Shown: piece by piece, positions 1-64,000 of the stretch
Layout: each line of letters opens with the position of its first letter
How positions within the stretch are numbered: the first letter of the stretch is position 1
Assembly: GCF_035609205.1 (NCBI RefSeq)
Contig: NZ_CP141184.1
Span: 5,029,001-5,093,000, forward strand
Direction: 5' to 3'
From: Hymenobacter sp. GOD-10R
Lineage (GTDB): Bacteria; Bacteroidota; Bacteroidia; Cytophagales; Hymenobacteraceae
Length of the DNA: 64,000 bases
Program-made: the position numbers and the translations under genes
The notes under the pieces: model-generated
Told to the model about the DNA's origin: nothing
Databases searched by the model: none
The model's input: the letters and a program-made list of their open reading frames with translations, nothing else

Positions 1-81
1 GCGGTAAGCTAGCTACGCCAGTCAGCAGCCAGAAAAGCGGTCGGTAATACCACGGAAGAGAGCTAGGCGTGTTTGTTTGAC

Positions 82-948
82 TCATTTGGGCGCAACGGCG
101 CCGGCTGGCGCGTAGGTTTCAGTTTCTCGTCGGACACGGGCTGTTTGGGTCGCTACTACTTGCTTACGAGCGTCGAGCACATCCACTTTAAGCGTGTAAG
201 TGCCACTAGGCAGCGGTCCAAGCGGCAGTTCACCCGCAATGCTGGTCGGCCGTCCGGTGGCAATGTTATCTAAGGGTGCTTCGGCGTCAGCAGCAGCACC
301 CTCTTCTGATTGCAGATGATAGCGCAAGCTTAGCTGCTGCCCTCGCGGCGCCTGATACAACTCCGCATAGAAATACAGTTGATCAGCTCCGCGAGTATAC
401 ATACCGCCGGGTGCGCGCACTAGCTGGTAGCCACCGCGCGTGAAGTTGTTCTGTCCCGGCGATTTGGCAGCCGGACGAGCTAGCACAACCAAATCGCTCA
501 GAGCAGCCCCTTTGGTCGTTGACTGAAGCACTAGCGGCATCTCAGCGGTTCCTTCCGTCCCGGCATGGTACTGGTCACGTACCCGACCGCGTAGCGTGTA
601 GTTGCCGTCAGGTAGCGCTAGTCGCTTCTGAAAGCTCAGCGGGTTCTTGATAGCGGCTGTCGTGTCACTGAGCACGGGCGGCTTCAGCGTCACTGTCTCC
701 TGATAAGCAAGCTTCCCATCTGCTTTCAAAATCTCCAACGTGACTATCGCAGCGGCCTGAAAAGCTTTGGGCGCCCGGCGCATGTATGTCAGCGACTGAC
801 TCAGCACGGTAACGTAGATTTCCACTTCGGCGCCTTTCACCGTCAGATCTTGGTTGCGGAAGCGGGCGGCATCAAGTAGTAGTTGGGGAGTAGCAGCCTT
901 TGTGACCAACGTAGCTAGCGTTAAGCATACCAAAAGGAATAACCGCAT
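82..948 (-). CDS. Secreted protein of unknown function
   Basis: The 288-residue product begins with a Sec-type signal peptide (residues 1-19, hydrophobic core, Ala-rich cleavage region) and should be exported. The mature part is rich in predicted beta strands. It holds two similar stretches, LPDGNYTLRGRVRD near residue 112 and LPSGTYTLKVDVLD near residue 246, of the type that ends an Ig-like or macroglobulin-like beta-sandwich, so the protein may consist of two related beta domains. No catalytic motif is visible. It is transcribed away from the WbqC gene at 1087, with a strong hairpin in the shared upstream region. I do not recognise the family; the secretion call is firmer than the domain call. 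Confidence 0.6.
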   Translation of the reverse strand: MRLFLLVCLTLATLVTKAATPQLLLDAARFRNQDLTVKGAEVEIYVTVLSQSLTYMRRAPKAFQAAAIVTLEILKADGKLAYQETVTLKPPVLSDTTAAIKNPLSFQKRLALPDGNYTLRGRVRDQYHAGTEGTAEMPLVLQSTTKGAALSDLVVLARPAAKSPGQNNFTRGGYQLVRAPGGMYTRGADQLYFYAELYQAPRGQQLSLRYHLQSEEGAAADAEAPLDNIATGRPTSIAGELPLGPLPSGTYTLKVDVLDARKQVVATQTARVRRETETYAPAGAVAPK

Positions 949-997
949 AGAAAATAGAACAAGCTAGGTTGTGACAGCAATAAGACAAAGTGTCGGT

Positions 998-1028
998 ACT
1001 TAGTGCCACCATTCTGGTGGCACTAAGT
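998..1028. promoter_or_regulatory. Perfect 13-bp inverted repeat in a divergent intergenic region
   Basis: ACTTAGTGCCACC at 998-1010 is followed by a 5-base loop and its exact reverse complement at 1016-1028. It lies between two genes that are transcribed apart (starts at 948 and 1087), so it is not in a terminator position for either. It could be an operator or a hairpin in one of the leaders; the sequence does not decide which. Confidence 0.4.
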
Positions 1029-1086
1029 TCACATAAGAAAAGCTAGGTTAGCCAGCAAAGCTCCTCATTTAGACCTAAACATTGCA

Positions 1087-1719
1087 ATGCCCATTTTATT
1101 TGAAGCCCAGCACAATCCACCAGCGACGTTTTTCGCCGAACTTGTAGGGGCTGATTCGTTGTTATTGGAGAGTAAAGAGCATTATCGGAAGCAAACGTAT
1201 CGCAACCGTTGCTTGATTCTGACAGCACAAGGTGTAAAGCCGCTTACAGTTCCCGTCGTGGATGGAAACCGGAGCGAAAAGGTTGGAATTAGAGAGCTAG
1301 AAATTGATTACCGACAAAACTGGGTACACCAACATTGGCGTACGTTGCAGACGGCGTACGGCGGCACACCTTATTTTGAATTTTACGCCGACTATCTCCA
1401 CGATATTTACGTAAAGAAGATTCCGCTCTTATTTGACCTTAACCTAGCGCTTTTGTATTTTTATCTGCGTTGCCTTCGGATGCGGATTCCAGTGGAATTC
1501 ACCACCGAGTACCACTCCCACTACGACCTCACAGCCATGCGCGACCGGCGCGATTGGCTGACACCGAAAGGTGTTTCCGACTCCGAACCTGACAGGACGT
1601 CCGGCTCTGACAGGGTTCGACCCTACTCACAGACCTTTGGCGCACGTTTTGTACCCCACCTAAGCATCCTGGACCTGCTTTTCATGCAAGGGCCAGCTGC
1701 CGGCGGATTTCTCGTGTAG
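1087..1719 (+). CDS. WbqC family protein
   Basis: The 210-residue protein matches the WbqC-like family (PF08889): an early segment around EHYRKQTYRNRCLI, a middle YRQNWVHQHWRTL segment, then TPYFEFYADYL and a C-terminal leucine-rich part. WbqC proteins are soluble and often found with surface-polysaccharide genes, but their reaction is not firmly established. This copy stands alone between a secreted protein and clpC and has no sugar genes beside it. A second, more canonical WbqC lies at 6266-6964 in a glycan operon. Bacteroidota often carry such a stand-alone WbqC. The ATG at 1087 is the natural start; no signal peptide or membrane segment is present. Confidence 0.75.
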   Translation: MPILFEAQHNPPATFFAELVGADSLLLESKEHYRKQTYRNRCLILTAQGVKPLTVPVVDGNRSEKVGIRELEIDYRQNWVHQHWRTLQTAYGGTPYFEFYADYLHDIYVKKIPLLFDLNLALLYFYLRCLRMRIPVEFTTEYHSHYDLTAMRDRRDWLTPKGVSDSEPDRTSGSDRVRPYSQTFGARFVPHLSILDLLFMQGPAAGGFLV

Positions 1720-1840
1720 CACACCGCCGCTCCGAACCTTCGCCCGACTTATCCTGTTTTCAGGTTGTATCGGCCCAACCCGCTCGAAAATCGCTCCGGC
1801 GCACTTGCGGGGTTCCCTTTTTCTTCACTACCTTATCTGC

Positions 1841-4447
1841 ATGGAAGCTAAATTCTCAAATCGTGTCAAGGAGGTCATCTCCCTGAGTCGGGAGGAAGCC
1901 ATCCGGCTTGGGCACGACTATATCGGTACCGAACATTTGCTATTGGGCATGATTCGCGAAGGCGAAGGCACTGCTATTGGATTACTCAAGAAACTGGGTG
2001 TATCGGTAGAGGAGCTGAAATACGCCTTAGAACAAGCCACTCGCAATACGGCTACGCAGGGCACGAGCATTACCGGCTCTATCCCGCTGACCAAGCAAAC
2101 CGAGAAAGTCCTCAAGATTACCTATCTCGAAGCCAAAATCTTCAAGAGTGAGATCATCGGTACAGAGCATCTGTTGCTGTCGATCTTGCGCGACGAAGAC
2201 AATATTTCGTCTCAAATCCTTAGCAAATTCAACGTGAACTACGAATCCGTGCGTGACTCGCTGGATTATCACGGCAATGCCGCTAATAATCCTACGTCGG
2301 GCCCTGAAGCCGATGACGACGACAACGACCGCCTGTTTGGTGGCAACGCCGGTCGCGGTGGTGCCGGTGGCAGCGGCGCAGCAGCCAAGAAGCCCGGCGA
2401 AAAATCGCGCACTCCAGTGCTCGACAACTTTGGCCGTGACCTTACGAAGCTAGCTGAGGAAGACAAACTCGACCCTATTGTTGGTCGTGAAAAAGAAATT
2501 GAGCGCGTGGCCCAGATTCTGAGCCGCCGCAAGAAGAACAACCCCATCCTGATTGGTGAGCCTGGCGTTGGTAAAACGGCTATTGCCGAAGGCCTAGCCC
2601 TGCGCATTATTCAGAAGAAAGTTTCGCGCGTGCTGTTCGGCAAACGTGTTGTGACACTCGACCTTGCTTCGCTAGTGGCTGGTACCAAGTACCGCGGTCA
2701 GTTTGAGGAGCGCATGAAGGCTGTTATGAACGAGTTGGAGAAGTCGCCTGACGTGATTCTGTTCATCGACGAGCTGCACACGATTGTGGGCGCTGGCGGT
2801 GCTTCGGGTTCGCTCGACGCTTCGAACATGTTCAAGCCTGCCTTGGCTCGCGGCGAAATTCAATGCATTGGTGCTACTACCCTCGACGAGTACCGTCAGT
2901 ACATCGAGAAGGATGGTGCCCTAGCTCGTCGTTTCCAGATGGTAATGGTTGACCCAACCTCGCCTGAAGAGACGATTGAGATTCTGCACAATATCAAAGA
3001 CAAGTACCAGGATCACCACCACGTACTGTACACCGACAAAGCCATTGAGGCGTGCGTGAAGCTGTCGGATCGGTATATGAGCGACCGGTTCTTGCCAGAT
3101 AAAGCCATAGATATCTTAGACGAGGCTGGTGCCCGCGTGCACATCAACAACATTGTGGTTCCCGAAGATATCCTCAAGCTCGAAGAGCAGATTGAGAACA
3201 TCAAGACGGAGAAGAACCGCGTGGTGAAGTCGCAGAAGTACGAAGAGGCTGCTCAACTCCGCGATAAGGAGAAGAAGCTTCTTGAGCAACTCGACACCGC
3301 CAAGAAGAATTGGGAAGACGAGACCAAGAAGAAGCGGTACACCGTGAAAGAGGAAAACGTGGCAGAAGTTATTGCCATGATGACCGGCATTCCTGTGAAC
3401 CGTGTTGCTCAGAACGAAGGCGAGAAATTGCTGAACATGGGCAACGAGCTGAAGGGCAAAGTAATCGGCCAGGATAAGGCTATTGCTCAACTCGTGAAAG
3501 CTATCCAGCGTACTCGCGTTGGTCTGAAAGATCCAAAGAAGCCGATTGGTTCGTTCGTGTTCCTAGGCCCAACGGGTGTAGGTAAGACGGAGCTAGCGAA
3601 AGTGCTTGCTACGTATCTCTTCGACAAAGAGGATTCACTCGTGCGTATCGACATGAGTGAGTACATGGAGAAATTCAGCGTATCGCGCCTGGTTGGCGCG
3701 CCTCCCGGATACGTGGGTTACGAAGAAGGCGGTCAGCTGACGGAGAAAATCCGCCGCAAGCCGTACTCGGTAATCCTGCTCGACGAGATTGAGAAGGCCC
3801 ACCCCGACGTGTACAACTTGCTCCTGCAAGTACTCGACGACGGTATCTTAACTGACGGCCTAGGTCGTAAGGTTGACTTCCGTAACACCATCATCATCAT
3901 GACCTCCAACATTGGAGCCCGCGACTTGCAGGACTTCGGCGCTGGTATCGGTTTTGGCACCAAAGCCCGGAATGAGAACATGGATGAGATTACGAAAGGC
4001 ACCATCACCAACGCCTTGCGCAAAACCTTCTCGCCGGAATTCCTCAACCGTTTGGACGACGTGATTGTCTTCAACTCACTCGAGAAGAAAGACATCCACC
4101 GCATCATCGACATCTCGTTGGCGAAGTTGCTTGGCCGCATCCAGACCCTAGGTTACCGTGTAGAACTGACTGACGCCGCTAAGGACTTTGTAGCTGAGAA
4201 AGGCTATGATCCGAAGTTCGGTGCCCGTCCGCTGAACCGCGCTATCCAGAAGTACATCGAGGATCCGATTGCGGAGGAAATCCTGAAAGCCCAAGTGGTT
4301 CACGGTGACGTTATCACTGCTGACTATGAAGAAGGCAAAGAGGAGCTAACCTTCGCCGTGACCAAGAGCGGTGAAAACCCGAACCTAGCCAGCGACGAGC
4401 GCCCCGAAGAGGCACCTGAGTCGCCAGAGGGAAAGAAGGGTGAATAA
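1841..4447 (+). CDS. clpC: ATP-dependent Clp protease ATP-binding subunit ClpC
   Basis: HSP100 unfoldase that feeds substrates to ClpP in the cytoplasm. The 868-residue product has the full ClpC layout: two N-terminal Clp-N repeats (both containing GTEHLLL, near residues 28 and 105), a glycine-rich acidic linker, AAA domain 1 with Walker [10 protein letters not shown], a UVR-type coiled coil ([14 protein letters not shown]), AAA domain 2 with Walker [10 protein letters not shown], and the D2-small C-terminal domain. The reading frame is open upstream to a TTG at 1805, but the ATG at 1841 gives [16 protein letters not shown], the conserved ClpC N-terminus, and is preferred. The C-terminal tail is acidic and proline-rich. 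A strong terminator follows at once, so the gene is probably monocistronic. Confidence 0.96.
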
Positions 4448-4466
4448 GTAAGTTGATTTGAATACA

Positions 4467-4502
4467 AAAAGGCCGGTTCCTGAAAAGGAGCCGGCCTTTT
4501 TT
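4467..4502 (+). terminator. Rho-independent terminator of clpC
   Basis: A 10-bp GC-rich stem (4471-4480 with 4487-4496, one G-U pair) with a 6-base loop is followed by six T residues. An A-run on the left arm means it can also act for the minus-strand glycosyltransferase gene that ends at 4521. Confidence 0.85.
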
Positions 4503-4520
4503 CTTTTATATGTAGTATTG

Positions 4521-5486
4521 TCAAGAGGCCTTAATACTCATACCAACTCGATAAAGCGTACGTGCGGTGTGATGTAGGCCAGCGAACAATAAACTATGAT
4601 GCCACTGTTTTGGTCGGTAGGTGACTTTTTTGGTGTCATAAGATCCAAGCAAAAATATTTGATTGGCAACAGAACCTAGCTGGAATTTCTTAAGTGCCAA
4701 TATGAGCAGTTCGTAACGTATATGTTGCAACGCTTGATTTACTATGTGCTGATATTCAAGAGGCACATGTGGCCTAATTAAGTCAAAAAACTGAGCACTT
4801 TGCTGGTGTCTTTGTTGGGCTGTTAGGCCGCTGAAGGAGCCGGCACGATGCATACGGTAGACTCCCATGTTATGCGGCAAGTATTGAGCAGTACCACCGT
4901 GCATCAACAATAAGCAGAATAAAGCCAAGTCAGGGTAAGGTAACGAATAGTACCAATCGGGTAGCGGCCCTAGGTCATTACGAAACAGTACTGAGAGCGT
5001 GTAAACTGGATTACCACACAGAAAGTCCTCTAGTGTCCATCCATTTGCTTGTTTGCTTTTAGATGGCTCGGCTGATTCGTTAAATTCTCCAGTTGCCGAG
5101 TGTAGGATGTTGACTTTATGGAAGCTAAACCGCACAGTTGGATTCTGTTCAAGTTGATCTACCTGCTTTTGTAACTTCAAGGGGTCAGTCCAATAATCAT
5201 CGCCGTCGAGCATAGCCACATACTTGCCGCGGCACAAAGCATAGGTAGGCCGCAACACGGGCAGCATACCCATATTATATTCGGCCAAGAACAAGGTAAT
5301 TTGGTCTGGATAACGGTTTTTGTAATCCTGTACAATGGCTCGCGTCCGATCAGAGGAGTAGTCTTCTCCAATAACTAACTCCACCGGGAAATCAGTTACT
5401 TGCATCAACACTCCTTCAATGGCCTCAGCAATGTAGGATTCGTGGTTGTACGTAATCAACCACACGCTCACTATCGGCCGGTTCAT
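4521..5486 (-). CDS. Family 2 glycosyltransferase
   Basis: GT-A fold glycosyltransferase that would add a sugar from a nucleotide donor onto a glycan. The N-terminus has the GT2 opening (VSVWLITYNHESYIAEAIEG), the donor-site EDYSSDRT, and the metal-binding DGDDYW near residue 95. A downstream MHRAGSFSGL segment is typical of this subfamily. The 321-residue length is normal and there is no obvious transmembrane anchor. It is the last gene of a four-gene minus-strand operon (aminotransferase, WbqC, methyltransferase, glycosyltransferase), 70 bp after the methyltransferase. This context suggests transfer of a modified amino sugar to a surface glycan; donor and acceptor cannot be told from sequence. 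Confidence 0.88.
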   Translation of the reverse strand: MNRPIVSVWLITYNHESYIAEAIEGVLMQVTDFPVELVIGEDYSSDRTRAIVQDYKNRYPDQITLFLAEYNMGMLPVLRPTYALCRGKYVAMLDGDDYWTDPLKLQKQVDQLEQNPTVRFSFHKVNILHSATGEFNESAEPSKSKQANGWTLEDFLCGNPVYTLSVLFRNDLGPLPDWYYSLPYPDLALFCLLLMHGGTAQYLPHNMGVYRMHRAGSFSGLTAQQRHQQSAQFFDLIRPHVPLEYQHIVNQALQHIRYELLILALKKFQLGSVANQIFLLGSYDTKKVTYRPKQWHHSLLFAGLHHTARTLYRVGMSIKAS

Positions 5487-5556
5487 AAGTGCAGAAAGAT
5501 AAAAGTGCGAAGTGAAGTTTTACTGTCGTACCAATAGGTAGGCGGAGCACCGAAAG

Positions 5557-6231
5557 CTAGGTTCGGCGAGGTTCTCGATAGAGGTAAGTCGTGTACTCGT
5601 ACAGCCCGTAGTCGTGGCGAAAAGCAAAGTGTCGGGTGAGATCTTGCTTTAGAAAGGAAGCAAGTAAATCTAACGGTACATGAAATAGATCTTCTCGCTC
5701 CCAGTCTACTTGTTTTGTCATGACATTGAAGGCTAGACCTGTAGTCGTTTTCGGCCAAAGCGTACGCAACAAGCTTTGACAATACGTCCACATTTCCTCG
5801 AAGCTTAAGGAGCACTTTTGGGTAAAAATGCCATTCATGATAATGTAGTCGAAGTCTGGCAGCGCCGTTGGATTTTGCAGCACATCGAAGCAGTAGAAGG
5901 GGGTATCTGGAAACTTACTGCGCGCAACAGCTAGCTGCTTTTCTGACATATCGAGCCCAGTGTATTCGATTTGTGGCAGATGATGGTGCTGTAGAAATTC
6001 AAGAAAGTGTGCCGAACCGCAGCCAAAATCAAGCAGGCGCACGGGCTTGTCGGGTACACTAGCTGATAGCAATCCTTCCAGCATCACTTGATAGCGTGCC
6101 TGTGCATCGTCATAGCTCGGCCATCCAACGCCTTTGTGGTTATCACCATGTGCAGCTAAGTACGACTCGCATTGGTTTACAATTACGCGGTGCAGTGTGC
6201 CAGGGGAAGAGCGTTTCATTTGCATTGTCAT
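5557..6231 (-). CDS. Class I SAM-dependent methyltransferase
   Basis: The 224-residue protein shows Rossmann-type methyltransferase motifs: motif I LLDFGCGSAHFLEF near residue 64, the acidic loop after beta2 (YTGLDMSEKQL), and a motif resembling post-motif II (FDYIIMNGIF). It probably methylates a sugar or glycan intermediate, judged by its position between WbqC and a GT2 glycosyltransferase; the substrate is not readable. An ATG two codons in (MQMKRSS) is an alternative start. The gap to the upstream WbqC gene is 34 bp, supporting one transcript. Confidence 0.82.
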   Translation of the reverse strand: MTMQMKRSSPGTLHRVIVNQCESYLAAHGDNHKGVGWPSYDDAQARYQVMLEGLLSASVPDKPVRLLDFGCGSAHFLEFLQHHHLPQIEYTGLDMSEKQLAVARSKFPDTPFYCFDVLQNPTALPDFDYIIMNGIFTQKCSLSFEEMWTYCQSLLRTLWPKTTTGLAFNVMTKQVDWEREDLFHVPLDLLASFLKQDLTRHFAFRHDYGLYEYTTYLYREPRRT

Positions 6232-6265
6232 TCGTGAGCAAGGGGCTGCAACTAGGCAGTAGCTG

Positions 6266-6964
6266 CTACTGAAGCGTAGCCTGCTGGAAAAATTGTTGCA
6301 CTTGGTTTGGTCGATTGTGCATTAGCACATCAATAATGGATAAGCCTGGCACAAAAGGTTGGCCTCTTTGAGAATATGGGATTAGGGCAGGCTGTAAAAA
6401 CCGAAGCCTGATACCTTGACGCTCAAAATCAGCGGCGGCGTACAGGGCTGCCCCACCTGGCAAGTTCACGTACTCGTGAGCACCGAGGCGTTGGCAGATT
6501 TCTATGATTCGGGCTTGGGCCACCAGTCCGTTGTCCTTGGTGATGGTTGAGCTACGGAGAACAGGCACCGATAAGTTTACATGAGCGTTGATGCGCCGCA
6601 GGCTCTCCAATACCAATGCTGTCAGATCTCCCTCACCGGAAAGCAGGATTTGTTCTACCAGCGGAAAAACGTCGTTGAACGCAATGGCCGTCTTGTATTC
6701 CTGTCTAATTGTGGCCAACAATTTTTGCCGAGGTCGAATATCAGGGTACAGGCGAATGTCCTTGATCAACTTATTCTGTGAGCTTCCTAGCAACGGAATA
6801 CTGAATAGGTACTTCGCGCAGTTGACTAAGAGCACGTTGCGGTTGATCCAGCCTTTGTTGATGAACGCCACATCATCCAGCAGCACGAAGGTATCGGCAC
6901 AATGCAGCAGTTGGAAATACCCTAGGTATGGGAACAAGTACGGCTGCATTATAGCTACACGCAT
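6266..6964 (-). CDS. WbqC family protein (glycan operon copy)
   Basis: The N-terminus MRVAIMQPYLFPYLGYFQLL and the following VLLDDVAFINKGWINRN are the signature of canonical WbqC proteins, found in O-antigen and exopolysaccharide loci. At 232 residues it has the usual length and is soluble. Its start overlaps the 3' end of the DegT aminotransferase by 10 bp, indicating translational coupling. WbqC beside a DegT aminotransferase suggests a role in processing the amino group that the aminotransferase installs; this is an inference from context, since family biochemistry is poorly defined. It is much closer to the family consensus than the stand-alone paralogue at 1087-1719. Confidence 0.88.
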   Translation of the reverse strand: MRVAIMQPYLFPYLGYFQLLHCADTFVLLDDVAFINKGWINRNVLLVNCAKYLFSIPLLGSSQNKLIKDIRLYPDIRPRQKLLATIRQEYKTAIAFNDVFPLVEQILLSGEGDLTALVLESLRRINAHVNLSVPVLRSSTITKDNGLVAQARIIEICQRLGAHEYVNLPGGAALYAAADFERQGIRLRFLQPALIPYSQRGQPFVPGLSIIDVLMHNRPNQVQQFFQQATLQ

Positions 6965-8052
6965 AAGGAGGGCCCTAAAACGTGCGCATTGATAATAGTT
7001 GCAATACGCTCTACTTCGGACTCTTGTAGGTCATGGTAGAGCGGCAAGCACAGCACCCGACTAGCAACACTTTCTGCCACCGGACACGAGGCTCCTGCAG
7101 CTACATACGGCAGATTTGTTAGAGCTGGGTAGAAGTACCTGCGTGGGTAAATATCAGCCTGATTCAGTGCGTTGACTGCAATCAACAGATGATCTTCGGA
7201 GGGCAACAGCACTGGATAATAGGAGTAATTAATTTCCGCCCTAGGTGATGGCATGGGACGCTGGATAGCGCGCGGTATCAGTAGCGCATCATATAGCGCT
7301 GTTAGTGCGCGCCGATGCGCTATCAACTCTTCTACATGTGGTAGCACGCATAGCCCAAGAGCAGCGTGGATTTCAGAATTCTTAGCATTGATACCTAGCC
7401 CAACAACTTGATTCGCACTAACATGACCGCAGTTGCGCATATAAGCTATCTTCTTTGCCAATGCGTCATCTTGCGTCACAATAGCCCCTCCTTCACCCGT
7501 GTGAAACAGCTTAGTAGCGTGGAAGCTTAAAGTAGAAATATCACCGTAATTGAGTACTGACTGATCGTCATAATCAACTCCAAAAGCATGTGCAGCGTCG
7601 TATATTACACGCAGTCTATAGCGCCTTGCAATTTGCTCAATGGCTTCTACCGCACACGGCAAACCAAATACGTGTGTAGCTAGGATGGCTTGGGTAGTCG
7701 GGGTAATAGCCTTTTCAATCAAGCGTGGATCTAGACATAAGCTGTCCGGATCGATGTCAACGAATACGGGCCGGCAGTTCTCCCATACGATGCTACTAGT
7801 GGTGGCAACGTACGAGAAAGGAGTCGTAATAATGTCTCCTGTCAGGTTTAATGCTTTGATGGCAAGTTGCAGGGCCAGCGTTCCATTACTGACAAAGAAC
7901 AAATGTTTAACACCTAGGTATTTTTTAAGAGCACTTTCCAGTTCTATCACTAAGGGCCCTTCGTTTGTAACCCAACCTCGCTCCCACACGCCAGATAATA
8001 AGGTATGGTATTCCTCAAGGGATGGAAGAAATGTTTTGGTTACAGTAATCAT
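6955..8052 (-). CDS. DegT/DnrJ/EryC1/StrS family sugar aminotransferase
   Basis: PLP-dependent transaminase acting on nucleotide-linked keto sugars, usually with glutamate as amino donor. The 365-residue chain has the family features: SNGTLALQLAIKAL (cofactor-phosphate region), TTPFSYVATTSSI, YDAAHAFG (the Asp that contacts the PLP ring nitrogen), and SFHATKLFHTGEGG with the Schiff-base lysine. It is the first gene of the minus-strand glycan operon. No dehydratase or nucleotidyltransferase lies beside it, so its keto-sugar substrate must be made by genes elsewhere. The upstream 247 bp is AT-rich and probably holds the operon promoter. Confidence 0.92.
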   Translation of the reverse strand: MITVTKTFLPSLEEYHTLLSGVWERGWVTNEGPLVIELESALKKYLGVKHLFFVSNGTLALQLAIKALNLTGDIITTPFSYVATTSSIVWENCRPVFVDIDPDSLCLDPRLIEKAITPTTQAILATHVFGLPCAVEAIEQIARRYRLRVIYDAAHAFGVDYDDQSVLNYGDISTLSFHATKLFHTGEGGAIVTQDDALAKKIAYMRNCGHVSANQVVGLGINAKNSEIHAALGLCVLPHVEELIAHRRALTALYDALLIPRAIQRPMPSPRAEINYSYYPVLLPSEDHLLIAVNALNQADIYPRRYFYPALTNLPYVAAGASCPVAESVASRVLCLPLYHDLQESEVERIATIINAHVLGPSLCV

Positions 8053-8259
8053 ATTTAGCCTTCCCTGCGCTATACTACCCTAGGGTAAACTAAAGCTACT
8101 TATTCTATTGCAATTTTCTACATAAAGTTAAATTTAATCATAGTTAATTCCAGTATATTTAATGTATGGTATTAATTCCCAGTTGTATACAGTTTGCATT
8201 ATTTTTTGAAGCTGTAGTGAGGAAAAATCCTACTGCCCTATTCTACTGACACACGCGCT

Positions 8260-8267
8260 TATATTTG
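8260..8267 (+). promoter_or_regulatory. Probable -7 box (TATATTTG) for the carboxylase gene
   Basis: TATATTTG fits the Bacteroidota -7 consensus TAnnTTTG and lies 32 bp before the ATG at 8300. A clear -33 TTTG at the right spacing is not seen. Confidence 0.4.
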
Positions 8268-8299
8268 AGTGCTGTTTCCCATCCATCCCATCTTATAGC

Positions 8300-9868
8300 A
8301 TGTCCGATCCGCACGTTAACCCAGCCTTAAGCAAAATTGCAGTACTAGAGCAGAAAAACGCCGAAGCGCTGCTCGGTGGTGGTCAGGTCCGCATCGATGC
8401 CCAGCATAAGAAAGGCAAGCTCACTGCCCGCGAACGAATAGACCTACTGCTCGACGAAGGCTCCTTCGAGGAAATCGGCAAGTTTGTGATGCACCGCTCC
8501 AAAGATTTTGGCCTAGATAAAGAGTATTACCTAGGTGATGGCGTGGTGACAGGTTACGGCACCGTGAACGGCCGCTTGGTGTACGTTTTCTCCCAGGACT
8601 TCACCGTGTTTGGCGGTTCGCTGAGCGAAACGCACGCCGAGAAGATCGTCAAGATCATGGACCTAGCCATGAAGAACGGCGCACCGGTCATTGGGCTGAA
8701 CGACTCGGGCGGGGCCCGGATTCAGGAGGGCGTGGTGAGCCTCGGCGGCTACGCGGATATCTTCTACAAGAACACCCTAGCTTCCGGCGTGGTCCCGCAA
8801 CTATCGGCCGTGATGGGGCCGTGCGCGGGCGGCGCAGTGTACTCGCCAGCTATTACTGACTTCATCCTGATGGTGGAGGACACGAGCTACATGTTCGTGA
8901 CCGGCCCGAACGTGGTGAAAACGGTGACCCACGAAAACGTGACTAGCGAGGAGCTAGGAGGTGCTAGCACGCACTCGGCCAAGAGCGGCGTGACGCACTT
9001 CTCCTGCGCCAACGAAGTCGTTTGCATCAACAACATTAAGCAACTGCTAAGCTACATGCCGCAGAACTGCGAGGAAACGGCCCCGGCTCTCCCCTACTCG
9101 CCCGAGGGCGACGAGCTACGGCCGGAGCTGAACAACATCATCCCCGAGAACCCCAACCAGCCCTACGACATCCGTGACGTGATTCAGGGCGTGATTGATG
9201 CGAATTCGTTTTTGGAAGTGCACCAGAACTTCGCCGAGAACATCGTTGTCGGGTTTGCTAGGTTGGCTGGGCGGAGCATTGGTATTATAGGCAACCAGCC
9301 AGCCGTGTTGGCAGGCGTGCTCGATATCAATGCTAGCACGAAGGCAGCTAGGTTTGTGCGCTTCTGCGACGCATTCAACATTCCGCTGCTGGTGCTGGAA
9401 GATGTACCCGGCTTCCTACCCGGCACTGATCAGGAATGGCGCGGCATTATTACAAACGGTGCCAAGCTGCTCTATGCGTTCTGCGAAGCTACCGTGCCGC
9501 GTATCACGGTGATTACCCGCAAGGCGTACGGTGGTGCCTATGATGTAATGAATTCAAAGCACATTGGGGCCGATATGAACTACGCCTGGCCCACGGCTGA
9601 AATTGCGGTAATGGGCGCGAAGGGTGCAGCTGAAATTATCTTCAAACGCGAAATCGCGCAGGCTGAAGACCCCGAGGCCAAGCTCCAAGAAAAAGTAGAT
9701 GAATACCAGCAGAAGTTTGCGACGCCGTACCGGGCCGCCCACCGTGGCTTCGTGGACGAAGTGATTGTGCCGGCCCAAACGCGGCAGAAGCTTATCCGGG
9801 CTTTCAAGATGCTGGAAAACAAAGTAGATACAATGCCAAGGAAGAAACACGGGAATATCCCGCTTTAA
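8300..9868 (+). CDS. Acyl-CoA carboxylase, carboxyltransferase (beta) subunit
   Basis: Carboxyltransferase subunit that moves CO2 from biotin to an acyl-CoA, most likely propionyl-CoA, yielding methylmalonyl-CoA. The 522-residue product has the N-terminal and C-terminal crotonase-like halves of this family. Diagnostic segments are [19 protein letters not shown], the first oxyanion-hole region [43 protein letters not shown], and [13 protein letters not shown]. No biotin carboxylase or carrier gene is adjacent. The small DinB-family gene starts 34 bp downstream on the same strand. Family certainty is high; the choice of propionyl-CoA over another acyl-CoA is by analogy. Confidence 0.93.
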
Positions 9869-9902
9869 TTATCATCTCTTCCTCTTTAACAATTATCCTA
9901 GT

Positions 9903-10403
9903 ATGTACCGTCATATCTCCGACTTCCTAGCCGATTGGCAAATGGAAACGGCCTCTACTAGCAAGGTGCTGGAGGCTCTCACTGACGCTTCACTTGCGCA
10001 ACCCATTACGGCAGAAGGCCGAACCCTAGGTCAGCTCGCTTGGCACGTCGTGCAGACCTTAACGGAGATGCCACATAATGCTGGCTTGCTGGACAACCAT
10101 GAGCTGGAAAGCCAACCCGTACCCACTTCAGCCAGCGTCTTTGCAGAGACATATACGCGCTTAGCGCAGCAAGTTGCTGCCATCGTAGAGGAGCGCTGGA
10201 CGGATGATCAGCTAGGAGATGAAGTGCCAATGTACGGCGATGTGATGAGCAAGCGTTTTATCTTGTCGCTGCTCATTCGTCATGAGATTCACCATCGTGG
10301 GCAAATGACCGTATTGATGCGTCAGGCTGGTTTGCGGGTGCCGGGGGTATATGGTCCCGCTCGCGAAGATTGGGTAGAATGGGGTATGCCTGTTCCTGCC
10401 TAG
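9903..10403 (+). CDS. DinB family protein
   Basis: A 166-residue four-helix-bundle protein of the DinB/YfiT superfamily. The likely metal-binding histidines are visible: one in LAWHVVQTL near residue 48 and the pair in RHEIHHRGQM near residue 140. Members are metal-dependent enzymes, many of them thiol S-transferases; some are damage-inducible, but substrate is usually unknown. It follows the carboxylase gene closely and may be co-transcribed, though no functional link is evident. A second, larger DinB-superfamily protein lies at 60710. Confidence 0.85.
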   Translation: MYRHISDFLADWQMETASTSKVLEALTDASLAQPITAEGRTLGQLAWHVVQTLTEMPHNAGLLDNHELESQPVPTSASVFAETYTRLAQQVAAIVEERWTDDQLGDEVPMYGDVMSKRFILSLLIRHEIHHRGQMTVLMRQAGLRVPGVYGPAREDWVEWGMPVPA

Positions 10404-10445
10404 GCTGTTACTGAATTCACAGGCTTTTTAACTTAGATTTTCTAT

Positions 10446-11516
10446 ATGCGTCCTGAATCTTTCGAGTTTCTTCAGAACTACCTGAATAACCCTTCGCCTA
10501 CTGGCTTCGAGAAAGAAGGCCAGAAACTATGGCTCGATTACCTTAAGCCTTACATCGATACGTACTTCGTTGACACATACGGCACAGCGGTTGGAGTTAT
10601 CAACCCCGACGCGAAGTACAAAGTCGTGATCGAAGCGCACGCCGACGAAATTGCGTATTTCGTGAACTACATCACGAAGGAAGGCTACATCTATTTGCGG
10701 CGCAACGGCGGCTCCGATGCACTCATTGCGCCTTCTAAGCGCGTAAACATCCACACGGCGAAAGGCATGGTGAAAGCGGTGTTTGGCTGGCCGGCCATTC
10801 ACGTGCGTAAGCCCGAGCAAGAAAAAGCGCCGACGATTGAAACGATCTTCTTGGACTGCGGTGCTTCTTCCAAGCAGGAAGTAGAAGAAATGGGCGTGCA
10901 CGTCGGCTCGGTTGTCACGTTTGAGGATGAGTTCACCGTGATGAACAACAAGTACTACGTGGGCCGGGCGCTCGACAACCGTGTTGGTGGCTTCATGATT
11001 GCGGAAGTAGCTCGCAGGTTAAAGGAAGAGGGCAAGCAGCTTCCTTTTGCCCTGTATGTGGTGAATGCTGTGCAAGAGGAAATCGGGTTACGTGGCGCTG
11101 AGATGGTTGCGCACCGCATCCAACCCGACGTGGCTATTATCACTGACGTGATCCACGACACACAGTCGCCGATGTACGAGAAGAAGACGGCTGGTGACCT
11201 AGCTTGCGGCAAAGGCCCTGTAATCACCTACGGCCCAGCCGTGCAGAACAACCTGCGCGACCTCATCATCCGGACGGCCGAGGAAACCGAAACGCCCTTC
11301 CAACGTGCCGCCGCTACCCGCGCCACCGGCACCGATACCGATGCCTTCGCCTATGCTGGCGCCGGCGTAGCTTCGGCGCTTATCTCGTTACCATTGAAGT
11401 ACATGCACACCACCGTTGAGACGGTACATCAGGACGACGTGGAGAATGTCATCAAGCTCATCTATGAGACGCTACTGCGCATCGAAGACAACCATGACTT
11501 CCGATATTTCTCCTAA
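10446..11516 (+). CDS. M42 family metallopeptidase (glutamyl aminopeptidase type)
   Basis: Cytosolic two-metal aminopeptidase of the M42 family, relatives of which form large tetrahedral assemblies that trim peptides. The 356-residue sequence contains all expected ligands: the first histidine and aspartate in EAHADEIAY, the bridging aspartate in ALDNRVGG, the catalytic base and ligand pair in VQEEIGLRGAE, an aspartate in ITDVIHDT, and the last histidine in HTTVETVHQDD. There is no signal peptide. A hairpin repeat element follows within 30 bp of the stop codon. Confidence 0.93.
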   Translation: MRPESFEFLQNYLNNPSPTGFEKEGQKLWLDYLKPYIDTYFVDTYGTAVGVINPDAKYKVVIEAHADEIAYFVNYITKEGYIYLRRNGGSDALIAPSKRVNIHTAKGMVKAVFGWPAIHVRKPEQEKAPTIETIFLDCGASSKQEVEEMGVHVGSVVTFEDEFTVMNNKYYVGRALDNRVGGFMIAEVARRLKEEGKQLPFALYVVNAVQEEIGLRGAEMVAHRIQPDVAIITDVIHDTQSPMYEKKTAGDLACGKGPVITYGPAVQNNLRDLIIRTAEETETPFQRAAATRATGTDTDAFAYAGAGVASALISLPLKYMHTTVETVHQDDVENVIKLIYETLLRIEDNHDFRYFS

Positions 11517-11542
11517 GTACTAGCCGGTAAGCTAGGCAGCTA

Positions 11543-11638
11543 GTATCATCCTGACGGAAGAAGGGCCTTGTCCCGTGTGAATAGATACCATGAGGTAACT
11601 TCACGCGGGACAAGGTCCTCGCTTTGTCAGGATGATAC
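11543..11638. repeat. REP-like hairpin repeat, copy A
   Basis: GTATCATCCTGAC at 11543-11555 pairs exactly with its reverse complement at 11626-11638, and inner arms (CCTTGTCCCG with CGCGGGACAAGG) extend the hairpin. It shares the TCATCCTGAC termini and the CCTTGTC inner word with copy B at 12456-12556. The element fills the gap between the M42 peptidase gene and the BtuF-like gene and is non-coding, although an open frame runs through it. Confidence 0.75.
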
Positions 11639-11648
11639 GTTTTTGATC

Positions 11649-12467
11649 ATGAAACTTCCCGCCATACATAGCCTCCCGCTCACTCTTACCGACCAGCTAG
11701 GTCGGCGAGTGGTGGTACCGTATCCGCCACAGCGAATTGTATCCCTGGTGCCTTCGCAAACGGAGTTGCTGTTTGACCTAGGTATTGGTGCGCGGGTAGT
11801 GGGCGTGACAAAGTTTTGCATTCACCCTAGCGAGGCACGTCAGCAAGCGGCTGTCGTTGGCGGTACGAAGAACTTCGATTTCGAAAAGATTGCAGCGCTT
11901 CAGCCAGACCTTATCTTGGGCAATAAGGAAGAGAACTACCAAGAAGGTATCGAGCAGCTAGCCGAGCAGTATCCCGTCTGGCTAAGCGATATTAGCACGC
12001 TTGAGGAGGCACTACGCATGATTCGGCAAGTGGGCATACTCACGGCTACGCAGATCAAAGCCGAAGCGCTGGAACAAGGAATTGCTGAATCATTCGCTAC
12101 CCTAGGTCCTGTCACTCTGCCTATTTCAGCAGCATATTTTATCTGGCGTAAGCCGTTTATGGTAGCGGCCAGTGGTACGTTCATTGACGATATGCTCCGC
12201 CGTACCGGCTTCATCAATGCTTTTGCGGAGCAGAGTCGTTATCCTGAAATAAGCCTTGCGCAGCTGGCGCAAGCCGCGCCACAGGTTATCTTTCTTTCTT
12301 CCGAACCTTATCCCTTCAAGGAGAAGCACATCGCGGAATTTACCGAAGTGTGCTCCAGCGCCACTATCCGGATCGTCGATGGCGAGCTGTTCAGCTGGTA
12401 TGGTAGCCGGCTACGATACTCAGCGGCATATTTCCGAGAACTGCATCAAAATCTCCTGTCATCCTGA
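11649..12467 (+). CDS. BtuF-like ABC transporter substrate-binding protein
   Basis: The 272-residue protein matches the helical-backbone metal receptor family (periplasmic binding protein class III) that includes BtuF and siderophore-binding proteins. Recognisable parts are PPQRIVSLVPSQTELLFDLG, GVTKFCIHP, and DLILGNKEENYQEGIEQL. No signal peptide or lipobox is seen, and no permease or ATPase is nearby, as is common for cobalamin-binding-type relatives in Bacteroidota. The open frame extends upstream to 11568, but that part is a translation of the hairpin repeat; the ATG at 11649 is chosen. The last two serine codons and the stop codon lie inside the repeat copy B. Confidence 0.82.
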   Translation: MKLPAIHSLPLTLTDQLGRRVVVPYPPQRIVSLVPSQTELLFDLGIGARVVGVTKFCIHPSEARQQAAVVGGTKNFDFEKIAALQPDLILGNKEENYQEGIEQLAEQYPVWLSDISTLEEALRMIRQVGILTATQIKAEALEQGIAESFATLGPVTLPISAAYFIWRKPFMVAASGTFIDDMLRRTGFINAFAEQSRYPEISLAQLAQAAPQVIFLSSEPYPFKEKHIAEFTEVCSSATIRIVDGELFSWYGSRLRYSAAYFRELHQNLLSS

Positions 12468-12556
12468 CGCAGGAAGGACCTTGTCACTTGCGAATGAATC
12501 GTAACTAGCGATGCTTATCTACGAGTGACAAAATCCTTCCTGCGTCAGGATGACAG
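12456..12556. repeat. REP-like hairpin repeat, copy B
   Basis: CTGTCATCCTGACGCAGGAAG at the left end (from 12456) pairs with its reverse complement at the right end (to 12556), and inner arms GTCACTTG/CGAGTGAC continue the stem. The element provides the stop codon of the BtuF-like gene and ends 8 bp from the convergent aroA stop, so it may serve as a two-way terminator. Confidence 0.8.
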
Positions 12557-12563
12557 ATGATAG

Positions 12564-13823
12564 TTAGTTCATCTGATTAGATTGATTAACCTGAAAACCT
12601 GCTTTCTCCAACTCACTCCAGAACTGCGGGTACGACTTGCGCACCACTTTGGGATCTTGAATTGTCAACGGACCACGCAGCGCTAGAGGCGCGAAGGCCA
12701 TGGCCATGCGGTGGTCGTGGTAGGTAGCTACTTCTTGGCCGTCGACGTGGAAGTTCTCGCTTGTAACACGGAAATGCTCATTGGCTTCTTCGAGCAGGAA
12801 AGCGCCGAAGCTAGCTAGCTCGGTTTGCAAAGCTGCGATGCGGTCGGTTTCCTTGATGCGCAGGCTTTCTAGGCCTGTCATAACGAGGTTTGTTCCTTGC
12901 GCAGCAGCAACTACGGCCACGGTTTGAGCTAGGTCGGGGCAGTCGGTGAAGTCGTGGGTCAGCTCGGCGGCGGGCGATATTTGCGTGAGGCGCACACCAT
13001 CGGCTACGAACTCGGTAGCCACACCTAGCTTTTCCATAATGCCAACAATAGCCTGGTCGCCCTGCCAGGAATACTGGCGCAGACCGGGCAGCGTAATCTC
13101 GGAACCGACTGGCCCGAGGGCCACCATCGCATACCAGTAGCTAGCCGCCGACCAATCCGACTCAATCGTGTAATCGGCTGATTGGTAAGCAGCAGGACGC
13201 ACTTCTAACACGCTACCTAAATCGCGAAAATTGGCGCCGAAGTGCTGCATCAGCGCCTGCGTCATGCGGATGTAAGGCCGCGAGCCAACTTTGCCCACAA
13301 GGTTCACGCGCAGGCCGCTGGGCAACATGGGCCCGATCATGAGCAGGGCCGATATATATTGACTGCTAATGTCGCCGCGGACGCTTAGCTCGGCTAGCTC
13401 GTTGTCGGCCGTTGCTTCGGGCTGCCAGCCTTGGAGGCGCAAGGGCGGAAAGCCTTCCATTTCGGCATATTCAATTCGGGCCCCTAGCTCACGCAAGGCA
13501 TCTACCAGCACCATAATGGGGCGTTCTTTCATGCGTGGTGTGCCGGTTAGCAACGCCTGGCGGTTCGTCACAGCTAGATAGGCCGTCAGAAAACGCATTA
13601 CAGTACCGGCATCTTCTGCGTCGAGCGTTTCGGCCGTGGGGTCAGCCAAGAGGCGCTGCATGAGTTGCGTATCGTTGGCGTCCGATAGGTTGTCGAGTTG
13701 GCCGCTGCCAGCTAGGGCTTGAATGATGAGGGCACGGTTGCTTTCGCTTTTAGAAGCGGGCAATTGGGCCGTACCGTTGAGTGGCTTACCGGACCAACGG
13801 AGCGTTAGAGAAGTCGAATTCAC
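12564..13823 (-). CDS. aroA: 3-phosphoshikimate 1-carboxyvinyltransferase (EPSP synthase)
   Basis: Catalyses transfer of the enolpyruvyl group of PEP to shikimate-3-phosphate in the shikimate pathway. The 419-residue sequence has the substrate-binding LPASKSESNRALI near residue 22, the AGTVMRFLTAYLA segment (the TGT-type loop of the family reads AGT here), and RIKETDRIAAL with catalytic residues. The start codon is GTG and overlaps the aroB stop codon in a GTGA arrangement, so translation is coupled. The divergence of the N-terminal motifs from the E. coli type is usual for Bacteroidota AroA. It lies convergent to the BtuF-like gene. Confidence 0.95.
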   Translation of the reverse strand: MNSTSLTLRWSGKPLNGTAQLPASKSESNRALIIQALAGSGQLDNLSDANDTQLMQRLLADPTAETLDAEDAGTVMRFLTAYLAVTNRQALLTGTPRMKERPIMVLVDALRELGARIEYAEMEGFPPLRLQGWQPEATADNELAELSVRGDISSQYISALLMIGPMLPSGLRVNLVGKVGSRPYIRMTQALMQHFGANFRDLGSVLEVRPAAYQSADYTIESDWSAASYWYAMVALGPVGSEITLPGLRQYSWQGDQAIVGIMEKLGVATEFVADGVRLTQISPAAELTHDFTDCPDLAQTVAVVAAAQGTNLVMTGLESLRIKETDRIAALQTELASFGAFLLEEANEHFRVTSENFHVDGQEVATYHDHRMAMAFAPLALRGPLTIQDPKVVRKSYPQFWSELEKAGFQVNQSNQMN

Positions 13824-14860
13824 AGGCGATGATAGTAACGGAGCGACTCGGCCAACTCGGCCAGCGTCACGGGTTGATCGTACACGGCGTGGCCAATGCC
13901 TTGCAGCAGCGTACAGTTGATGGTAGCACCGACGTTCTTTTTGTCTTGCAATGCTAGCTCGGCAATGGCGTCGGTTTCGAACGTAATAAACTGGATCTTC
14001 TCGTACACCGTGAAGATGAACGTTTCAATTTTATCGAGCTCTTCTGGACTCAATAGCCCTTTTTGCACGGATAGCCAGCTTTCGCACACCATGCCGGCGG
14101 CAATGGCTTCGCCGTGCAGAATCTCGCGCCCAGGCTGACTAAGTAGGAAGCTTTCTAGGGCATGGCCAACAGTATGGCCGAAGTTCAGAATTTTGCGCAA
14201 GCCGCTTTCCAAAGGATCGGCTTCCACAATGCGCTGCTTCGTGGCCACCGACTCGCGGATGATAGGCGTCCAGTCTTCCACAAACATGCCTTGCCGACGC
14301 TGCTCATCGAAAGTTGCTGCATCGGCAATAAGCCAGTGCTTCACGATTTCAGCGTAGCCCGACTTCATCTGCCGCGGGTCGAGCGTAGTCAAGAAAGCCG
14401 GATCGATAAATACGCCAGCAGGCTCCTGAAACACGCCGAGCTGATTTTTGAAATTCTGAAAATCGACGCCCGTTTTGCCGCCCACACTAGCGTCTACTTG
14501 GGCCAGAAGCGTGGTAGGCACTTGCATGCACCGTATACCCCGCTTATAGAGCGCCGCGCACAAACCACCTAGGTCCGTAACGACGCCACCCCCTAGGTTG
14601 ACGAGTACGCCAAAACGGTCGGTGCGGTACTCGGTGAGGCAGTTCCACACGTTCTCACAAGTAGCTAGGGTCTTATATTCCTCACCGGCCGGAATTTCGA
14701 TGAGCTTGTGGTCTGCTGGCAAATGCGGCAGTAGTAGCGGGTAACACAGCCGAGCCGTGTTAGAGTCGGCTAATACCAGCACCCGGCTCACAGCAGGCTG
14801 GCGAAGCAACGCAGCCAAAGCAGGCAGCGCATCAGAACCGAAAGAAAGCGGAGCGTTCAA
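13820..14860 (-). CDS. aroB: 3-dehydroquinate synthase
   Basis: NAD- and metal-dependent enzyme converting DAHP to 3-dehydroquinate, the second step of the shikimate pathway. The 346-residue protein contains the nucleotide-binding GGGVVTDLGG, the active-site KTGVDFQNFKNQLG, and metal-ligand histidines in FGHTVGHALE. It is the first gene of an aroB-aroA operon and its stop codon overlaps the aroA start. A TAnnTTTG-type box lies about 50 bp upstream of the start. Other shikimate genes are not in the window. Confidence 0.96.
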   Translation of the reverse strand: MNAPLSFGSDALPALAALLRQPAVSRVLVLADSNTARLCYPLLLPHLPADHKLIEIPAGEEYKTLATCENVWNCLTEYRTDRFGVLVNLGGGVVTDLGGLCAALYKRGIRCMQVPTTLLAQVDASVGGKTGVDFQNFKNQLGVFQEPAGVFIDPAFLTTLDPRQMKSGYAEIVKHWLIADAATFDEQRRQGMFVEDWTPIIRESVATKQRIVEADPLESGLRKILNFGHTVGHALESFLLSQPGREILHGEAIAAGMVCESWLSVQKGLLSPEELDKIETFIFTVYEKIQFITFETDAIAELALQDKKNVGATINCTLLQGIGHAVYDQPVTLAELAESLRYYHRL

Positions 14861-15212
14861 TGGAAAATGCTTTTGCGAAACAGAACGTCACCCAAATGCG
14901 GGTGCCTGGCAAAAGTAACGGGTTCCAATTAAAGCAGCCCCTTTTAACCTACTGATGATAGTATATCCTTATTCAGCCCTAGCCAGAGATGGTTTGACCC
15001 TAGCACAACCGCTGTAACGATGGACCGCGAAAGACCTGCAAACTCTTTTCTTAAACCTAGCGTTGTCCTTCTGCTACTGAGGGTTGCCTAGCTGGCAACC
15101 TTAAGAAAGGGTGCAACCTCGCACATTAATTTTCAGTCACCCCTTTAAGCAGCTGACGTATTATCCCGTGTTCAGCAAAAATATTCGTCTTTGTTTTGCT
15201 CGTTCTCTTATT
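14861..15212. other. Intergenic region between aroB and the lipoprotein gene
   Basis: This 352-bp divergent spacer contains the aroB promoter candidate on the left. The rest shows no open frame of note, no RNA gene and no strong hairpin. An upstream extension of the lipoprotein frame from 15111 has no coding character. Confidence 0.5.
14910..14917 (-). promoter_or_regulatory. Probable -7 box (TACTTTTG) of the aroB-aroA operon
   Basis: Read on the minus strand, TACTTTTG matches the Bacteroidota -7 consensus TAnnTTTG and leaves a leader of roughly 40-45 nt before the aroB ATG. The -33 region is not convincing. Confidence 0.4.
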
Positions 15213-15635
15213 ATGAAACACTACGCCTCGTTCTTCTACGCCTTCCTTTTCTTCGTTGCAATTGCTGCTACAGGCTGTAAAAAGGATAATGATTCCACAG
15301 CACCAAAAACCGATGGGCTTGTAGGTCGATGGGATCTATATCAGACCAGCGGGGGTATTGCTGGCACAACTACGGATGTCGCAACTGGCACTTCCCAGTT
15401 GGAATTTAAGGCTGACAGTACCATAAACGTCTACAGTAAGAACCAGTTAGTAGACACACGGCAATACTCCATACGGCGCAGTACCGAGCCTGGCGACAGT
15501 CCTTCTGCGAAGCTCATTTTTTACATCGCACAAGGCGTCCGTTACACTCCACAGTACATTGAGCTGAATAATGATCAACTCACGCTGAAGGATAACATCG
15601 CCGATGGCTTCGTCTATCGCTATCGGCGTCAGTAA
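15213..15635 (+). CDS. Small lipoprotein, lipocalin-like
   Basis: The 140-residue product starts with a lipoprotein signal ending in AATGC (lipobox cysteine near residue 19), followed by KKDNDS, a common flexible linker in Bacteroidota lipoproteins. The mature part opens with GLVGRWDLYQTSGG and is all-beta in character, which resembles the lipocalin-like lipoproteins of this phylum. Function is unknown. The frame is open from 15111, but only the ATG at 15213 gives the signal peptide. It stands alone between aroB and the proline dehydrogenase gene. Confidence 0.7.
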   Translation: MKHYASFFYAFLFFVAIAATGCKKDNDSTAPKTDGLVGRWDLYQTSGGIAGTTTDVATGTSQLEFKADSTINVYSKNQLVDTRQYSIRRSTEPGDSPSAKLIFYIAQGVRYTPQYIELNNDQLTLKDNIADGFVYRYRRQ

Positions 15636-15776
15636 TAGTTAGCGGGTGATACTCAATCAATAGCTCGCGGGAGCAGACGCTAAGAGGAATTTTACGTATA
15701 CCTAAGGCGTTACGTAATGACATCGGCTAGCCTAAGAAGCTCGGCAGACTTACTATCCGAACCGCCATCGGCTGGT

Positions 15777-15784
15777 TATCTTTG
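15777..15784 (+). promoter_or_regulatory. Probable -7 box (TATCTTTG) of the proline dehydrogenase gene
   Basis: TATCTTTG fits TAnnTTTG and is 32 bp before the ATG at 15817, at about the same distance as the box upstream of the carboxylase gene. No clear -33 element is seen. Confidence 0.45.
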
Positions 15785-15816
15785 CGTCGCTGTACCTCCT
15801 TTCAAGCTCTTATAGT

Positions 15817-17007
15817 ATGCCCGCAACTCAGGCTCCCGTTATTTCCTTCGACAACACTGCAATTGCTTTCGCAGGCAAATCAGATGGCGAGCTACGCCGC
15901 ATGTATGCGCTGTTTGCTGCCATGAACAGCAACTCGCTGGTCAAGACCGGAAGCGGCCTCATGAACTTTGCCTTGAAGTGGAATTTGCCCGTCAAGTTCG
16001 CTATCAAGCAAACCATCTTTCGGCAGTTTTGCGGGGGGGAAACTATTCGGGAGTGCTTGCCGGTGATTGAAGAGCTAGGTCGTTACCATATTGGCACCAT
16101 CCTCGACTACTCAGTGGAAGGAGAAGGCAACGATAAGAGCTTCGATGCTACCTGCAATGAGATTCTGGCGACCATTGATATGGCGCACCGCTCTACGCAT
16201 ATTCCTTTCTCTGTATTCAAGGTAACAGGGGTTGCGGAAAGCAGCATTTTGGAGAAAGTGCAAGCGGGCACTCCGCTCTCCAAATCCGAACAAGCTAGCT
16301 TCGAACGCTCCAAGAATCGTGTAAACGCCATCTGCGCCCGAGCGCACCAGTACGGCGTGCGGGTGTTTGTAGATGCCGAGGAAAGCTGGTTTCAGAAAAC
16401 CATCGATGACTTGACTTACGAGATGATGGCGCGCTACAACCGGGAGTCTGCCATTGTCTGGAATACCTATCAGTTGTACCGCCACGACCGGCTCGATGCC
16501 ATCAAAGCTGCCGCTGACGTAGCAGAACGCGAAGGCTACTACCTAGGTGGTAAGCTGGTGCGCGGTGCTTATATGGAAAAAGAAGGCCGAGTAGCTGCTC
16601 AGCGTGGCTACAACAACCCCATTAACCCAACGAAGTCAGCTACTGATGAGCTTTACGACGAAGCCTTACGCTATTGCGTGGAGCACGTCGACCGTATCAG
16701 CATTTGCGCAGGCACTCATAACGAAGCTAGCTCTTTGCTACTTACTGAGTTGATGCAGGAGCAAAACCTGCGTCCCAGTGACCCACGCATCTGGTTTGCT
16801 CAACTCTATGGTATGAGTGACAACCTCAGCTATAACTTAGCCGATGCGGGTTACAACACGGCCAAGTATGTGCCTTACGGACCTGTAGAAGCCGTTATGC
16901 CTTATTTACTACGGCGAGCCAACGAGAATACAGCCATAGCAGGGCAAAGTAGTCGTGAGTTTCTCCTGATTCAGAAGGAGATGACGCGCAGAAAGCTCGC
17001 CAAATAA
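15817..17007 (+). CDS. Proline dehydrogenase
   Basis: FAD-dependent oxidation of proline to pyrroline-5-carboxylate, the first step of proline breakdown. The 396-residue protein is a single-domain enzyme of the PutA/PRODH barrel family. Recognisable segments are GRYHIGTILDYSVEGEG, the KLVRGAYMEKE flavin and substrate region, CAGTHNEASS, and a C-terminal PYLLRRANENTAIAG with the conserved arginine pair. No pyrroline-5-carboxylate dehydrogenase is fused or adjacent. A small uncharacterised gene follows about 110 bp downstream on the same strand. Confidence 0.94.
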   Translation: MPATQAPVISFDNTAIAFAGKSDGELRRMYALFAAMNSNSLVKTGSGLMNFALKWNLPVKFAIKQTIFRQFCGGETIRECLPVIEELGRYHIGTILDYSVEGEGNDKSFDATCNEILATIDMAHRSTHIPFSVFKVTGVAESSILEKVQAGTPLSKSEQASFERSKNRVNAICARAHQYGVRVFVDAEESWFQKTIDDLTYEMMARYNRESAIVWNTYQLYRHDRLDAIKAAADVAEREGYYLGGKLVRGAYMEKEGRVAAQRGYNNPINPTKSATDELYDEALRYCVEHVDRISICAGTHNEASSLLLTELMQEQNLRPSDPRIWFAQLYGMSDNLSYNLADAGYNTAKYVPYGPVEAVMPYLLRRANENTAIAGQSSREFLLIQKEMTRRKLAK

Positions 17008-17118
17008 AGCTGAAGCTTGGCGGCATAGTTTTGGTGCATGACAGGGTTACTGCGCAGGATTTCTATCTTGACCAGTGTTTTAGGTCTTATTCCCCTACTG
17101 TAAACCCACCTTTTGCGC

Positions 17119-17508
17119 ATGATCAGTCGCCTTCGCAACCATCTCATTCGCTTTTCTCGTCATCAAGTAGGCACTACCAGCTACCTGAATCTAGTACAAG
17201 AAGCGGAGCTTGGCTTTAACCTCGATATATCGCACGAGAAAACCCGCCTAAACGAGTTGTTAGCGGAGCTATCGGAAGCAGAATATCATGCTGGCCGCCC
17301 TATCCTGAGCTGCTTAGTGAAAGTAGAAGGCTCGAAAGGACAAGGAGACAACTTCTACAAACTGTGCGAGCGACTAGGACTCGGGGAATGGCGTACGCTC
17401 AAGCATGACCCCGACTTCCTGAAGGAGTTGCGTACGACCTGCCGAGCTTTTTGGCAGAACGATGTCAATTACGAAAAATTCGGGCATACCGATAAGTTAT
17501 ATACTTAG
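17119..17508 (+). CDS. Uncharacterised small protein
   Basis: A 129-residue, soluble, charged protein. It has no signal peptide and no recognisable catalytic motif. A predicted helical first half (NLVQEAELGFNLDISHEKTRL) is followed by RPILSCLVKVEGSKGQGDNFYKL, which looks like a conserved core. I recall similar hypothetical proteins in other Bacteroidota but no function for them. The ATG at 17119 is chosen over a TTG at 17113. It is downstream of the proline dehydrogenase gene and could share its transcript. Confidence 0.6.
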   Translation: MISRLRNHLIRFSRHQVGTTSYLNLVQEAELGFNLDISHEKTRLNELLAELSEAEYHAGRPILSCLVKVEGSKGQGDNFYKLCERLGLGEWRTLKHDPDFLKELRTTCRAFWQNDVNYEKFGHTDKLYT

Positions 17509-17658
17509 GCAACAGCTTATTAGGAGAAAGTAAAGTAAATTTTCTGTAACCCCTGCGGAGAGGTACCCGTTAAGCTATATCAAATCCAGTTCTTCATTCT
17601 TTTTGGGGAACAGCTGGGTTTAAACTCTCTCCCAATCAATTTTTAACTTTCTCCACCC

Positions 17659-18516
17659 ATGACTAACGAATCAATCAACCCGGAAAATGCAGGTACAGGC
17701 TCTGGCGCAAACTACGGTACTGGTACTTCAGGTACTGGCTACAGCGCTAGCAACCCTTCTACTTCCAATACGACTTCGAGCGGCAATCTCGGCAACTCAA
17801 GCGCGGGTGACAGCAGCACGGCTGGTACTTCTTCATATGGCACCACGGGCGGTGACAACAACCCCCACCACGATTACAGCGCTACTCAAAAAGGTGCCGA
17901 AATCGCTGGCGGAGCAGGTGCAGTAGTTGGTCGCGGCATCGATGCAGTGCAAAACACCGCTGGTGATGCAGCACGTGCCGTAACTGGCAACGACACAACT
18001 TACGGCACGACTACCTACGGTACGTTCAAAGACCGCTCGAGCGCTGAGCGTGCTTATAACTCGTTGACTTCACGTGGTTACACGAAAGACGACGTAAACG
18101 TACTGATGTCGGACGACACGCGTAAAACCCACTTTGGTGAAGACACCCCAGAAACTGATCTTGGTGATAAGGCCATGGAAGGTGCTGGTGTAGGTTCAGC
18201 AATTGGTGGTACGGCTGGTGCTATCATTGGCGCTATCGCTGCAATTGGTACGTCGGTAGCACTACCAGGCCTAGGTCTAGTAATCGCTGGTCCGATTGCC
18301 GCGGCACTAGCTGGTGCTGGTGCTGGTGGTCTAACGGGTGGCCTAGTAGGCGCTCTAGTAGGCTCGGGCATCCCAGAAGAGCATGCTGCTGAATACGAAA
18401 GCGACGTTAAAAACGGCGGCATTGTAATGGGCGTGAAACACCGCAACCCAGAAGATGCACAGTATCTCCACGACGAGTTTACCAACAGCAACGCCAATAA
18501 AGTGCGTAGCTACTAG
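17659..18516 (+). CDS. General stress protein with glycine-zipper region
   Basis: The 285-residue product has three parts. Residues 1-80 are low-complexity Gly/Ser/Thr/Asn. Residues about 115-155 (TYGTFKDRSSAERAYNSLTS, then RGYTKDDVNVLMSD) match the general stress protein 17M/YflT-like domain. Residues about 170-245 are very rich in Gly, Ala and Ile with GxxxG spacing, resembling glycine-zipper membrane segments. The C-terminus (GGIVMGVKHRNPEDAQ) resembles the end of this family in Bacteroidota. The likely role is in a general stress response, acting at or near a membrane, but no mechanism is known. It has its own strong terminator. Confidence 0.75.
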   Translation: MTNESINPENAGTGSGANYGTGTSGTGYSASNPSTSNTTSSGNLGNSSAGDSSTAGTSSYGTTGGDNNPHHDYSATQKGAEIAGGAGAVVGRGIDAVQNTAGDAARAVTGNDTTYGTTTYGTFKDRSSAERAYNSLTSRGYTKDDVNVLMSDDTRKTHFGEDTPETDLGDKAMEGAGVGSAIGGTAGAIIGAIAAIGTSVALPGLGLVIAGPIAAALAGAGAGGLTGGLVGALVGSGIPEEHAAEYESDVKNGGIVMGVKHRNPEDAQYLHDEFTNSNANKVRSY

Positions 18517-18847
18517 TATCCGTCTTGTGCTCGCACGGGCATAAGCAAACAGTAAAAAAGTCTTCCCTGCTACAGGGAAGACTTTTTTTGTTGGTCTGTA
18601 GGATGGTCGGCTTTTTTGTTAGTTTTTTTTGCTACAATTGGCTATATCCTTTTACTTTTTCATCGTTAAAGGGTTAATAACCTGTGTGTAGATTGCGCGG
18701 CTATTTTGGCTCAACAACTGATTCAAGTCGCGGGCACTTATTTAGCCGGTACACACGTTTTAAAGTCGAAATCTAGCTGCGCTTCTCCCTAGCACTAGGA
18801 TTGACTTTTACGTATATTTGATTTTCCTCCAATTTACATAGCATTCT
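18517..18847. other. Intergenic region upstream of the Prc-like protease gene
   Basis: This 331-bp spacer holds the stress-protein terminator on the left. The remainder is AT-rich and must contain the protease promoter, but no convincing -33/-7 pair or hairpin is seen. Confidence 0.5.
18555..18589 (+). terminator. Rho-independent terminator after the stress-protein gene
   Basis: A perfect 10-bp stem GTCTTCCCTG/CAGGGAAGAC (18560-18569 with 18573-18582) with a 3-base loop is followed by seven T residues and preceded by an A-run. Confidence 0.9.
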
Positions 18848-21001
18848 ATGTCTTCCCCACGATTGAAAGTAGGGCTGTATGCTTCGTTGGTGCTGGCCAT
18901 CTTTGTGTTAGCTTCCTACAAGCTGTACCGGCGCAATGATACTAGCATACCTCAGAAAGACGAGGTACTCATCAAGGCGATGTTGCAGGGGCTAAGTGCC
19001 GCGCATTATCAACCTGAGCGCATCGACGACAATTTCTCAAAGCGTGTGTTCGACTTGTACCTCAAGCGCGTCGACGTAAACAAGAAGTTTCTGTTAGCTA
19101 CTGACGTTAAGCAACTCAGCCGCTACCAAGCCGATATTGATGACCAAGTACGTCGTGGTACTCACGAATTCTTGGACATGACTACGCAGCTCATGGATCA
19201 GCGCACGAAGGAGGTTCAGGAGCTATACCGCGACATCCTCTCTAAGCCGTTTGAATTCACTTCTGATGAGTCGTATCAATCGGAGCCCGATAAGACGACA
19301 TTTGCTGCCGATAAGGCGGCTCAGCGCGAAGAGTGGCGCAAGTACCTGAAGTTCCAGACCATGATTCGGGTTTCGGAAATGATGGATGAGCAGGCTAAGC
19401 GTAAAGAGAAGAACAATGCAACTGCTTCTACCGCTAGCAACATCGTAGCGACGGTAGAACCCGACCGGACGCCTGCGCAGATGGAAGCAGAAGCTCGCAA
19501 GCGTGTGTTGAAATACTTGAACGAGCAGTTTAGCGATATGTCTCAGACAGATGCTAACGAGCGCCTAGCTTCGTACGCCAACACCATTGCTAACACATAC
19601 GACCCACACACCGAATATTTTGCTCCTCGGCAGAAAGATGATTTCGATGAGGCCTTAACGGGCCGCTTCGAAGGCATCGGCGCCTCTTTGCAAGAGAAAG
19701 ATGGCCAGATCAAAGTGGCTGACTTAATTCCAGGTAGTGCATCTTATCGGCAAGGGGAGCTTAAAGCAGGTGACCTCATCTTGCGTGTAGCGCAAGGACC
19801 TGCTGAGCCTGTATCAGTAGAAGGCTTGCGCCTAGATAAAGCCGTAGCGCTGATAAAGGGTAAGAAAGGCACAGAAGTCCGCTTGACTGTAAAGAAGCCT
19901 GATGGTACGATCAAAGTGATTCCAATCATTCGCGACGTTGTTATTCGGGAAGAGACCTATGCGCAGTCTGTGTTGATCAATGACACGGGCAAGAAAATCG
20001 GTTATATCCGTCTGCCTGGCTTCTACGCTGACTTCAACGATAACAACGGCGGCCGCAGCAGCGCCGACGATGTGAAGAAAGAGCTAGCTAAGCTGAAGCA
20101 AGAAAACGCCCAAGGTGTAGTGCTTGACTTACGCTTTAATGGCGGTGGCTCTTTGCAAGATGCCGTTGAAATGGCTGGCTTATTTTTCGACAGTGGCCCC
20201 GTAGTACAGGTTCGCTCAGGCCAAGGCCAAGCTAGCATCCTCAACGACCGTGACCCTAGCGTACAGTATGGTGGCCCGCTCGTTATCTTGGTAAACAAGT
20301 ACAGCGCTTCGGCTTCGGAGATTCTTGCTGCTGCTATCCAGGACTATAAGCGGGGCGTAATCATGGGTTCGGCTAGCACATACGGCAAAGGCACGGTACA
20401 GCGCATTTTCGACCTTGATGATGCGATGCCAGCTGAGTTCAACAACATTAAGCCATTTGGCTCGCTGAAGCTAACAACCCAGAAGTTCTACCGCATCAAC
20501 GGTGGTTCGACTCAATTCAAAGGGGTAGTACCCGATATCGTCTTGCCAGACGTGTATAGCTACCTTGATGAGGGCGAGAAAGAATCTGATTATCCATTGA
20601 AGTGGGATGAGATTACTTCAGCTCGTTATCGCGTGTGGAACACGCCTACCCTACCAGTTGACAAGCTGAAGACAAATAGCCAAGCACGCGTAGCAGCTAG
20701 CCCAAGCTTCAAACTTATCAGCGACATGGTGCAGCGTCGTCGCAAGCGGAAAGATGATACTATGGTATCGTTGAAGCTAGCTACGTTCCGTACCGAGCAG
20801 GCCGAAGCGAAAGCAGAAGCTGACAAGTACGAGCAGATCGAAAAGGGCATTCAGCCGTTGACCATCGCGCCGCTTGCTTTCGACCTAAAGCAATGGGGTC
20901 CTGACTCAGTAAAGGTGAACCGCAACTTGCGCTTCACGAAATCTCTGAAGAAGGACGTAACCTTACGTGAGGCCGTAGCCGTGGTGAAAGACCAGATTTA
21001 G
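18848..21001 (+). CDS. Carboxy-terminal processing peptidase (Prc/Tsp type, S41)
   Basis: Periplasmic serine protease that degrades or trims proteins from their C-termini. The 717-residue chain begins with a single hydrophobic segment (about residues 8-25) that is a membrane anchor or uncleaved signal. It is followed by the N-terminal helical Prc domain, a PDZ domain (LKAGDLILRVAQG near residue 305), the S41 catalytic domain and a C-terminal DUF3340-like part. The catalytic serine is in NKYSASASEIL near residue 487, and the general-base lysine in STYGKGTVQ about 25 residues later. The arrangement is as in E. coli Prc (682 residues). It is flanked by its own terminator. Confidence 0.93.
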   Translation: MSSPRLKVGLYASLVLAIFVLASYKLYRRNDTSIPQKDEVLIKAMLQGLSAAHYQPERIDDNFSKRVFDLYLKRVDVNKKFLLATDVKQLSRYQADIDDQVRRGTHEFLDMTTQLMDQRTKEVQELYRDILSKPFEFTSDESYQSEPDKTTFAADKAAQREEWRKYLKFQTMIRVSEMMDEQAKRKEKNNATASTASNIVATVEPDRTPAQMEAEARKRVLKYLNEQFSDMSQTDANERLASYANTIANTYDPHTEYFAPRQKDDFDEALTGRFEGIGASLQEKDGQIKVADLIPGSASYRQGELKAGDLILRVAQGPAEPVSVEGLRLDKAVALIKGKKGTEVRLTVKKPDGTIKVIPIIRDVVIREETYAQSVLINDTGKKIGYIRLPGFYADFNDNNGGRSSADDVKKELAKLKQENAQGVVLDLRFNGGGSLQDAVEMAGLFFDSGPVVQVRSGQGQASILNDRDPSVQYGGPLVILVNKYSASASEILAAAIQDYKRGVIMGSASTYGKGTVQRIFDLDDAMPAEFNNIKPFGSLKLTTQKFYRINGGSTQFKGVVPDIVLPDVYSYLDEGEKESDYPLKWDEITSARYRVWNTPTLPVDKLKTNSQARVAASPSFKLISDMVQRRRKRKDDTMVSLKLATFRTEQAEAKAEADKYEQIEKGIQPLTIAPLAFDLKQWGPDSVKVNRNLRFTKSLKKDVTLREAVAVVKDQI

Positions 21002-21304
21002 GTTTTCATTCCTTAAAAGCAAAAAGCCCCGCTAACGCAAGTTGGCGGGGCTTTTTGCTTTAGGTCAGATTGTAAAGGCTGTACTCCAGAAGACAGGCTA
21101 GTGCAAGGATGTGTGCAGCAAATAGCTACAACTAAGGCCTCTATGCATAAGATAAGCCTCTCCTATTTGACCGTTAAATTTCCATGATTATGCTCTTAGT
21201 TTATTCGACTAAATTTATTAGTTTTATAAATCATTTTATCAAACACAAAGTATTGATTTACAGCATCTTATTTTACTAAAATTTTCTTCAAAACAGCCTC
21301 TAAA
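21002..21304. other. Intergenic region upstream of the 21305 gene
   Basis: After the protease terminator, about 240 bp remain that become strongly AT-rich toward 21300. No gene, repeat or confident promoter box is visible. Confidence 0.45.
21016..21060 (+). terminator. Terminator of the Prc-like protease gene
   Basis: AGCAAAAAGCCCCGC pairs with GCGGGGCTTTTTGCT around a short loop that is itself partly paired; the right arm carries the T-run. Confidence 0.85.
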
Positions 21305-22378
21305 ATGCAACTACTAAGCGGGCAGAGCTGTTTAACTAACATGACGACTACAATGGAAAACAACATCTTCCCGCTCGTGACGGACGAGCAGAAGCAAGCG
21401 GAGGAAACTTGGCGCAAATCCATTCCTGCCCAGGTTTTCCTGAACTACTTCTTCGCTATCAACTACCACATTCAGGAGAACGACGATGCGCAAGGCGGCT
21501 TGCAGCACCTGCCCTACTTCCGGGCACACCAAGCCGAGCTAGCTGACTCCGATGTGGCAACCATCACTAAGCTACTGCACGCGTGCTGGAGCACCGAGTA
21601 TGCTCTGCGCGCTACGGCCGAGCTAGGTGATGAGGACTACCTGCGTAACGCTCTGCACTGGACTTTCCCTCAGGCTTATCACACGATCTTGTCGGGTTTG
21701 CAAGCGTTCCTGTATACGACGGGTGTCCGCTCCAACAATCCGGCGCTGATTCAGCGAGAGGTTGGTCGCTTGGTTGTGCGCAACGCATACCCACGGCCGG
21801 TATCGTTCTATGCCGCTGGCGCCTATGGTGACTTCAGCATTCATCGGCTGCCCTTAGCTGGCTACAAGGCTGGTTTGCACATCGCTGGCAAGGAGATAGA
21901 CGCTCAAGCGCAGATCGGCCAGTTCCTACGCACCACGCGTAAGCAGAAGGCGATGATTGTGCGTCAGCAAGTACAAGCCAATCCGAACACAGCATTGCGC
22001 AGCCAGAAGACAGGCAAGGTACTCGACAAGTGGACCGCTCAACACTGGCAGCAGATTACGTGGCGCCTAGGCTACACGACCATCTTCGATCTGCTTAGCC
22101 GTTTGCGTATCTCGCAGACCAGCCGGGAGATTGGCCGTTACGTGGAAGCTGAGATTGATTTCAAGCTGTTCCACCAGTCGCTGCTCAACATCGTGAGCTA
22201 CCTCAACGGCATCCACGAGACATACATCGCTAAGGCGGTGGGCCTAGAGCGTTACCGCCAAGTGGTAGCCGAGCTGCCGAAGCACTTGCAGCACAGCTTC
22301 GTAGCCGAGCGCTTGCGCAAGCAGGTAGAGCCTACTATCACCGGCGAAGCACCGACGCAGATGGGCATTGCTGCCTAA
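21305..22378 (+). CDS. Uncharacterised soluble protein
   Basis: A 357-residue protein (or 341 if started at the later ATG giving MENNIFPLV) with no signal peptide. It appears mostly helical and rich in aromatic residues, with segments such as QVFLNYFFAINYHIQ, LHACWSTEYALRATAELGD and SYLNGIHETYIAKAVGLERY. I do not recognise a family or catalytic motif. It has its own AT-rich upstream region and a terminator downstream, so it is probably expressed alone. The large size and normal codon use support a real gene. Confidence 0.65.
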   Translation: MQLLSGQSCLTNMTTTMENNIFPLVTDEQKQAEETWRKSIPAQVFLNYFFAINYHIQENDDAQGGLQHLPYFRAHQAELADSDVATITKLLHACWSTEYALRATAELGDEDYLRNALHWTFPQAYHTILSGLQAFLYTTGVRSNNPALIQREVGRLVVRNAYPRPVSFYAAGAYGDFSIHRLPLAGYKAGLHIAGKEIDAQAQIGQFLRTTRKQKAMIVRQQVQANPNTALRSQKTGKVLDKWTAQHWQQITWRLGYTTIFDLLSRLRISQTSREIGRYVEAEIDFKLFHQSLLNIVSYLNGIHETYIAKAVGLERYRQVVAELPKHLQHSFVAERLRKQVEPTITGEAPTQMGIAA

Positions 22379-22419
22379 CATTTTCTCGCTCATCTAGTTT
22401 CTTACTCTATATACACGTA

Positions 22420-22448
22420 AGCGCCGCTCCTTTGGGACGGCGCTTTTT
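22420..22448 (+). terminator. Terminator of the 21305 gene
   Basis: GCGCCG (22421-22426) pairs with CGGCGC (22438-22443), extended by TCC/GGA around the loop TTTG, and five T residues follow. The loop coincides with a possible -33 element of lysS. Confidence 0.75.
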
Positions 22449-22463
22449 GTTTATCTACCTTTG
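22431..22463 (+). promoter_or_regulatory. Probable lysS promoter (-33 TTTG, -7 TACCTTTG)
   Basis: TACCTTTG at 22456-22463 matches the Bacteroidota -7 consensus. TTTG at 22431-22434 is 21 bp upstream, which fits the usual 19-21 bp spacing. The lysS ATG is 25 bp downstream. The -33 box lies in the loop of the preceding terminator. Confidence 0.6.
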
Positions 22464-22487
22464 CAGGCCTAATAACCATCCTTCCCT

Positions 22488-24050
22488 ATGCACCATCTTA
22501 GCGAACAGGAGCAGATACGCCGCCAGAAGCTGGAGGACCTCCAAAATCTCGGCATTGAGCCTTATCCCTCCGAGCTGTTCGATGTGAATTTCTACGCCCA
22601 GGAAATTCTCGATAACTATCACCCCGAGCTAAACAACTTTCAGGAAGTGAGCCTCGCCGGCCGCCTGATGTCGATACGGGTGAAGGGCAAAGCGTCGTTT
22701 GCAGAACTGCAAGATGCCTCTGGCCGCATTCAGCTTTATATCAACCGCGACGAAATTTGTCCTGGTGAAGACAAGGAGCTGTACAACACGGTGTTTAAGA
22801 AGCTGATGGACCTAGGTGACTTCGTGGGCATCACGGGCCGCGTGTTCGTAACTATGGTGGGTGAGACGTCGATCCATGTTACCGGTCTTACATTGCTTTC
22901 GAAATCTTTGCGTCCGCTGCCAGTAGTAAAAGAGCGGGTAGATGAAGCAACGGGCGAGAAAATCACCTACGATGCTTTCTCCGATCCGGAGCAGCGCTAT
23001 CGTCAGCGCTACGTAGACTTGGTGGTGAACCCACAAGTACGCGACGCCTTCGTTAAGCGGACGCAGCTGGTGCAAGCCATGCGTAATTACTTGAACGATA
23101 AAGGCTACCTAGAAGTAGAAACGCCAATCCTTCAGCCTTTGTATGGTGGTGCGGCGGCGCGGCCCTTCAAAACGCACCACAACACGCTGGACATGACGCT
23201 GTACCTGCGTATTGCCAACGAGCTGTATCTGAAGCGCCTGATCGTGGGTGGCTTTGATGGTGTGTATGAGTTCTCTAAGGACTTCCGCAACGAGGGCATG
23301 TCGCGCTTCCACAACCCCGAGTTCACCCAGATGGAGTTGTACGTAGCCTACAAAGACTACTACTGGATGATGGACTTGGTGGAGGAGATGGTCGAACGCG
23401 TGGCCCTAGCTCTGCACGGCAAAACGGAAGTGAAGGTGGGCGAAAACACCATCAACTTCCAGCGGCCATGGAAGCGCTTCACCATGTTCGAATCTATCAA
23501 AGAATACACGGGCATCGACATCACCGAGATGGACGAAGCCGCGCTACGTGAAACGGCTGCCACTTTGCACGTGAAGCTCGATCCGAGCATGGGCAAAGCC
23601 AAAATCATCGACGAAATATTCGGGGAGCATGTGGAGCCCAAGCTGATTCAGCCGACGTTCATCACGGATTACCCGGTGGAGATGTCGCCACTAGCCAAGA
23701 AGCACCGCTCAAAGCCTGGCTTGGTGGAGCGCTTCGAGGCAATCTGCAACGGTAAAGAAATCTGCAATGCCTTCTCGGAGCTGAATGACCCCATCGATCA
23801 GCGCAAGCGTTTCGAAGACCAATTGGAGCTAGGTAAGCGCGGCGACACCGAGGCTATGGTGCTCGACGAAGATTTCCTGCGAGCTTTGGAATACGGCATG
23901 CCGCCTACAGCTGGCCTAGGTATCGGCATCGACCGCCTGAGCATGATCATGACAAATTCCAACTCCATTCAGGACGTGCTTTTCTTCCCGCAGATGAAGC
24001 CGGAAAAAGCAGAGAAGAACACGGAGAAGACTGACAAGCCCGTAGAGTAA
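22488..24050 (+). CDS. lysS: Lysyl-tRNA synthetase, class II
   Basis: Charges tRNA-Lys in the cytoplasm. The 520-residue protein has an N-terminal OB-fold anticodon-binding domain ([20 protein letters not shown] near residue 52) and the class II catalytic core. Motif 2 is in [20 protein letters not shown], and motif 3 in [12 protein letters not shown] near residue 483. The C-terminal 20 residues ([17 protein letters not shown]) are a charged extension beyond the usual end. It is preceded by a well-formed promoter and followed by a strong terminator, so it is likely a single-gene unit. Confidence 0.97.
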
Positions 24051-24064
24051 ACCTACGGGAGTAA

Positions 24065-24113
24065 AAAACGAAACAGCCTTACCACCTAGCTAGGTAGTGA
24101 GGCTGTTTCGTTT
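24065..24113 (+). terminator. Terminator of lysS
   Basis: AAACGAAACAGCCT pairs with AGGCTGTTTCGTTT. The loop contains the palindrome ACCTAGCTAGGT at 24084-24095, which could form a second inner stem. Confidence 0.85.
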
Positions 24114-24171
24114 AATGAGAGCTTAGCACGCTTGCAGGCTATAAAGCCTGAGTCATCTAGGGTTAAAAGTC

Positions 24172-24210
24172 GAAAGGCCTCCCGCACAAAATGCGAGAGG
24201 CCTTTCTTTA
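24172..24210. terminator. Second hairpin downstream of lysS
   Basis: GAAAGGCCTC pairs with GAGGCCTTTC, with an inner CGCA/TGCG, followed by CTTT. It lies between the convergent lysS and the 24416 gene and may serve either. The remaining bases to 24415 show no gene or repeat. Confidence 0.65.
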
Positions 24211-24415
24211 CAAGAAGCTTACCTTTTTGATCAAAAGGAACTCTGAAGAAGCTTGCGATGGACGAGTCTGATTTTACTAACAGGCTTATAAACCAAAATT
24301 CCTGTTAGAAGCTCCTACTGTCGGCAATTTTACAACGAAGCACTTTACGATCTTCTTTCAAGCTCGTTATATGTTCTTTAACGGGTACCCTGCTGGAAGG
24401 TTACGCTAAGCCAAT

Positions 24416-24619
24416 TTATTTTTTCAAAATATTATCGACGGGCCCTTCTTCGTCACGCTCAACCGAATTTTCACTGGTTGGGTTATAGTCGTAAGCTTGG
24501 GCCTCCGTGATGCTAGCCGCAAAATCGTCGCTGCTCGGGTCAGTGCTGCTGCTGCCGCCTTTGATGGGTTGTGGCGCCTCTTGCTCCTGTAGGTCGTCTG
24601 GGGTCGTTGGGTCCGTCAT
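24416..24619 (-). CDS. Small acidic, disordered protein
   Basis: A 67-residue protein dominated by Asp, Glu, Ser, Thr and Pro with no hydrophobic segment, probably disordered. It ends in DNILKK. It is 63 bp downstream of the YtxH-family gene on the same strand and may be co-transcribed. No family is recognised. Support for being a real gene comes from its clean ATG start, biased composition and position, not from homology. Confidence 0.5.
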   Translation of the reverse strand: MTDPTTPDDLQEQEAPQPIKGGSSSTDPSSDDFAASITEAQAYDYNPTSENSVERDEEGPVDNILKK

Positions 24620-24682
24620 GAAATAAGATTGCTGTGGCCTAAGCTTAACTGAGGCGCATGGTGAATACTAGTTGGCCAGGAA

Positions 24683-25111
24683 TTAGAACGTTTGGCCTAA
24701 GCCTGAGCCCATATGCCGTCCTTCGCCTGCACTGCCGTCGTAATCGGAGTCGAAGTCGTCGTAGGTGCTAGGCACGCTTTCGATACCAGCCGCGTAATCA
24801 ACAGAAGCGCTCTTGCGGCCCTCTTCCGTTATGCTCGACTTGCCGGTGCGGTACAAAGAGTTCAACGCATTGTTGGCATCGGCGGAATCGCGCGACACAA
24901 CATCCGTATTGTCTTTACCTGTTAGCTCGTTGAAGCGTGATACTCCTTGTTTAAACAGCTTACCTAGGTCGTTGCCCAGCTTGTCGGCAGATTGCTTTAA
25001 GCTTGCGCGGGTTCCTTCGCCCGTTTCGGGTGCAAGCAGCAGTCCAGCTACGGCACCAGCCGTGGCGCCAACTAGCAACGAAAGAATGATTTTACCATTG
25101 TTATCTTTCAT
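24683..25111 (-). CDS. YtxH domain-containing protein (first copy)
   Basis: The 142-residue protein starts MKDNNGKIILSLLVGATAGA, a single glycine-rich transmembrane helix, followed by GLLLAPETGEGTRASLK, the hallmark of the YtxH (Gas vesicle/GvpP-like) family. A basic amphipathic helical region follows. The C-terminal half is Asp/Ser/Gly-rich and disordered. YtxH proteins are small membrane-associated proteins linked to stress; their role is undefined. The frame is open to 25162, but the ATG at 25111 gives the family N-terminus. It is a paralogue of the next gene upstream. Confidence 0.82.
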   Translation of the reverse strand: MKDNNGKIILSLLVGATAGAVAGLLLAPETGEGTRASLKQSADKLGNDLGKLFKQGVSRFNELTGKDNTDVVSRDSADANNALNSLYRTGKSSITEEGRKSASVDYAAGIESVPSTYDDFDSDYDGSAGEGRHMGSGLGQTF

Positions 25112-25176
25112 GAGCTTAGAGAGTTGAGGGTAAGAGATGATGGTTTCAACGTGAAGACTCACTAGATGGTTAAAGA

Positions 25177-25207
25177 AAAGCCCTTCTCCACAGGGAAGAA
25201 GGGCTTT
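25177..25207 (-). terminator. Terminator of the upstream YtxH gene
   Basis: AAAGCCCTTCT pairs with AGAAGGGCTTT. Read on the minus strand, the hairpin is followed by a T-rich run, as expected downstream of the gene that ends at 25236. Confidence 0.75.
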
Positions 25208-25235
25208 CGATATTGTAAGAAGGCTGTTGTCTGAC

Positions 25236-25670
25236 CTACAAGTCGTTCAGCAGCTTCACGATTTCACTTTTGCCTTTGCCTAGCTTTTGCTGCAGGCGGC
25301 CAATCAGCTCGTCGCCTTTGCCTTCAGCATAGTCGAGATCTTCGTCAGTTAGCTGAGCATATTGCTGTTGCAATTTGCCTTTTACTTCGTCCCAGGTGCC
25401 TTTCAGCTTCAGGCTGCTGCCGGGCAGCGAAACACCTAGCTCTTCGAGCTTCTCAACGTAGCCTTTGAATTTAGCGTCGAGTTCCTCACCGTATTTGGAG
25501 AGTTGCTCGCCTACTTGACCGCTGTATTTTGTGGCAGTATTCTTTAGGTTCTCGCGGGTTGCTTTGCCTTTATCGGGTGCGATTAGCAGGCCGGCAATAA
25601 TACCAGCACCAGCACCAGCAAGAGCAGCGAGGAGAATTTTACCAGTGTTGTCTTCTTCTTGGTACGACAT
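25236..25670 (-). CDS. YtxH domain-containing protein (second copy)
   Basis: A 144-residue protein with the N-terminus MSYQEEDNTGKILLAALAGA, one glycine/alanine-rich membrane helix, then GLLIAPDKGKATRENLK, which aligns with the other YtxH gene nearby. The rest is a long, charged, probably coiled-coil region, ending in a lysine-rich segment. The frame is open to 25796, but only the ATG at 25670 gives the family start. Its C-terminus resembles CsbD-like stress proteins (GTWDEVKGKLQQQYAQLTDE), suggesting a YtxH-CsbD fusion; this segment is clear. Confidence 0.85.
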   Translation of the reverse strand: MSYQEEDNTGKILLAALAGAGAGIIAGLLIAPDKGKATRENLKNTATKYSGQVGEQLSKYGEELDAKFKGYVEKLEELGVSLPGSSLKLKGTWDEVKGKLQQQYAQLTDEDLDYAEGKGDELIGRLQQKLGKGKSEIVKLLNDL

Positions 25671-25945
25671 GATGTAGAGAGAGAATATGTGAAAAATGAG
25701 AACAGGAGTAGCGTCAGCAGGCCCCCAAGGGGAGAGAGGAAGCCAAGCGGAAGATGCATCCGTTGTTTTCGCCAATCTGCCTGCTATACGAAGCACAGCA
25801 GCAGGGGTTCTAATTACGAATTAAAAAATAGTTAGACTAAAATATCATCCCTTGATAAACAAAACTTCTTCCCGGCGCCCGTACTTTACCCCATCAATTA
25901 GGCTGTGCTGCCTAGCTTCTCTCCTACCCTGCTGTACCTATTCGT

Positions 25946-26188
25946 ATGTTCAAGCTTTGCTATTCCTTCTTGCTCGTTGCGCTGACCGCAGGCTGTCATC
26001 GGGCGCCTGCTACTGCTGAAAAGCCGTGTATTGACCCCGCCAAAATCCGGAAAGACGCCATTTGCACCATGGAATATGCCCCCGTGTGCGGCTGCGACGG
26101 CAAGACGTACAGCAACGCTTGCGTGGCCACTAATGCTGGCGTGACTTCGTATACCAAAGGCGCTTGCGCAGGCGCTACGACTAACTAA
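25946..26188 (+). CDS. Kazal-type protease-inhibitor domain lipoprotein
   Basis: An 80-residue protein. It has a lipoprotein signal with the lipobox ALTAGC (cysteine near residue 17). The mature part is essentially one Kazal domain: six cysteines are visible after the lipobox, with the diagnostic YAPVCGCDGKTYSNAC and a closing KGAC. Kazal domains inhibit serine proteases by presenting a reactive-site loop. As a surface or periplasm-facing lipoprotein it could protect the cell from secreted or external proteases. The cupin gene starts 15 bp downstream, suggesting an operon. Confidence 0.85.
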   Translation: MFKLCYSFLLVALTAGCHRAPATAEKPCIDPAKIRKDAICTMEYAPVCGCDGKTYSNACVATNAGVTSYTKGACAGATTN

Positions 26189-26202
26189 TTGCCTTTCTGC
26201 TT

Positions 26203-26574
26203 ATGTCTGAGAAAAAGTATTTTCGCCAGCTAGCTCCTTTCCGCGTTCCGACTACCGATGGCAAACTCATTGAGGAGCACATTGGACTAGCTAGTACCCA
26301 CACCGCTGCTTACAGCGTGGCCCATATGGTAGCGCCGCCGCAATGGAGCGAGCCTCACCAAACGCCGGAGTTTGATGAAATTACCATTGTCGTGCGCGGC
26401 CGCAAGCGGTTCGAGGTCGATGGCGACGTGATTGAGCTTACCGCCGGCGAGTCGTTGCTAATTAAGGCCGGGGCCCGGATTCGCTATTCTAATCCGTTTG
26501 AGGAGGAGTGCGAATATTGGTCGATTTGCGTACCCGCTTTCAGCCCGGCTACGGTGAATCGCGAGGAAGAATAG
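26203..26574 (+). CDS. Cupin domain-containing protein
   Basis: A 123-residue single-domain cupin. Motif 1 is HQTPEFDEITIVVRGRKRFE near residue 46, and motif 2 is around LTAGESLLIKAGARIRYSN near residue 80. A metal site of His and Glu type is plausible, though motif 2 lacks the usual histidine. Function is not predictable; relatives include sugar isomerases, dioxygenases and sensors. It is 15 bp downstream of the Kazal lipoprotein gene and followed by a terminator. Confidence 0.82.
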   Translation: MSEKKYFRQLAPFRVPTTDGKLIEEHIGLASTHTAAYSVAHMVAPPQWSEPHQTPEFDEITIVVRGRKRFEVDGDVIELTAGESLLIKAGARIRYSNPFEEECEYWSICVPAFSPATVNREEE

Positions 26575-26680
26575 AAATCACCTAGCAGTTCATACTTGTG
26601 ACATTTTCGTTACCTAGGTGTTGAAGATCCTTATCCGGTTAAAACGTCTTAGGTTGTTGCGAAGTGACGGAATAACACTC

Positions 26681-26720
26681 AAAACCCTCTTGACCATACG
26701 GGCAAGAGGGTTTTAAATTT
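26681..26720 (+). terminator. Terminator of the Kazal-cupin unit
   Basis: AAAACCCTCTTG pairs with CAAGAGGGTTTT (26681-26692 with 26703-26714), followed by a T-rich stretch. The remaining 100 bp to the amidohydrolase gene show nothing further. Confidence 0.8.
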
Positions 26721-26826
26721 TAGGAAAGCCGCGTCCTCAGTGGTCGAATTTCTATGCCCATAGGGCATTTTGCGCGTTATTGCGCCTTCGCACCGATGAC
26801 ATTTCCATTTCTACTCCCCTCACCTG

Positions 26827-28128
26827 ATGAAACAAAAAGTACTGTTTTGGCTGGTTCTATTTACTATTTCCTGTCATGCGTTGCAGGCGCAACACAGGCT
26901 TAAGGCCATCAAAGCCGGCAAAGTAATAGACGTAGTACAGGGCAAAGTTCTTACGAATCAGATTATTCTGATTGATAGCACAAGGATCGTCGACATCGGA
27001 CCTAGCCTCCAGATTCCGCAGGGTGCTGAGGTAATTGACCTCAGCAATGCCACGGTGTTACCCGGTTTGATGGATTGCCACACGCACCTTTCGGGGGAGC
27101 CCGGCGACAACTATTACGAAGACATGTTCCGCAAAACGCCCATCGACGCGGCGGTGGTGGCGCACTTATATGCCAAACGGACCCTGGAAGCTGGTTTCAC
27201 AATGGTGCGCGACCTAGGTGGCAGCAATCTGATTGACGTATCGTTACGCAATGCCATTAATGCCGGCACCATTCCGGGCCCACGCATGCTGGTCGCCACT
27301 TTTGCCCTCAGTGCCACCGGCGGCCACGGCGACCCCACAACTGGTTTCTCGCCCAACCTAGCTTTCAAGGGCAACCCCGACTACACGGGCGTAGCCGACG
27401 GACCCGAGGAAATTCGTAAGCGCGTGCGCAACAACGTAAAATTTGGCGCCGACTGGATCAAGGTACTTGCCACGGCTGGTGTGCTCAGCGAAGAAGGTAG
27501 CGCGGGTGCTGCCCTTTACTCCTTAGAGGAGCTAAAAGCCGTGGTAGACGAGGCCCACCGCTGGGGGCGCAAAGTGGCTGCTCACGCACACGGTGCCGAG
27601 GGCATCAAGTTAGCTGTGCAAGCCGGCGTCACTAGCATCGAGCACGGTAGTCTGCTGGATGAAGAAGGAATCCGGATGATGAAGAAAAATGGCACGTGGC
27701 TCGTGGCCGACATTTATGATGACGATTACATTCTGAGCGAGTACGCCAAGAAAGGCTTCCCCGAGAAGATCATTGAGAAGGAACGCTCGGTGGGCCGTTT
27801 GCAGCGCGAAAACTTTCAAAAAGCCGTAAAGGCTGGTGTGAAGGTAGCCTACGGCACCGACGCAGCCGTGTACCCCCACGGCGGCAACGGCAAGCAGTTT
27901 TTCTACATGGTAAAGTTTGGGCTCACCCCCATGCAGGCCATTCAGTCGGCCACCATCAACGCCGCCGACCTGCTAGAGTGGAAAGACCGCACCGGTTCTA
28001 TTACCAAGGGTAAACTGGCCGACATCGTGGCTGTGCCAGGCGACCCGCTTACCGATATTACCGTGATGGAGAAGGTGAAATTTGTGATGAAGGAGGGCAC
28101 TGTGTACAAGAACGAGCTAGGTAAATAG
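26827..28128 (+). CDS. Secreted amidohydrolase family protein
   Basis: Metal-dependent hydrolase of the amidohydrolase superfamily. The 433-residue precursor has a signal peptide (about residues 1-21) and therefore acts outside the cytoplasm. Metal ligands are visible: HTH in GLMDCHTHLSGEP near residue 85, the probable carbamylated lysine in ADWIKVLATAG, HAHG, IEHGSLLDEEG and the aspartate in YGTDAAVYPHG. The closest kin are imidazolonepropionase-like and prolidase-type amidohydrolases, so a dipeptide or cyclic amide substrate is likely but unproven. It is bounded by terminators on both sides. Confidence 0.9.
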   Translation: MKQKVLFWLVLFTISCHALQAQHRLKAIKAGKVIDVVQGKVLTNQIILIDSTRIVDIGPSLQIPQGAEVIDLSNATVLPGLMDCHTHLSGEPGDNYYEDMFRKTPIDAAVVAHLYAKRTLEAGFTMVRDLGGSNLIDVSLRNAINAGTIPGPRMLVATFALSATGGHGDPTTGFSPNLAFKGNPDYTGVADGPEEIRKRVRNNVKFGADWIKVLATAGVLSEEGSAGAALYSLEELKAVVDEAHRWGRKVAAHAHGAEGIKLAVQAGVTSIEHGSLLDEEGIRMMKKNGTWLVADIYDDDYILSEYAKKGFPEKIIEKERSVGRLQRENFQKAVKAGVKVAYGTDAAVYPHGGNGKQFFYMVKFGLTPMQAIQSATINAADLLEWKDRTGSITKGKLADIVAVPGDPLTDITVMEKVKFVMKEGTVYKNELGK

Positions 28129-28152
28129 CCTGTTTGGCTTCTTTCGAGCGAG

Positions 28153-28246
28153 CGTCATGCTGGTCTTGCTGAAGCAGTACGCAGCCAATACTTCAATAAA
28201 CAGATATTCAGCCTTATAACAGCTACACGCGAGCTATTTCGCGTGG
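28153..28246. repeat. Degenerate intergenic repeat remnant
   Basis: GTCATGCTGGTCTTGCTGAA at 28153 resembles the outer arm of the hairpin repeats at 11543, 12456 and 63301 (GTCAT followed by a CTGA-rich arm), but no matching right arm exists. A short hairpin CACGCGA/TCGCGTG occurs at 28226-28245. It may be a decayed copy; this is a weak call. Confidence 0.35.
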
Positions 28247-28269
28247 TTTGATACGGTAATCTTTTGCCC

Positions 28270-28301
28270 ACAAAAAGCCCGGCTTCTGGTCGGGCTTTTG
28301 T
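28270..28301 (+). terminator. Terminator downstream of the amidohydrolase gene
   Basis: CAAAAAGCCCG pairs with CGGGCTTTTG around a 9-base loop, with T residues in the right arm. It is 140 bp after the stop codon. Confidence 0.7.
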
Positions 28302-28332
28302 CTATATTTAAGCACTACCTCAACCCTCTCCC

Positions 28333-29193
28333 ATGGACCAGCGCATCATCAACTTATTTGACGAATACACCCACAAGCCCCTCTCCCGCAAGGAGTTCAT
28401 GGAACGGCTTATAAGACTAACAGGTGGGGCGGCACTAGCTGCTGCTGCACTATCGGTGCTCGACCCTGGCTATGTGGAAGCTGCTACCATTCCCGAAGAT
28501 GACAAGAACCTGACGATAGAGGAAGTAACCTGGCCCGGCGACAACGGCACGATGAAAGGCTACCTAGCCCGCCCAAAAGGCCGCAAAAAGGTAGGTTCGG
28601 TCATCGTCATTCACGAAAACCGCGGCCTAACGCCCCACATCAAAGACGTGACGCGGCGTGTGGCTAAGGCCGGCTACCTAGCTCTCGGCGTTGATGCGCT
28701 TTCGCCCCTAGGTGGCACGCCCGCCAACGAAGACGAAGGCCGCACGCTGATCGGTAAGCTCGACCCGCAGCAAAACCTAACCAACTACCTAGCAGCCCTC
28801 ACTTACTTGCGGCAACGCAAAGACGGCAATGGACGCACCGGCTGCGTCGGGTTTTGCTGGGGCGGTGGGCTCGCCAACCAGCTGGCCGTGCACGATCCGC
28901 AGTTGAACGCGGCAGTGGCTTATTACGGGGCGCAGCCCAAGGCAGAAGATGTGCCTAACATCAGCGCCGCGCTCATGTTGCACTACGCCGGCCTCGATGA
29001 GCGCATCGACGCGGGCATTCCGGCTTACGAAGCCGCACTGAAAGCGGCTGGTGTCAAGTACCAGCTCTTCGTGTACGATGGTGTGCAGCATGCCTTCAAC
29101 AACGACACCTCACCGGCACGCTACAACGCCGAAGCCGCCAAGCTAGCCTGGGACCGGACGCTACAGTTCTTTGGGGAGAAGCTAGGGGCATGA
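28333..29193 (+). CDS. Dienelactone hydrolase family protein
   Basis: Alpha/beta hydrolase with the Cys-Asp-His triad of dienelactone hydrolase. The nucleophile is the cysteine of VGFCWGGG near residue 176, followed by an aspartate in HYAGLDERID and the histidine of VQHAFNND near residue 255. The N-terminus holds SRKEFMERLIRLTGG and a hydrophobic alanine-rich stretch ending at VEAAT, which looks like an export signal of Tat type although the twin arginine is absent (Arg-Lys). Relatives cleave lactones or other esters. The 286-residue length is normal for the secreted form in Bacteroidota. A perfect hairpin follows the gene. Confidence 0.88.
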   Translation: MDQRIINLFDEYTHKPLSRKEFMERLIRLTGGAALAAAALSVLDPGYVEAATIPEDDKNLTIEEVTWPGDNGTMKGYLARPKGRKKVGSVIVIHENRGLTPHIKDVTRRVAKAGYLALGVDALSPLGGTPANEDEGRTLIGKLDPQQNLTNYLAALTYLRQRKDGNGRTGCVGFCWGGGLANQLAVHDPQLNAAVAYYGAQPKAEDVPNISAALMLHYAGLDERIDAGIPAYEAALKAAGVKYQLFVYDGVQHAFNNDTSPARYNAEAAKLAWDRTLQFFGEKLGA

Positions 29194-29237
29194 GTGCGCA
29201 GCTTCGCGAGAAACTAAAGTAAAGCCCAATTACTACA

Positions 29238-29282
29238 TACAACAGAAGCCCCGCTAGATGCTAGCGGGGCTTCTGTTGTATA
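29238..29282. terminator. Strong perfect hairpin after the dienelactone hydrolase gene
   Basis: TACAACAGAAGCCCCGCTAG pairs perfectly with its reverse complement, leaving a 3-base loop (ATG). The 20-bp stem lacks a classical T-run, but it sits 45 bp after the stop codon and probably ends transcription. Confidence 0.7.
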
Positions 29283-30064
29283 CACCCTAGGTCAATTTTC
29301 TAATTACAAAGCGGCGGAGCTATCCTAGCTTGTGTAGCGCCGCTCCTGCCCCTACTGTGCATCGCGGTGCCCCTCCCCGAACGGTTAAATGTAGCTCTGT
29401 TGTTTACCGCGTTTTACTACTACCTGATAGTCAAGCACTAGCTCTTATCGGATTATAGATACGAGCTTCGTAACCGGGTAAAGTCCTATCAAATACCCAC
29501 ACCTTTCAGCTTAAGATGGATCATTTTGCTCCTCATAAGCCTGGGGATAGGCTCTAAAAACGAGCTGTAACCTTAATTATCCTACTAAATAATTGCATTA
29601 TACTTACAAAATTTCACTTTTGCTTGCTATACCAATTGGTTCGTTATAACGTTGCCACGACCATCATTCAACTCATTATTGGTTAAGTACACCAATAACC
29701 CAAAATCAAAGTCGTTTTAGGTACCATCGTTTTGGTAGCGTGTGCCTACTTACACAAGAGCCACTCAATGAGGGCTTTTCCATCATTGCTTACCCCCTTA
29801 TTTGCTGAGCAACTAGTCTCATCGAGCACACTGCGCTAGCCTTGGTCCTTATCAAGCGTTAGCCTTTTGGAAAACCTAGCGCGATAGGTTTACTCAGTAA
29901 CATAAAACCACTCCCTCTAACAGGTAGCTCTTAGCAGAGCTTCAGAGAAGCTGTATGCTTTTTCTACTCCTGAGCGCCTCTTACCAAAACAACCTAGATC
30001 AGAAAACCACAGGAGTTTCGCGCATATCCTGTCATCCTTTCACCAGTCTTAACCGCTGTAAACT
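29283..30064. other. Long non-coding region before the acyltransferase gene
   Basis: About 780 bp contain no convincing gene in six frames, no tRNA-like fold and no long inverted repeat. Composition falls from GC-rich near 29330-29400 to AT-rich near 29580-29740. It may contain a long leader or a decayed gene. I cannot assign a feature to it. Confidence 0.45.
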
Positions 30065-31087
30065 ATGATCAAGCCTGGACTCTTACGCTTTATTCTCGCT
30101 TCACTTGTCGTCGTCTTCCATGTAGCGAGAGTAGTGTTCGTCGGCACACTGGCGGTTTATTGCTTCTTCATCCTGAGCGGGTACTGGATTTCGTTGATGT
30201 ACGATAGCAAGTACAAGAAACTCGATTCGCCCCTGCAGGATTTCTACATGAGCAGAATCTACCGCTTGTTTCCGGTTTACTTCCTCTTTGCTATTCTGGC
30301 GGCGGTACTCGTCATGTTCTATGACCCAAGTGCCGTACATACGATCAACCATTTTTCTTTGGTGGAGAAAGCCCATTTTTGGTTTTCCAACCTCACGCTT
30401 CTAGGCTATAACCTGCTTCCCGTTCAACCCATTGCGCCGGCTTGGTCGCTGGATATAGAACTACAATTCTATATTCTTTTCCCGGTGATGTTGGTGTTCT
30501 TGAATAACAAAGCCAGCCGCATAGCCGCCGTTGTGTTCTTTGGGCTTGTAACCCTCGTCGTAGAAGTGTTTCTCAATAAATCTTTCCTCCACGAAACCGT
30601 AGCAGTCTACCTAGTTTACTTCATCATCGGTATTTGCCTGAACAAGGACGCTATTAGCTTCAACCGAAGAACTGAAGTTATCTGCACAGGCTTGTTCTTC
30701 CTAGTGTTGGCTGTGCACTATGCGGTACCTAGCTTATTTCAAGAGGTAAGAAATTCGTTTTCCTCTTACCACCTGCGCTTTAGCGAAACAGCTTGCTTGT
30801 TGTTGATTCCAATGCTAGCGAACAGCGTACGGGTAAAAAGCAACAAGCTTGACCGGAATTTGGGCGATATTTCCTACGTTCTTTACCTCTCACATTGGAT
30901 CTGGTTTATTCCTTTCAACTACTACACGCAAAGCTTGAGCAGCATTCAGCGGCTGCCTTACATGGTGGTGTATCTGGTGCTTACCTTCAGCATGGCCTAC
31001 GTGTTCTACGCCTATTACGACAGACCCATTGAAGAAAGAAGACGGCGTTTGGCTGAGCTAAGTAAAGCGCAGCCATCGGCTGCCTAG
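30065..31087 (+). CDS. Membrane acyltransferase (acyltransferase 3 / OafA type)
   Basis: A 340-residue integral membrane protein with about ten hydrophobic segments. The N-terminus has the family pattern LLRFILASLVVVFHVARVVF (catalytic histidine in VVFH), followed by FILSGYWISLMY and the FYMSRIYRLFPVYF block with its conserved arginines. WSLDIELQFYILFPV is the second conserved block. Such proteins O-acylate surface sugars or lipids. No sugar genes are adjacent, and a 780-bp gene-free region lies upstream. The first loop between helix 1 and FILSG is shorter than in most relatives. Confidence 0.88.
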   Translation: MIKPGLLRFILASLVVVFHVARVVFVGTLAVYCFFILSGYWISLMYDSKYKKLDSPLQDFYMSRIYRLFPVYFLFAILAAVLVMFYDPSAVHTINHFSLVEKAHFWFSNLTLLGYNLLPVQPIAPAWSLDIELQFYILFPVMLVFLNNKASRIAAVVFFGLVTLVVEVFLNKSFLHETVAVYLVYFIIGICLNKDAISFNRRTEVICTGLFFLVLAVHYAVPSLFQEVRNSFSSYHLRFSETACLLLIPMLANSVRVKSNKLDRNLGDISYVLYLSHWIWFIPFNYYTQSLSSIQRLPYMVVYLVLTFSMAYVFYAYYDRPIEERRRRLAELSKAQPSAA

Positions 31088-31115
31088 TCGTAGAAGCGTT
31101 TCCTGCCAAAGTCGG

Positions 31116-31165
31116 GCGGCTTCCCTAACCTAGGTCTACTGAAGTACCTAGGCTAGGGAAGCCGC
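31116..31165. repeat. Long inverted repeat in convergent spacer
   Basis: GCGGCTTCCCTAACCTAGGT pairs with ACCTAGGCTAGGGAAGCCGC with one mismatch around a short loop. It lies 30 bp after the acyltransferase stop codon and precedes a separate terminator, so two hairpins are stacked here. Confidence 0.7.
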
Positions 31166-31214
31166 ACTGTTTCAGGAATTACTAAGTCAATTATTCCTGC
31201 GTAGCAGCCCAAAA

Positions 31215-31250
31215 CAAAAAGCCCCGCCAGTAGCTAGCGGGGCTTTTTCA
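31215..31250. terminator. Bidirectional terminator between convergent genes
   Basis: AAAAAGCCCCGC pairs with GCGGGGCTTTTT. A-run and T-run flank the stem symmetrically, so it can end both the acyltransferase gene and the M28 peptidase gene that stops at 31267. Confidence 0.85.
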
Positions 31251-31266
31251 TTCATCTTGCACTAGT

Positions 31267-32823
31267 TTACTGCGCCGGCTTCGCTACGGTTACAGGTTTG
31301 CGCGGAAGTTTTTGGTCACGCATGGCGGTGTTGTACACAAAGGAGGCCACCACCACCGAGGCCTGCTTTAGGTCTTCGGGCTGCAGGCGCTCGTAGGTAT
31401 CCATGTTGGTGTGGTGGGTGCGGGTGTTATAATCGAGGCCATCCTGAATGAACTGGAAGCCTGGAATACCAACGGCGTCGAACGAGAGGTGGTCGGTGCC
31501 GCCCGTGTTGCGCGGCGTGATGGTCGTGGCACCTAGGTCAGCGAAGGGCTGGAGCCACGCGGTGAAAATGGGTCGCACGCCCTCGTTGCCCTGCAAGTAG
31601 ATCCCGCGAATCTTGCCGGTACCGTTGTCAAGGTTGAAGTAGCCAGCTAGCTTTTCCTGCTCAGGCGTGGGCTTACCGGCTTCGCCAAAGTGGTTCTTCA
31701 CGTAGTTTTTGGAGCCGTGCAAGCCTTCCTCCTCTTCCCCCCACAGGGCAATCCGAATGGTGCGCTTGGGCTTCACATTCAAGGCTTTCAAGATTCGAAC
31801 GGCTTCCATCATCACGGCACAGCCGGCCGCGTTATCAGTAGCGCCGGTAGCGGCGTGCCATGAGTCGAGGTGACCACCTAGCATCACTACTTCGCTCTTC
31901 AGCTTCTTGTCGGTGCCCGTAATTTCGGCTACCACGTTGTAGCCTTTCAAATCCTGGGTCTGGAATTTTGTTTTGGTTTCCATCTCCACTTCCACCGGAA
32001 TACCCGCTTCCACCAAACGAATTAGGCGCAGTTGATCTTCGGGTGCCGTTTCGATTTCGGGCAGCACGGGCTTGGCGTCGGCGGCATACGGAGCACCATT
32101 GCTGGTGAAGAACGTGCCGTCGGAACCGCCACGTGGGTTACTGAGCACCGCGACGGCGCCCTCGGCTAGGAGGAATTCCGCCATTTTGCCGCGGAGCGCT
32201 ATCCGGGCCCGATAAGCCGTCATGGCGTCGTCGGTCATGGCCGGGCGGGCGCTCGGGGTAGCTGTAGCATCCGCCATTTTCTTCAGGTCTTCGTCGGTGT
32301 AGCGCTTGGCGTCGGGCTCGAAGCCAGCTTTGGGCGGCGAGGTTACTTCCGTTACTACAATCTTGTCGCGCAGCTGGCCTTTGTACTTCTCCAGATCAGC
32401 TTCCGTAGCGGCTTTCACATACACGATCTGCTTCTTCACCTGCCCGTTGGTGCCTGGGGTCCAGGCTTTTGGAGCACCGATCATCGCATGGTAGTACGGC
32501 TTGGTCATAGCTAGGTACGACTTCTCTACATCCCAGCCGCGGCCAAAATCGCCCCAGGGCTCCACGTTCGCATTGACCAGGCCCCACTTCGACAGCTGAT
32601 CTTTAGTCCACTGGTTGGCGCGCTGCAAGCCTTCGGAGTTTGCCAGGCGTGGTCCGCACACATCCGTTAGGTAGAAGGCGGTTTCCATCACTTTGGAGCG
32701 GTTCATACCTTCATCCTTGATTTTGGCAATCATGGCTTGGTCGAATTTCTCAGCTTGCTGAGCGAGCAGTGGGGAGCTGACGGCGAGGTTGCACACCACG
32801 GAGAAGAATACTAGTCTTTTCAT
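31267..32823 (-). CDS. Secreted M28 family metallopeptidase
   Basis: Zinc aminopeptidase or carboxypeptidase of the M28 family. The 518-residue precursor carries a signal peptide (about residues 1-21, ending LLAQ). A protease-associated-type insert occupies the middle. The metal site is complete: GGHLDSW, GATDNAAGC, LWGEEEEGLHGS with the catalytic glutamate pair, FNLDNGTG, and GTDHLSFDAVG. The frame is open seven codons upstream, but the ATG at 32823 starts the signal peptide. It is the first gene downstream of the TPR kinase-like gene, separated by about 125 bp, so co-regulation is possible. Confidence 0.93.
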   Translation of the reverse strand: MKRLVFFSVVCNLAVSSPLLAQQAEKFDQAMIAKIKDEGMNRSKVMETAFYLTDVCGPRLANSEGLQRANQWTKDQLSKWGLVNANVEPWGDFGRGWDVEKSYLAMTKPYYHAMIGAPKAWTPGTNGQVKKQIVYVKAATEADLEKYKGQLRDKIVVTEVTSPPKAGFEPDAKRYTDEDLKKMADATATPSARPAMTDDAMTAYRARIALRGKMAEFLLAEGAVAVLSNPRGGSDGTFFTSNGAPYAADAKPVLPEIETAPEDQLRLIRLVEAGIPVEVEMETKTKFQTQDLKGYNVVAEITGTDKKLKSEVVMLGGHLDSWHAATGATDNAAGCAVMMEAVRILKALNVKPKRTIRIALWGEEEEGLHGSKNYVKNHFGEAGKPTPEQEKLAGYFNLDNGTGKIRGIYLQGNEGVRPIFTAWLQPFADLGATTITPRNTGGTDHLSFDAVGIPGFQFIQDGLDYNTRTHHTNMDTYERLQPEDLKQASVVVASFVYNTAMRDQKLPRKPVTVAKPAQ

Positions 32824-32949
32824 GAAGAATAGGCTTGAGGTCATGTAGGCAATGTTACGTCACTGACGCGCCGCTTGCAGAAACGTTGCTTCGAGGCAGC
32901 AGCTTACCTTCCTAGCTGCCTACCATCTACTAGCCAGCATATTGGCCCG

Positions 32950-35046
32950 CTACCCTTCGGCCGAAGCGTTGGCGCTTGCTACCGCTTCCAGTTGTGCTTT
33001 CACGGGTAGCGTGATGATGAACTCGGTAAACTCTCCTTCGAGTGACTCCACACGCAATGCTCCGCCGTGGCTTTTGATGATATCATAGCTCAAGGGCAAC
33101 CCTAACCCGGGGCTATCATTCGTCGTGTTGGCCGTCGAAAACCGCTGGAACATGCTGCCTTGCAAATCCTTTGGCAGACCTAGGCCGTTGTCGCGCACGC
33201 GTATTTCCACGTGTTTGGCCGAGCGGCGAGTACTGACGGCGACTTGCGGCACGTAGCCTTCTTCATCCAAGCTCTGCCGCTGCTGCACCGCCTGAAAAGC
33301 TGTCAGAAATAGTTGAATCAGGGCCCGGCTCAGGTCGTGGCGCACGACGTCGAGTATGCCTACTGCCGGATCAAACGTTGGTAACAACGCCGCGTTGAAG
33401 GTGCGGTGCTTCCCTCGCATTTCATGATAGGCCATACGCAAGTTGCTCTCTATCATGGTGTTCAACTCGGTGGCTTGGCGTAGGCTAGGTTCGGCCGATG
33501 CGTACTCCAGCATGCCGAGCACAATGGAGTTGGCCCGCCGTCCGGCCTGCACAATCTTCTCCTGGTATTGCCGCAGGTTTTGCAGCGTCTCATCCAGATA
33601 CTCCCAATCGTCGTTCGGCAGGGCTAGCTTGTTGAACTCTGCGTGCAGCTCCTGGCACAGCGCTTCGCTGATGCCGGCAAAGTCGCGCACCTGGTGCACG
33701 GGTTTTTGAATCTCTTGGGCCACGCTTGCCATCAACTCACCGAGGCTCGCCATCTTCTCGCGCAATACCAGTTGGCTTTGCGCTTGCTTCAGCTCCAACA
33801 GCGTTCGAGCTAGGTTGTCGCGCTGCACCATAAACTCCTCCTTCTGCTGAACAACTTGCTGATTGAGAGCTTGCAACTTCGCGTTGGCCTGCTTTTGCAG
33901 CTTGTTGTTGCGCCATAAAAGCAGCGCCACCAGCAATAGCACCGCCAAACCGGCAGCCAGCGCATACATGCGCATGCGCGCCATGTAGTGGACCCGCTCT
34001 ATCTCCAGCTCCCGCAGTCGTTGCTGTTCCGCAAAGCCAATAGCGTCAAGCTGTTTGATCCGCTGCGGGTCATACAAGCTGTCTTCGGCCCGGAGCATGA
34101 TGTTCATGTATTTCAGCGTACTATCGCGCTGCTTACGGGTTTGGAAGGCCTCCGCTAGCAGGTTGCTCGTGCGTACCACGCCCACCACAAAAGGCAGTGA
34201 CTGCCCCATCACCAAGGCTTTGCGCGCATAATACACGCTCGAATCGTGCTGCTGGCGGTTGTCGTACAGCTCGGCTAGGTACTGATAGGCCCGGCTGCTG
34301 CTGCGCAGGTCGTTTTCGGGAATGGCCGCTTGGGCACTCAGCCGGTAGTAGCGAATCGCTTCGGCCGTATGACCTAGGGCGCCTTGCAGCAAACCTAGCT
34401 CCCTCAGTACGTAGGGCGCAGGATTGCCCCAGCAGCTTTGGTGAACGTTGCGCGACTGCCTAGTGAGCTGATAGGCCCGATTCAGAAAGACCGTTGCCGA
34501 ATCGAGTTGATGCAAGGCCGTGTAGCTGGCTCCGATGTTGGCAAGCACACTAATAAGCTGCGAATCATCCTGAATGTGGATCTGCTCATAAATGCTCTTC
34601 GACCGGAAAAAATAGGCTAGGGCCGGCCGCTCATCGTCGAGGGCGTGGTAGAGCAGCCCGGTTTGATTGAGCGTACGCGCCGTGCCTTCCAGGTCGCGGC
34701 TCTCTTCGTTGATTTTCAACGCTTTCAAATCCGTGCGAAGCGCCTGCGGCAGGTTACCTCGCTCCCCCATCAGGATGCCGATGCGCGACAAACAACGACC
34801 TTCCCCTTTGCGGTAGCCGATTTTCCAAGCTAGGTGTAGCCCTTTTCGGGCGTACCACTGCACCGAGTCGAAGCGGGAGTAGCGGTAAGACGCCGCTACA
34901 TCGGCCAGGAGCAACACCCGGCTGGTATCAGACGTAGCTTGGGCCAAAGCCCGCCGCAACAGCGCCGTTTGCGGACTTTGCGCTCGTCCGACTAATGATC
35001 CAAGTAAGGCAAAAAGAAAAAACAGATAGCGTAATCGTTGCTTCAT
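32950..35046 (-). CDS. TPR histidine-kinase-like protein lacking the phosphoacceptor His (probable pseudokinase)
   Basis: The 698-residue protein has a signal peptide (about residues 1-22), a periplasmic array of TPR-like helical repeats to about residue 330, one transmembrane helix (MYALAAGLAVLLLVALLLW), a coiled coil, and a histidine-kinase core. In the H box, the usual AHEIQNP reads AQEIQKP: the histidine is Gln444 (codon CAA at 33715-33717). In the N box, the expected NLxxNA reads QLFLTAFQAV, so the metal-binding asparagine is also gone. The G1 (RDNGLGLP) and G2 (GLGLPLSYDIIKSHGG) boxes remain. It therefore looks like a sensor unable to autophosphorylate. It lies 82 bp downstream of the TonB-receptor gene. 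The ATG at 35046 begins the signal peptide. Confidence 0.85.
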   Translation of the reverse strand: MKQRLRYLFFLFALLGSLVGRAQSPQTALLRRALAQATSDTSRVLLLADVAASYRYSRFDSVQWYARKGLHLAWKIGYRKGEGRCLSRIGILMGERGNLPQALRTDLKALKINEESRDLEGTARTLNQTGLLYHALDDERPALAYFFRSKSIYEQIHIQDDSQLISVLANIGASYTALHQLDSATVFLNRAYQLTRQSRNVHQSCWGNPAPYVLRELGLLQGALGHTAEAIRYYRLSAQAAIPENDLRSSSRAYQYLAELYDNRQQHDSSVYYARKALVMGQSLPFVVGVVRTSNLLAEAFQTRKQRDSTLKYMNIMLRAEDSLYDPQRIKQLDAIGFAEQQRLRELEIERVHYMARMRMYALAAGLAVLLLVALLLWRNNKLQKQANAKLQALNQQVVQQKEEFMVQRDNLARTLLELKQAQSQLVLREKMASLGELMASVAQEIQKPVHQVRDFAGISEALCQELHAEFNKLALPNDDWEYLDETLQNLRQYQEKIVQAGRRANSIVLGMLEYASAEPSLRQATELNTMIESNLRMAYHEMRGKHRTFNAALLPTFDPAVGILDVVRHDLSRALIQLFLTAFQAVQQRQSLDEEGYVPQVAVSTRRSAKHVEIRVRDNGLGLPKDLQGSMFQRFSTANTTNDSPGLGLPLSYDIIKSHGGALRVESLEGEFTEFIITLPVKAQLEAVASANASAEG

Positions 35047-35127
35047 ACGTGAAGATAATTGCCGCTCGTGGTTAAGCACAACTATTAGGTCTGCCGCGCG
35101 GGCTCTACCTAGGGTTGTGCTCGGAGC

Positions 35128-37566
35128 TTACATGCCTAAGCGGCCCCGCTCATCGGCATTGCTCTTGGTTTCGACACGCTTGCTCTTCAGGTCGGCCTTG
35201 CCAAAGTTGAAGGTGAAGGCTAGCCGCACCTGGCGTGTATCGTTGCGGTACATCTCGCTCAGCACCACGGGCACAATGGTGCTGGTCACCCGCGGATTCG
35301 TGTCGTAGAACAAGTCAGCTACGGATAGATTGAGCGAAGCCCGCTTGTTCAAAAACGTCTTCTTCACGCCCACCGACACGTAGGAATACGCATCCCAATC
35401 AAATAGCCCGTTCATAGAGGGCGAATTGTAGAGCCCATACACGCGTACCGACCAGCCCTTGCCCCAAGTAAGCGTGTTGTCGCTGCTGAGCATGTAGTAG
35501 GTTTTGCGCTTGGTCAGGTTCATGGTATTATCAAGCGGGCTGGGGAAGTTTAGTTCCTGGTAGAATACGCTGGCGCTGTTGTTCATCGTCCACCACTTAG
35601 CCGGCGTGAAGGGCGCAGTGAGCGTGGCGGTAGCTAGGTGGCGATGTGCTAGGTTCTGTTGGGTGGTCGTCAGGCGTAGCGTGGCGGCATCGTAGAGGTA
35701 CACGGACGAAATGGCGCCAACGGTTTGGGTATAGGCGAGTTGCAGTCCGAAGCCTTTGTAGAGGTTATTCCAGGAGAAGCTGTGTAGGTACTCGGGGCGA
35801 AGCGAGGCATTGCCGCGGCTGGTGCTGTAGGTGTCCTGAAACCGCTCGTACGGAATGAGGCTTTCGTAGGCGGGGCGGCGGATATTCTTGGCGTAAGCCA
35901 GCGAGGTCGTGAAGTCATCCGACACCTTATAGTCGGCGCGCAGATTCGGGAACAGGTTGAAGTAGCTCGAATCGATGCCGCTGACCACGCGGTAGTGTGT
36001 GCGTTCAGCCCGCAGCCCAGCCTGCAAACCTAGCTTCCCGATGGTTTGATTCAGGCTGAAGTAGCCGGCCGCTACGCGCTCCTGGTATCCTAGCTTCGAG
36101 AAGGGCGACAACGCTTGTGCTACCCAGTTGCCGTCGGCGAGGGTGGCGGCGTCTTGGCGACTCTGGTTGCGGGTATCGGTATACTTCAGACCCGCTTCCA
36201 AGCGCGTGTTCGGGTTCCAAACTTTGGTGTAGTCGGCGGCGGTAGTGGAAATGTGGTAGGTAGCCGGAATGAAATTGCGGAAGGTGCTCGCCACGCCGAC
36301 GGAGTCTTGAGGGCCTTGCAGCAACTGGTCAAACGTCTGTTGCTGCTTGTTCTGGTAAGTGGCGTAGTTGCTGGTCAGCAGCAGTGCCGAGCCGAGGCTA
36401 TCCAGCTTGTGCTTGTAGAAGAGCGTGTAGTTGCTGAAAGCATCTTGCAACAGCACGCTCTCTTGCATGCGACTCGTAGTGAGTCCTTTGCTTTGGGTTA
36501 TGTACGACTGGGTCCAGCCGGCACCGTCCAGGCTGCTGTGCAGCACATCCACATCGAAACCGAGCGTCATGCTGGGGCTGAAGTGATAGTTGAGGCTGGC
36601 GCTGAAGCTGCTGTTGAGGATGGTCTTGTTCAGGTCGCCACGCTGCGCTAGGTCGGCGGCCGGCGTCAGGCCTTCGTAGATCGTGCGGGACGAAGTGCTC
36701 CGCTCGAATCCATCGCGCCGATTGAAGCTGCCATTAACAGCTAGGTCAAGCTTTGGCGTGCTCACCCGCACGCCGCTGTTGAGGCCGGCCCCCGTGCGGT
36801 AGCCTTGGCGGAAATTGGCGCCCACGTTCGCCGTCCACCCTAGCTCTTTGGCGCGCTTGGTGTAAATCTCAATTACTCCGCCCGAAGCGTCGGCGTCGTA
36901 CTTCGCTGAGGGATTACTAATGAGTTCGATGCGTTCGATTTGGTCGCCGGGAATGCTCGCCAGCAGCGTTTCGAGGTTAGTGCCACTGGGCAGCCGCTTC
37001 CCGTTCAGCAGGATGAGCACGTTGCCTTTGCCACGGAAGGTTAGCCGCCCATCGATCAGCTGCACCGAGGGCGCGGCGGCCAAGATGTCGTAGGCGTCGT
37101 TGCCTGCGGCTAAGATGCTGCCGTCCACGTTCATCGTTACGCGGTCGGGCTTTTGCTCGATCAAGGGCCGCTGACCAGTCACGACGACTTCACCTAGCTT
37201 CTGCGCTGTTGCAGCTAAGCCCAGCGTACCTAGGTCTAGGCTGGGGATGCCGGCCGATAGTTGAACGGCCTGCACATGCGTCACAAACCCGATCATCAGT
37301 ATCTGAAGCTGGTAGCTGCCGGGCTTCACATTCTTCAAGCTGAAACGGCCAGTCTCGTCAGCCAAGGCAGTCTGCACCACGCTTTCGGAACCCGCCGCTT
37401 TCAAGACTACATTAGCGAAGCTCAACGCTTCCTGCTTCTGCTGGTCGAGCACGCGGCCGCTGATGGTCGTTTGGGCCACGGCACTAACACCAATTAATAA
37501 GCAGAGAAACAACAGGAAGGCGAGGCGGCTAGCTTGTGCGCAGGCAGGGAGTAGAGAAGGACGCAT
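35128..37566 (-). CDS. TonB-dependent receptor-type outer membrane protein
   Basis: The 812-residue precursor has a signal peptide (about residues 1-31), a carboxypeptidase-regulatory-like beta domain (TISGRVLDQQKQEALSFANV, about 33-115), a plug domain (about 120-235, with LLNGKRLPSGTNLETLLASI and ERIELISNPSAKYDADASGG) and a beta-barrel of the outer-membrane-barrel family 3 type. It should span the outer membrane. No SusD partner is adjacent, which argues against glycan import of the Sus type. It is the first gene of a unit with the TPR kinase-like protein and is divergent from the LytS/LytTR genes. A regulatory link is probable, substrate unknown. Confidence 0.9.
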   Translation of the reverse strand: MRPSLLPACAQASRLAFLLFLCLLIGVSAVAQTTISGRVLDQQKQEALSFANVVLKAAGSESVVQTALADETGRFSLKNVKPGSYQLQILMIGFVTHVQAVQLSAGIPSLDLGTLGLAATAQKLGEVVVTGQRPLIEQKPDRVTMNVDGSILAAGNDAYDILAAAPSVQLIDGRLTFRGKGNVLILLNGKRLPSGTNLETLLASIPGDQIERIELISNPSAKYDADASGGVIEIYTKRAKELGWTANVGANFRQGYRTGAGLNSGVRVSTPKLDLAVNGSFNRRDGFERSTSSRTIYEGLTPAADLAQRGDLNKTILNSSFSASLNYHFSPSMTLGFDVDVLHSSLDGAGWTQSYITQSKGLTTSRMQESVLLQDAFSNYTLFYKHKLDSLGSALLLTSNYATYQNKQQQTFDQLLQGPQDSVGVASTFRNFIPATYHISTTAADYTKVWNPNTRLEAGLKYTDTRNQSRQDAATLADGNWVAQALSPFSKLGYQERVAAGYFSLNQTIGKLGLQAGLRAERTHYRVVSGIDSSYFNLFPNLRADYKVSDDFTTSLAYAKNIRRPAYESLIPYERFQDTYSTSRGNASLRPEYLHSFSWNNLYKGFGLQLAYTQTVGAISSVYLYDAATLRLTTTQQNLAHRHLATATLTAPFTPAKWWTMNNSASVFYQELNFPSPLDNTMNLTKRKTYYMLSSDNTLTWGKGWSVRVYGLYNSPSMNGLFDWDAYSYVSVGVKKTFLNKRASLNLSVADLFYDTNPRVTSTIVPVVLSEMYRNDTRQVRLAFTFNFGKADLKSKRVETKSNADERGRLGM

Positions 37567-37663
37567 TTCGTGGTTTCTTTTGGCGTTGGGAAGAAGCTGG
37601 AACGAAGAAACTGCGCACCTTTAAGGAGCCGAACTTATTTCGACCAAGTCACGGCACCACACC

Positions 37664-37681
37664 ACCAACGTGCGAGTTGGT
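37664..37681. promoter_or_regulatory. Inverted repeat in divergent signalling promoter region
   Basis: ACCAAC and GTTGGT are separated by six bases, just before the LytS-like gene start at 37694. The 127-bp spacer between the divergent receptor and LytS-like genes must contain both promoters. This repeat is a possible operator but is short. Confidence 0.25.
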
Positions 37682-37693
37682 CTGCCTTTTTTC

Positions 37694-38788
37694 ATGCCCG
37701 AACTTCTACCTAGCCCCACGGAGCCCCGCCTGAGCACCCGCACCACTACCGTGCTGATGCAGCTGCTGCTGTGGTTGCTGCTTTACGGGTTCTACTTTGC
37801 TTGGAACAATCGCCCCAACTACCATTTCACGGGTCACATCTGGCCTTATGTGCTACTGGAATGGACCTTTGCCATCGGGCTCTTTAACTGCCTGGTATAC
37901 CTGATTATTCCGCGCTGGCTGCTCCGCGGCCGCTTCAGTCTCGCCTTGATGGGCGCAGTGGCGCTCATTTATACCTACCGTCTGTGGATGTACGTGGGCG
38001 CTTTGCTGATTATTCACTACGCTCCCATAAGCGCCGATTTGCGCTACAACCTCCAAAAAAGTTACGCCGAAAGCCCTTGGCCCGACCTGACAAGCTGGCG
38101 CGGGTTGCTGGGTTCGTTGATGGATTTGCTAGCCACCGTACTCTTCCCCATTATCGTCAGCTTTGTCACCTACGCACTAGTAATCGAACGCCGCCGCCTA
38201 GCCTTGGAGCGCGACCATTTACGGCTGGAATTGAGCTACTTGAAAGCCCAAATAAACCCGCAGTTCTTGTTCAACACCCTCGGCACTTTGCAGCGCCTGA
38301 CCCGCAGCCGCGACCGGCGCGCGGGCGACGTTGTGCTGCACCTAGCTGATTTGATGCGCTACACCCTCTACGAAACCGACACAGAGCGCGTCGCGCTGAG
38401 CCGGGAGCTGGAGTTTCTGGAAGATTACCTAGCCTTAGAGCGCCTGCTGCATCCGGAGGCTACCATCGCGCACGAGGTTGAGGGCGCGGTGACCTCGCAG
38501 CAGCTAGCCCCCTTGCTGTTGCATCCTTTTCTGGAAAGACTTTTTGTGGGAATAGAAGCCGCTCCAGGCAGTTCTGTGCATATTCAGAGCACGATTCACG
38601 TTGATGCCGATGCACTTACCTTACAGATAGTTCGCACGACCGGGATGCCGTTAGCCCATCTTTACCGCACCGATGCGGCCATCGAAGCAGCGCTGCGGCG
38701 GCTAGAACTGCAATACCCTCAGCAGCATACCGTGCAGCTCACGGAGGAAAATGCGCACTTACGTTTGCACCTTAGCCTTCAACTTTAA
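37694..38788 (+). CDS. LytS-type histidine-kinase-like protein without catalytic residues (pseudokinase)
   Basis: The 364-residue protein has four or so N-terminal transmembrane helices and a coiled linker, then the His_kinase (PF06580) region. The invariant NPHFLFN reads NPQFLFN: residue 190 is Gln (codon CAG at 38261-38263). The ATPase part is degraded too: the expected ENAxxHG reads ERLFVGI, and neither the DNG-type box nor GIGLxN is recognisable. Yet the frame is intact, so it is not a decaying pseudogene. It lies immediately upstream of an intact LytS homologue and a LytTR regulator; stop and next start are 24 bp apart. The likely role is a regulatory partner of the intact kinase (inference). 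The ATG at 37694 is preferred to an upstream alternative. Confidence 0.88.
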   Translation: MPELLPSPTEPRLSTRTTTVLMQLLLWLLLYGFYFAWNNRPNYHFTGHIWPYVLLEWTFAIGLFNCLVYLIIPRWLLRGRFSLALMGAVALIYTYRLWMYVGALLIIHYAPISADLRYNLQKSYAESPWPDLTSWRGLLGSLMDLLATVLFPIIVSFVTYALVIERRRLALERDHLRLELSYLKAQINPQFLFNTLGTLQRLTRSRDRRAGDVVLHLADLMRYTLYETDTERVALSRELEFLEDYLALERLLHPEATIAHEVEGAVTSQQLAPLLLHPFLERLFVGIEAAPGSSVHIQSTIHVDADALTLQIVRTTGMPLAHLYRTDAAIEAALRRLELQYPQQHTVQLTEENAHLRLHLSLQL

Positions 38789-38812
38789 AAGGAAGTGCCA
38801 GCCTTCGCTCCT

Positions 38813-39955
38813 ATGACTTATTCGCTTCCTTTCCGCATCCCACGCATGCAGGTCGTACGGCCGCTGCTTTTGTGGGCCTTGTATATTGGCTTTGAGTACT
38901 TCGTCTACAGCGGCTGGCACAAGTCGCCCTTGCTCACGTGGTGCTTTACGCTTAAGGACACGGTGGCCGCGGTGGTCAGTTTCTATTTCTTCTCGCGGGT
39001 GGTACTGCCCCGCTTTGTGCTACAAGGGCGCTGGCTCCTAACGGCACTGAGCTTAGTAGCCATCTATTATTGCTGGGCCTTAGTTTCATACGCCGTATTT
39101 CTAGGCCTTGACTACTACCAGCTAGACCCCAAGGAAAGCTACATCTACCGCATTCTGGATCAAGGGCTTTGGGTGGGTGTCTTCTCGTGGCACGGGGTCA
39201 GTATCGGTCTTTACGACTTCAGTATCACCGCGATGCTGCCCATCTTCGGCCGGTTCTTGCAATTCTTGCTAACGACGAGCAACCACACCCTGCGCCTACA
39301 ACGCGAAAACCTGAACCTAGAAGTCAGTTTTCTCAAAGCCCAGGTCAATCCGCACTTCCTGTTTAATACCCTTAATAACATCTACACCATGGTGGTGAAG
39401 CAGGACGAGCGCGCCCCCGATATGGTGCAGCACCTCTCTGACCTTATGCACTACACGGTGTATGAGTCGGACGCGGCCTTGGTGCCACTCACGAAGGAAA
39501 CGGCTTTCCTGGATGCGTACCTAGAGCTGGAACGGCTGCGCTACGGCAAGAAAGTCCGCATCACCTATCAAAAATCGGGTATCACGGACCAGCAGACCAT
39601 CACGCCGCTGCTGTTTTTTCCTTTTGTCGAAAATGCCTTTAAGCATGGCGTCGATAGCAGCCTCGATGCCTCCTGGGTCGCTATTTCGTTAGCGGCGGAC
39701 GCTACCCAGCTGCGGTTTGAAGTCAGCAACAGCTTCAGTCCCACGGCCCCACGGCGCGAGTTCGGGGGCGTAGGCATTGATAATGTGAAGAAGCGCCTAG
39801 CGCTCCACTACGCCCCCGAGGAGTACGACCTCACCATCACCCGCGACCAGGAAACCTACACGTACCGCGTGGCCCTAACCATTCGGCTGACGTCCGTGGC
39901 CCAGCCCGACGCTCGCCCCGCTCCCTTCTTACCTAGCTTTGCTCCTGCCCAATGA
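38813..39955 (+). CDS. LytS-type sensor histidine kinase (intact)
   Basis: A 380-residue membrane kinase with about four N-terminal hydrophobic helices and a short linker to the catalytic region. The phosphoacceptor is His181 in AQVNPHFLFNTLNNIY. The ATPase motifs are complete: FPFVENAFKHGVD, and FGGVGIDNVKKRLALHY. It should phosphorylate the LytTR regulator encoded by the next gene, with which it overlaps by 4 bp (ATGA). The ATG at 38813 is chosen over a GTG at 38795. The upstream gene is a paralogue of similar size and topology that has lost the catalytic residues. Confidence 0.92.
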   Translation: MTYSLPFRIPRMQVVRPLLLWALYIGFEYFVYSGWHKSPLLTWCFTLKDTVAAVVSFYFFSRVVLPRFVLQGRWLLTALSLVAIYYCWALVSYAVFLGLDYYQLDPKESYIYRILDQGLWVGVFSWHGVSIGLYDFSITAMLPIFGRFLQFLLTTSNHTLRLQRENLNLEVSFLKAQVNPHFLFNTLNNIYTMVVKQDERAPDMVQHLSDLMHYTVYESDAALVPLTKETAFLDAYLELERLRYGKKVRITYQKSGITDQQTITPLLFFPFVENAFKHGVDSSLDASWVAISLAADATQLRFEVSNSFSPTAPRREFGGVGIDNVKKRLALHYAPEEYDLTITRDQETYTYRVALTIRLTSVAQPDARPAPFLPSFAPAQ

Positions 39956-40653
39956 TCAATTGCCTGATTATCGACGATGAACCCTTCGCCCGCGAACTGC
40001 TCGAAGACTACGTCGCCAAAATTCCGTCGCTGAACTTATTGGGCAGCTGTGAGCATGTGTTTGAGGCGTTGGAGGTATTGCAGCAGCAGAAAGTAGACCT
40101 CGTCTTTTCCGATATCAACATGCCGCAGGTTAATGGCATTGAGTTCATTCGGTCTTTGCACAATCCACCATACGTCATCTTCGTCACGGCCTACCCAAAC
40201 TACGCACTGGAAGGCTTTGAGCTAGATGCCTTGGATTACATTGTGAAGCCGGTGTCATTCCCGCGCTTTTTGAAGGCGGTGAATAAGGCGTTGGCGGTGC
40301 TCAATAACCGACCCGCCATCCCAGCTCCGCCGGCGCCGGAGTACCTGTTTGTGAAGGAAGGTAACTCGTTGCAGCGGGTGCTCTTCGATGAGATCTACTA
40401 CATCGAGGGCATGAAGGACTACATCAAAATCATCCTGAAGAACCGGGTCATCATCACGTATCTGCGCATGAGTCGGGTGGAAGACCAGCTGCCCGCTAGC
40501 CGCTTTACCCGCATTCAGAAGTCCTACATCGTGCGCATGGATGCCATCAAAGCCATCAGCGGCAACGAGGTAGAGTTGTACAACTTACCCGAGAAGCTGC
40601 CGATTGGCAAGCAGTACAAGGAGGCGCTGCTGGCACAGTTTGGGCTGAGTTAA
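39952..40653 (+). CDS. LytTR family response regulator
   Basis: Two-domain transcription regulator of 233 residues. The receiver domain has the acidic pair DDE at residues 8-10, the phosphorylation site Asp54 in VFSDINMPQVNG, the VTAYPNYAL switch threonine and the KPV lysine. The LytTR DNA-binding domain (about 130-230) includes EIYYIEGMKDYIKI, the FTRIQKSYIV stretch and LPIGKQYKEAL. It is translationally coupled to the intact kinase. Candidate targets are the divergent receptor unit and its own operon, but no binding site can be named from the sequence. Confidence 0.94.
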   Translation: MINCLIIDDEPFARELLEDYVAKIPSLNLLGSCEHVFEALEVLQQQKVDLVFSDINMPQVNGIEFIRSLHNPPYVIFVTAYPNYALEGFELDALDYIVKPVSFPRFLKAVNKALAVLNNRPAIPAPPAPEYLFVKEGNSLQRVLFDEIYYIEGMKDYIKIILKNRVIITYLRMSRVEDQLPASRFTRIQKSYIVRMDAIKAISGNEVELYNLPEKLPIGKQYKEALLAQFGLS

Positions 40654-40764
40654 CTCGAAGCAAAAACAGCGTTGGCAAGCAGTTTATCTAACTCAGAGGT
40701 GCACAAGTAATAGCAGATTTGAATAGTATTAGGCTCATTTCCGCAAACTGACCTAGCCTATTCC

Positions 40765-42051
40765 ATGAGAAAACGCCTACTCCTTGCTTGCGCTTTCGCG
40801 GGTACTTTCGCTGCGCACGCCCAAAAACTCACGGCTACCGAGAAGAAGATTGTGGCCACGGTGCAGCAGAATATGCCGCAGAGCGAGAAGCTGTTGGTGC
40901 AAGTGGTGAACATCAACAGCGGCACCTTGAACGTGAAAGGCGTACGCGAAGTAGGCGATATTTTCCGTAAACAGTTTGATGCGATTGGCTTCAAAACCAG
41001 CTGGGTCGATATGCCTGCCGAGATGCAGCGCGCCGGCCACCTGGTAGCGCAGCGCAAGGGCAAAAAGGGCAAGAAGCTCTTCCTCATTGGCCACCTCGAC
41101 ACGGTGTTTGAGCTGGATATGCCTTTCACGAAGTACACCCAGCTCAACGACTCCACTGCTACGGGCCAAGGCGTGAACGACATGAAAGGCGGCGACGTGG
41201 TGATGCTAGCGGCTCTGCAAGCGTTGCAGCAAAACGGCCTGCTCGATAACACGACCATTACCGCCTACTTTACCGGTGATGAAGAGCGCAGCGGCAAAGG
41301 CGAAGCCGCCCGCGCCGACTTCATTGCCAAAGCCAAAGAATCGGAGGTGGCCCTAGCTTTTGAATCAGCGGCGGGGCTGCACTCGGTGGCTACGGCCCGG
41401 CGCGGCTCCAGCGGCTGGCAGCTCAAAACCACTGGGCAGGCAGCGCACTCGTCGACTATTTTCAAACCCAACGTGGGCTATGGGGCCGTGTATGAAGCTG
41501 CACGTATCCTGAATGAGTTTCGGGAAAAGCTGAGCCAAGAGCAATATCTCACCTTCAACCCCGGCCTAATTGTGGGCGGCTCGGAGGTGAAGTACGATGC
41601 GGCCAAAGCACACGGCGAAGTGGTGGGCAAGACGAACATCATCTCCCCGGAAGTCGACGTAGCCGGCGACCTACGCTTCCTCACCGAGCAGCAGAAGGAA
41701 GACGCCCGCACCAAAATGCGCGAAATCGTGAGCCACAGCCTGCCAAATACGAAGGCCGAAATCACCTTCACCGATGGCTTACCCGGTATGCCGCCCACGC
41801 CCGGCAACCAGAAGCTAGCTACCCTCACCGACCAGGTAAGCCGCGACCTAGGTTTCGGCCCCGTGACGGCGGGCGACCCTGGCTCTCGCGGCGCCGGCGA
41901 CGTGTCGCTCGTAGCGCAGTACCTCGATTGTCTGGATGGGCTAGGTTCGTCGGGCAAAGGCGCCCACGCACCGGGCGAGACGATTAACACAAAGGAGTTT
42001 CCGCTGCTGGTGCAGCGCGCCGCGCTGATGATTTATCGGCTGACGCGGTGA
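40765..42051 (+). CDS. Secreted M20 family metallopeptidase (glutamate carboxypeptidase type)
   Basis: Zinc exopeptidase of the M20A family, related to carboxypeptidase G2. The 428-residue precursor has a signal peptide (about residues 1-18, ending AHAQ). Catalytic parts are GHLDTVFE, GVNDMKGGDV with the bridging aspartate, GDEERSGKG with the catalytic glutamate pair, and the late GSSGKGAHAPGE with the last histidine ligand. The dimerisation domain is in the middle (RGSSGWQLKTTGQAAHSS). It starts 111 bp after the LytTR regulator on the same strand and is the second secreted peptidase beside this signalling block. Confidence 0.93.
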   Translation: MRKRLLLACAFAGTFAAHAQKLTATEKKIVATVQQNMPQSEKLLVQVVNINSGTLNVKGVREVGDIFRKQFDAIGFKTSWVDMPAEMQRAGHLVAQRKGKKGKKLFLIGHLDTVFELDMPFTKYTQLNDSTATGQGVNDMKGGDVVMLAALQALQQNGLLDNTTITAYFTGDEERSGKGEAARADFIAKAKESEVALAFESAAGLHSVATARRGSSGWQLKTTGQAAHSSTIFKPNVGYGAVYEAARILNEFREKLSQEQYLTFNPGLIVGGSEVKYDAAKAHGEVVGKTNIISPEVDVAGDLRFLTEQQKEDARTKMREIVSHSLPNTKAEITFTDGLPGMPPTPGNQKLATLTDQVSRDLGFGPVTAGDPGSRGAGDVSLVAQYLDCLDGLGSSGKGAHAPGETINTKEFPLLVQRAALMIYRLTR

Positions 42052-42090
42052 GTGTGGATGAACGTTATGCAAGAGTGCAAGCAGAGGAGT

Positions 42091-42429
42091 TCACTTATCT
42101 CCTATCTCAACAAGTGGCTCTCCGGCTGCTAACAGCTCCAACGCGGTTGGTAATGTTTGAAGCAGTACTTGTTGCAGACGTTCATTTGACGTGTTGCCAC
42201 ACGTTACCCAGAGCACTTGTGGCGGCGGACCGTAGCGTTCCAGCAAACGCAGGAAGTCAGCATCTTTGGTTAACACAATGGCACTTGCGGATTTAGCTGC
42301 TGCAAATATTTCTTCATCTTCCGCATCACGCAAACCAATATCGCGTAACGGAACGGCAGTCAAGCCAAACTTCCACTTCAGCCATGCCGCAAGTAATGGC
42401 GACAGGTGAGCATCAAGCCAGATGATCAT
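42091..42429 (-). CDS. DUF5615 family PIN-like toxin
   Basis: A 112-residue PIN-like protein. Conserved acidic residues are visible at IIWLDAHLSP (N-terminal aspartate), RDAEDEEIFAAA and VLTKDADFLRL, forming the expected metal-ion site of a ribonuclease. DUF5615 proteins are usually paired with a DUF433 protein, as here, and are regarded as toxins of a type II toxin-antitoxin pair on comparative-genomic grounds. Its start overlaps the antitoxin stop by 4 bp (ATGA), so it should be translated only after the antitoxin. Confidence 0.85.
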   Translation of the reverse strand: MIIWLDAHLSPLLAAWLKWKFGLTAVPLRDIGLRDAEDEEIFAAAKSASAIVLTKDADFLRLLERYGPPPQVLWVTCGNTSNERLQQVLLQTLPTALELLAAGEPLVEIGDK

Positions 42430-42650
42430 GCGGCTAAGCGCGGATAGTCGAGCCGTTGTGCGGCGTATTGCAAAGCTGCTTGGACGTCCAAGGCTTCTAA
42501 ATCAGGTAGTTCAGCTAACACTTGCTCTGTCGTCAAGCCTGCCGCTAGCAGGTTGAGGATATCTGCTACGCGGATGCGCATGCCTCGAATACAGGGCCGC
42601 CCACCACACTGACGTGGGTTCGTTGTAATAAGCTGGTGGAGGTTTTGCAT
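42426..42650 (-). CDS. DUF433 family antitoxin
   Basis: The 74-residue protein matches DUF433: ITTNPRQCGGRPCIRGMRIR near residue 8 is the signature, followed by a helix-turn-helix-like segment VADILNLLAAGLTTEQVLAE. Such proteins resemble the DNA-binding part of Xre/VapB-type antitoxins and should repress their own operon and bind the DUF5615 partner. A -7 promoter box lies only 5 bp before the ATG, so the mRNA is likely leaderless. Confidence 0.88.
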   Translation of the reverse strand: MQNLHQLITTNPRQCGGRPCIRGMRIRVADILNLLAAGLTTEQVLAELPDLEALDVQAALQYAAQRLDYPRLAA

Positions 42651-42655
42651 AAGAC

Positions 42656-42663
42656 CAAAGATA
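42656..42663 (-). promoter_or_regulatory. -7 promoter box of the toxin-antitoxin operon
   Basis: On the minus strand, TATCTTTG is followed by GTCTT and then the ATG at 42650. This fits TAnnTTTG, and the expected transcription start falls at or next to the start codon. Confidence 0.6.
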
Positions 42664-42851
42664 CGGCTCTACCGACAAGATAGTATTCGTGAAAGCAGCA
42701 CGGATTAAAAAGAGGTAAGTCAGAATGCCCCGTAAATACCGTTCTGCTTGCCTCCTCCGTAGCTAGGTTGAGCCTGCTAAACTTTCCGACTCTTTGCATA
42801 CCAGCCCTTTTTCCAGCCGTATAGGCCATCATCATCCGATGGCTGTACAGC

Positions 42852-44180
42852 ATGGAAATCCTGATCATTTTACTTCTAGCAATTCTGAACGGCGTGTTTT
42901 CCATGGCGGAAATTGCGCTGGTATCGTCCCGAAAAGCTAGGCTGGAAACGGACGCACAACAGGGCAACGAACGAGCAAAAGCAGCTCTAGCCCTCAGTGA
43001 GAACCCCAACCGCTTCCTCTCTACCGTCCAGATCGGCATTACCCTCATTGGTATTCTGATGGGCGTGTTCAGCGGGGCGGGCCTCACGGTTAGCTTGCAG
43101 CATCTGATTGAAAAGGTAGAGCCGCTTCGCTCCTACAGTCACAGCATCGCGGTGGTGGCAACCGTTGGACTGATCACCTACGTGTCGGTAGTGGTGGGCG
43201 AGCTGCTGCCCAAGCGCATCGGCCTGATCAACCCTGAGGGCATTTCCAAGATCATGGCCGGGCCCATGTCGCTGCTGTCGCGCATTGCGGCGCCCTTTAT
43301 CTGGCTGCTTGAGACTTCCAGCGAGTTGCTGATGCGCCTGCTCAACATCAAGCCCAAAGAAGATAATGCGGTAACGGAAGACGAAATTCGGTCGATGGTG
43401 CGGGAAGGCGCTTCGTCGGGCACCATTCAGGAAGTGGAGCAGAACATCGTGAATAACGTCTTTAACCTAGGTGACCGGCGGGTAGGCTCGCTTATGACGG
43501 CACGGCAGGATATTGCTTGGCTAAACATCAACGACGACGTGGCCACTAACAAGCAGAAAGTCCTGTCGCGAATTTCGTCGATGTATCCACTTTGCCGGGG
43601 CACCTTGGACGAGTTGGAAGGCGTCGTGTATTTACATGACCTGCTCAACCCTAGCCTCGATGAGCAGCTTACGCGGCTGGGGGATCTGAAAAAAGCGCCC
43701 CTGTATTTACCTACCAATAGCAAAGCCTACCAGGCGCTAGAACAGTTCAAAGAAGCACGCGCCCACCAGGGCATCGTCGTGAATGAGTTTGGCGACATTA
43801 TGGGAGTCGTGACTATCAACGACTTATTTGATGCCCTCGTGGGCGACGTACCACTGCCCGACGAAGAAGAGCCCGATATCATCCAGCGCGAGGATGGCAG
43901 CTACCTCATCGACGCGCAGCTTCCGTTTGCCGAATTCGCCGAGCGCTTCGCCATCCCAGCCGCCGAGCAACAGGGCCTCACGGGCTTTCACACCCTAGGT
44001 GGCTTTGTGCTGCACATCCTCAGTGCCATTCCCAAAACCGGCGAACAGTTTACCTGGCATGGCCGCAGCTTCGAAATCATGGACATGGACAAGAGTCGCA
44101 TTGATAAGATTCTGTTCCGAGAAAAGGCTATTGCTCCGACGCAGCCTGTGGAAGCAGAGCCTGCTAAGACCATTCCGTAG
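42852..44180 (+). CDS. CNNM/CorC-type transporter-associated protein (hemolysin family)
   Basis: A 442-residue membrane protein of the HlyC/CorC family. Residues 1-185 form the CNNM transmembrane domain (FSMAEIALVSSRKARLE, NPNRFLSTVQIGITLIGI), followed by a pair of CBS domains (about 210-335; VVNEFGDIMGVVTINDL) and a C-terminal CorC_HlyC domain (SYLIDAQLPFAEF, about 350-425). Relatives act in magnesium export. The architecture is complete, and the gene is transcribed alone. Downstream are the remains of a transporter gene. Confidence 0.93.
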   Translation: MEILIILLLAILNGVFSMAEIALVSSRKARLETDAQQGNERAKAALALSENPNRFLSTVQIGITLIGILMGVFSGAGLTVSLQHLIEKVEPLRSYSHSIAVVATVGLITYVSVVVGELLPKRIGLINPEGISKIMAGPMSLLSRIAAPFIWLLETSSELLMRLLNIKPKEDNAVTEDEIRSMVREGASSGTIQEVEQNIVNNVFNLGDRRVGSLMTARQDIAWLNINDDVATNKQKVLSRISSMYPLCRGTLDELEGVVYLHDLLNPSLDEQLTRLGDLKKAPLYLPTNSKAYQALEQFKEARAHQGIVVNEFGDIMGVVTINDLFDALVGDVPLPDEEEPDIIQREDGSYLIDAQLPFAEFAERFAIPAAEQQGLTGFHTLGGFVLHILSAIPKTGEQFTWHGRSFEIMDMDKSRIDKILFREKAIAPTQPVEAEPAKTIP

Positions 44181-44255
44181 CAAATTTCTACTGCTACAGG
44201 CCAGCTCAAATTGCACCGTGTTTGGGCAGGTGCTCCTTTTCCTGCTTACCAATTA

Positions 44256-44575
44256 ATGCCTACCAAGAAAAAACAAGAAGTTGAGGAGCAGCAGGTAGAA
44301 GAACGCAGCTCGCCCACTGGCCGGGTGATCTGTAAGATCGTCTTGTAGGAATGCGAATTGGAGGTGGATCATTCTTCCTCCTTATTCTGGTCGGCGCTGG
44401 CAGCGGGTTTGCCCATGAACTTTTCTATGATGGGCGAAGGTCTGCTGAACACCTATCTGCCCGATGCGCATTGGCGGCGTCATGCTGGTGGCTGCGCTCA
44501 ACCACGCCTAAATAGTAGCCGGCGGCGCGGGAGACGATCAAGAAAAGCTAGCCTCACGACAGAAGTCTTTGATCC
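44256..44575 (+). pseudogene. Decayed formate/nitrite transporter-like gene with internal deletion
   Basis: From the ATG at 44256 the frame reads MPTKKKQEVEEQQVEERSSP and a short tail to a TAG at 44346-44348. The same frame then continues with ELEVDHSSSLFWSALAAGLP and MGEGLLNTYLPDAHWR, which resembles the N-terminal part of the YfdC-like formate/nitrite transporter family. From 44470, in another frame, GGVMLVAALNHA followed by a stop and VAGGAGDDQEKLAS resembles the C-terminal end of the same family. About 200 central residues are missing. This indicates a large internal deletion, a frameshift and at least one stop. The family assignment is from memory of homologues. Confidence 0.5.
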
Positions 44576-44664
44576 TTCACACATTAGGACATAAGAAACG
44601 TGCAGCAACGACAGGAAGTCAGGTGCAAAATAGTATCTTCAGTGCCTACCTAGCCCCTGTTGCC

Positions 44665-44955
44665 ATGACCGTTGAATATATCCGCTACCGCATTGCCGCC
44701 GAGCAGCAGCCGGCTTTTGTGCAGGCCATCAAAAGTGCCTGCCAGCTCCTAGCCTCCTCGCCCGACTGCCTCAGCTACCAACTTGGGCATTGCGACGAAG
44801 ATTCGACCTTATTTATCTGGCGCATCGAATGGACATCGGTGGAGCAGCACCTCAATGGTTTCCGCAAGAGCCCGGAGTTTGGCGCCTTTTTTCAATTAGT
44901 AAAACCCTTTTATTCGGGGATTCAGGAGATGAATCATTATTCGGTGCTGGTGTAA
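44665..44955 (+). CDS. Antibiotic biosynthesis monooxygenase (ABM) domain protein
   Basis: A 96-residue single ABM-fold protein. Typical parts are the first strand VEYIRYRIAAEQ, PDCLSYQLGHCDED, and IEWTSVEQHLNGFRKSPEFGAF with the conserved His and Arg/Lys. Relatives are dimeric monooxygenases or quinol oxidants of the YgiN type; substrate is unknown. The frame is open from 44569, but that upstream part is residue of the decayed transporter gene. The ATG at 44665 is chosen as the start. Confidence 0.85.
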   Translation: MTVEYIRYRIAAEQQPAFVQAIKSACQLLASSPDCLSYQLGHCDEDSTLFIWRIEWTSVEQHLNGFRKSPEFGAFFQLVKPFYSGIQEMNHYSVLV

Positions 44956-45059
44956 GTGCTAATATAGAAAAGAACACTGGTGATGCTTGAGATTATTTTG
45001 GCAGGATGTTTATAGAGGTTTACAGAGTAGCGTACTATCTACTTGTATATCTAAATCAA

Positions 45060-45602
45060 ATGCCTTTTTTACTAAAAATCAAACATTGGCAGCTCTTTAC
45101 TATCATATGGGGCGCTGGATTTCTACTTAACATCGTATCGGTAATTAACATTAAGCTGTTTTTGTATTCAATCCCTGTAATAACCATCTCTTTTACCGCA
45201 GGAACATTTGGATGGATATGGTCAATCTCTACCATCTTAAACAAGCAACTAATGCAAGAACCTAAGTTAAACCTAAAACTATTTAAGGCATTATTTATTA
45301 TACCTACTACTTATATTTTATCTATAATAACAGTTGTAACCTTATCTATTTATTACAAATATCATTTTCAAGAATCACTTTTAACAACCGCAATAGTGAC
45401 CATAATTATTTTACACATGCTATCTATGTTCTGTATATTTTATGGAATCAGATTCGCAGCAAAAACGATAAGGTCTGTAGAATTACAACGAGAAGCGCAC
45501 ATCAGTGACTACTTAGCAGACTTTTTCCTTATTTGGTTTTCTATTTTCGGCATCTGGGTTCTTCAGCCAAGATTAAATAAATTGATGCGTCAACAATCGT
45601 AG
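45060..45602 (+). CDS. AT-rich gene for an uncharacterised membrane protein
   Basis: A 180-residue protein with four or five hydrophobic helices. Recognisable parts are KHWQLFTIIWG near the start, TFGWIWSISTILNK, and a C-terminal DFFLIWFSIFGIWVLQPRLN. I recall similar membrane proteins in other Bacteroidota, but no function is known. The base composition is strikingly AT-rich, with poor use of GC-ending codons, unlike every neighbour. This suggests recent acquisition. An upstream ATG at 45006 is in frame; the one at 45060 is preferred because it gives the family-like N-terminus. Confidence 0.6.
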   Translation: MPFLLKIKHWQLFTIIWGAGFLLNIVSVINIKLFLYSIPVITISFTAGTFGWIWSISTILNKQLMQEPKLNLKLFKALFIIPTTYILSIITVVTLSIYYKYHFQESLLTTAIVTIIILHMLSMFCIFYGIRFAAKTIRSVELQREAHISDYLADFFLIWFSIFGIWVLQPRLNKLMRQQS

Positions 45603-45633
45603 ATAATTCAGAGACCTGATATCAGAGTGCATT

Positions 45634-45662
45634 ACAAGCCCGACTCAAGGTCGGGCTTTGCT
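45634..45662 (+). terminator. Terminator after the AT-rich membrane-protein gene
   Basis: CAAGCCCGAC pairs with GTCGGGCTTTG around a 5-base loop. It is 30 bp after the stop codon. Confidence 0.65.
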
Positions 45663-45737
45663 ATCTTCTGGCATAACCCCACTCCCACAAAGCTCGTCTA
45701 ATCAAGCTAGCCCCTTACCTAGCCCTGAACGACGCAT

Positions 45738-47549
45738 ATGAGCCTCTGGGAAATTATTCAACGCCTCTTCCCTTACGTCCGCCCGTACCGTGGGCTTGTT
45801 ATTGCCACCTTGCTGCTCACGCTGGTGGGCTCCCTAGCCGCGCAGGTCAACCCCTTCGTGCTGCGCTACACCGTGGATACGGTGCAAAGCTTGCTGAATC
45901 GCAACCTAGGTTTGGCCCAGGGCATGCCGCTGCTGCTAGCGGTCAGCGGACTGCTGCTCGGCAAGGAAATCATTAATACACTCATCCAGTTCGGGCAAAA
46001 GTTTTACGGTGAGAAAATTCGCATCAGCGTGTCGAGTCACCTCATGCACGACGCGGTGCACAAGGTGGTGGGCTACCAGCTAGGTTTTTACGCCGACAAT
46101 GGCAACCAAACCGGCAAGCTACAGACCCGTATCGACCGGGGCGTGGAAAGCCTGATGAAGCTGGTGCAGAACTTCTTCATCGACATTCTGCCCCTGTTCG
46201 CTAACTCCATTGTGGCCTTAGTGGTCATGTTCATGGCTAATGTGTACGTGGGCCTCGTGGCCGTGGCGGTGCTACCCATATACTTCTGGCTAAGCTACCG
46301 ACAAGCTGATAAGCTCAACGGCACCCGCCGCGCTTTGCGCGGCTTACGCGAGGCACGTAGCCAAGGCCTAGTCAACCTCATCGACTCGGCCGTAGTCATT
46401 AAGAGCTTCGTCCGCGAAGACTACGAAGAAGAAAAGCAGAATGCTCAGCAGGATGCTTTGCAGGATGCACAGCTCCAAACCCGCAAAACCAACTTTCTCT
46501 ACGACGGCCTCAAAACCTTCACCGAGCAAATTGGCGTGGTGCTTATTATCATCCTGACAGCCTACTTGGTGCTCGACCGGCAGATCAGCATTGGGGCCAT
46601 CATGTTCCATATCCTGCTGTTCAACAACGTATCGGCGCCCATTCGGCAGTTGCACCGCATCTACGACGAGATGAACGATGCCCTCACCTACTCCGAGGGC
46701 TTCTTTGATATTCTGGACGCCAAAGACGCCGTAGAGCCTACCGGTCCGCTCAAGCCCGAGCACCTGCTAGGTACCTTCGACATCTGCAACGTTGACTTCA
46801 CCTACCCCAGCGGCACCCAAGCGCTGTACGACGTGTGCCTGACCATTGAGGCCGGCAAAACCACTGCGCTAGTAGGCCTTAGTGGGGCCGGTAAAAGCAC
46901 CATAATCAACCTGCTCTGCAAGTTCTACGCCCCCGACTGCGGCAAGATGCTGCTCGATGGCAAACCCCTAGCCGAATACGATACCCATGCCCTACGCCAG
47001 CAAATTGGGCTAGTGCTGCAGAAGAACCACATTTTCAAGGGTACTATCGAGGAGAATATCCGCTACGGCCTAATGGATGCTAGTTTCGAGCAAATTCAGT
47101 ACGCAGCCAAACAAGCCTACCTGCACGAGCAGATTATGGAGTTGCCGAAAGGCTATCAGAGCGACGCGCAGCAGCTCTCGGGCGGGCAGCAGCAGCGTAT
47201 TGCGATTGCTAGGCTGTTCCTGAAGAACCCGCCCATTATCTTCCTCGACGAGCCTACCGCCTCGCTCGACGCCATTGCCACCGAGCAAATCAAGAACTCC
47301 CTCGAAGCTATTAAGCAAGGCCGCACGGTGGTCATCATCTCCCATAGCCTAGCCCAAATCGTGGACTCCGACTGCATCTACGTGATGAAGCAGGGTCGCA
47401 TGGTGGAAAGCGGCACCCACGAGCACCTCTACGACCTGCGTGGTACCTACCGCGAGATTTTCGATGCTTCGGCGCGGAGTTTAAATATCGAAAAGCTAGC
47501 TCGCGTGATGGTGGATGACGGGGATGAAGTGGAGGATACAGCGGCTTAA
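45738..47549 (+). CDS. ABC exporter, fused permease and ATPase
   Basis: A 603-residue half-transporter that would work as a homodimer in the inner membrane. The N-terminal permease domain (about residues 15-310) has six transmembrane helices. The ATPase domain (about 340-580) is complete: Walker A GLSGAGKST, Q-loop GLVLQKNHIF, signature LSGGQQQRIAIARL, Walker B IIFLDEPTAS and the H-loop histidine in IISHSLAQI. It resembles lipid and multidrug exporters of the MsbA group. Substrate cannot be told. It is transcribed alone. Confidence 0.95.
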   Translation: MSLWEIIQRLFPYVRPYRGLVIATLLLTLVGSLAAQVNPFVLRYTVDTVQSLLNRNLGLAQGMPLLLAVSGLLLGKEIINTLIQFGQKFYGEKIRISVSSHLMHDAVHKVVGYQLGFYADNGNQTGKLQTRIDRGVESLMKLVQNFFIDILPLFANSIVALVVMFMANVYVGLVAVAVLPIYFWLSYRQADKLNGTRRALRGLREARSQGLVNLIDSAVVIKSFVREDYEEEKQNAQQDALQDAQLQTRKTNFLYDGLKTFTEQIGVVLIIILTAYLVLDRQISIGAIMFHILLFNNVSAPIRQLHRIYDEMNDALTYSEGFFDILDAKDAVEPTGPLKPEHLLGTFDICNVDFTYPSGTQALYDVCLTIEAGKTTALVGLSGAGKSTIINLLCKFYAPDCGKMLLDGKPLAEYDTHALRQQIGLVLQKNHIFKGTIEENIRYGLMDASFEQIQYAAKQAYLHEQIMELPKGYQSDAQQLSGGQQQRIAIARLFLKNPPIIFLDEPTASLDAIATEQIKNSLEAIKQGRTVVIISHSLAQIVDSDCIYVMKQGRMVESGTHEHLYDLRGTYREIFDASARSLNIEKLARVMVDDGDEVEDTAA

Positions 47550-47719
47550 GAGCTTAGCAGTCTGTCAGTAGAAGAGCAACATGTTATTATCAGCAAAGAC
47601 CCTAGTCTAGCTCAGATAATCCTAGCATTTACAGTTGCTTTTGCCCCGACGCCGTAAGCTAAACAGTTGCGGGCTTTTCTCTGCCCACGACTATTTAGCT
47701 ACTTTCTGAACTTTCTCTT

Positions 47720-48418
47720 ATGCAGACCTTCACCGTCGAACGGCTTTCCTTCGATACCCTTTCTGAACTTCCTGGCTCTTGGCAACCGCAGGATTACAAA
47801 GCCCTGCTTCTCAAAACTGGCTACGATAACCCCGAGGAGCTAGCCCCTGACGAGCTAAAAGCAATGTGCCTAATGGCTCTGGCAGACCTGGAACCGGCTG
47901 AAGCAGCTCAACTCGTACTGGAGCATATATTCGAAGAACAGCTAACGGCTGGCCAGATCGAGAACCTAGCTCACCAAATGCTGACGGAGAAGCTTTGGGA
48001 AGAAAACCCGCAGCTTGAACAGCACGAAGGCTTCTTCAAAGCGACGCAGCTGCTCTACACAGCCTACAACGGTAAATTTCCGCGGGCCGACGCCGTCCAG
48101 TTTCAGGTGCAGCTCACGACGGAAGACCCTAACGGGTTTAGCCTCTTCGATGCGCAGCCAGAAGCGCCTTTTCTGCGGTTACTCGCCCAAGGCATGCCCG
48201 ACAATGCCCTACTGAAGCGCTTGTTTCATGAGCAGTTGGAGGGCAGTAGCTTCCCTGAAGCCTCAGCCATTATCTGGCAACTGCGTCTTGGCATGCGGGC
48301 AGAAAAGTCAGCAGTGTTTGAAATCGTAAGCTCGGCCTACTGGCTTGACGACTTCAAGTACGCCGATTCTTATCAGGCCACTGCCCAAGCGGATACGCCG
48401 GTAGAGGAAGAAAGCTAG
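47720..48418 (+). CDS. Uncharacterised acidic protein
   Basis: The 232-residue product is acidic, helical and soluble, with no signal peptide. Conserved-looking parts are MALADLEPAEAAQLVLEHIF and ENLAHQMLTEKLWEENPQLEQ. I recall hypothetical homologues in Bacteroidota but know of no function. Its stop codon (TAG at 48416-48418) lies inside the stem of a hairpin terminator shared with the convergent gene. Confidence 0.65.
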   Translation: MQTFTVERLSFDTLSELPGSWQPQDYKALLLKTGYDNPEELAPDELKAMCLMALADLEPAEAAQLVLEHIFEEQLTAGQIENLAHQMLTEKLWEENPQLEQHEGFFKATQLLYTAYNGKFPRADAVQFQVQLTTEDPNGFSLFDAQPEAPFLRLLAQGMPDNALLKRLFHEQLEGSSFPEASAIIWQLRLGMRAEKSAVFEIVSSAYWLDDFKYADSYQATAQADTPVEEES

Positions 48419-48441
48419 GTCTGAGAGACCTAGCTTTCTTC
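48407..48441. terminator. Bidirectional terminator overlapping a stop codon
   Basis: GAAGAAAGCTAGGTCT pairs perfectly with AGACCTAGCTTTCTTC around a 3-base loop. The left arm encodes the last residues and the stop codon of the gene ending at 48418. The right arm lies 6 bp from the stop of the convergent gene at 48447. Confidence 0.8.
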
Positions 48442-48446
48442 GCGCG

Positions 48447-49178
48447 TCAAATACCCATTCTAAAGTCCTTGATGCTTGTTTCCGTCAGCGTACAGTCTTC
48501 AAACTGAGTGACGGAACCGTTGCCAATGGGAGATTGTGAGCTGACGCCTACCCACGTTTCGGCGGGATAATCATTTTTGTAGAGGCGTACTAGCTGCCAC
48601 GTTGCGTTGTCTAGCGAGTAATAGAATCCGACGGTCTTAGTGTCGGATGATATTTTCATGTACACGCTTTTATTGTTTACAACGTCGTGGTTATTATCGT
48701 CGGACGTGCCTATGGTTCGTACGCTCACGATGCGCGTTTTCGCCCGCTCATCTCTTTCGAAGGCGAATTTCTGCCACAGATCCTCTTTGTTATATATGTA
48801 GAGGACACCGGCATCGTACGTCTCTAAAAATTCCGGGGTTATTTTCGCCGTCAACGTGAACGGCTTTTTGTTGTCTATTTTGGTCAGTAGTACGGGAGCT
48901 GTGTTATTGGTCAGTTTCCCGTCTGGGTCGTTAAAATTATCCTTTTTGGCTTCGCTACGGAGCGACAGTTTTCCGTTGTTGGTGGTTGCGTTTTTTGCAG
49001 CGTTGTTGAGCGACTGGGTGAACTCTATGCCGCCAGGCAGTTTCACAGAACATTTTTCACCTGGTGTGGCAGGTGCAGCAAGCGGGGTGGTGGATGCGGT
49101 AGGTGTCGTAGGAGCTGAATTGCATTCCGTTAGCAACAACGGCAAAGCCAAGCACAGATAAACGTGTCCGATTCTCAT
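48447..49178 (-). CDS. DUF1349 domain-containing exported protein
   Basis: A 243-residue protein with a signal peptide and a cysteine (LLLTECNS) that could be a lipobox, although Glu at position -1 is unusual. A Thr/Pro/Ala-rich linker follows. The rest matches DUF1349, a concanavalin-like beta-sandwich: FTLTAKITPEFLETYDAGVL, LWQKFAFERDERAKTRIVSV and KISSDTKTVGFYYSLDNATW. DUF1349 proteins likely bind carbohydrate. The genomic context gives no further hint. Confidence 0.82.
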   Translation of the reverse strand: MRIGHVYLCLALPLLLTECNSAPTTPTASTTPLAAPATPGEKCSVKLPGGIEFTQSLNNAAKNATTNNGKLSLRSEAKKDNFNDPDGKLTNNTAPVLLTKIDNKKPFTLTAKITPEFLETYDAGVLYIYNKEDLWQKFAFERDERAKTRIVSVRTIGTSDDNNHDVVNNKSVYMKISSDTKTVGFYYSLDNATWQLVRLYKNDYPAETWVGVSSQSPIGNGSVTQFEDCTLTETSIKDFRMGI

Positions 49179-49377
49179 TACGCAAGTTTCTAGGTTTCTG
49201 GCACATGTGTGCTATTGTCCAAAAGGTAATCCTTTCTCCATGGTCACCATGGTTTAAGATAAATAAAGACGCTAAGTTGCCAGAGTTGCAGGCAAAACGC
49301 TCGCTCATCGGTGAGCGCGCCACAAGGTGCTAGTTAGGTGTAAGCACACCCGCGCTAGCTTAAAAGAGACCTAGCTT

Positions 49378-50199
49378 ATGAAGTGTCACGCCCTACTCTT
49401 CGTTCTGCTTTTCCTTACACAAGTAGCACTGGGTCAAGCGCTACCGTACGGCAACAACCCCGCGGCCGGCCACTACGCTACGGTGCGCGGCGTGAAGCTG
49501 TACTACGAAACGTATGGCACTGGCGCGCCCTTGCTGCTCATTCACGGCAATGGCGGCACGAGCAAGGACTTTCATAAGAACATTCCGTATTTCTCTCAGC
49601 GCTACCAGGTTATTGCCCTGGATAGCCGAGCGCACGGCAAATCGGTGGATACCGGTGATTCGCTCAGTTTCGAGATGATGGCTGACGACTGCGCGGCCTT
49701 GCTCACGCACTTGCGCCTCGATTCGGCGTACGTGCTGGGGTGGAGCGACGGAGGTATCACGGCGCTGATCCTAGCGCTGCGCCACCCAAACAAGGTCAAA
49801 AAGCTAGCGGCCACCGGCGCGAACCTATGGCCTGACTCTACGGCCCTAATGCCGGAACTGTGGCAGCAAATGCAGCGCGGTTATAAGGAGGGCAAGGGCC
49901 AAACCTTCGCTGACCCCAAGCGCAGGAACGACTGGAAAGTGTTCCTGCTCGACTGGAAAGAGCCCCACGTCCCGCTATCGGCGTTGGCTAAAATCAAGGT
50001 ACCCACCTTTATCATCGCCGGCGACCGTGACGTTATCCGCCCTGAGCACACGGTGGCTATTTACCAAAGTCTTCCTCACGCGTGGCTGTGGATTCTGCCC
50101 AATAGTGGCCACGCTACCCTTCAGGAGCACACCGACGAATTCAACCGAAAAGTTGACGCATTTTTTAGAGCACGAGGTCTACCTTCTCCGCCAAAGTAG
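49378..50199 (+). CDS. Secreted alpha/beta hydrolase
   Basis: A 273-residue serine hydrolase with a signal peptide (about residues 1-19). The oxyanion region is LLLIHGNGG, the nucleophile is the serine in GWSDGG near residue 122, and the later acid and histidine are in IIAGDRDVIRPEH and NSGHAT. It resembles general alpha/beta hydrolases such as esterases. The substrate is not evident. It is transcribed convergent to the Ppx-like gene. Confidence 0.88.
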   Translation: MKCHALLFVLLFLTQVALGQALPYGNNPAAGHYATVRGVKLYYETYGTGAPLLLIHGNGGTSKDFHKNIPYFSQRYQVIALDSRAHGKSVDTGDSLSFEMMADDCAALLTHLRLDSAYVLGWSDGGITALILALRHPNKVKKLAATGANLWPDSTALMPELWQQMQRGYKEGKGQTFADPKRRNDWKVFLLDWKEPHVPLSALAKIKVPTFIIAGDRDVIRPEHTVAIYQSLPHAWLWILPNSGHATLQEHTDEFNRKVDAFFRARGLPSPPK

Positions 50200-50290
50200 A
50201 GGCTAGCTAGCGTCGTACCGCTGATACTTACCGGCGAGATACCACCACCTAGCTTTTCGGTGCGGCTTCTAATTGGCTGCTTCTTATAGA

Positions 50291-50327
50291 AAAAGGCAAC
50301 GGATGAGCACGTCACCCGTTGCCTCTT
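50291..50327. terminator. Hairpin between convergent genes
   Basis: GGCAACGG (50295-50302) pairs with CCGTTGCC (50316-50323). Read on the minus strand, a run of T follows the stem, so it mainly fits the Ppx-like gene ending at 50358. Confidence 0.7.
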
Positions 50328-50357
50328 AAAAGCTTAAGTGGTTGCTGTATAGGCCCG

Positions 50358-51533
50358 TTAAGGCAACGACAGCAGATAGCCGATGGTGAAGTTTGTGTCC
50401 CAACCAAAAATAAACTGCTGGCAGCCTGTGGCCGCAGCAATGGCCCGGTAGATGTTCAAGCCAGCTTCCGATTTAGCCCCTTGCAACTGGGTGTAAGCAG
50501 CGGCGGGTTGTAGCGCAGTATAGGGCTCCTTTTCCTGCCGACCTACCTTAGCCATTTCGAAGGGAATACCGCCCATGATGAAGCACGTCCCGCGGAGTGA
50601 GCTAGGTACTTGCGCGGCTTTTGTGCGCACTTCCTTAGCCACGGCGGCCGTGTCAGTGGTTATCTGAAAATATTTCGCGCCGTAGGTATCTACCACTTTC
50701 GACGTGCCATTTTCCAGCCAAGCAATTTTGGTGTTGCCCGAGCCCATATCGACCATGAATGCTTTATCGACGTACGGCTTCGGCACGGCAGCTTTAAACC
50801 CGAGCGCTCCTTCGCGCGCTGGCGTCACGGTCGTGACGACGTAGTTCAGTGCTTTGAGGCCCTGCACAATGGGCGTCGTCACCTTGGCCATGTCGGCCCC
50901 GGAGCTAACCACAAAGTGGATGTCCTGGCCACCCACGCCGAAATCCAGCATCTGCCCGATGTAGGCTTTCAGTCCTTTCCGGATATCTTCTTCCGTGGCC
51001 ATGTTTTCCATTACCAGGCTGTTACCGTACTCCACCTTTTCCAGCTTCCAATTGCGCTGCTCATCCATGCGAATAATGAACATGTTGAAGCCGCTAGCCC
51101 CTAGCTCTACCACGCCCTTCAGTTTGCCGTTGACGGGCGCTGCGGGCTGGTACGTGAATGGCGCTGAGGTACCACCCCAAGCTGTTACCGCCTTTGCGCG
51201 CGGCTTGGCAGTAGGAGCGGAAGCTAGCTGCCCGCTGGCACTCAGAATGTCGCCTTCTTTCAGCTCGACCCGACTGCCATCCTGCCGTACCAACGCGTGG
51301 GTTCCGAACTCGACGTGCGTGCCATCGGAAAACGTAACGTCCTTGGTTACAGGCGTGGTTTTCACTGGCTTATTCTTGCTGCTGGTCCGCAACACGAGCG
51401 TGTTGTTCTCCACCGTGTACCACGACATCCGGTCCGACGCCTGGTCAGTTGACGTTTGTGCTGCTGTGTTTTGGGCTGTGCTTAGCAGCAGTAATCCGCC
51501 AAGTGCTAATGAAGAGAGTAGTCCGTTTCTCAT
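50358..51533 (-). CDS. Secreted protein with Ppx/GppA-like actin-fold domain
   Basis: The 391-residue precursor has a signal peptide (about residues 1-25, ending TAAQ). A small N-terminal beta domain resembling DUF6799 (WYTVENNTLVLRTSSKN to RVELKEGD) is followed by a part with two ASKHA phosphate-binding-like motifs: KGVVELGASGFNMFIIRMD and AFMVDMGSGNTKIAWLENG. The latter pattern is close to the second phosphate loop of exopolyphosphatases/GppA. These enzymes are cytosolic, so an exported version is unusual. Catalytic activity is uncertain. The ATG at 51533 is chosen because it begins the signal peptide. Confidence 0.7.
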   Translation of the reverse strand: MRNGLLSSLALGGLLLLSTAQNTAAQTSTDQASDRMSWYTVENNTLVLRTSSKNKPVKTTPVTKDVTFSDGTHVEFGTHALVRQDGSRVELKEGDILSASGQLASAPTAKPRAKAVTAWGGTSAPFTYQPAAPVNGKLKGVVELGASGFNMFIIRMDEQRNWKLEKVEYGNSLVMENMATEEDIRKGLKAYIGQMLDFGVGGQDIHFVVSSGADMAKVTTPIVQGLKALNYVVTTVTPAREGALGFKAAVPKPYVDKAFMVDMGSGNTKIAWLENGTSKVVDTYGAKYFQITTDTAAVAKEVRTKAAQVPSSLRGTCFIMGGIPFEMAKVGRQEKEPYTALQPAAAYTQLQGAKSEAGLNIYRAIAAATGCQQFIFGWDTNFTIGYLLSLP

Positions 51534-51774
51534 GCAGGACAAATTGTTTGAAATCAGGTATATAGATAGAAAAGGCAGGAATAGAGGCACTTACTAAGGT
51601 TGTGCTTGGCTAGCTCAAGTAAATTCTGTACCAAACTTTCATCAACGCTCGCCTAGGTCTTGCGCCACCTGTCGTCTCGTCACCTACTCGCTCACCATCA
51701 GCAGTCAACTATGACGAGCCGAGCCGAGGATATTCGTAGCTTGTTGCCCCCTACGCTAGTCTCCTATCTCCTGC

Positions 51775-53022
51775 ATGAGAAAGCATTTCTTACTCGTTTG
51801 CCTTCTGTTATCTCTGCTTCCCTTCACCAGTCGAGCCAAAAACAAAGTGGCGGTAGACCTTACTATCTATCCCGAAACTCATTCTTTCTCCTGCCGCTAT
51901 ACACTCGATGCCGCCGTTCCTGCTGGCGGACTGTTGCTCAACCTCAACAAGCAGTTCGCCGTCGGAAAGGTGACGGGCGGCACCCTGCGGGCGTACACCG
52001 CCACTGCCTTTTACGACACCTTTCAGAAAGACACGCTCCGCCGGCTCGCCCTGCAATTTACCCGCTCCAAGCCTCAGCAGACGGTTACAATACAGTATAG
52101 TGGTATCATCAGCGAGCGGTATCACACTGATGGCCTGGCCGATTTCACGGCGCAAGCAAATTGGCTACCCACCATTCCGGACAAGGAATACGACTTAGTA
52201 GACTACCAGCTTACCGTACACGTACCGGAGTCCTACCAAGTGGTAAGCACCCACGAGCCTCTTCGCACGGCACCCGGCGCCTACACGTTTACGGGTACAG
52301 GACCTAGCATTGAAATTACGGCTATTGCGGCTCAGCGCTTTACGCAGCTGGTTTCTACGTCGGACAACGTGCACATTACGGTTCAGAAAGCTAACCGCGC
52401 CACTAGCGCCAACGACACCTTGCTGCTGGCGGATGCTCGCAAGATCATTGCCTACCAAAACCGCTTATTCGGTAGCAAAGACCCCATTCGCAACTTTACA
52501 TTTCTGCTGCCTAACGTTAACCGCACGGCTTCGGGCTTGCTGGATAATGCCGCCGTTATTGCGTACTTGACTTTCGACACCAAAGATCCCGGCGACCTCC
52601 TGATCCTCGCGCACGAAATCAGCCATAAATGGTGGGGCTACGGCGTTTGGAATACTTATGACAACTGGTTGAATGAAGCATTTGCCACCTACTCGGGCTT
52701 GCTTTACTTAAAGGCTGCTGGCGACACAGCGAGCTTCCGGAAGGAGCTGAGCAAACGCCAGAAGTCGGCAACTGGGGCACCCGCTATTATCAACTTCGAT
52801 GTCAGAAAGAACGACTATCCTAGCTTCCGGCGGGTGATTTATGACAAAGGCACCGTCGTCTTATATGAGCTTCATCAACGGGTTGGCGATGCGCAATTCT
52901 TCCGTATTCTCACCAGAACCGCCGCCGCTAAAGTCGCGACGACCGAGGCCTTTCTGAAGCTAGTAGAGCAGCAGAGTAGTCGCGAAACGAGTGAGTGGCT
53001 CGCGCACAAGCTAGGTACGTAG
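51775..53022 (+). CDS. Secreted M1-like gluzincin peptidase
   Basis: A 415-residue zinc metalloprotease with a signal peptide (about residues 1-21). The zinc motif is complete: HEISHKWWG near residue 280 and the third ligand in NEAFATY about 20 residues later, as in M1 aminopeptidases and related gluzincins. A beta-rich N-terminal half resembles the M1 N-terminal domain. The usual GAMEN exopeptidase motif is not visible; the region before the zinc site reads LLDNAAV, so exopeptidase activity is doubtful. It is transcribed alone or with the next small gene. Confidence 0.85.
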   Translation: MRKHFLLVCLLLSLLPFTSRAKNKVAVDLTIYPETHSFSCRYTLDAAVPAGGLLLNLNKQFAVGKVTGGTLRAYTATAFYDTFQKDTLRRLALQFTRSKPQQTVTIQYSGIISERYHTDGLADFTAQANWLPTIPDKEYDLVDYQLTVHVPESYQVVSTHEPLRTAPGAYTFTGTGPSIEITAIAAQRFTQLVSTSDNVHITVQKANRATSANDTLLLADARKIIAYQNRLFGSKDPIRNFTFLLPNVNRTASGLLDNAAVIAYLTFDTKDPGDLLILAHEISHKWWGYGVWNTYDNWLNEAFATYSGLLYLKAAGDTASFRKELSKRQKSATGAPAIINFDVRKNDYPSFRRVIYDKGTVVLYELHQRVGDAQFFRILTRTAAAKVATTEAFLKLVEQQSSRETSEWLAHKLGT

Positions 53023-53092
53023 CGGTGCGCTGCTCTAGCGGCCGTATGCAGCAAAGCATCAGACCAGTGTAACACTTCCCATGGTATTTCTT

Positions 53093-53494
53093 ATGAGTGG
53101 CGAAACCAACTTAGCACAGCTGTTACGCACCATGCAGCCAGCACTACAGCCTGGCACCTATGTATTCTGCACAGTGGCTTCGCTAGCCGAAGTCGATTTA
53201 GCCGAGGTCATCTGCTTGTTTAAAGAACAAGAAGGCCTCACGGTCATTCTTCCGCAAGCTACTGCCGACCGTTTGCGGCTGCCCTATTCGTTTGTGGCAG
53301 CTTGGATTACCCTCACGGTGCACTCGGCGCTGGAAGCGGTAGGTCTCACGGCGGCTTTCGCGCAAGCCCTAGCCCACGCCGATGTGAGCTGCAACGTGGT
53401 AGCCGCCTATTACCACGATCATATTTTTGTGGCGGCGCACGACGCGACGAAAGCCATGCACATCTTGCAGGAACTCGCCCAAACGGCAGCTTAG
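53093..53494 (+). CDS. ACT domain-containing protein
   Basis: A 133-residue protein starting MSGETNLAQLLRTMQPALQP, with the ACT_7-type features PGTYVFC, WITLTVHSALEAVG and SCNVVAAYYHDHIFVA. Stand-alone ACT proteins of this type bind amino acids or similar small ligands. An in-frame ATG lies at 53081, but the one at 53093 matches the family start better. No role in a pathway can be inferred from neighbours. Confidence 0.85.
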   Translation: MSGETNLAQLLRTMQPALQPGTYVFCTVASLAEVDLAEVICLFKEQEGLTVILPQATADRLRLPYSFVAAWITLTVHSALEAVGLTAAFAQALAHADVSCNVVAAYYHDHIFVAAHDATKAMHILQELAQTAA

Positions 53495-53634
53495 GGACGC
53501 CATAACACCTAGGTATCTCATACTACCAGCCATTATTACCGGACCACTTCTTAGCACAACTCACAATCAATCTGACTATTGCGTAGCTTGACAGCAGCTT
53601 AGCGCGTACAGCTCTCTGCTTGATGTTACGTTTT

Positions 53635-54729
53635 ATGAAACAGATCTTTCTCGTGAGTTGGCTGGTGCTGACGATGGCCCTAGGTGTTCAGGCTCGCCCC
53701 TTGCACCCGGGTTTCGACAAGGCCGAATACTTGGAGCTGCTGCGCCTGCACGCCCGCATTGCCGACACGGCATTTTTCGGCCAAATTCCGCGCCCCACTC
53801 GCTTTCGGATGGTGTACCGCTCGCCGATCCTCGGCCTCGATAATCGGTGGGATTTATGGACCAGTCCTGACTCGGTAGCCGTGCTGAGCATTCGGGGCAC
53901 GACGGCCAACTCCGTGAGCTGGCTCGAAAACTTCTACGCAGCCATGCTGCCAGCCAAGGGCGAGCTGAAGCTTTCCGCCACCCGCACGTTCTCCTACGAG
54001 CTGTCGACGCACCCGCAAGCGGCCGTGCACGCGGGCTGGCTGCTAGGCATGGCGTTTCTGGCCGATAACATCGTGCACAAGGTGGATTCGTGCTACCAGC
54101 GCGGCATCCGCGACTTTGTGGTGATGGGTCACAGCCAGGGTGGCGGCATTGCCTACCTGCTCACCTCGCACTTGCGTGCCTTGCAGCGGCAGCAAAAAAT
54201 ACCCGCCGATATCCGGCTGAAAACCTATTGCAGTGCGGGTCCCAAGCCAGGCAACTTATACTACGCCTACGACTACGAAGCGCAGGCCCAGAGCGCCACC
54301 GGTAGCTGGGCCCTCGACGTGGTAAACTCCGCCGACTGGGTGCCAGAGGTGCCCATTTCCATCCAGACCATTCGGGACTTCAACACGACCAATCCATTTA
54401 CCAATGCCAAGGAAGCCATTGGCAAACAGAAGCTGCCGCAGCGCCTCGTGCTTAGCTATCTGTACCGTCAGTTGGAGCGCCCCACCCGCAAGGCCCAGCG
54501 TGCCTACCAAAAATACCTAGGTACGGTGGTGGGCAAGCGCGTGGCCAAGCAGCTGGAAGGATACCAGCCGGCACCGTATTACCCGAGCAGCAACTATGTG
54601 CGCACGGGCACAATGATCGTATTATATGCCGATGCGGCTTACCGGCAACGGTATCCGGACGTAAAAGGCAAAATCTTTCAGCATCACCTGTTTGAACCTT
54701 ACTATTACCTAGCGCAAAAACTACCCTAA
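53635..54729 (+). CDS. Secreted class 3 lipase family protein
   Basis: A 364-residue serine hydrolase with a signal peptide (about residues 1-21). The class 3 lipase features are VLSIRGTTANS (oxyanion region), VMGHSQGGGIAYLL with the nucleophile serine near residue 167, and the following YCSAGPKPGNLYYAYDYE. The later histidine is not assigned. The frame extends to a TTG at 53620, but the ATG at 53635 gives the signal peptide. The metallophosphoesterase gene follows closely on the same strand. Confidence 0.85.
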   Translation: MKQIFLVSWLVLTMALGVQARPLHPGFDKAEYLELLRLHARIADTAFFGQIPRPTRFRMVYRSPILGLDNRWDLWTSPDSVAVLSIRGTTANSVSWLENFYAAMLPAKGELKLSATRTFSYELSTHPQAAVHAGWLLGMAFLADNIVHKVDSCYQRGIRDFVVMGHSQGGGIAYLLTSHLRALQRQQKIPADIRLKTYCSAGPKPGNLYYAYDYEAQAQSATGSWALDVVNSADWVPEVPISIQTIRDFNTTNPFTNAKEAIGKQKLPQRLVLSYLYRQLERPTRKAQRAYQKYLGTVVGKRVAKQLEGYQPAPYYPSSNYVRTGTMIVLYADAAYRQRYPDVKGKIFQHHLFEPYYYLAQKLP

Positions 54730-54789
54730 TCGGTGGTTTGGGTTGTGCTGGTTTCCTCCCATCACCTTCTACTTTTTGCGGCAACACCT

Positions 54790-55476
54790 ATGGAAACGTA
54801 CGTTGTAGGCGATATTCACGGCGCTTTTCGTGCCTTGGAGCAAGTATTGGAGCGCAGCCCTTTCCGGCCGGGCATCGATCGGCTGGTGCAAATCGGGGAC
54901 GTGTCGGACGGCTGGACCGAAACGCCGGAATGTGTGGAACGGCTGCTAACCATCCCAAACAGCATCTGGCTGCAAGGCAACCACGATTCGTGGACTACCG
55001 ATTGGATGGCGACCCAGCCCGCGTTTGAGGATATCGAGTACATCTGGTACAGGCAAGGCGGGCAAGCAACCTACGAAGCGTATCAGTGCTTTGAGCCAGA
55101 GGTGACGCAGCGCCACTACCAGGAGTTTTTCAGCAAGCAGCTTCCCTACTTTCTCGACGAGTATGACAACCTCTACGTACACGGCGGCTACGACCCCGAA
55201 GAACCCATTGAAGATCAAGATCCTTACGACCTAATCTGGAACCGCACGCTATGGAGCACGGGCGAAATCGCCCACGGCTACGCGGCTTGCTTCATTGGCC
55301 ACACGCCCACGTGGCCCGAGAGCATATTGCCCGTGCAGCGCTCCAACGTGTGGAACATAGATCAGGGGGCCGCTTATGGTGGTTGCCTCACGATGATGAA
55401 CGCGCGCACCAAAAAGTTTGTGCAGAGCGATATTGTGCAGACGCTGTACCCAGGCGTGAAAGGCCGCGGCGGCTGA
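54790..55476 (+). CDS. Metallophosphoesterase (calcineurin-like)
   Basis: A 228-residue protein phosphatase-like enzyme. The metal-binding motifs are complete: VGDIHGAF near residue 6, IGDVSDGW, GNHDSW, VHGGYDPEE and IGHTPTW. It resembles bacterial serine/threonine phosphatases of the ApaH/PrpA group. No signal peptide is present; the upstream 19 codons from 54733 are not coding in character. It lies 60 bp after the lipase stop codon. Confidence 0.9.
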   Translation: METYVVGDIHGAFRALEQVLERSPFRPGIDRLVQIGDVSDGWTETPECVERLLTIPNSIWLQGNHDSWTTDWMATQPAFEDIEYIWYRQGGQATYEAYQCFEPEVTQRHYQEFFSKQLPYFLDEYDNLYVHGGYDPEEPIEDQDPYDLIWNRTLWSTGEIAHGYAACFIGHTPTWPESILPVQRSNVWNIDQGAAYGGCLTMMNARTKKFVQSDIVQTLYPGVKGRGG

Positions 55477-55496
55477 GTGCCTGTCTATCAGTTCGC

Positions 55497-55554
55497 GCCC
55501 GGCGAGGTATCTGGTGTGTCTGCTAAAGCAGCTAAATCAGATACCTCACCGGGC
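55497..55554. terminator. Long hairpin between convergent genes
   Basis: GCCCGGCGAGGTATCTG pairs with CAGATACCTCACCGGGC with one mismatch, around a 24-base loop. It separates the phosphoesterase gene from the convergent TerB-like gene. There is no T-run, so efficiency is unknown. Confidence 0.55.
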
Positions 55555-55573
55555 TCAAAACTGACGAAGCGGG

Positions 55574-56002
55574 CTAGCTTACGGTAGGTGGGTTAGGATT
55601 CGGGTTGGGCGGACCGCCGGCCAACTGGCTCACCATATCATCGAGGATGGCTTTGCCGTAGCCAATACGGTGTGCGTACTCCATACACAAACCGTATTCG
55701 CGGGCGTCGATTTGCCCGTCTTGCAGCATCATCTGCACCAGGGTTTGCAGCTCCAGCGTACGCTGAATGCCTTCCGCCGGCACGATAAAGCTGAGCACGC
55801 CAATGTTATCGGCAATGGGCATTACCTCTTCCGGCTTGAGACCTAGCCTATCACCGATCTGTACTAGAAAATCACTTTCATCCTGGGTTAGCACGCTATC
55901 GGCGGCGGCGAGCAGCACTAGGTTCTGAAAAAAAGCTAGCTTCTTTTGCTGCGTGTTTAATACGTCTTCGAGAGAATGTTGCTCTGGCATCGTTTTGGGC
56001 AT
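55574..56002 (-). CDS. TerB-like helical protein
   Basis: A 142-residue mostly helical protein. FQNLVLLAAADSVLTQDESD near residue 25 and LVQMMLQDGQIDAREYGLC near residue 88 are the two repeats typical of the TerB/DjlA-N fold, in which Asp/Glu pairs may bind metal. The C-terminus is a short Pro/Asn tail. Function in tellurite resistance is not implied; no ter genes are nearby. An in-frame ATG at 55990 is an alternative start. Confidence 0.65.
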   Translation of the reverse strand: MPKTMPEQHSLEDVLNTQQKKLAFFQNLVLLAAADSVLTQDESDFLVQIGDRLGLKPEEVMPIADNIGVLSFIVPAEGIQRTLELQTLVQMMLQDGQIDAREYGLCMEYAHRIGYGKAILDDMVSQLAGGPPNPNPNPPTVS

Positions 56003-56128
56003 TTTGTCTGAGGGTACACGCCCTGCTGGGAGGGTGGCTTATTTGAACGCGGCCTTCCGCGGAAGGTTATTACCTAGCTAGGTAGTGTCGAGCTAGGCTT
56101 TCGTTGACTATATGCTAAGCTTCGCCGC

Positions 56129-57010
56129 TTACTCTGCCAGCTGACTTACTGCGCCAGGCTGTGACGCTCGCTCCGGTTCGGAGCCATCGGGGCGCGCCCA
56201 TGGGCGGTGCGGGGCCAAGGGCAGCTCCAACAGGTGCATCACGGTTTCCTCCGCCGGATCAGGGTATGCCGGCACGCCGATGGTTAGCTCCTGCTGCGGC
56301 ACGTTGAGGCGCAACGTCTGGTGGAGCCGGTCCCAGAGCGTGAGCACGACGCCGAAGTTACTCTGCGTCTCGCGGTGCACTACGGAATGGTGAATGCCAT
56401 GCGCACGCGGCGTTACCATGATGCGCGCCAGTGCTCGCTCTACAGCAATTGGCAGGCCCCAGTTGGAGTGGTGAAAGGCGGTACAAGCTTCAAAAACAGC
56501 TTCGTAGGCGAGCAACGTGCTCGGCCGCACGCCTACCAGCGCCGGTACGCCGCCCCGGTATGGAATGCTAGCTAGCATCTCCCCCGCATGAAACCGCCAA
56601 CCCGTACTGAGGTCCATATCTAGGTCGATGTGGTGTACGCGGTGGAAGCGCCACAAGAAGGGCGCGTGCAGCAGCCGATGCCAAGAGTAGGATACATAAT
56701 CGAGCACGAGTAACTCCGCCAGCACGCGAACGGGCGCTGGTAAGTTGAGCCGATACAGGCCCCAACGATGGCGAGCAGCTACCTGCGTCAGGCCGACCAT
56801 CGCGGGCAACAAAGTCAGACGCATTCCTACCAGCGAAGGAGCGGCTAGGCCCACATTGACTGGCCATCGCTCGGCGCGTGGGCGCGTACGGCGGCGCAAC
56901 GGCCGCATAACCTCACCCACGAACACGGCCACGCCGACAGCCAGCAGTACCGGCGTAGCCCACCGGTCGAACCGGCGCAGCAGAGTAGAAATACTAGGGG
57001 ATGCAGCCAT
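56129..57010 (-). CDS. Sterol desaturase family (fatty acid hydroxylase) membrane protein
   Basis: A 293-residue diiron membrane enzyme. The histidine clusters are present: HRLLH near residue 112, HRVHH shortly after, HHSNW and HGIHHSVVHRE. Several hydrophobic segments span residues 15-100. Family members hydroxylate or desaturate lipids; the substrate in Bacteroidota is unclear. The GC content is a little higher than that of its neighbours. No redox partner is adjacent. Confidence 0.88.
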   Translation of the reverse strand: MAASPSISTLLRRFDRWATPVLLAVGVAVFVGEVMRPLRRRTRPRAERWPVNVGLAAPSLVGMRLTLLPAMVGLTQVAARHRWGLYRLNLPAPVRVLAELLVLDYVSYSWHRLLHAPFLWRFHRVHHIDLDMDLSTGWRFHAGEMLASIPYRGGVPALVGVRPSTLLAYEAVFEACTAFHHSNWGLPIAVERALARIMVTPRAHGIHHSVVHRETQSNFGVVLTLWDRLHQTLRLNVPQQELTIGVPAYPDPAEETVMHLLELPLAPHRPWARPDGSEPERASQPGAVSQLAE

Positions 57011-57067
57011 AAGCTAGGTCAACTAAGGCTCTACGTACGTGGAGCCGCGCCATTTGGCTGACCTAGG

Positions 57068-58042
57068 CTATTTCTTCGCCGGGTCCCAGGGCACAGGGCC
57101 CGAAAAAACTTGCTTCAACGTGTATTGTTTGGCTTCTTTTGCGGTGAGCTGATGTGACCAAGGCACCCGGCTTTGCGGCTTGGCCCCTGGCCCTGTCGAC
57201 TTGTATTCGGCGTAGTAGGCTGTTTTTTCGCTCTCGGGCTTGCTCCAGTTGTGCCAGCCTGCCGGCACGATGTGGCCGCCTATTTCCGTGCGCAAATACA
57301 CCACCCGCGCACTCGGCCGCCACGGCCGACCTAGGTATACCTGGGTAGCCCGCGTCGTGTCAGCCGTCAGCTTGCAATCCAGAAACACAAATCCGTAGGG
57401 GTGCCCCGCCGGCGTGGAAGCAGCCGTGATGTAGGAGTTTTTCTTGCTGTAAATCGTGCAATGGTCGAACACGGCCGTACTGGAACCGAAGATAAAGTCG
57501 GTGGTGCCTTCGATATAGCAGTCTTGGTAGTACTGGCGGCTGTTATCGGTGGCGAGGAACAGCACATCTTGGTTGCCCACCATACGGCAGTTCTTAAACA
57601 CACAGCGGTCGGCTTCTACGTGCAACGCCACGGCTTGCCCAGCCGTGTAGCCAGCCGTATTTTCGAAGGTGATGTTTTCGGCCCTGAAGTCGTTGCCCTG
57701 CACCAGCACCGAGTGTGAAGTATAGGTATTGATGTCGCCCTTGCCAGTGTGGTCATCATAGGTGATGATGGTGTTGTTTTTGTCCTCTCCTAGGAGTGAA
57801 ATGTGCGTTTTTAGCGCGGGCACCACCAGCTTTTCGCGGTAAGTCCCTTTTTTCACCCGGATGACCACTTGTGTCTGAACTTGGTTGGGCACGGCATTCA
57901 CGGCCTCCTGCACCGTACGATACGTGCCGGAGCCATCTTGCGCCACAATAATGGGACCAGTGGGTGCGGCCTCTTGCGCCTGTGCGGCACTACCAGCGAT
58001 GAGCAGTAAGCTCCACAGCAACAGCACGTTCTTATACTTCAT
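57068..58042 (-). CDS. Pectinesterase (carbohydrate esterase family 8)
   Basis: Secreted enzyme that removes methyl groups from pectin. The 324-residue precursor has a signal peptide (about residues 1-22). The right-handed beta-helix motifs are clear: GSGTYRTVQEAVNAVP near the start, MVGNQDVLFLA with the catalytic Asp, CYIEGTTDFIFGSSTAVF with the second Asp, and LGRPWRPSARVVYLR. The ATG at 58042 is chosen, with a longer start at 58060 possible. No pectate lyase or transporter is nearby, so it is an isolated plant-polysaccharide gene. Confidence 0.93.
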   Translation of the reverse strand: MKYKNVLLLWSLLLIAGSAAQAQEAAPTGPIIVAQDGSGTYRTVQEAVNAVPNQVQTQVVIRVKKGTYREKLVVPALKTHISLLGEDKNNTIITYDDHTGKGDINTYTSHSVLVQGNDFRAENITFENTAGYTAGQAVALHVEADRCVFKNCRMVGNQDVLFLATDNSRQYYQDCYIEGTTDFIFGSSTAVFDHCTIYSKKNSYITAASTPAGHPYGFVFLDCKLTADTTRATQVYLGRPWRPSARVVYLRTEIGGHIVPAGWHNWSKPESEKTAYYAEYKSTGPGAKPQSRVPWSHQLTAKEAKQYTLKQVFSGPVPWDPAKK

Positions 58043-58082
58043 CTCCTTCAGGAAAAACATAACCAATCCGATAGCCAAAAAG

Positions 58083-58132
58083 CGGGGGCTAGGTCAGAAG
58101 CACCTTGAGCAGCGCTTCTGACCTAGCCCCCG
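58083..58132 (-). terminator. Perfect 19-bp hairpin downstream of the NTF2-like gene
   Basis: CGGGGGCTAGGTCAGAAGC pairs perfectly with its reverse complement at 58114-58132. It lies between the gene ending at 58171 and the pectinesterase start and probably ends the former. It contains the CTAGGT word. Confidence 0.65.
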
Positions 58133-58170
58133 AAAGTAGAATCTAGCTACCAGATCGTGGCTATGCTAGG

Positions 58171-58629
58171 CTATTGATTTTTGGCTTGCACCGGCAAATC
58201 TTCTAATTGCGCGTAGCTTAGCTTCCACGCGCCATCGGCACCTTTTTTCCATAGCAGAATGAAGTTGCCTTCGCCAAATCCTTGTGGTTCACTAGGAGCC
58301 GAAGGAAGCACATCGACGGAGAACGTACCAGCTTCGTACGCCGTGTGGGTATCAGCCTCGGAGCTTACAATGCTGGTTTTCAGATTGGTAATAGTACCTA
58401 AGGTAGCTTTCACCCATTTATCGGTTATTTCCGACTTGCCGCTAAAGTGGGTTTCCCCTTGTAAGAACTGGGCATCGTCGGCTAGCAAGGCAGTTACCTT
58501 GTCGGCGTCTTTGTTGTTCCAAGCCTGAATAAACTGCTGATTTAGGTCTTGCACGTTTACCTTTTCAGCGGAACCAGAGCACGAGGCGAGCAAAACAGTA
58601 GCGCACAGGGCACTAACAAAAGCTTTCAT
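58171..58629 (-). CDS. NTF2-like (DUF4440/SnoaL) lipoprotein
   Basis: A 152-residue lipoprotein with signal and lipobox LLASC (cysteine near residue 17). The mature domain is a cystatin/NTF2-like fold: LNQQFIQAWNNKDADKVTAL, DDAQFLQGE, HFSGKSEITDKWVK and WKLSYAQLEDLP. Such proteins form a cone-shaped pocket that may bind or act on small molecules. Function is unknown. The frame is open 15 codons upstream, but the ATG at 58629 begins the signal. Confidence 0.82.
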   Translation of the reverse strand: MKAFVSALCATVLLASCSGSAEKVNVQDLNQQFIQAWNNKDADKVTALLADDAQFLQGETHFSGKSEITDKWVKATLGTITNLKTSIVSSEADTHTAYEAGTFSVDVLPSAPSEPQGFGEGNFILLWKKGADGAWKLSYAQLEDLPVQAKNQ

Positions 58630-58662
58630 GAGAGTGGGGTAGTGAGAGGATATTGAGCGACA

Positions 58663-58694
58663 TAAAAAGCCCAAGCAGATGCGCCTGGGCTTTC
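58663..58694 (-). terminator. Terminator of the glycine-zipper gene
   Basis: AAAAGCCCA pairs with TGGGCTTT. Read on the minus strand, the hairpin ends with T residues, 20 bp after the stop codon at 58715. Confidence 0.7.
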
Positions 58695-58714
58695 AAGACG
58701 AAGGCAGCTAGGTC

Positions 58715-59227
58715 TTACCAGCTTTTTCTTCTGTACTCGGAAGTAGAATAAGCCGTCGAACGGTTGCCGTACGATGGGTTCGGCAGATACGCGGCGCCGC
58801 TTTTGGCGTCGTAGAGGGCGGCGGCATTCACGGCCGCAAGGCTAGCTGCTGGCACAGTAGACGGCGCGGCAGCGGCTTTCACCCGGCTGGCTTCCTGACG
58901 AGCTAGCTCCGCACGACGGTTGGCCGCCGCAACGCGAGCCGCCGCAGCCCGGTTGGCGGCGGCAATGCGCGCCGCTTCTTTGTTCTTGTTGTCTTTGTGC
59001 TTACCTATCGCATAGCCGGCCGCCCCTCCTACTACGCCGCCAACGGCGCCACCAACGGCCCGATTGCGCTTGTTAATGACGGCTCCGGTAATGGCACCAG
59101 CACCTAAGCCGATAACCGTACCTTTAGCTTGCGGGCTCCAGCGTTTCCTTTCTTGGGCCTGAGCAGCTTGGCCAAATAACAGTGAAAGCACCAATACCAA
59201 GCTCATCAGCTGACTGATCTTTTTCAT
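58715..59227 (-). CDS. Exported glycine-zipper protein
   Basis: A 170-residue protein with a signal peptide (about residues 1-24, ending AQAQ). The mature N-terminal part has a glycine-zipper repeat: GTVIGLGAGAITGAVINK, followed by GGAVGGVVGGAAGYAIGKHK, of the YMGG-like type. An Ala/Arg-rich helical region (residues 85-120) and a Tyr/Ser-rich tail follow. Such proteins associate with the envelope; roles are undefined. Confidence 0.8.
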   Translation of the reverse strand: MKKISQLMSLVLVLSLLFGQAAQAQERKRWSPQAKGTVIGLGAGAITGAVINKRNRAVGGAVGGVVGGAAGYAIGKHKDNKNKEAARIAAANRAAAARVAAANRRAELARQEASRVKAAAAPSTVPAASLAAVNAAALYDAKSGAAYLPNPSYGNRSTAYSTSEYRRKSW

Positions 59228-59512
59228 GGCGATGTTTATTTAGTTCAATAAAATCCTACAATAGGAACAATTATGGAGTGCAATCATCTTGCCATAACAC
59301 CAAAGCAACTGTTCTGCTTTCCTAAACGCAATGCATTCAAAAAAGTTGATATTAATATTTACAACCACCCTTGTTTAATACAAGGAATAGCCAGCTATTC
59401 ACCCATAAAACGCAGTATAACACTATAGTACACTTCCGTTGAACCAGCCCAGCAATCGTTTAAAATCTTCTCGCGCGTCCTGCTTACAGGTCAACGATCG
59501 AGCTAGCTCTTG
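59228..59512. other. AT-rich intergenic region upstream of dinB
   Basis: About 285 bp between divergent genes. It is AT-rich, with no gene, repeat or RNA fold that I can support. It must contain the glycine-zipper promoter. Confidence 0.45.
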
Positions 59513-59520
59513 TATCTTTG
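59513..59520 (+). promoter_or_regulatory. -7 promoter box (TATCTTTG) of the DNA polymerase IV gene
   Basis: TATCTTTG matches TAnnTTTG and ends 4 bp before the GTG at 59525. If it is used, the transcript begins at or within a few bases of that codon. Confidence 0.5.
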
Positions 59521-59524
59521 TTGA

Positions 59525-60622
59525 GTGCTAACAGCAGAGTTGAACGAGCAGGAAAGACCGCGCAAAATCATCCACCTGGACATGGACGCCTTCTACGCGT
59601 CGGTGGAACAGCGCGACGACCCCGCTTTGCGTGGCCGCCCATTGGCCGTTGGCGGTGCCCGCGAACGGGGGGTGGTGGCCGCTGCCAGCTACGAAGCCCG
59701 GCAGTTTGGCGTGCGCTCAGCCATGTCGGCGGCGGTAGCTCGGCGCTTGTGCCCGGATCTGTTGTTTGTGCCGCCTCGTTTTGAGGTGTACAAGGCTGTT
59801 TCGCGGCAGATTCACACCATTTTCGCCGAATACACACGCCTTATCGAGCCTTTGTCGCTGGATGAAGCCTATCTGGATGTGACTAATAACCTGCAGAATA
59901 TTCCGTCTGCTACGCGCATAGCCACCCAAATTCGGGCTCGTATCCTGCAAGACACGCAACTAACGGCTTCCGCCGGTATTTCTTATAACAAGTTCCTAGC
60001 GAAGCTAGCTTCCGACTACCGCAAGCCCAACGGCCAGTTTGTAATCCTGCCGCACGAGGGCCTAGCTTTTGTGGAGCAGCTAGAGGTCGGACAATTTCAT
60101 GGTGTGGGCAAGGTAACAGCGGCCAAGATGAACCAGCTGGGCATCCGCACCGGCTGGGATTTGCGCCAGCAATCGGAGGCTTTTCTGCGGCAGCACTTCG
60201 GCAAAGCGGGCTCTTATTACTACACCATTGCGCGCGCCATCGACCATCGGCCTGTTGTAGCCGACCGTATTCGGAAATCTATTGGTACCGAGACGACATT
60301 TCCGCACGACCTAGCCACGCTGCCAGAGCTAGCCGAGGCTTTACAGCCTTGCGTAGAGAAGGTGTGGAACTACTGCGAACGAACGAATTTGCGCGGCCGC
60401 ACGCTCACGCTGAAAGTGAAATATGCTGACTTTCAGCAAATCACGCGCAGCCGCAGTTTCCTAGCTCCGTTATGCGATCAAATCCAATTCGAGCGGATTA
60501 GCCAAGAGTTACTATCGGCCTTATTCCCGCTGCCGCAAGGTGTACGCTTGATCGGAGTAGCTTTATCCAACCTAGATACAGCAGCCGAATCGGTAAGCCG
60601 GCAACTTGCTTTAGATTTTTAG
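59525..60622 (+). CDS. dinB: DNA polymerase IV
   Basis: Y-family translesion polymerase. The 365-residue protein has the catalytic LDMDAFYASVEQRDDP near residue 18, the second catalytic motif LSLDEAYLDVT near residue 112, SYNKFLAKLASDYRKPNGQF, and the helix-hairpin-helix VGKVTAAKMNQLGI. The C-terminal SRQLALDF resembles a beta-clamp-binding motif. There is no in-frame ATG before the catalytic motif; translation starts at GTG 59525 or TTG 59540. No SOS box can be named. The DinB-superfamily gene downstream is a separate unit. Confidence 0.94.
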   Translation: MLTAELNEQERPRKIIHLDMDAFYASVEQRDDPALRGRPLAVGGARERGVVAAASYEARQFGVRSAMSAAVARRLCPDLLFVPPRFEVYKAVSRQIHTIFAEYTRLIEPLSLDEAYLDVTNNLQNIPSATRIATQIRARILQDTQLTASAGISYNKFLAKLASDYRKPNGQFVILPHEGLAFVEQLEVGQFHGVGKVTAAKMNQLGIRTGWDLRQQSEAFLRQHFGKAGSYYYTIARAIDHRPVVADRIRKSIGTETTFPHDLATLPELAEALQPCVEKVWNYCERTNLRGRTLTLKVKYADFQQITRSRSFLAPLCDQIQFERISQELLSALFPLPQGVRLIGVALSNLDTAAESVSRQLALDF

Positions 60623-60709
60623 CACCCTCGCTGGGTAGGCGTCTACTTCGTTGCGTTCGATCACAACGTTCTTATAGTTTTGCTGCGCACCTAGCTTTCT
60701 GAAACTCTT

Positions 60710-61540
60710 ATGCCAGAGCCACCTATCAACGTAGTGCCTTTGCTTCCGCAGCTCGATGAAAAGCTCATGGCGCTGTTAAAGTCGCTTACGCCGGAAGATT
60801 GGCAGCGCCAAACCATTGCCAAGCTGTGGAAGGTTAAAGATGTAGTGGCGCACTTGCTTGATGGCAACCTCCGGGTGCTGTCAATGCTGCGCGACCACTA
60901 CACCGGGGAAGCTCCCCCGCCTATTCACTCTTACCAGGACTTGGTCGATTTCCTGAATGGCCTCAATGCTGACTGGGTGAAAGCCATGAAGCGCGTCAGC
61001 CCTGGCCTGCTCATCCTGCTGCATGAAGCAACGGGCCAGCCGTTCTGCGATTATTACGCCTCGTTGGATCCGTTTGCTCTGTCGCCCTTCTCGGTGGCGT
61101 GGACGGGCGAAAGCGAAAGCCAGAACTGGATGCATATTGCCCGCGAATACACTGAGAAGTGGTTACACCAGCAACAAATTCGCGATGCTGTCCAACAGCC
61201 GGGGCTCATGACACGCGAGTTTTTCTATCCGTTCATCAACATCTTCATGCGCGGCTTGCCCCACACGTATCGCGCCGTAGACGCTGAAACTGCTACCATT
61301 GTGCAACTCACCATTCCGACCGAAATCGGCGGCTCTTGGTACTTGCAGAAAGCCGAGAGCGGTTGGGCATTTACCGAAGCGTCTCCTAATGTGGCAACCG
61401 AAGTGGTCGTTCCGCCGGATGTTGCTTGGCGTTTGTTCTCGAAGAGCCTTCGGCCGGACCATGTGCGCGAGCAGGTAGAAATTCGAGGCAATCAACAGCT
61501 CGGCGAAGTAGCGCTTCAGATGGTTTCGGTGATGGCCTAG
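60710..61540 (+). CDS. Maleylpyruvate-isomerase-type (DinB superfamily) protein
   Basis: A 276-residue protein with the mycothiol/maleylpyruvate isomerase N-terminal helical-bundle fold. WKVKDVVAHLLDGNLRVLSM near residue 42 carries the first metal-binding histidine, and EYTEKWLHQQQIRDAV near residue 150 the second region. Relatives are metal-dependent thiol transferases or isomerases; Bacteroidota lack mycothiol, so the thiol partner would differ. It is 87 bp after the polymerase IV gene and may share its transcript. Confidence 0.85.
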   Translation: MPEPPINVVPLLPQLDEKLMALLKSLTPEDWQRQTIAKLWKVKDVVAHLLDGNLRVLSMLRDHYTGEAPPPIHSYQDLVDFLNGLNADWVKAMKRVSPGLLILLHEATGQPFCDYYASLDPFALSPFSVAWTGESESQNWMHIAREYTEKWLHQQQIRDAVQQPGLMTREFFYPFINIFMRGLPHTYRAVDAETATIVQLTIPTEIGGSWYLQKAESGWAFTEASPNVATEVVVPPDVAWRLFSKSLRPDHVREQVEIRGNQQLGEVALQMVSVMA

Positions 61541-61550
61541 GTGCTTGAAA

Positions 61551-61574
61551 GCAAAAAGCCTAGCTAGGTTTTTG
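61551..61574 (+). terminator. Short hairpin with CCTAGCTAGG core
   Basis: AAAAAGCCT pairs with AGGTTTTT around AGCT, with T residues at the end. It is 10 bp after the stop codon. Weak but well placed. Confidence 0.5.
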
Positions 61575-61681
61575 ATGATTTGCCTGCATTATAAAGTAAG
61601 CTGCGCATTGGTGCTCCTCCTTTTGGAAAACAGGAGATGACTATTCTGCAGAACAGTTGATGTTACCTTATTCTTTCTTTT

Positions 61682-62209
61682 ATGAAAATCCCACTAGTAG
61701 TCCTACTTAGTGTCAATATACTATTCGTCCAATGCCACAAAAAGCACGATCCCACCCCGCTCGAGCAACTCCCACCCGCTACGCAGACGGGGGCCGAGAC
61801 GTTCGGGTGCCTGCTCAATGGGCAAGCTTGGAAGCCGAAAGGGTTTAACGGCACAGGAAACTACTCCGTGGACTATGATCCGGGCTACCAAGGCGGTACC
61901 CTCAACATTTTCACCTACCGCTTGGAGCAGAAGGGCGACCAACATATTGTCCTCTATTCCGACAGCCTGACCCGTGTAGGCATCTATCCGCTCACTCGGC
62001 GTCACCATTCCGGCGCCTTATTCAGCGATGAGAAGACGGGGTGCGAATTCCTGCAAGATGGTCCGCAGTACCAGGCAGGTGCACTCACCATTACCCGACT
62101 GGACCTCACCGCTGGAATCATCGCGGGCACCTTCCACTTCAAGTTATATCAGCCCGGCTGTGACTCGGTGATTATCACGGAGGGGCGCTTTGACAAGAAA
62201 CTCTTCTAA
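61682..62209 (+). CDS. Lipoprotein of unknown function
   Basis: A 175-residue lipoprotein: the signal ends at LFVQC with the cysteine near residue 19, followed by a charged linker. The mature part begins TQTGAETFGCLLNGQAWKPK, a pattern I recall from many Bacteroidota lipoproteins. It is beta-rich with a final IAGTFHFKLYQPGCDSVIIT. Three further cysteines may pair. No function is known. It is bounded by hairpins on both sides. Confidence 0.75.
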   Translation: MKIPLVVLLSVNILFVQCHKKHDPTPLEQLPPATQTGAETFGCLLNGQAWKPKGFNGTGNYSVDYDPGYQGGTLNIFTYRLEQKGDQHIVLYSDSLTRVGIYPLTRRHHSGALFSDEKTGCEFLQDGPQYQAGALTITRLDLTAGIIAGTFHFKLYQPGCDSVIITEGRFDKKLF

Positions 62210-62325
62210 GTTCCTCTTTTCTACTTACTCTTCTTGCTAATTGCTTCACGTTATGATAAATTCTAACGTGCATAATCCGCCTAATAGTTTAGCCTTCAAA
62301 TTCTATATCAACTGGCCCAGCTCCT

Positions 62326-62370
62326 AATACAAACGACCTGCCTCTCCAGTGGAGACAGGTCGTTTGTATT
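62326..62370. terminator. Bidirectional hairpin between the lipoprotein gene and fabI
   Basis: AATACAAACGACCTG pairs with CAGGTCGTTTGTATT, with an inner TCTCC/GGAGA stem. It lies between two convergent genes and can end both. Confidence 0.8.
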
Positions 62371-62424
62371 TGTTAGAAGTCGTAAGTACCCGTGCTACGT
62401 GCCCACGATGTAACAAAAACCTAT

Positions 62425-63255
62425 CTAAACGTTCTGCTTGGTCACGGCAGTAATAGCTTCCACGATTTCCTCCGAAATACCCGTGGTGCTGAAGCCGCCA
62501 TCGTGCATGAGGTTTTGCATGGTCACGTAGCGGGTCAGGTCGGAGAAGAGGCTGATGCAGTAGTCAGCGCAAGCCTCGGCGGATGCGTTGCCAAGCGGCG
62601 ACATTTTGTTGGCGTACTCGAAGAAAGCATCGAAGCCAGAAATACCAGTGCCCGCCGTGGTTTTCGTAGGCGACTGGCTTACGGTGTTCACGCGCACTTT
62701 CTTCAGCTTACCGAGACGCTGTCCGTAGCTGCGGGCAATGCTTTCGAGCATCGCCTTTGCCTGCGACATATCGGTGTAGTCGAGGAATGCACGCTGAGAG
62801 GCGATATACGACAAGCCAACCACGGAAGCCCACTCGTTGAAAGCGTCTTGCTTCTCGGCCACGGCTAGCATTTTGTGAAACGATAGCGCCGAAATATCCA
62901 GCGTCTTCTGGAACCAGTCGTAGTTCAGCTCACCGTAGTGCTTGCCCTTCCGGATGTTGGGGCTCATACCGATGCTGTGCAGTACGAAATCTAGCTTACC
63001 CCCTAGCTGCTCCTGCGCACCGGAGAAAAGCTTCTCCAGGTCTTCCACCGATGTGGCATCGGCCGGGATGATAGGCGCATTGCATTGCTCCGCGAGCTTG
63101 TTGATTTCGCCCATCCGCATGGCGAGGGGCGCATTCGTCAGCACGATGCGGGCGCCTTCTTCGTGGGCTTTGAGTGCCACTTTCCAGGCAATGGATTCTT
63201 CGTTCAGGGCGCCGGAGATAATGCCGACTTTGCCAGCGAGTAGGTTATTAGACAT
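62425..63255 (-). CDS. fabI: Enoyl-[acyl-carrier-protein] reductase
   Basis: NADH-dependent reductase that completes each round of fatty-acid elongation. The 276-residue protein has the FabI nucleotide-binding GIISGALNEESIAWKVAL, HSIGMSPNIR, and the catalytic segment LSYIASQRAFLDYTDMSQAK, with tyrosines and lysine in the FabI Y-x6-Y-M-x-x-x-K-type arrangement. The C-terminus is NLMHDGGFSTTG. It is 5-10 residues longer than the enterobacterial enzyme, as usual in this phylum. It is transcribed after recN, with a repeat between. Confidence 0.95.
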   Translation of the reverse strand: MSNNLLAGKVGIISGALNEESIAWKVALKAHEEGARIVLTNAPLAMRMGEINKLAEQCNAPIIPADATSVEDLEKLFSGAQEQLGGKLDFVLHSIGMSPNIRKGKHYGELNYDWFQKTLDISALSFHKMLAVAEKQDAFNEWASVVGLSYIASQRAFLDYTDMSQAKAMLESIARSYGQRLGKLKKVRVNTVSQSPTKTTAGTGISGFDAFFEYANKMSPLGNASAEACADYCISLFSDLTRYVTMQNLMHDGGFSTTGISEEIVEAITAVTKQNV

Positions 63256-63300
63256 GAAAGCGGTGTTTTGATATTGGAACTACAAAGGAGGCAAAAAAAA

Positions 63301-63367
63301 GTCATTCCGAGCAGGATAAGGTTCTGTGAGCCGCAGCCCAGCAGATTCCTTCCCTACTCGGAATGAC
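63301..63367. repeat. REP-like hairpin repeat, copy C
   Basis: GTCATTCCGAG at the left end pairs with CTCGGAATGAC at the right end; inner arms AAGG/CCTT are weaker. It has the GTCAT.CC.GA terminal pattern of copies A and B but is shorter. It lies 13 bp from the recN stop, between recN and fabI. Confidence 0.7.
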
Positions 63368-63380
63368 AGGTTTGTTTTTG

Positions 63381-64000
63381 CTAGGCTGCCAGCAGCTCGC
63401 CGCCCATTGCCAACAGTTCGCGGGCGCTTTGGAAAGCGTTTTCGCTGGGGTTAGCCCCGGATATCATCTGCGCTATTTCGCGGATGCGTTCCTCCTCCGA
63501 CAACTTGCGGATGCGACTAACGGTGCGGTCGGCCCGATCTTCCTTGTACACGAAGTAGTGCGCGTCGCCGGCCGCAGCCATTTGCGGCAAGTGCGAAATA
63601 GCTACGAGCTGGTGCTTCTTCGCCATCTGTTGCATCATGCGACCCACTTTTACCGCAATTTCGCCCGAGATACCCGTATCGATTTCATCAAATACGATAG
63701 TTGGCAGCGCCGTCTTATCGGCGAGCATATACTTGATGCACAGCATCAAACGCGAGAACTCACCACCCGATGCCGCCTTGCTCAGTGTTTGCGGCTGCGC
63801 GCCTTTATTGGCAGTAAACAGAATGCTGATAACGTCGGTACCGCTGGCGGCGGGCTGACCCGTGCTGTGCTGCACCACGATGCGTGAGTGCGGCATACCT
63901 AGGTCAGCGAGCAGCGAGCACAACTCTTTCGAGAACAGCGGAAACGCTTTCTGCCGATTCTCCGAAAGCTTAGCGGCTTGGCGTTTTACCGTGGCTAGGG
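63381..64000 (-). CDS. recN: DNA repair protein RecN (C-terminal part, cut by the window edge)
   Basis: SMC-like ATPase that acts in double-strand-break repair. The visible 206 codons contain the ABC signature LSKAASGGEFSRLMLCIK, Walker B PTIVFDEIDTGISGE, and the histidine switch region AISHLPQMAAAGDAHYFV. Frame continues without a stop to position 64000, reading the end of the coiled-coil region (KRQAAKLSENRQKAF), so the 5' part lies beyond the window. The frame ends with ARELLAMGGELLAA. A hairpin repeat follows the stop. Confidence 0.94.
   Translation of the reverse strand, partial: LATVKRQAAKLSENRQKAFPLFSKELCSLLADLGMPHSRIVVQHSTGQPAASGTDVISILFTANKGAQPQTLSKAASGGEFSRLMLCIKYMLADKTALPTIVFDEIDTGISGEIAVKVGRMMQQMAKKHQLVAISHLPQMAAAGDAHYFVYKEDRADRTVSRIRKLSEEERIREIAQMISGANPSENAFQSARELLAMGGELLAA

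Follow-up and report, generated by a model that had tools for sequence, protein, structure and literature searches.

A LytS-type protein family without catalytic motifs accompanies an intact LytS kinase and a LytTR regulator in Hymenobacter, with a candidate operator before an outer-membrane protein gene

To our knowledge, natural pseudo-histidine kinases have been described for few systems. FasA is a LytTR protein, the YpdA/YpdB pair has one kinase and is not known to have a pseudokinase partner, ChrS belongs to another kinase family and DivL is not known to be a LytS-type protein. The nearest system that we found is FasBCA of group A Streptococcus, with two sensor-kinase genes and one response regulator in one operon. 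Two-hybrid evidence indicates that FasB and FasC form a heterodimer, and FasC has been proposed as a pseudokinase; it keeps a histidine, H246, that is thought to carry phosphate, its kinase domain being the one part that can be dispensed with (PMC12675982). Other reports describe ChrS as a pseudokinase that pairs with HrrS in Corynebacterium glutamicum and alters the output (PMC9491836), DivL of Caulobacter as a natural pseudo-histidine kinase controlling the real kinase CckA (PMC4211667, PMC9430884), and the layout of LytTR operators as repeats 9-11 nt long with 11-13 nt between them (PMC4847170).

Here we analyse a locus in a 64,000-nucleotide stretch (the window) of the 7.5 Mb genome of Hymenobacter sp. 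GOD-10R. A preliminary description had read seven genes of this stretch as one signalling module flanked by secreted peptidases, and all seven were found at the positions it gave and with the expected domains. The minus strand carries an M28 family exported peptidase (31267-32844; PF04389, E = 1.9e-38), a TPR sensor histidine kinase (32950-35079; PF02518 and TPR matches) and an outer-membrane protein, OMP, with OMP_b-brl_3, CarboxypepD_reg and Plug domains (35128-37566; PF14905, E = 1.9e-78), that is, the domains of a TonB-dependent-type receptor (PF14905, PF07715, PF13620). On the plus strand are pseudo-LytS, a membrane LytS-type protein (37694-38788; PF06580, E = 2.7e-22), a LytS-type histidine kinase (38795-39955; PF06580, E = 6e-26), a LytTR response regulator (39952-40653; PF00072 and PF04397) whose start overlaps the end of LytS, and an M20 family exported peptidase (40765-42051; PF01546, E = 1.2e-18). 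The divergent spacer (37567-37693) measures 127 bp, as first reported, if pseudo-LytS starts at the ATG at 37694; the list of open reading frames gives a GTG at 37670. Comparison with the related genome G080 places the likely start of the TPR kinase at the ATG at 35046, and by coordinates the gaps are then about 81 bp between OMP and the TPR kinase and about 105 bp between the TPR kinase and M28; transcription from the OMP promoter may now continue into both of these downstream genes. Scans for sigma-70 promoters and for terminators gave no excess over shuffled sequences (1 vs 4.0 and 9 vs 12.5, respectively).

We searched 120 Hymenobacter genomes with pseudo-LytS, taking E <= 1e-60 as the threshold for an orthologue. 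Twenty-eight genomes carry one, and in every case it is followed by LytS and then by the LytTR regulator (in G169 this order was read across two short contigs), an arrangement kept too consistently to be due to chance. The M28, TPR kinase and M20 genes, on the other hand, adjoin this trio in two of the 28 only, namely the window and H. crusticola (record G156, locus L048), the adjacency test being weak for G169, G189 and G190 because of their short contigs. The same three genes are contiguous in G080 and G092, and M28 adjoins the TPR kinase in these two and in G171, none of which has the trio. In 15 of its 28 genomes the trio sits between dnaG and an Mrp-type gene, and several others have in common a second context with another OMP gene; the dnaG-Mrp interval of the GOD-10R genome itself contains other genes and no trio.

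Alignment of the window with G080 showed that homology ends at 35052 and resumes at 40700, the intervening 5.6 kb (35053-40699) being absent from the TPR kinase-M20 interval of G080. The right junction scored 78, with 47 for its non-coding part compared with a maximum of 14 in 300 shuffles, and the sequence upstream of M20 is common to both genomes from 40700 onwards. The non-coding part of the left junction gave no signal (11 vs 13), and the junction in G092 was read from gene order, its non-coding alignment scoring 12. These junctions fit the insertion of a four-gene segment between the TPR kinase and M20. Insertion here, rather than loss in G080, is the more parsimonious explanation, since the trio is located elsewhere in other genomes.

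The TPR kinase has its own history of motif loss. Its phosphoacceptor His is replaced by Q (AQEIQKP) and its N-box is altered, with loss of the Asn (LFLTAF). Matches at E <= 1e-60 occur in at least 116 of the 120 genomes, many of them paralogues. The position of the His, read at 24 loci (of which L065 and L116 are the same gene), is occupied by His in 11, Q in 12 and Y in one, and the tree of these loci requires no fewer than four changes of state. The Q is common to G080, G092 and G171, all without the trio, indicating that the loss of this His most likely predates the fusion.

Taken together, the neighbourhoods, the G080 junctions and the His states of the TPR kinase led us to reject the seven genes as one conserved module. 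What looked like one module is two units fused together: unit A (OMP, pseudo-LytS, LytS and LytTR; 35053-40699), which is best read as a self-contained signalling module, and unit B (M28, TPR kinase and M20), a separate gene set beside which unit A landed. The motif losses first noted in both kinase-like proteins were borne out on reading the motifs. However, of the proposal that two pseudokinases tune one kinase, the part that stands is a conserved pseudo-LytS beside an active LytS; a part for the TPR pseudokinase finds no support, as it occurs with its unit B neighbours where the trio is absent and its His is lost there too. Likewise, the two divergent halves were expected to be neighbours in other genomes, and this held for OMP, which lies beside the trio in nine of 28 genomes and survives as a remnant in a tenth, but failed for the TPR kinase, M28 and M20. 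Nothing was found to connect the M28 or M20 peptidase to the release of a ligand.

Pseudo-LytS lacks the three motifs expected of an active LytS-type kinase. It reads INPQFLF, with Q for the His, has ERLFVG in place of the N-box ENAFKHG, and has no glycine box. Across the 28 trio genomes the His position is Q in 27 and H in G106 only, and the N-box is lost in all 28. A protein search listed 93 relatives before the scores fell sharply (P0002-P0094, some partial), and these we treated as the family. The His is absent from 89 of the 93 (Q 79, R 8, H 4, A 1, D 1), the N-box Asn is kept in none of the 91 proteins with a letter at that position, and none of the 93 keeps both tested glycines. Among the best 120 matches, the clear family members with a named organism are Hymenobacter, except for one entry labelled Janthinobacterium. 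New residues have become conserved instead, for example ER and RRL-LQYP. The genes have no internal stop in any of the 28 genomes and are 55-93% identical outside the window. The predicted model (pLDDT 83.6, pTM 0.55) retains a short ATPase-like domain behind long helices, and its best PDB match is the GanS kinase domain (6swk; E = 2.6e-8, TM 0.36 by query). By its motif state, pseudo-LytS is a non-catalytic LytS-type family of its own.

The adjoining LytS has intact His, N and G motifs, and the tested H/N/G/G residues are kept in all 28 trio genomes (the gene was read in two pieces in G106, G153 and G190). For comparison, 18 of the 20 PF06580 (LytS-type) genes in the GOD-10R genome keep the His. 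Gene order places a regulator with a receiver and a LytTR DNA-binding domain alongside this kinase, and it is 77-99% identical in relatives.

The divergent spacers align across 13 loci and contain conserved promoter-like blocks. The clearest is GACCAA-N14-CCACCAA (37642-37668, plus strand), a candidate LytTR operator with two ACCAA cores 21 bp apart, a period that fits the published layout (PMC4847170). Of the 28 trio genomes, 26 have the exact pattern in their divergent spacer. In 25 of these it falls no more than 190 bp upstream of pseudo-LytS, and in G201 it occupies the same spacer but nearer OMP; at the trio of G153 the spacer within the site is shorter by one base, and G190 has a degenerate site only. 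A 25-sequence profile, the core letters of which were fixed by the selection of its rows, showed that a flanking TTC and most of a CCCACA are also conserved, while seven bases between them vary.

Counted by hand, the 120 genomes contain 111 matches to the operator, 34 of them at the trio, OMP or DUF5700 genes (27 + 4 + 3, with the match of G169 appearing on two contigs); the remaining 77 are similar in number to the 69 matches of a reversed control pattern. A stricter motif at zero mismatches gave 24 matches, again by hand count. These are spread over 22 of the 28 trio genomes, the 92 other genomes having no match, and they fall at the trio (21), at a separate OMP promoter (two) and at a DUF5700 gene (one). 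The site in the window differs from this stricter motif at one position, and one-mismatch matches occur in three genomes without the trio (G128, G180, G195). With up to two mismatches some match is found in 66 of the 120 genomes, which looks like background. The site described here is the only such match in the GOD-10R genome, and the predicted regulon is therefore this locus. The repeat ends 25 bp before the ATG of pseudo-LytS, a placement that makes autorepression possible.

Orthologues of OMP (E <= 1e-150) are present in 15 of the 120 genomes, nine with the trio and six without. We read 14 upstream regions, leaving out G130. In eight of the nine trio genomes the operator is 101-104 bp upstream of the ATG of OMP (102 bp in the window), G190 having a degenerate copy at the same place, and all five loci read in genomes without the trio lack it; as the genomes are related, these counts (8/9 vs 0/5) are not independent events. 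In four genomes (G106, G153, G154, G159) a gene that we call c1 separates OMP from the trio, and there OMP has an operator copy of its own, distinct from that of the trio. The receptor-type OMP and the trio share a conserved divergent promoter, which supports this part of the original reading.

Other predicted targets take the place of OMP elsewhere. The EreA-like gene c1 has the shared operator 90-115 bp upstream in 23 of 23 loci, these sites being the trio's own sites viewed from the other side. DUF5700 genes, encoding a putative zinc peptidase by Pfam, have another copy 90-100 bp upstream in three of the seven loci of trio genomes (G158, G167, G203). The partners across the 28 genomes are OMP without c1 in five, OMP and c1 in four, a remnant of OMP with c1 in one and c1 alone in 18; the lack of OMP at the site in these 18 shows that it is not an obligate target. 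Searches with the sequence of the c1 protein matched nothing in Pfam or NCBIfam and nothing of note in the PDB (one hit at E = 0.77). Its predicted model (pLDDT 92.3) resembles B. cereus BcR135 and EreC in fold, and ChaN less closely, and because these are matches of fold we limit the label to EreA/ChaN-like. A search of G000, G156, G201, G151, G190, G080 and G092, a set without a known positive genome, did not find c1.

The five OMP loci read in genomes without the trio (L156-L160) are class I lanthipeptide clusters, with LanB, HlyD-like, LanC and C39-ABC genes in all five; domains were checked on L157 and the other loci assigned by similarity. L159 has a match to a class I lanthipeptide leader (NF038153), and in G130 there is a LanB at about 2 kb from OMP. 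Of 34 genomes examined, 20 have a LanB match, as do six of the nine with both the trio and OMP (none in G151, G159 or G201). There were 38 LanB matches, 30 of which were read as loci, and 18 of the 30 have a LytTR gene within 1.5 kb, including a RiPP cluster on C4 of the GOD-10R genome. The LytTR proteins near LanB are 35-42% identical to that of the window and belong to a different subfamily. The window contains no LanB, the only LanB match of its genome being the one on C4. A division of the OMP tree into a module group and a cluster group had to be given up, with G196 falling among the module OMPs (path supports 88-99), and we therefore claim no direction of transfer.

From the motif states, their conservation, the placement of the operator and the insertion-like junctions, all features of the sequence itself, we infer how the module would work: the pairing of the two LytS-type proteins, the transfer of phosphate, the binding of DNA, the direction of control and a cue from the envelope or a peptide. 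In our best reading, to which we give a probability of roughly 60%, LytS with a non-catalytic partner drives the LytTR regulator, which controls OMP and its own operon. LytS would be the sole catalytically competent kinase of unit A. Pseudo-LytS, a conserved membrane partner, would most likely pair with it through the helical region and set its activity. LytS would phosphorylate the LytTR regulator, which would bind the direct repeat at 37642-37668 and control OMP, probably as an activator, with the TPR kinase and M28 perhaps carried along here as passengers. It would also control its own operon, where repression is as likely, and in other genomes c1 or DUF5700. The regulator would thus probably control an outer-membrane protein related to those of peptide-antibiotic gene clusters.

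The original proposal, in which the receptor or the TPR protein senses a peptidase-made ligand and two pseudokinases tune the single kinase, draws on the contiguity of all seven genes in the window and H. crusticola and on the short gaps that would allow OMP, the TPR kinase and M28 to be co-transcribed. We consider it improbable, given that unit B lies beside the trio in two of 28 genomes and stands without it in G080 and G092, and that the His of the TPR kinase is missing in trio-less G080, G092 and G171 and has changed state at least four times over 24 loci. Still less credible is the idea that pseudo-LytS is a decaying gene that is being lost: the His, N-box and glycine box are indeed gone, but uninterrupted reading frames in 28 of 28 genomes, 55-93% identity, a predicted ATPase-like domain and newly conserved residues all argue for a gene that is being kept. 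Is the conserved repeat a part of the promoter, or the site of another factor, and not a LytTR operator? Neighbouring blocks of the spacer are conserved too, and the repeat is a candidate LytTR site only; its LytTR period, its recurrence at a similar distance before three unrelated gene families and the absence of the strict motif at zero mismatches from the 92 trio-less genomes make this unlikely.

Two further explanations concern the cue. The trio may answer envelope stress, with OMP, the EreA-like protein and DUF5700 acting as general envelope factors and no peptide ligand involved. Judged by eye and by Pfam, the members of all three families of predicted targets seem to be exported or outer-membrane proteins, no biosynthetic gene lies within the module, and three of the nine genomes with the trio and OMP (G151, G159, G201) have no LanB match; set against this are the OMP orthologues outside the module, which lie in lanthipeptide clusters at five of five loci read. 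We regard this explanation as a tentative one, with odds below even. A peptide cue for the trio is also plausible from the sequence comparisons. The fuller version, a peptide-antibiotic sensing or immunity circuit in which the kinase-pseudokinase pair responds to lanthipeptides, or to the damage these cause, and through the LytTR regulator brings about expression of the cluster-shared OMP, with the EreA-fold hydrolase or the DUF5700 peptidase as alternative effectors and the peptide coming from neighbours and not from the own cell, is speculative and seems doubtful to us.

Our preferred reading, of a LytS kinase with a non-catalytic partner driving a LytTR regulator, bears on pseudokinases more generally. 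A LytS-type family without catalytic residues is found beside an intact kinase in 28 genomes, and its natural Q, R and H states can be compared. The candidate operator predicts concrete targets, making a LytTR circuit of Bacteroidota directly testable, and the link of OMP to lanthipeptide clusters suggests a class of ligand to try.

Among open PMC papers we found none that joins a LytTR regulator with a pseudokinase, and the parts of PMC4227749, PMC11347149 and PMC8895600 drawn on here contain nothing contrary. The OMP orthologue is common to the window and the Hymenobacter class I lanthipeptide clusters (L156-L160), but the window module has no LanB, LanC, HlyD-like or C39-ABC gene and the cluster genomes have no trio. 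With YpdA/YpdB of Escherichia coli our locus has in common a LytS/LytTR-type kinase and regulator and an operator of two spaced repeats, although the letters of the operator differ, being GGCATTTCAT in E. coli (PMC4847170). Like ChrS, pseudo-LytS would be a catalytically dead kinase that pairs with an active paralogue; unlike this conserved gene, ChrS is described as a laboratory-evolved frameshift in one strain (PMC9491836). DivL acts in a different pathway from unit A (PMC4211667, PMC9430884). FasBCA likewise has two kinase-like genes and one regulator side by side (PMC12675982). Nevertheless, whereas FasC keeps the His presumed to be phosphorylated, this position is Q in the pseudo-LytS of the window and in 27 of 28 genomes, the N-box and glycine box are lost as well, and the predicted target here is an outer-membrane protein. 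The loss of all catalytic motifs in the partner, together with a predicted outer-membrane target, sets this module apart from these systems.

The candidate LytTR direct repeat seen in the window also accompanies genes for DUF5700 putative zinc peptidases in three other Hymenobacter genomes (G167, G203 and G158). These genes, located at positions 5954-7193 of locus L153, at 4441-5668 of L154 and in L167, are predicted to represent a third target family. In the window, a terminator-like hairpin with a T tail (37664-37681) overlaps the 3' end of this candidate operator and sits just 5' of the pseudo-LytS ATG. A scan covering this hairpin showed that terminator-like hairpins with a T tail were no more numerous than expected by chance.

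A remnant of the OMP_b-brl_3 outer-membrane protein gene, a predicted target in the window, was observed behind the EreA-like gene in H. metallicola (G126; L047/L051). The match is confined to residues 702-804 of the protein (53%), and the gene is apparently in the course of loss in this species.

Among loci L053-L072 and L116-L119, the phosphoacceptor position of the TPR kinase is occupied by H, Q or Y, with at least four changes of state on the tree, and the N-box Asn is retained in 17 of the 24 rows.

The same genome as the window carries another trio (L226, G000:C1:5452000-5460000; 2585-5585, plus strand), in which an intact LytS is followed by a LytS with T at the His position (LQPTFLF), split over two overlapping frames, and then by a LytTR regulator.

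A LytS/LytTR pair in this genome also adjoins a RiPP cluster containing YcaO/SagD-like, SagC-like, LanB-like and OMP_b-brl_3 genes (L227, G000:C4:1-20000; 7114-18291). Within 30 examined loci encoding the lanthipeptide dehydratase LanB (L176-L205), drawn from 34 chosen Hymenobacter genomes, a LytTR gene was found at most 1.5 kb away in 18, suggesting that RiPP clusters of this genus may commonly be regulated by LytTR proteins.
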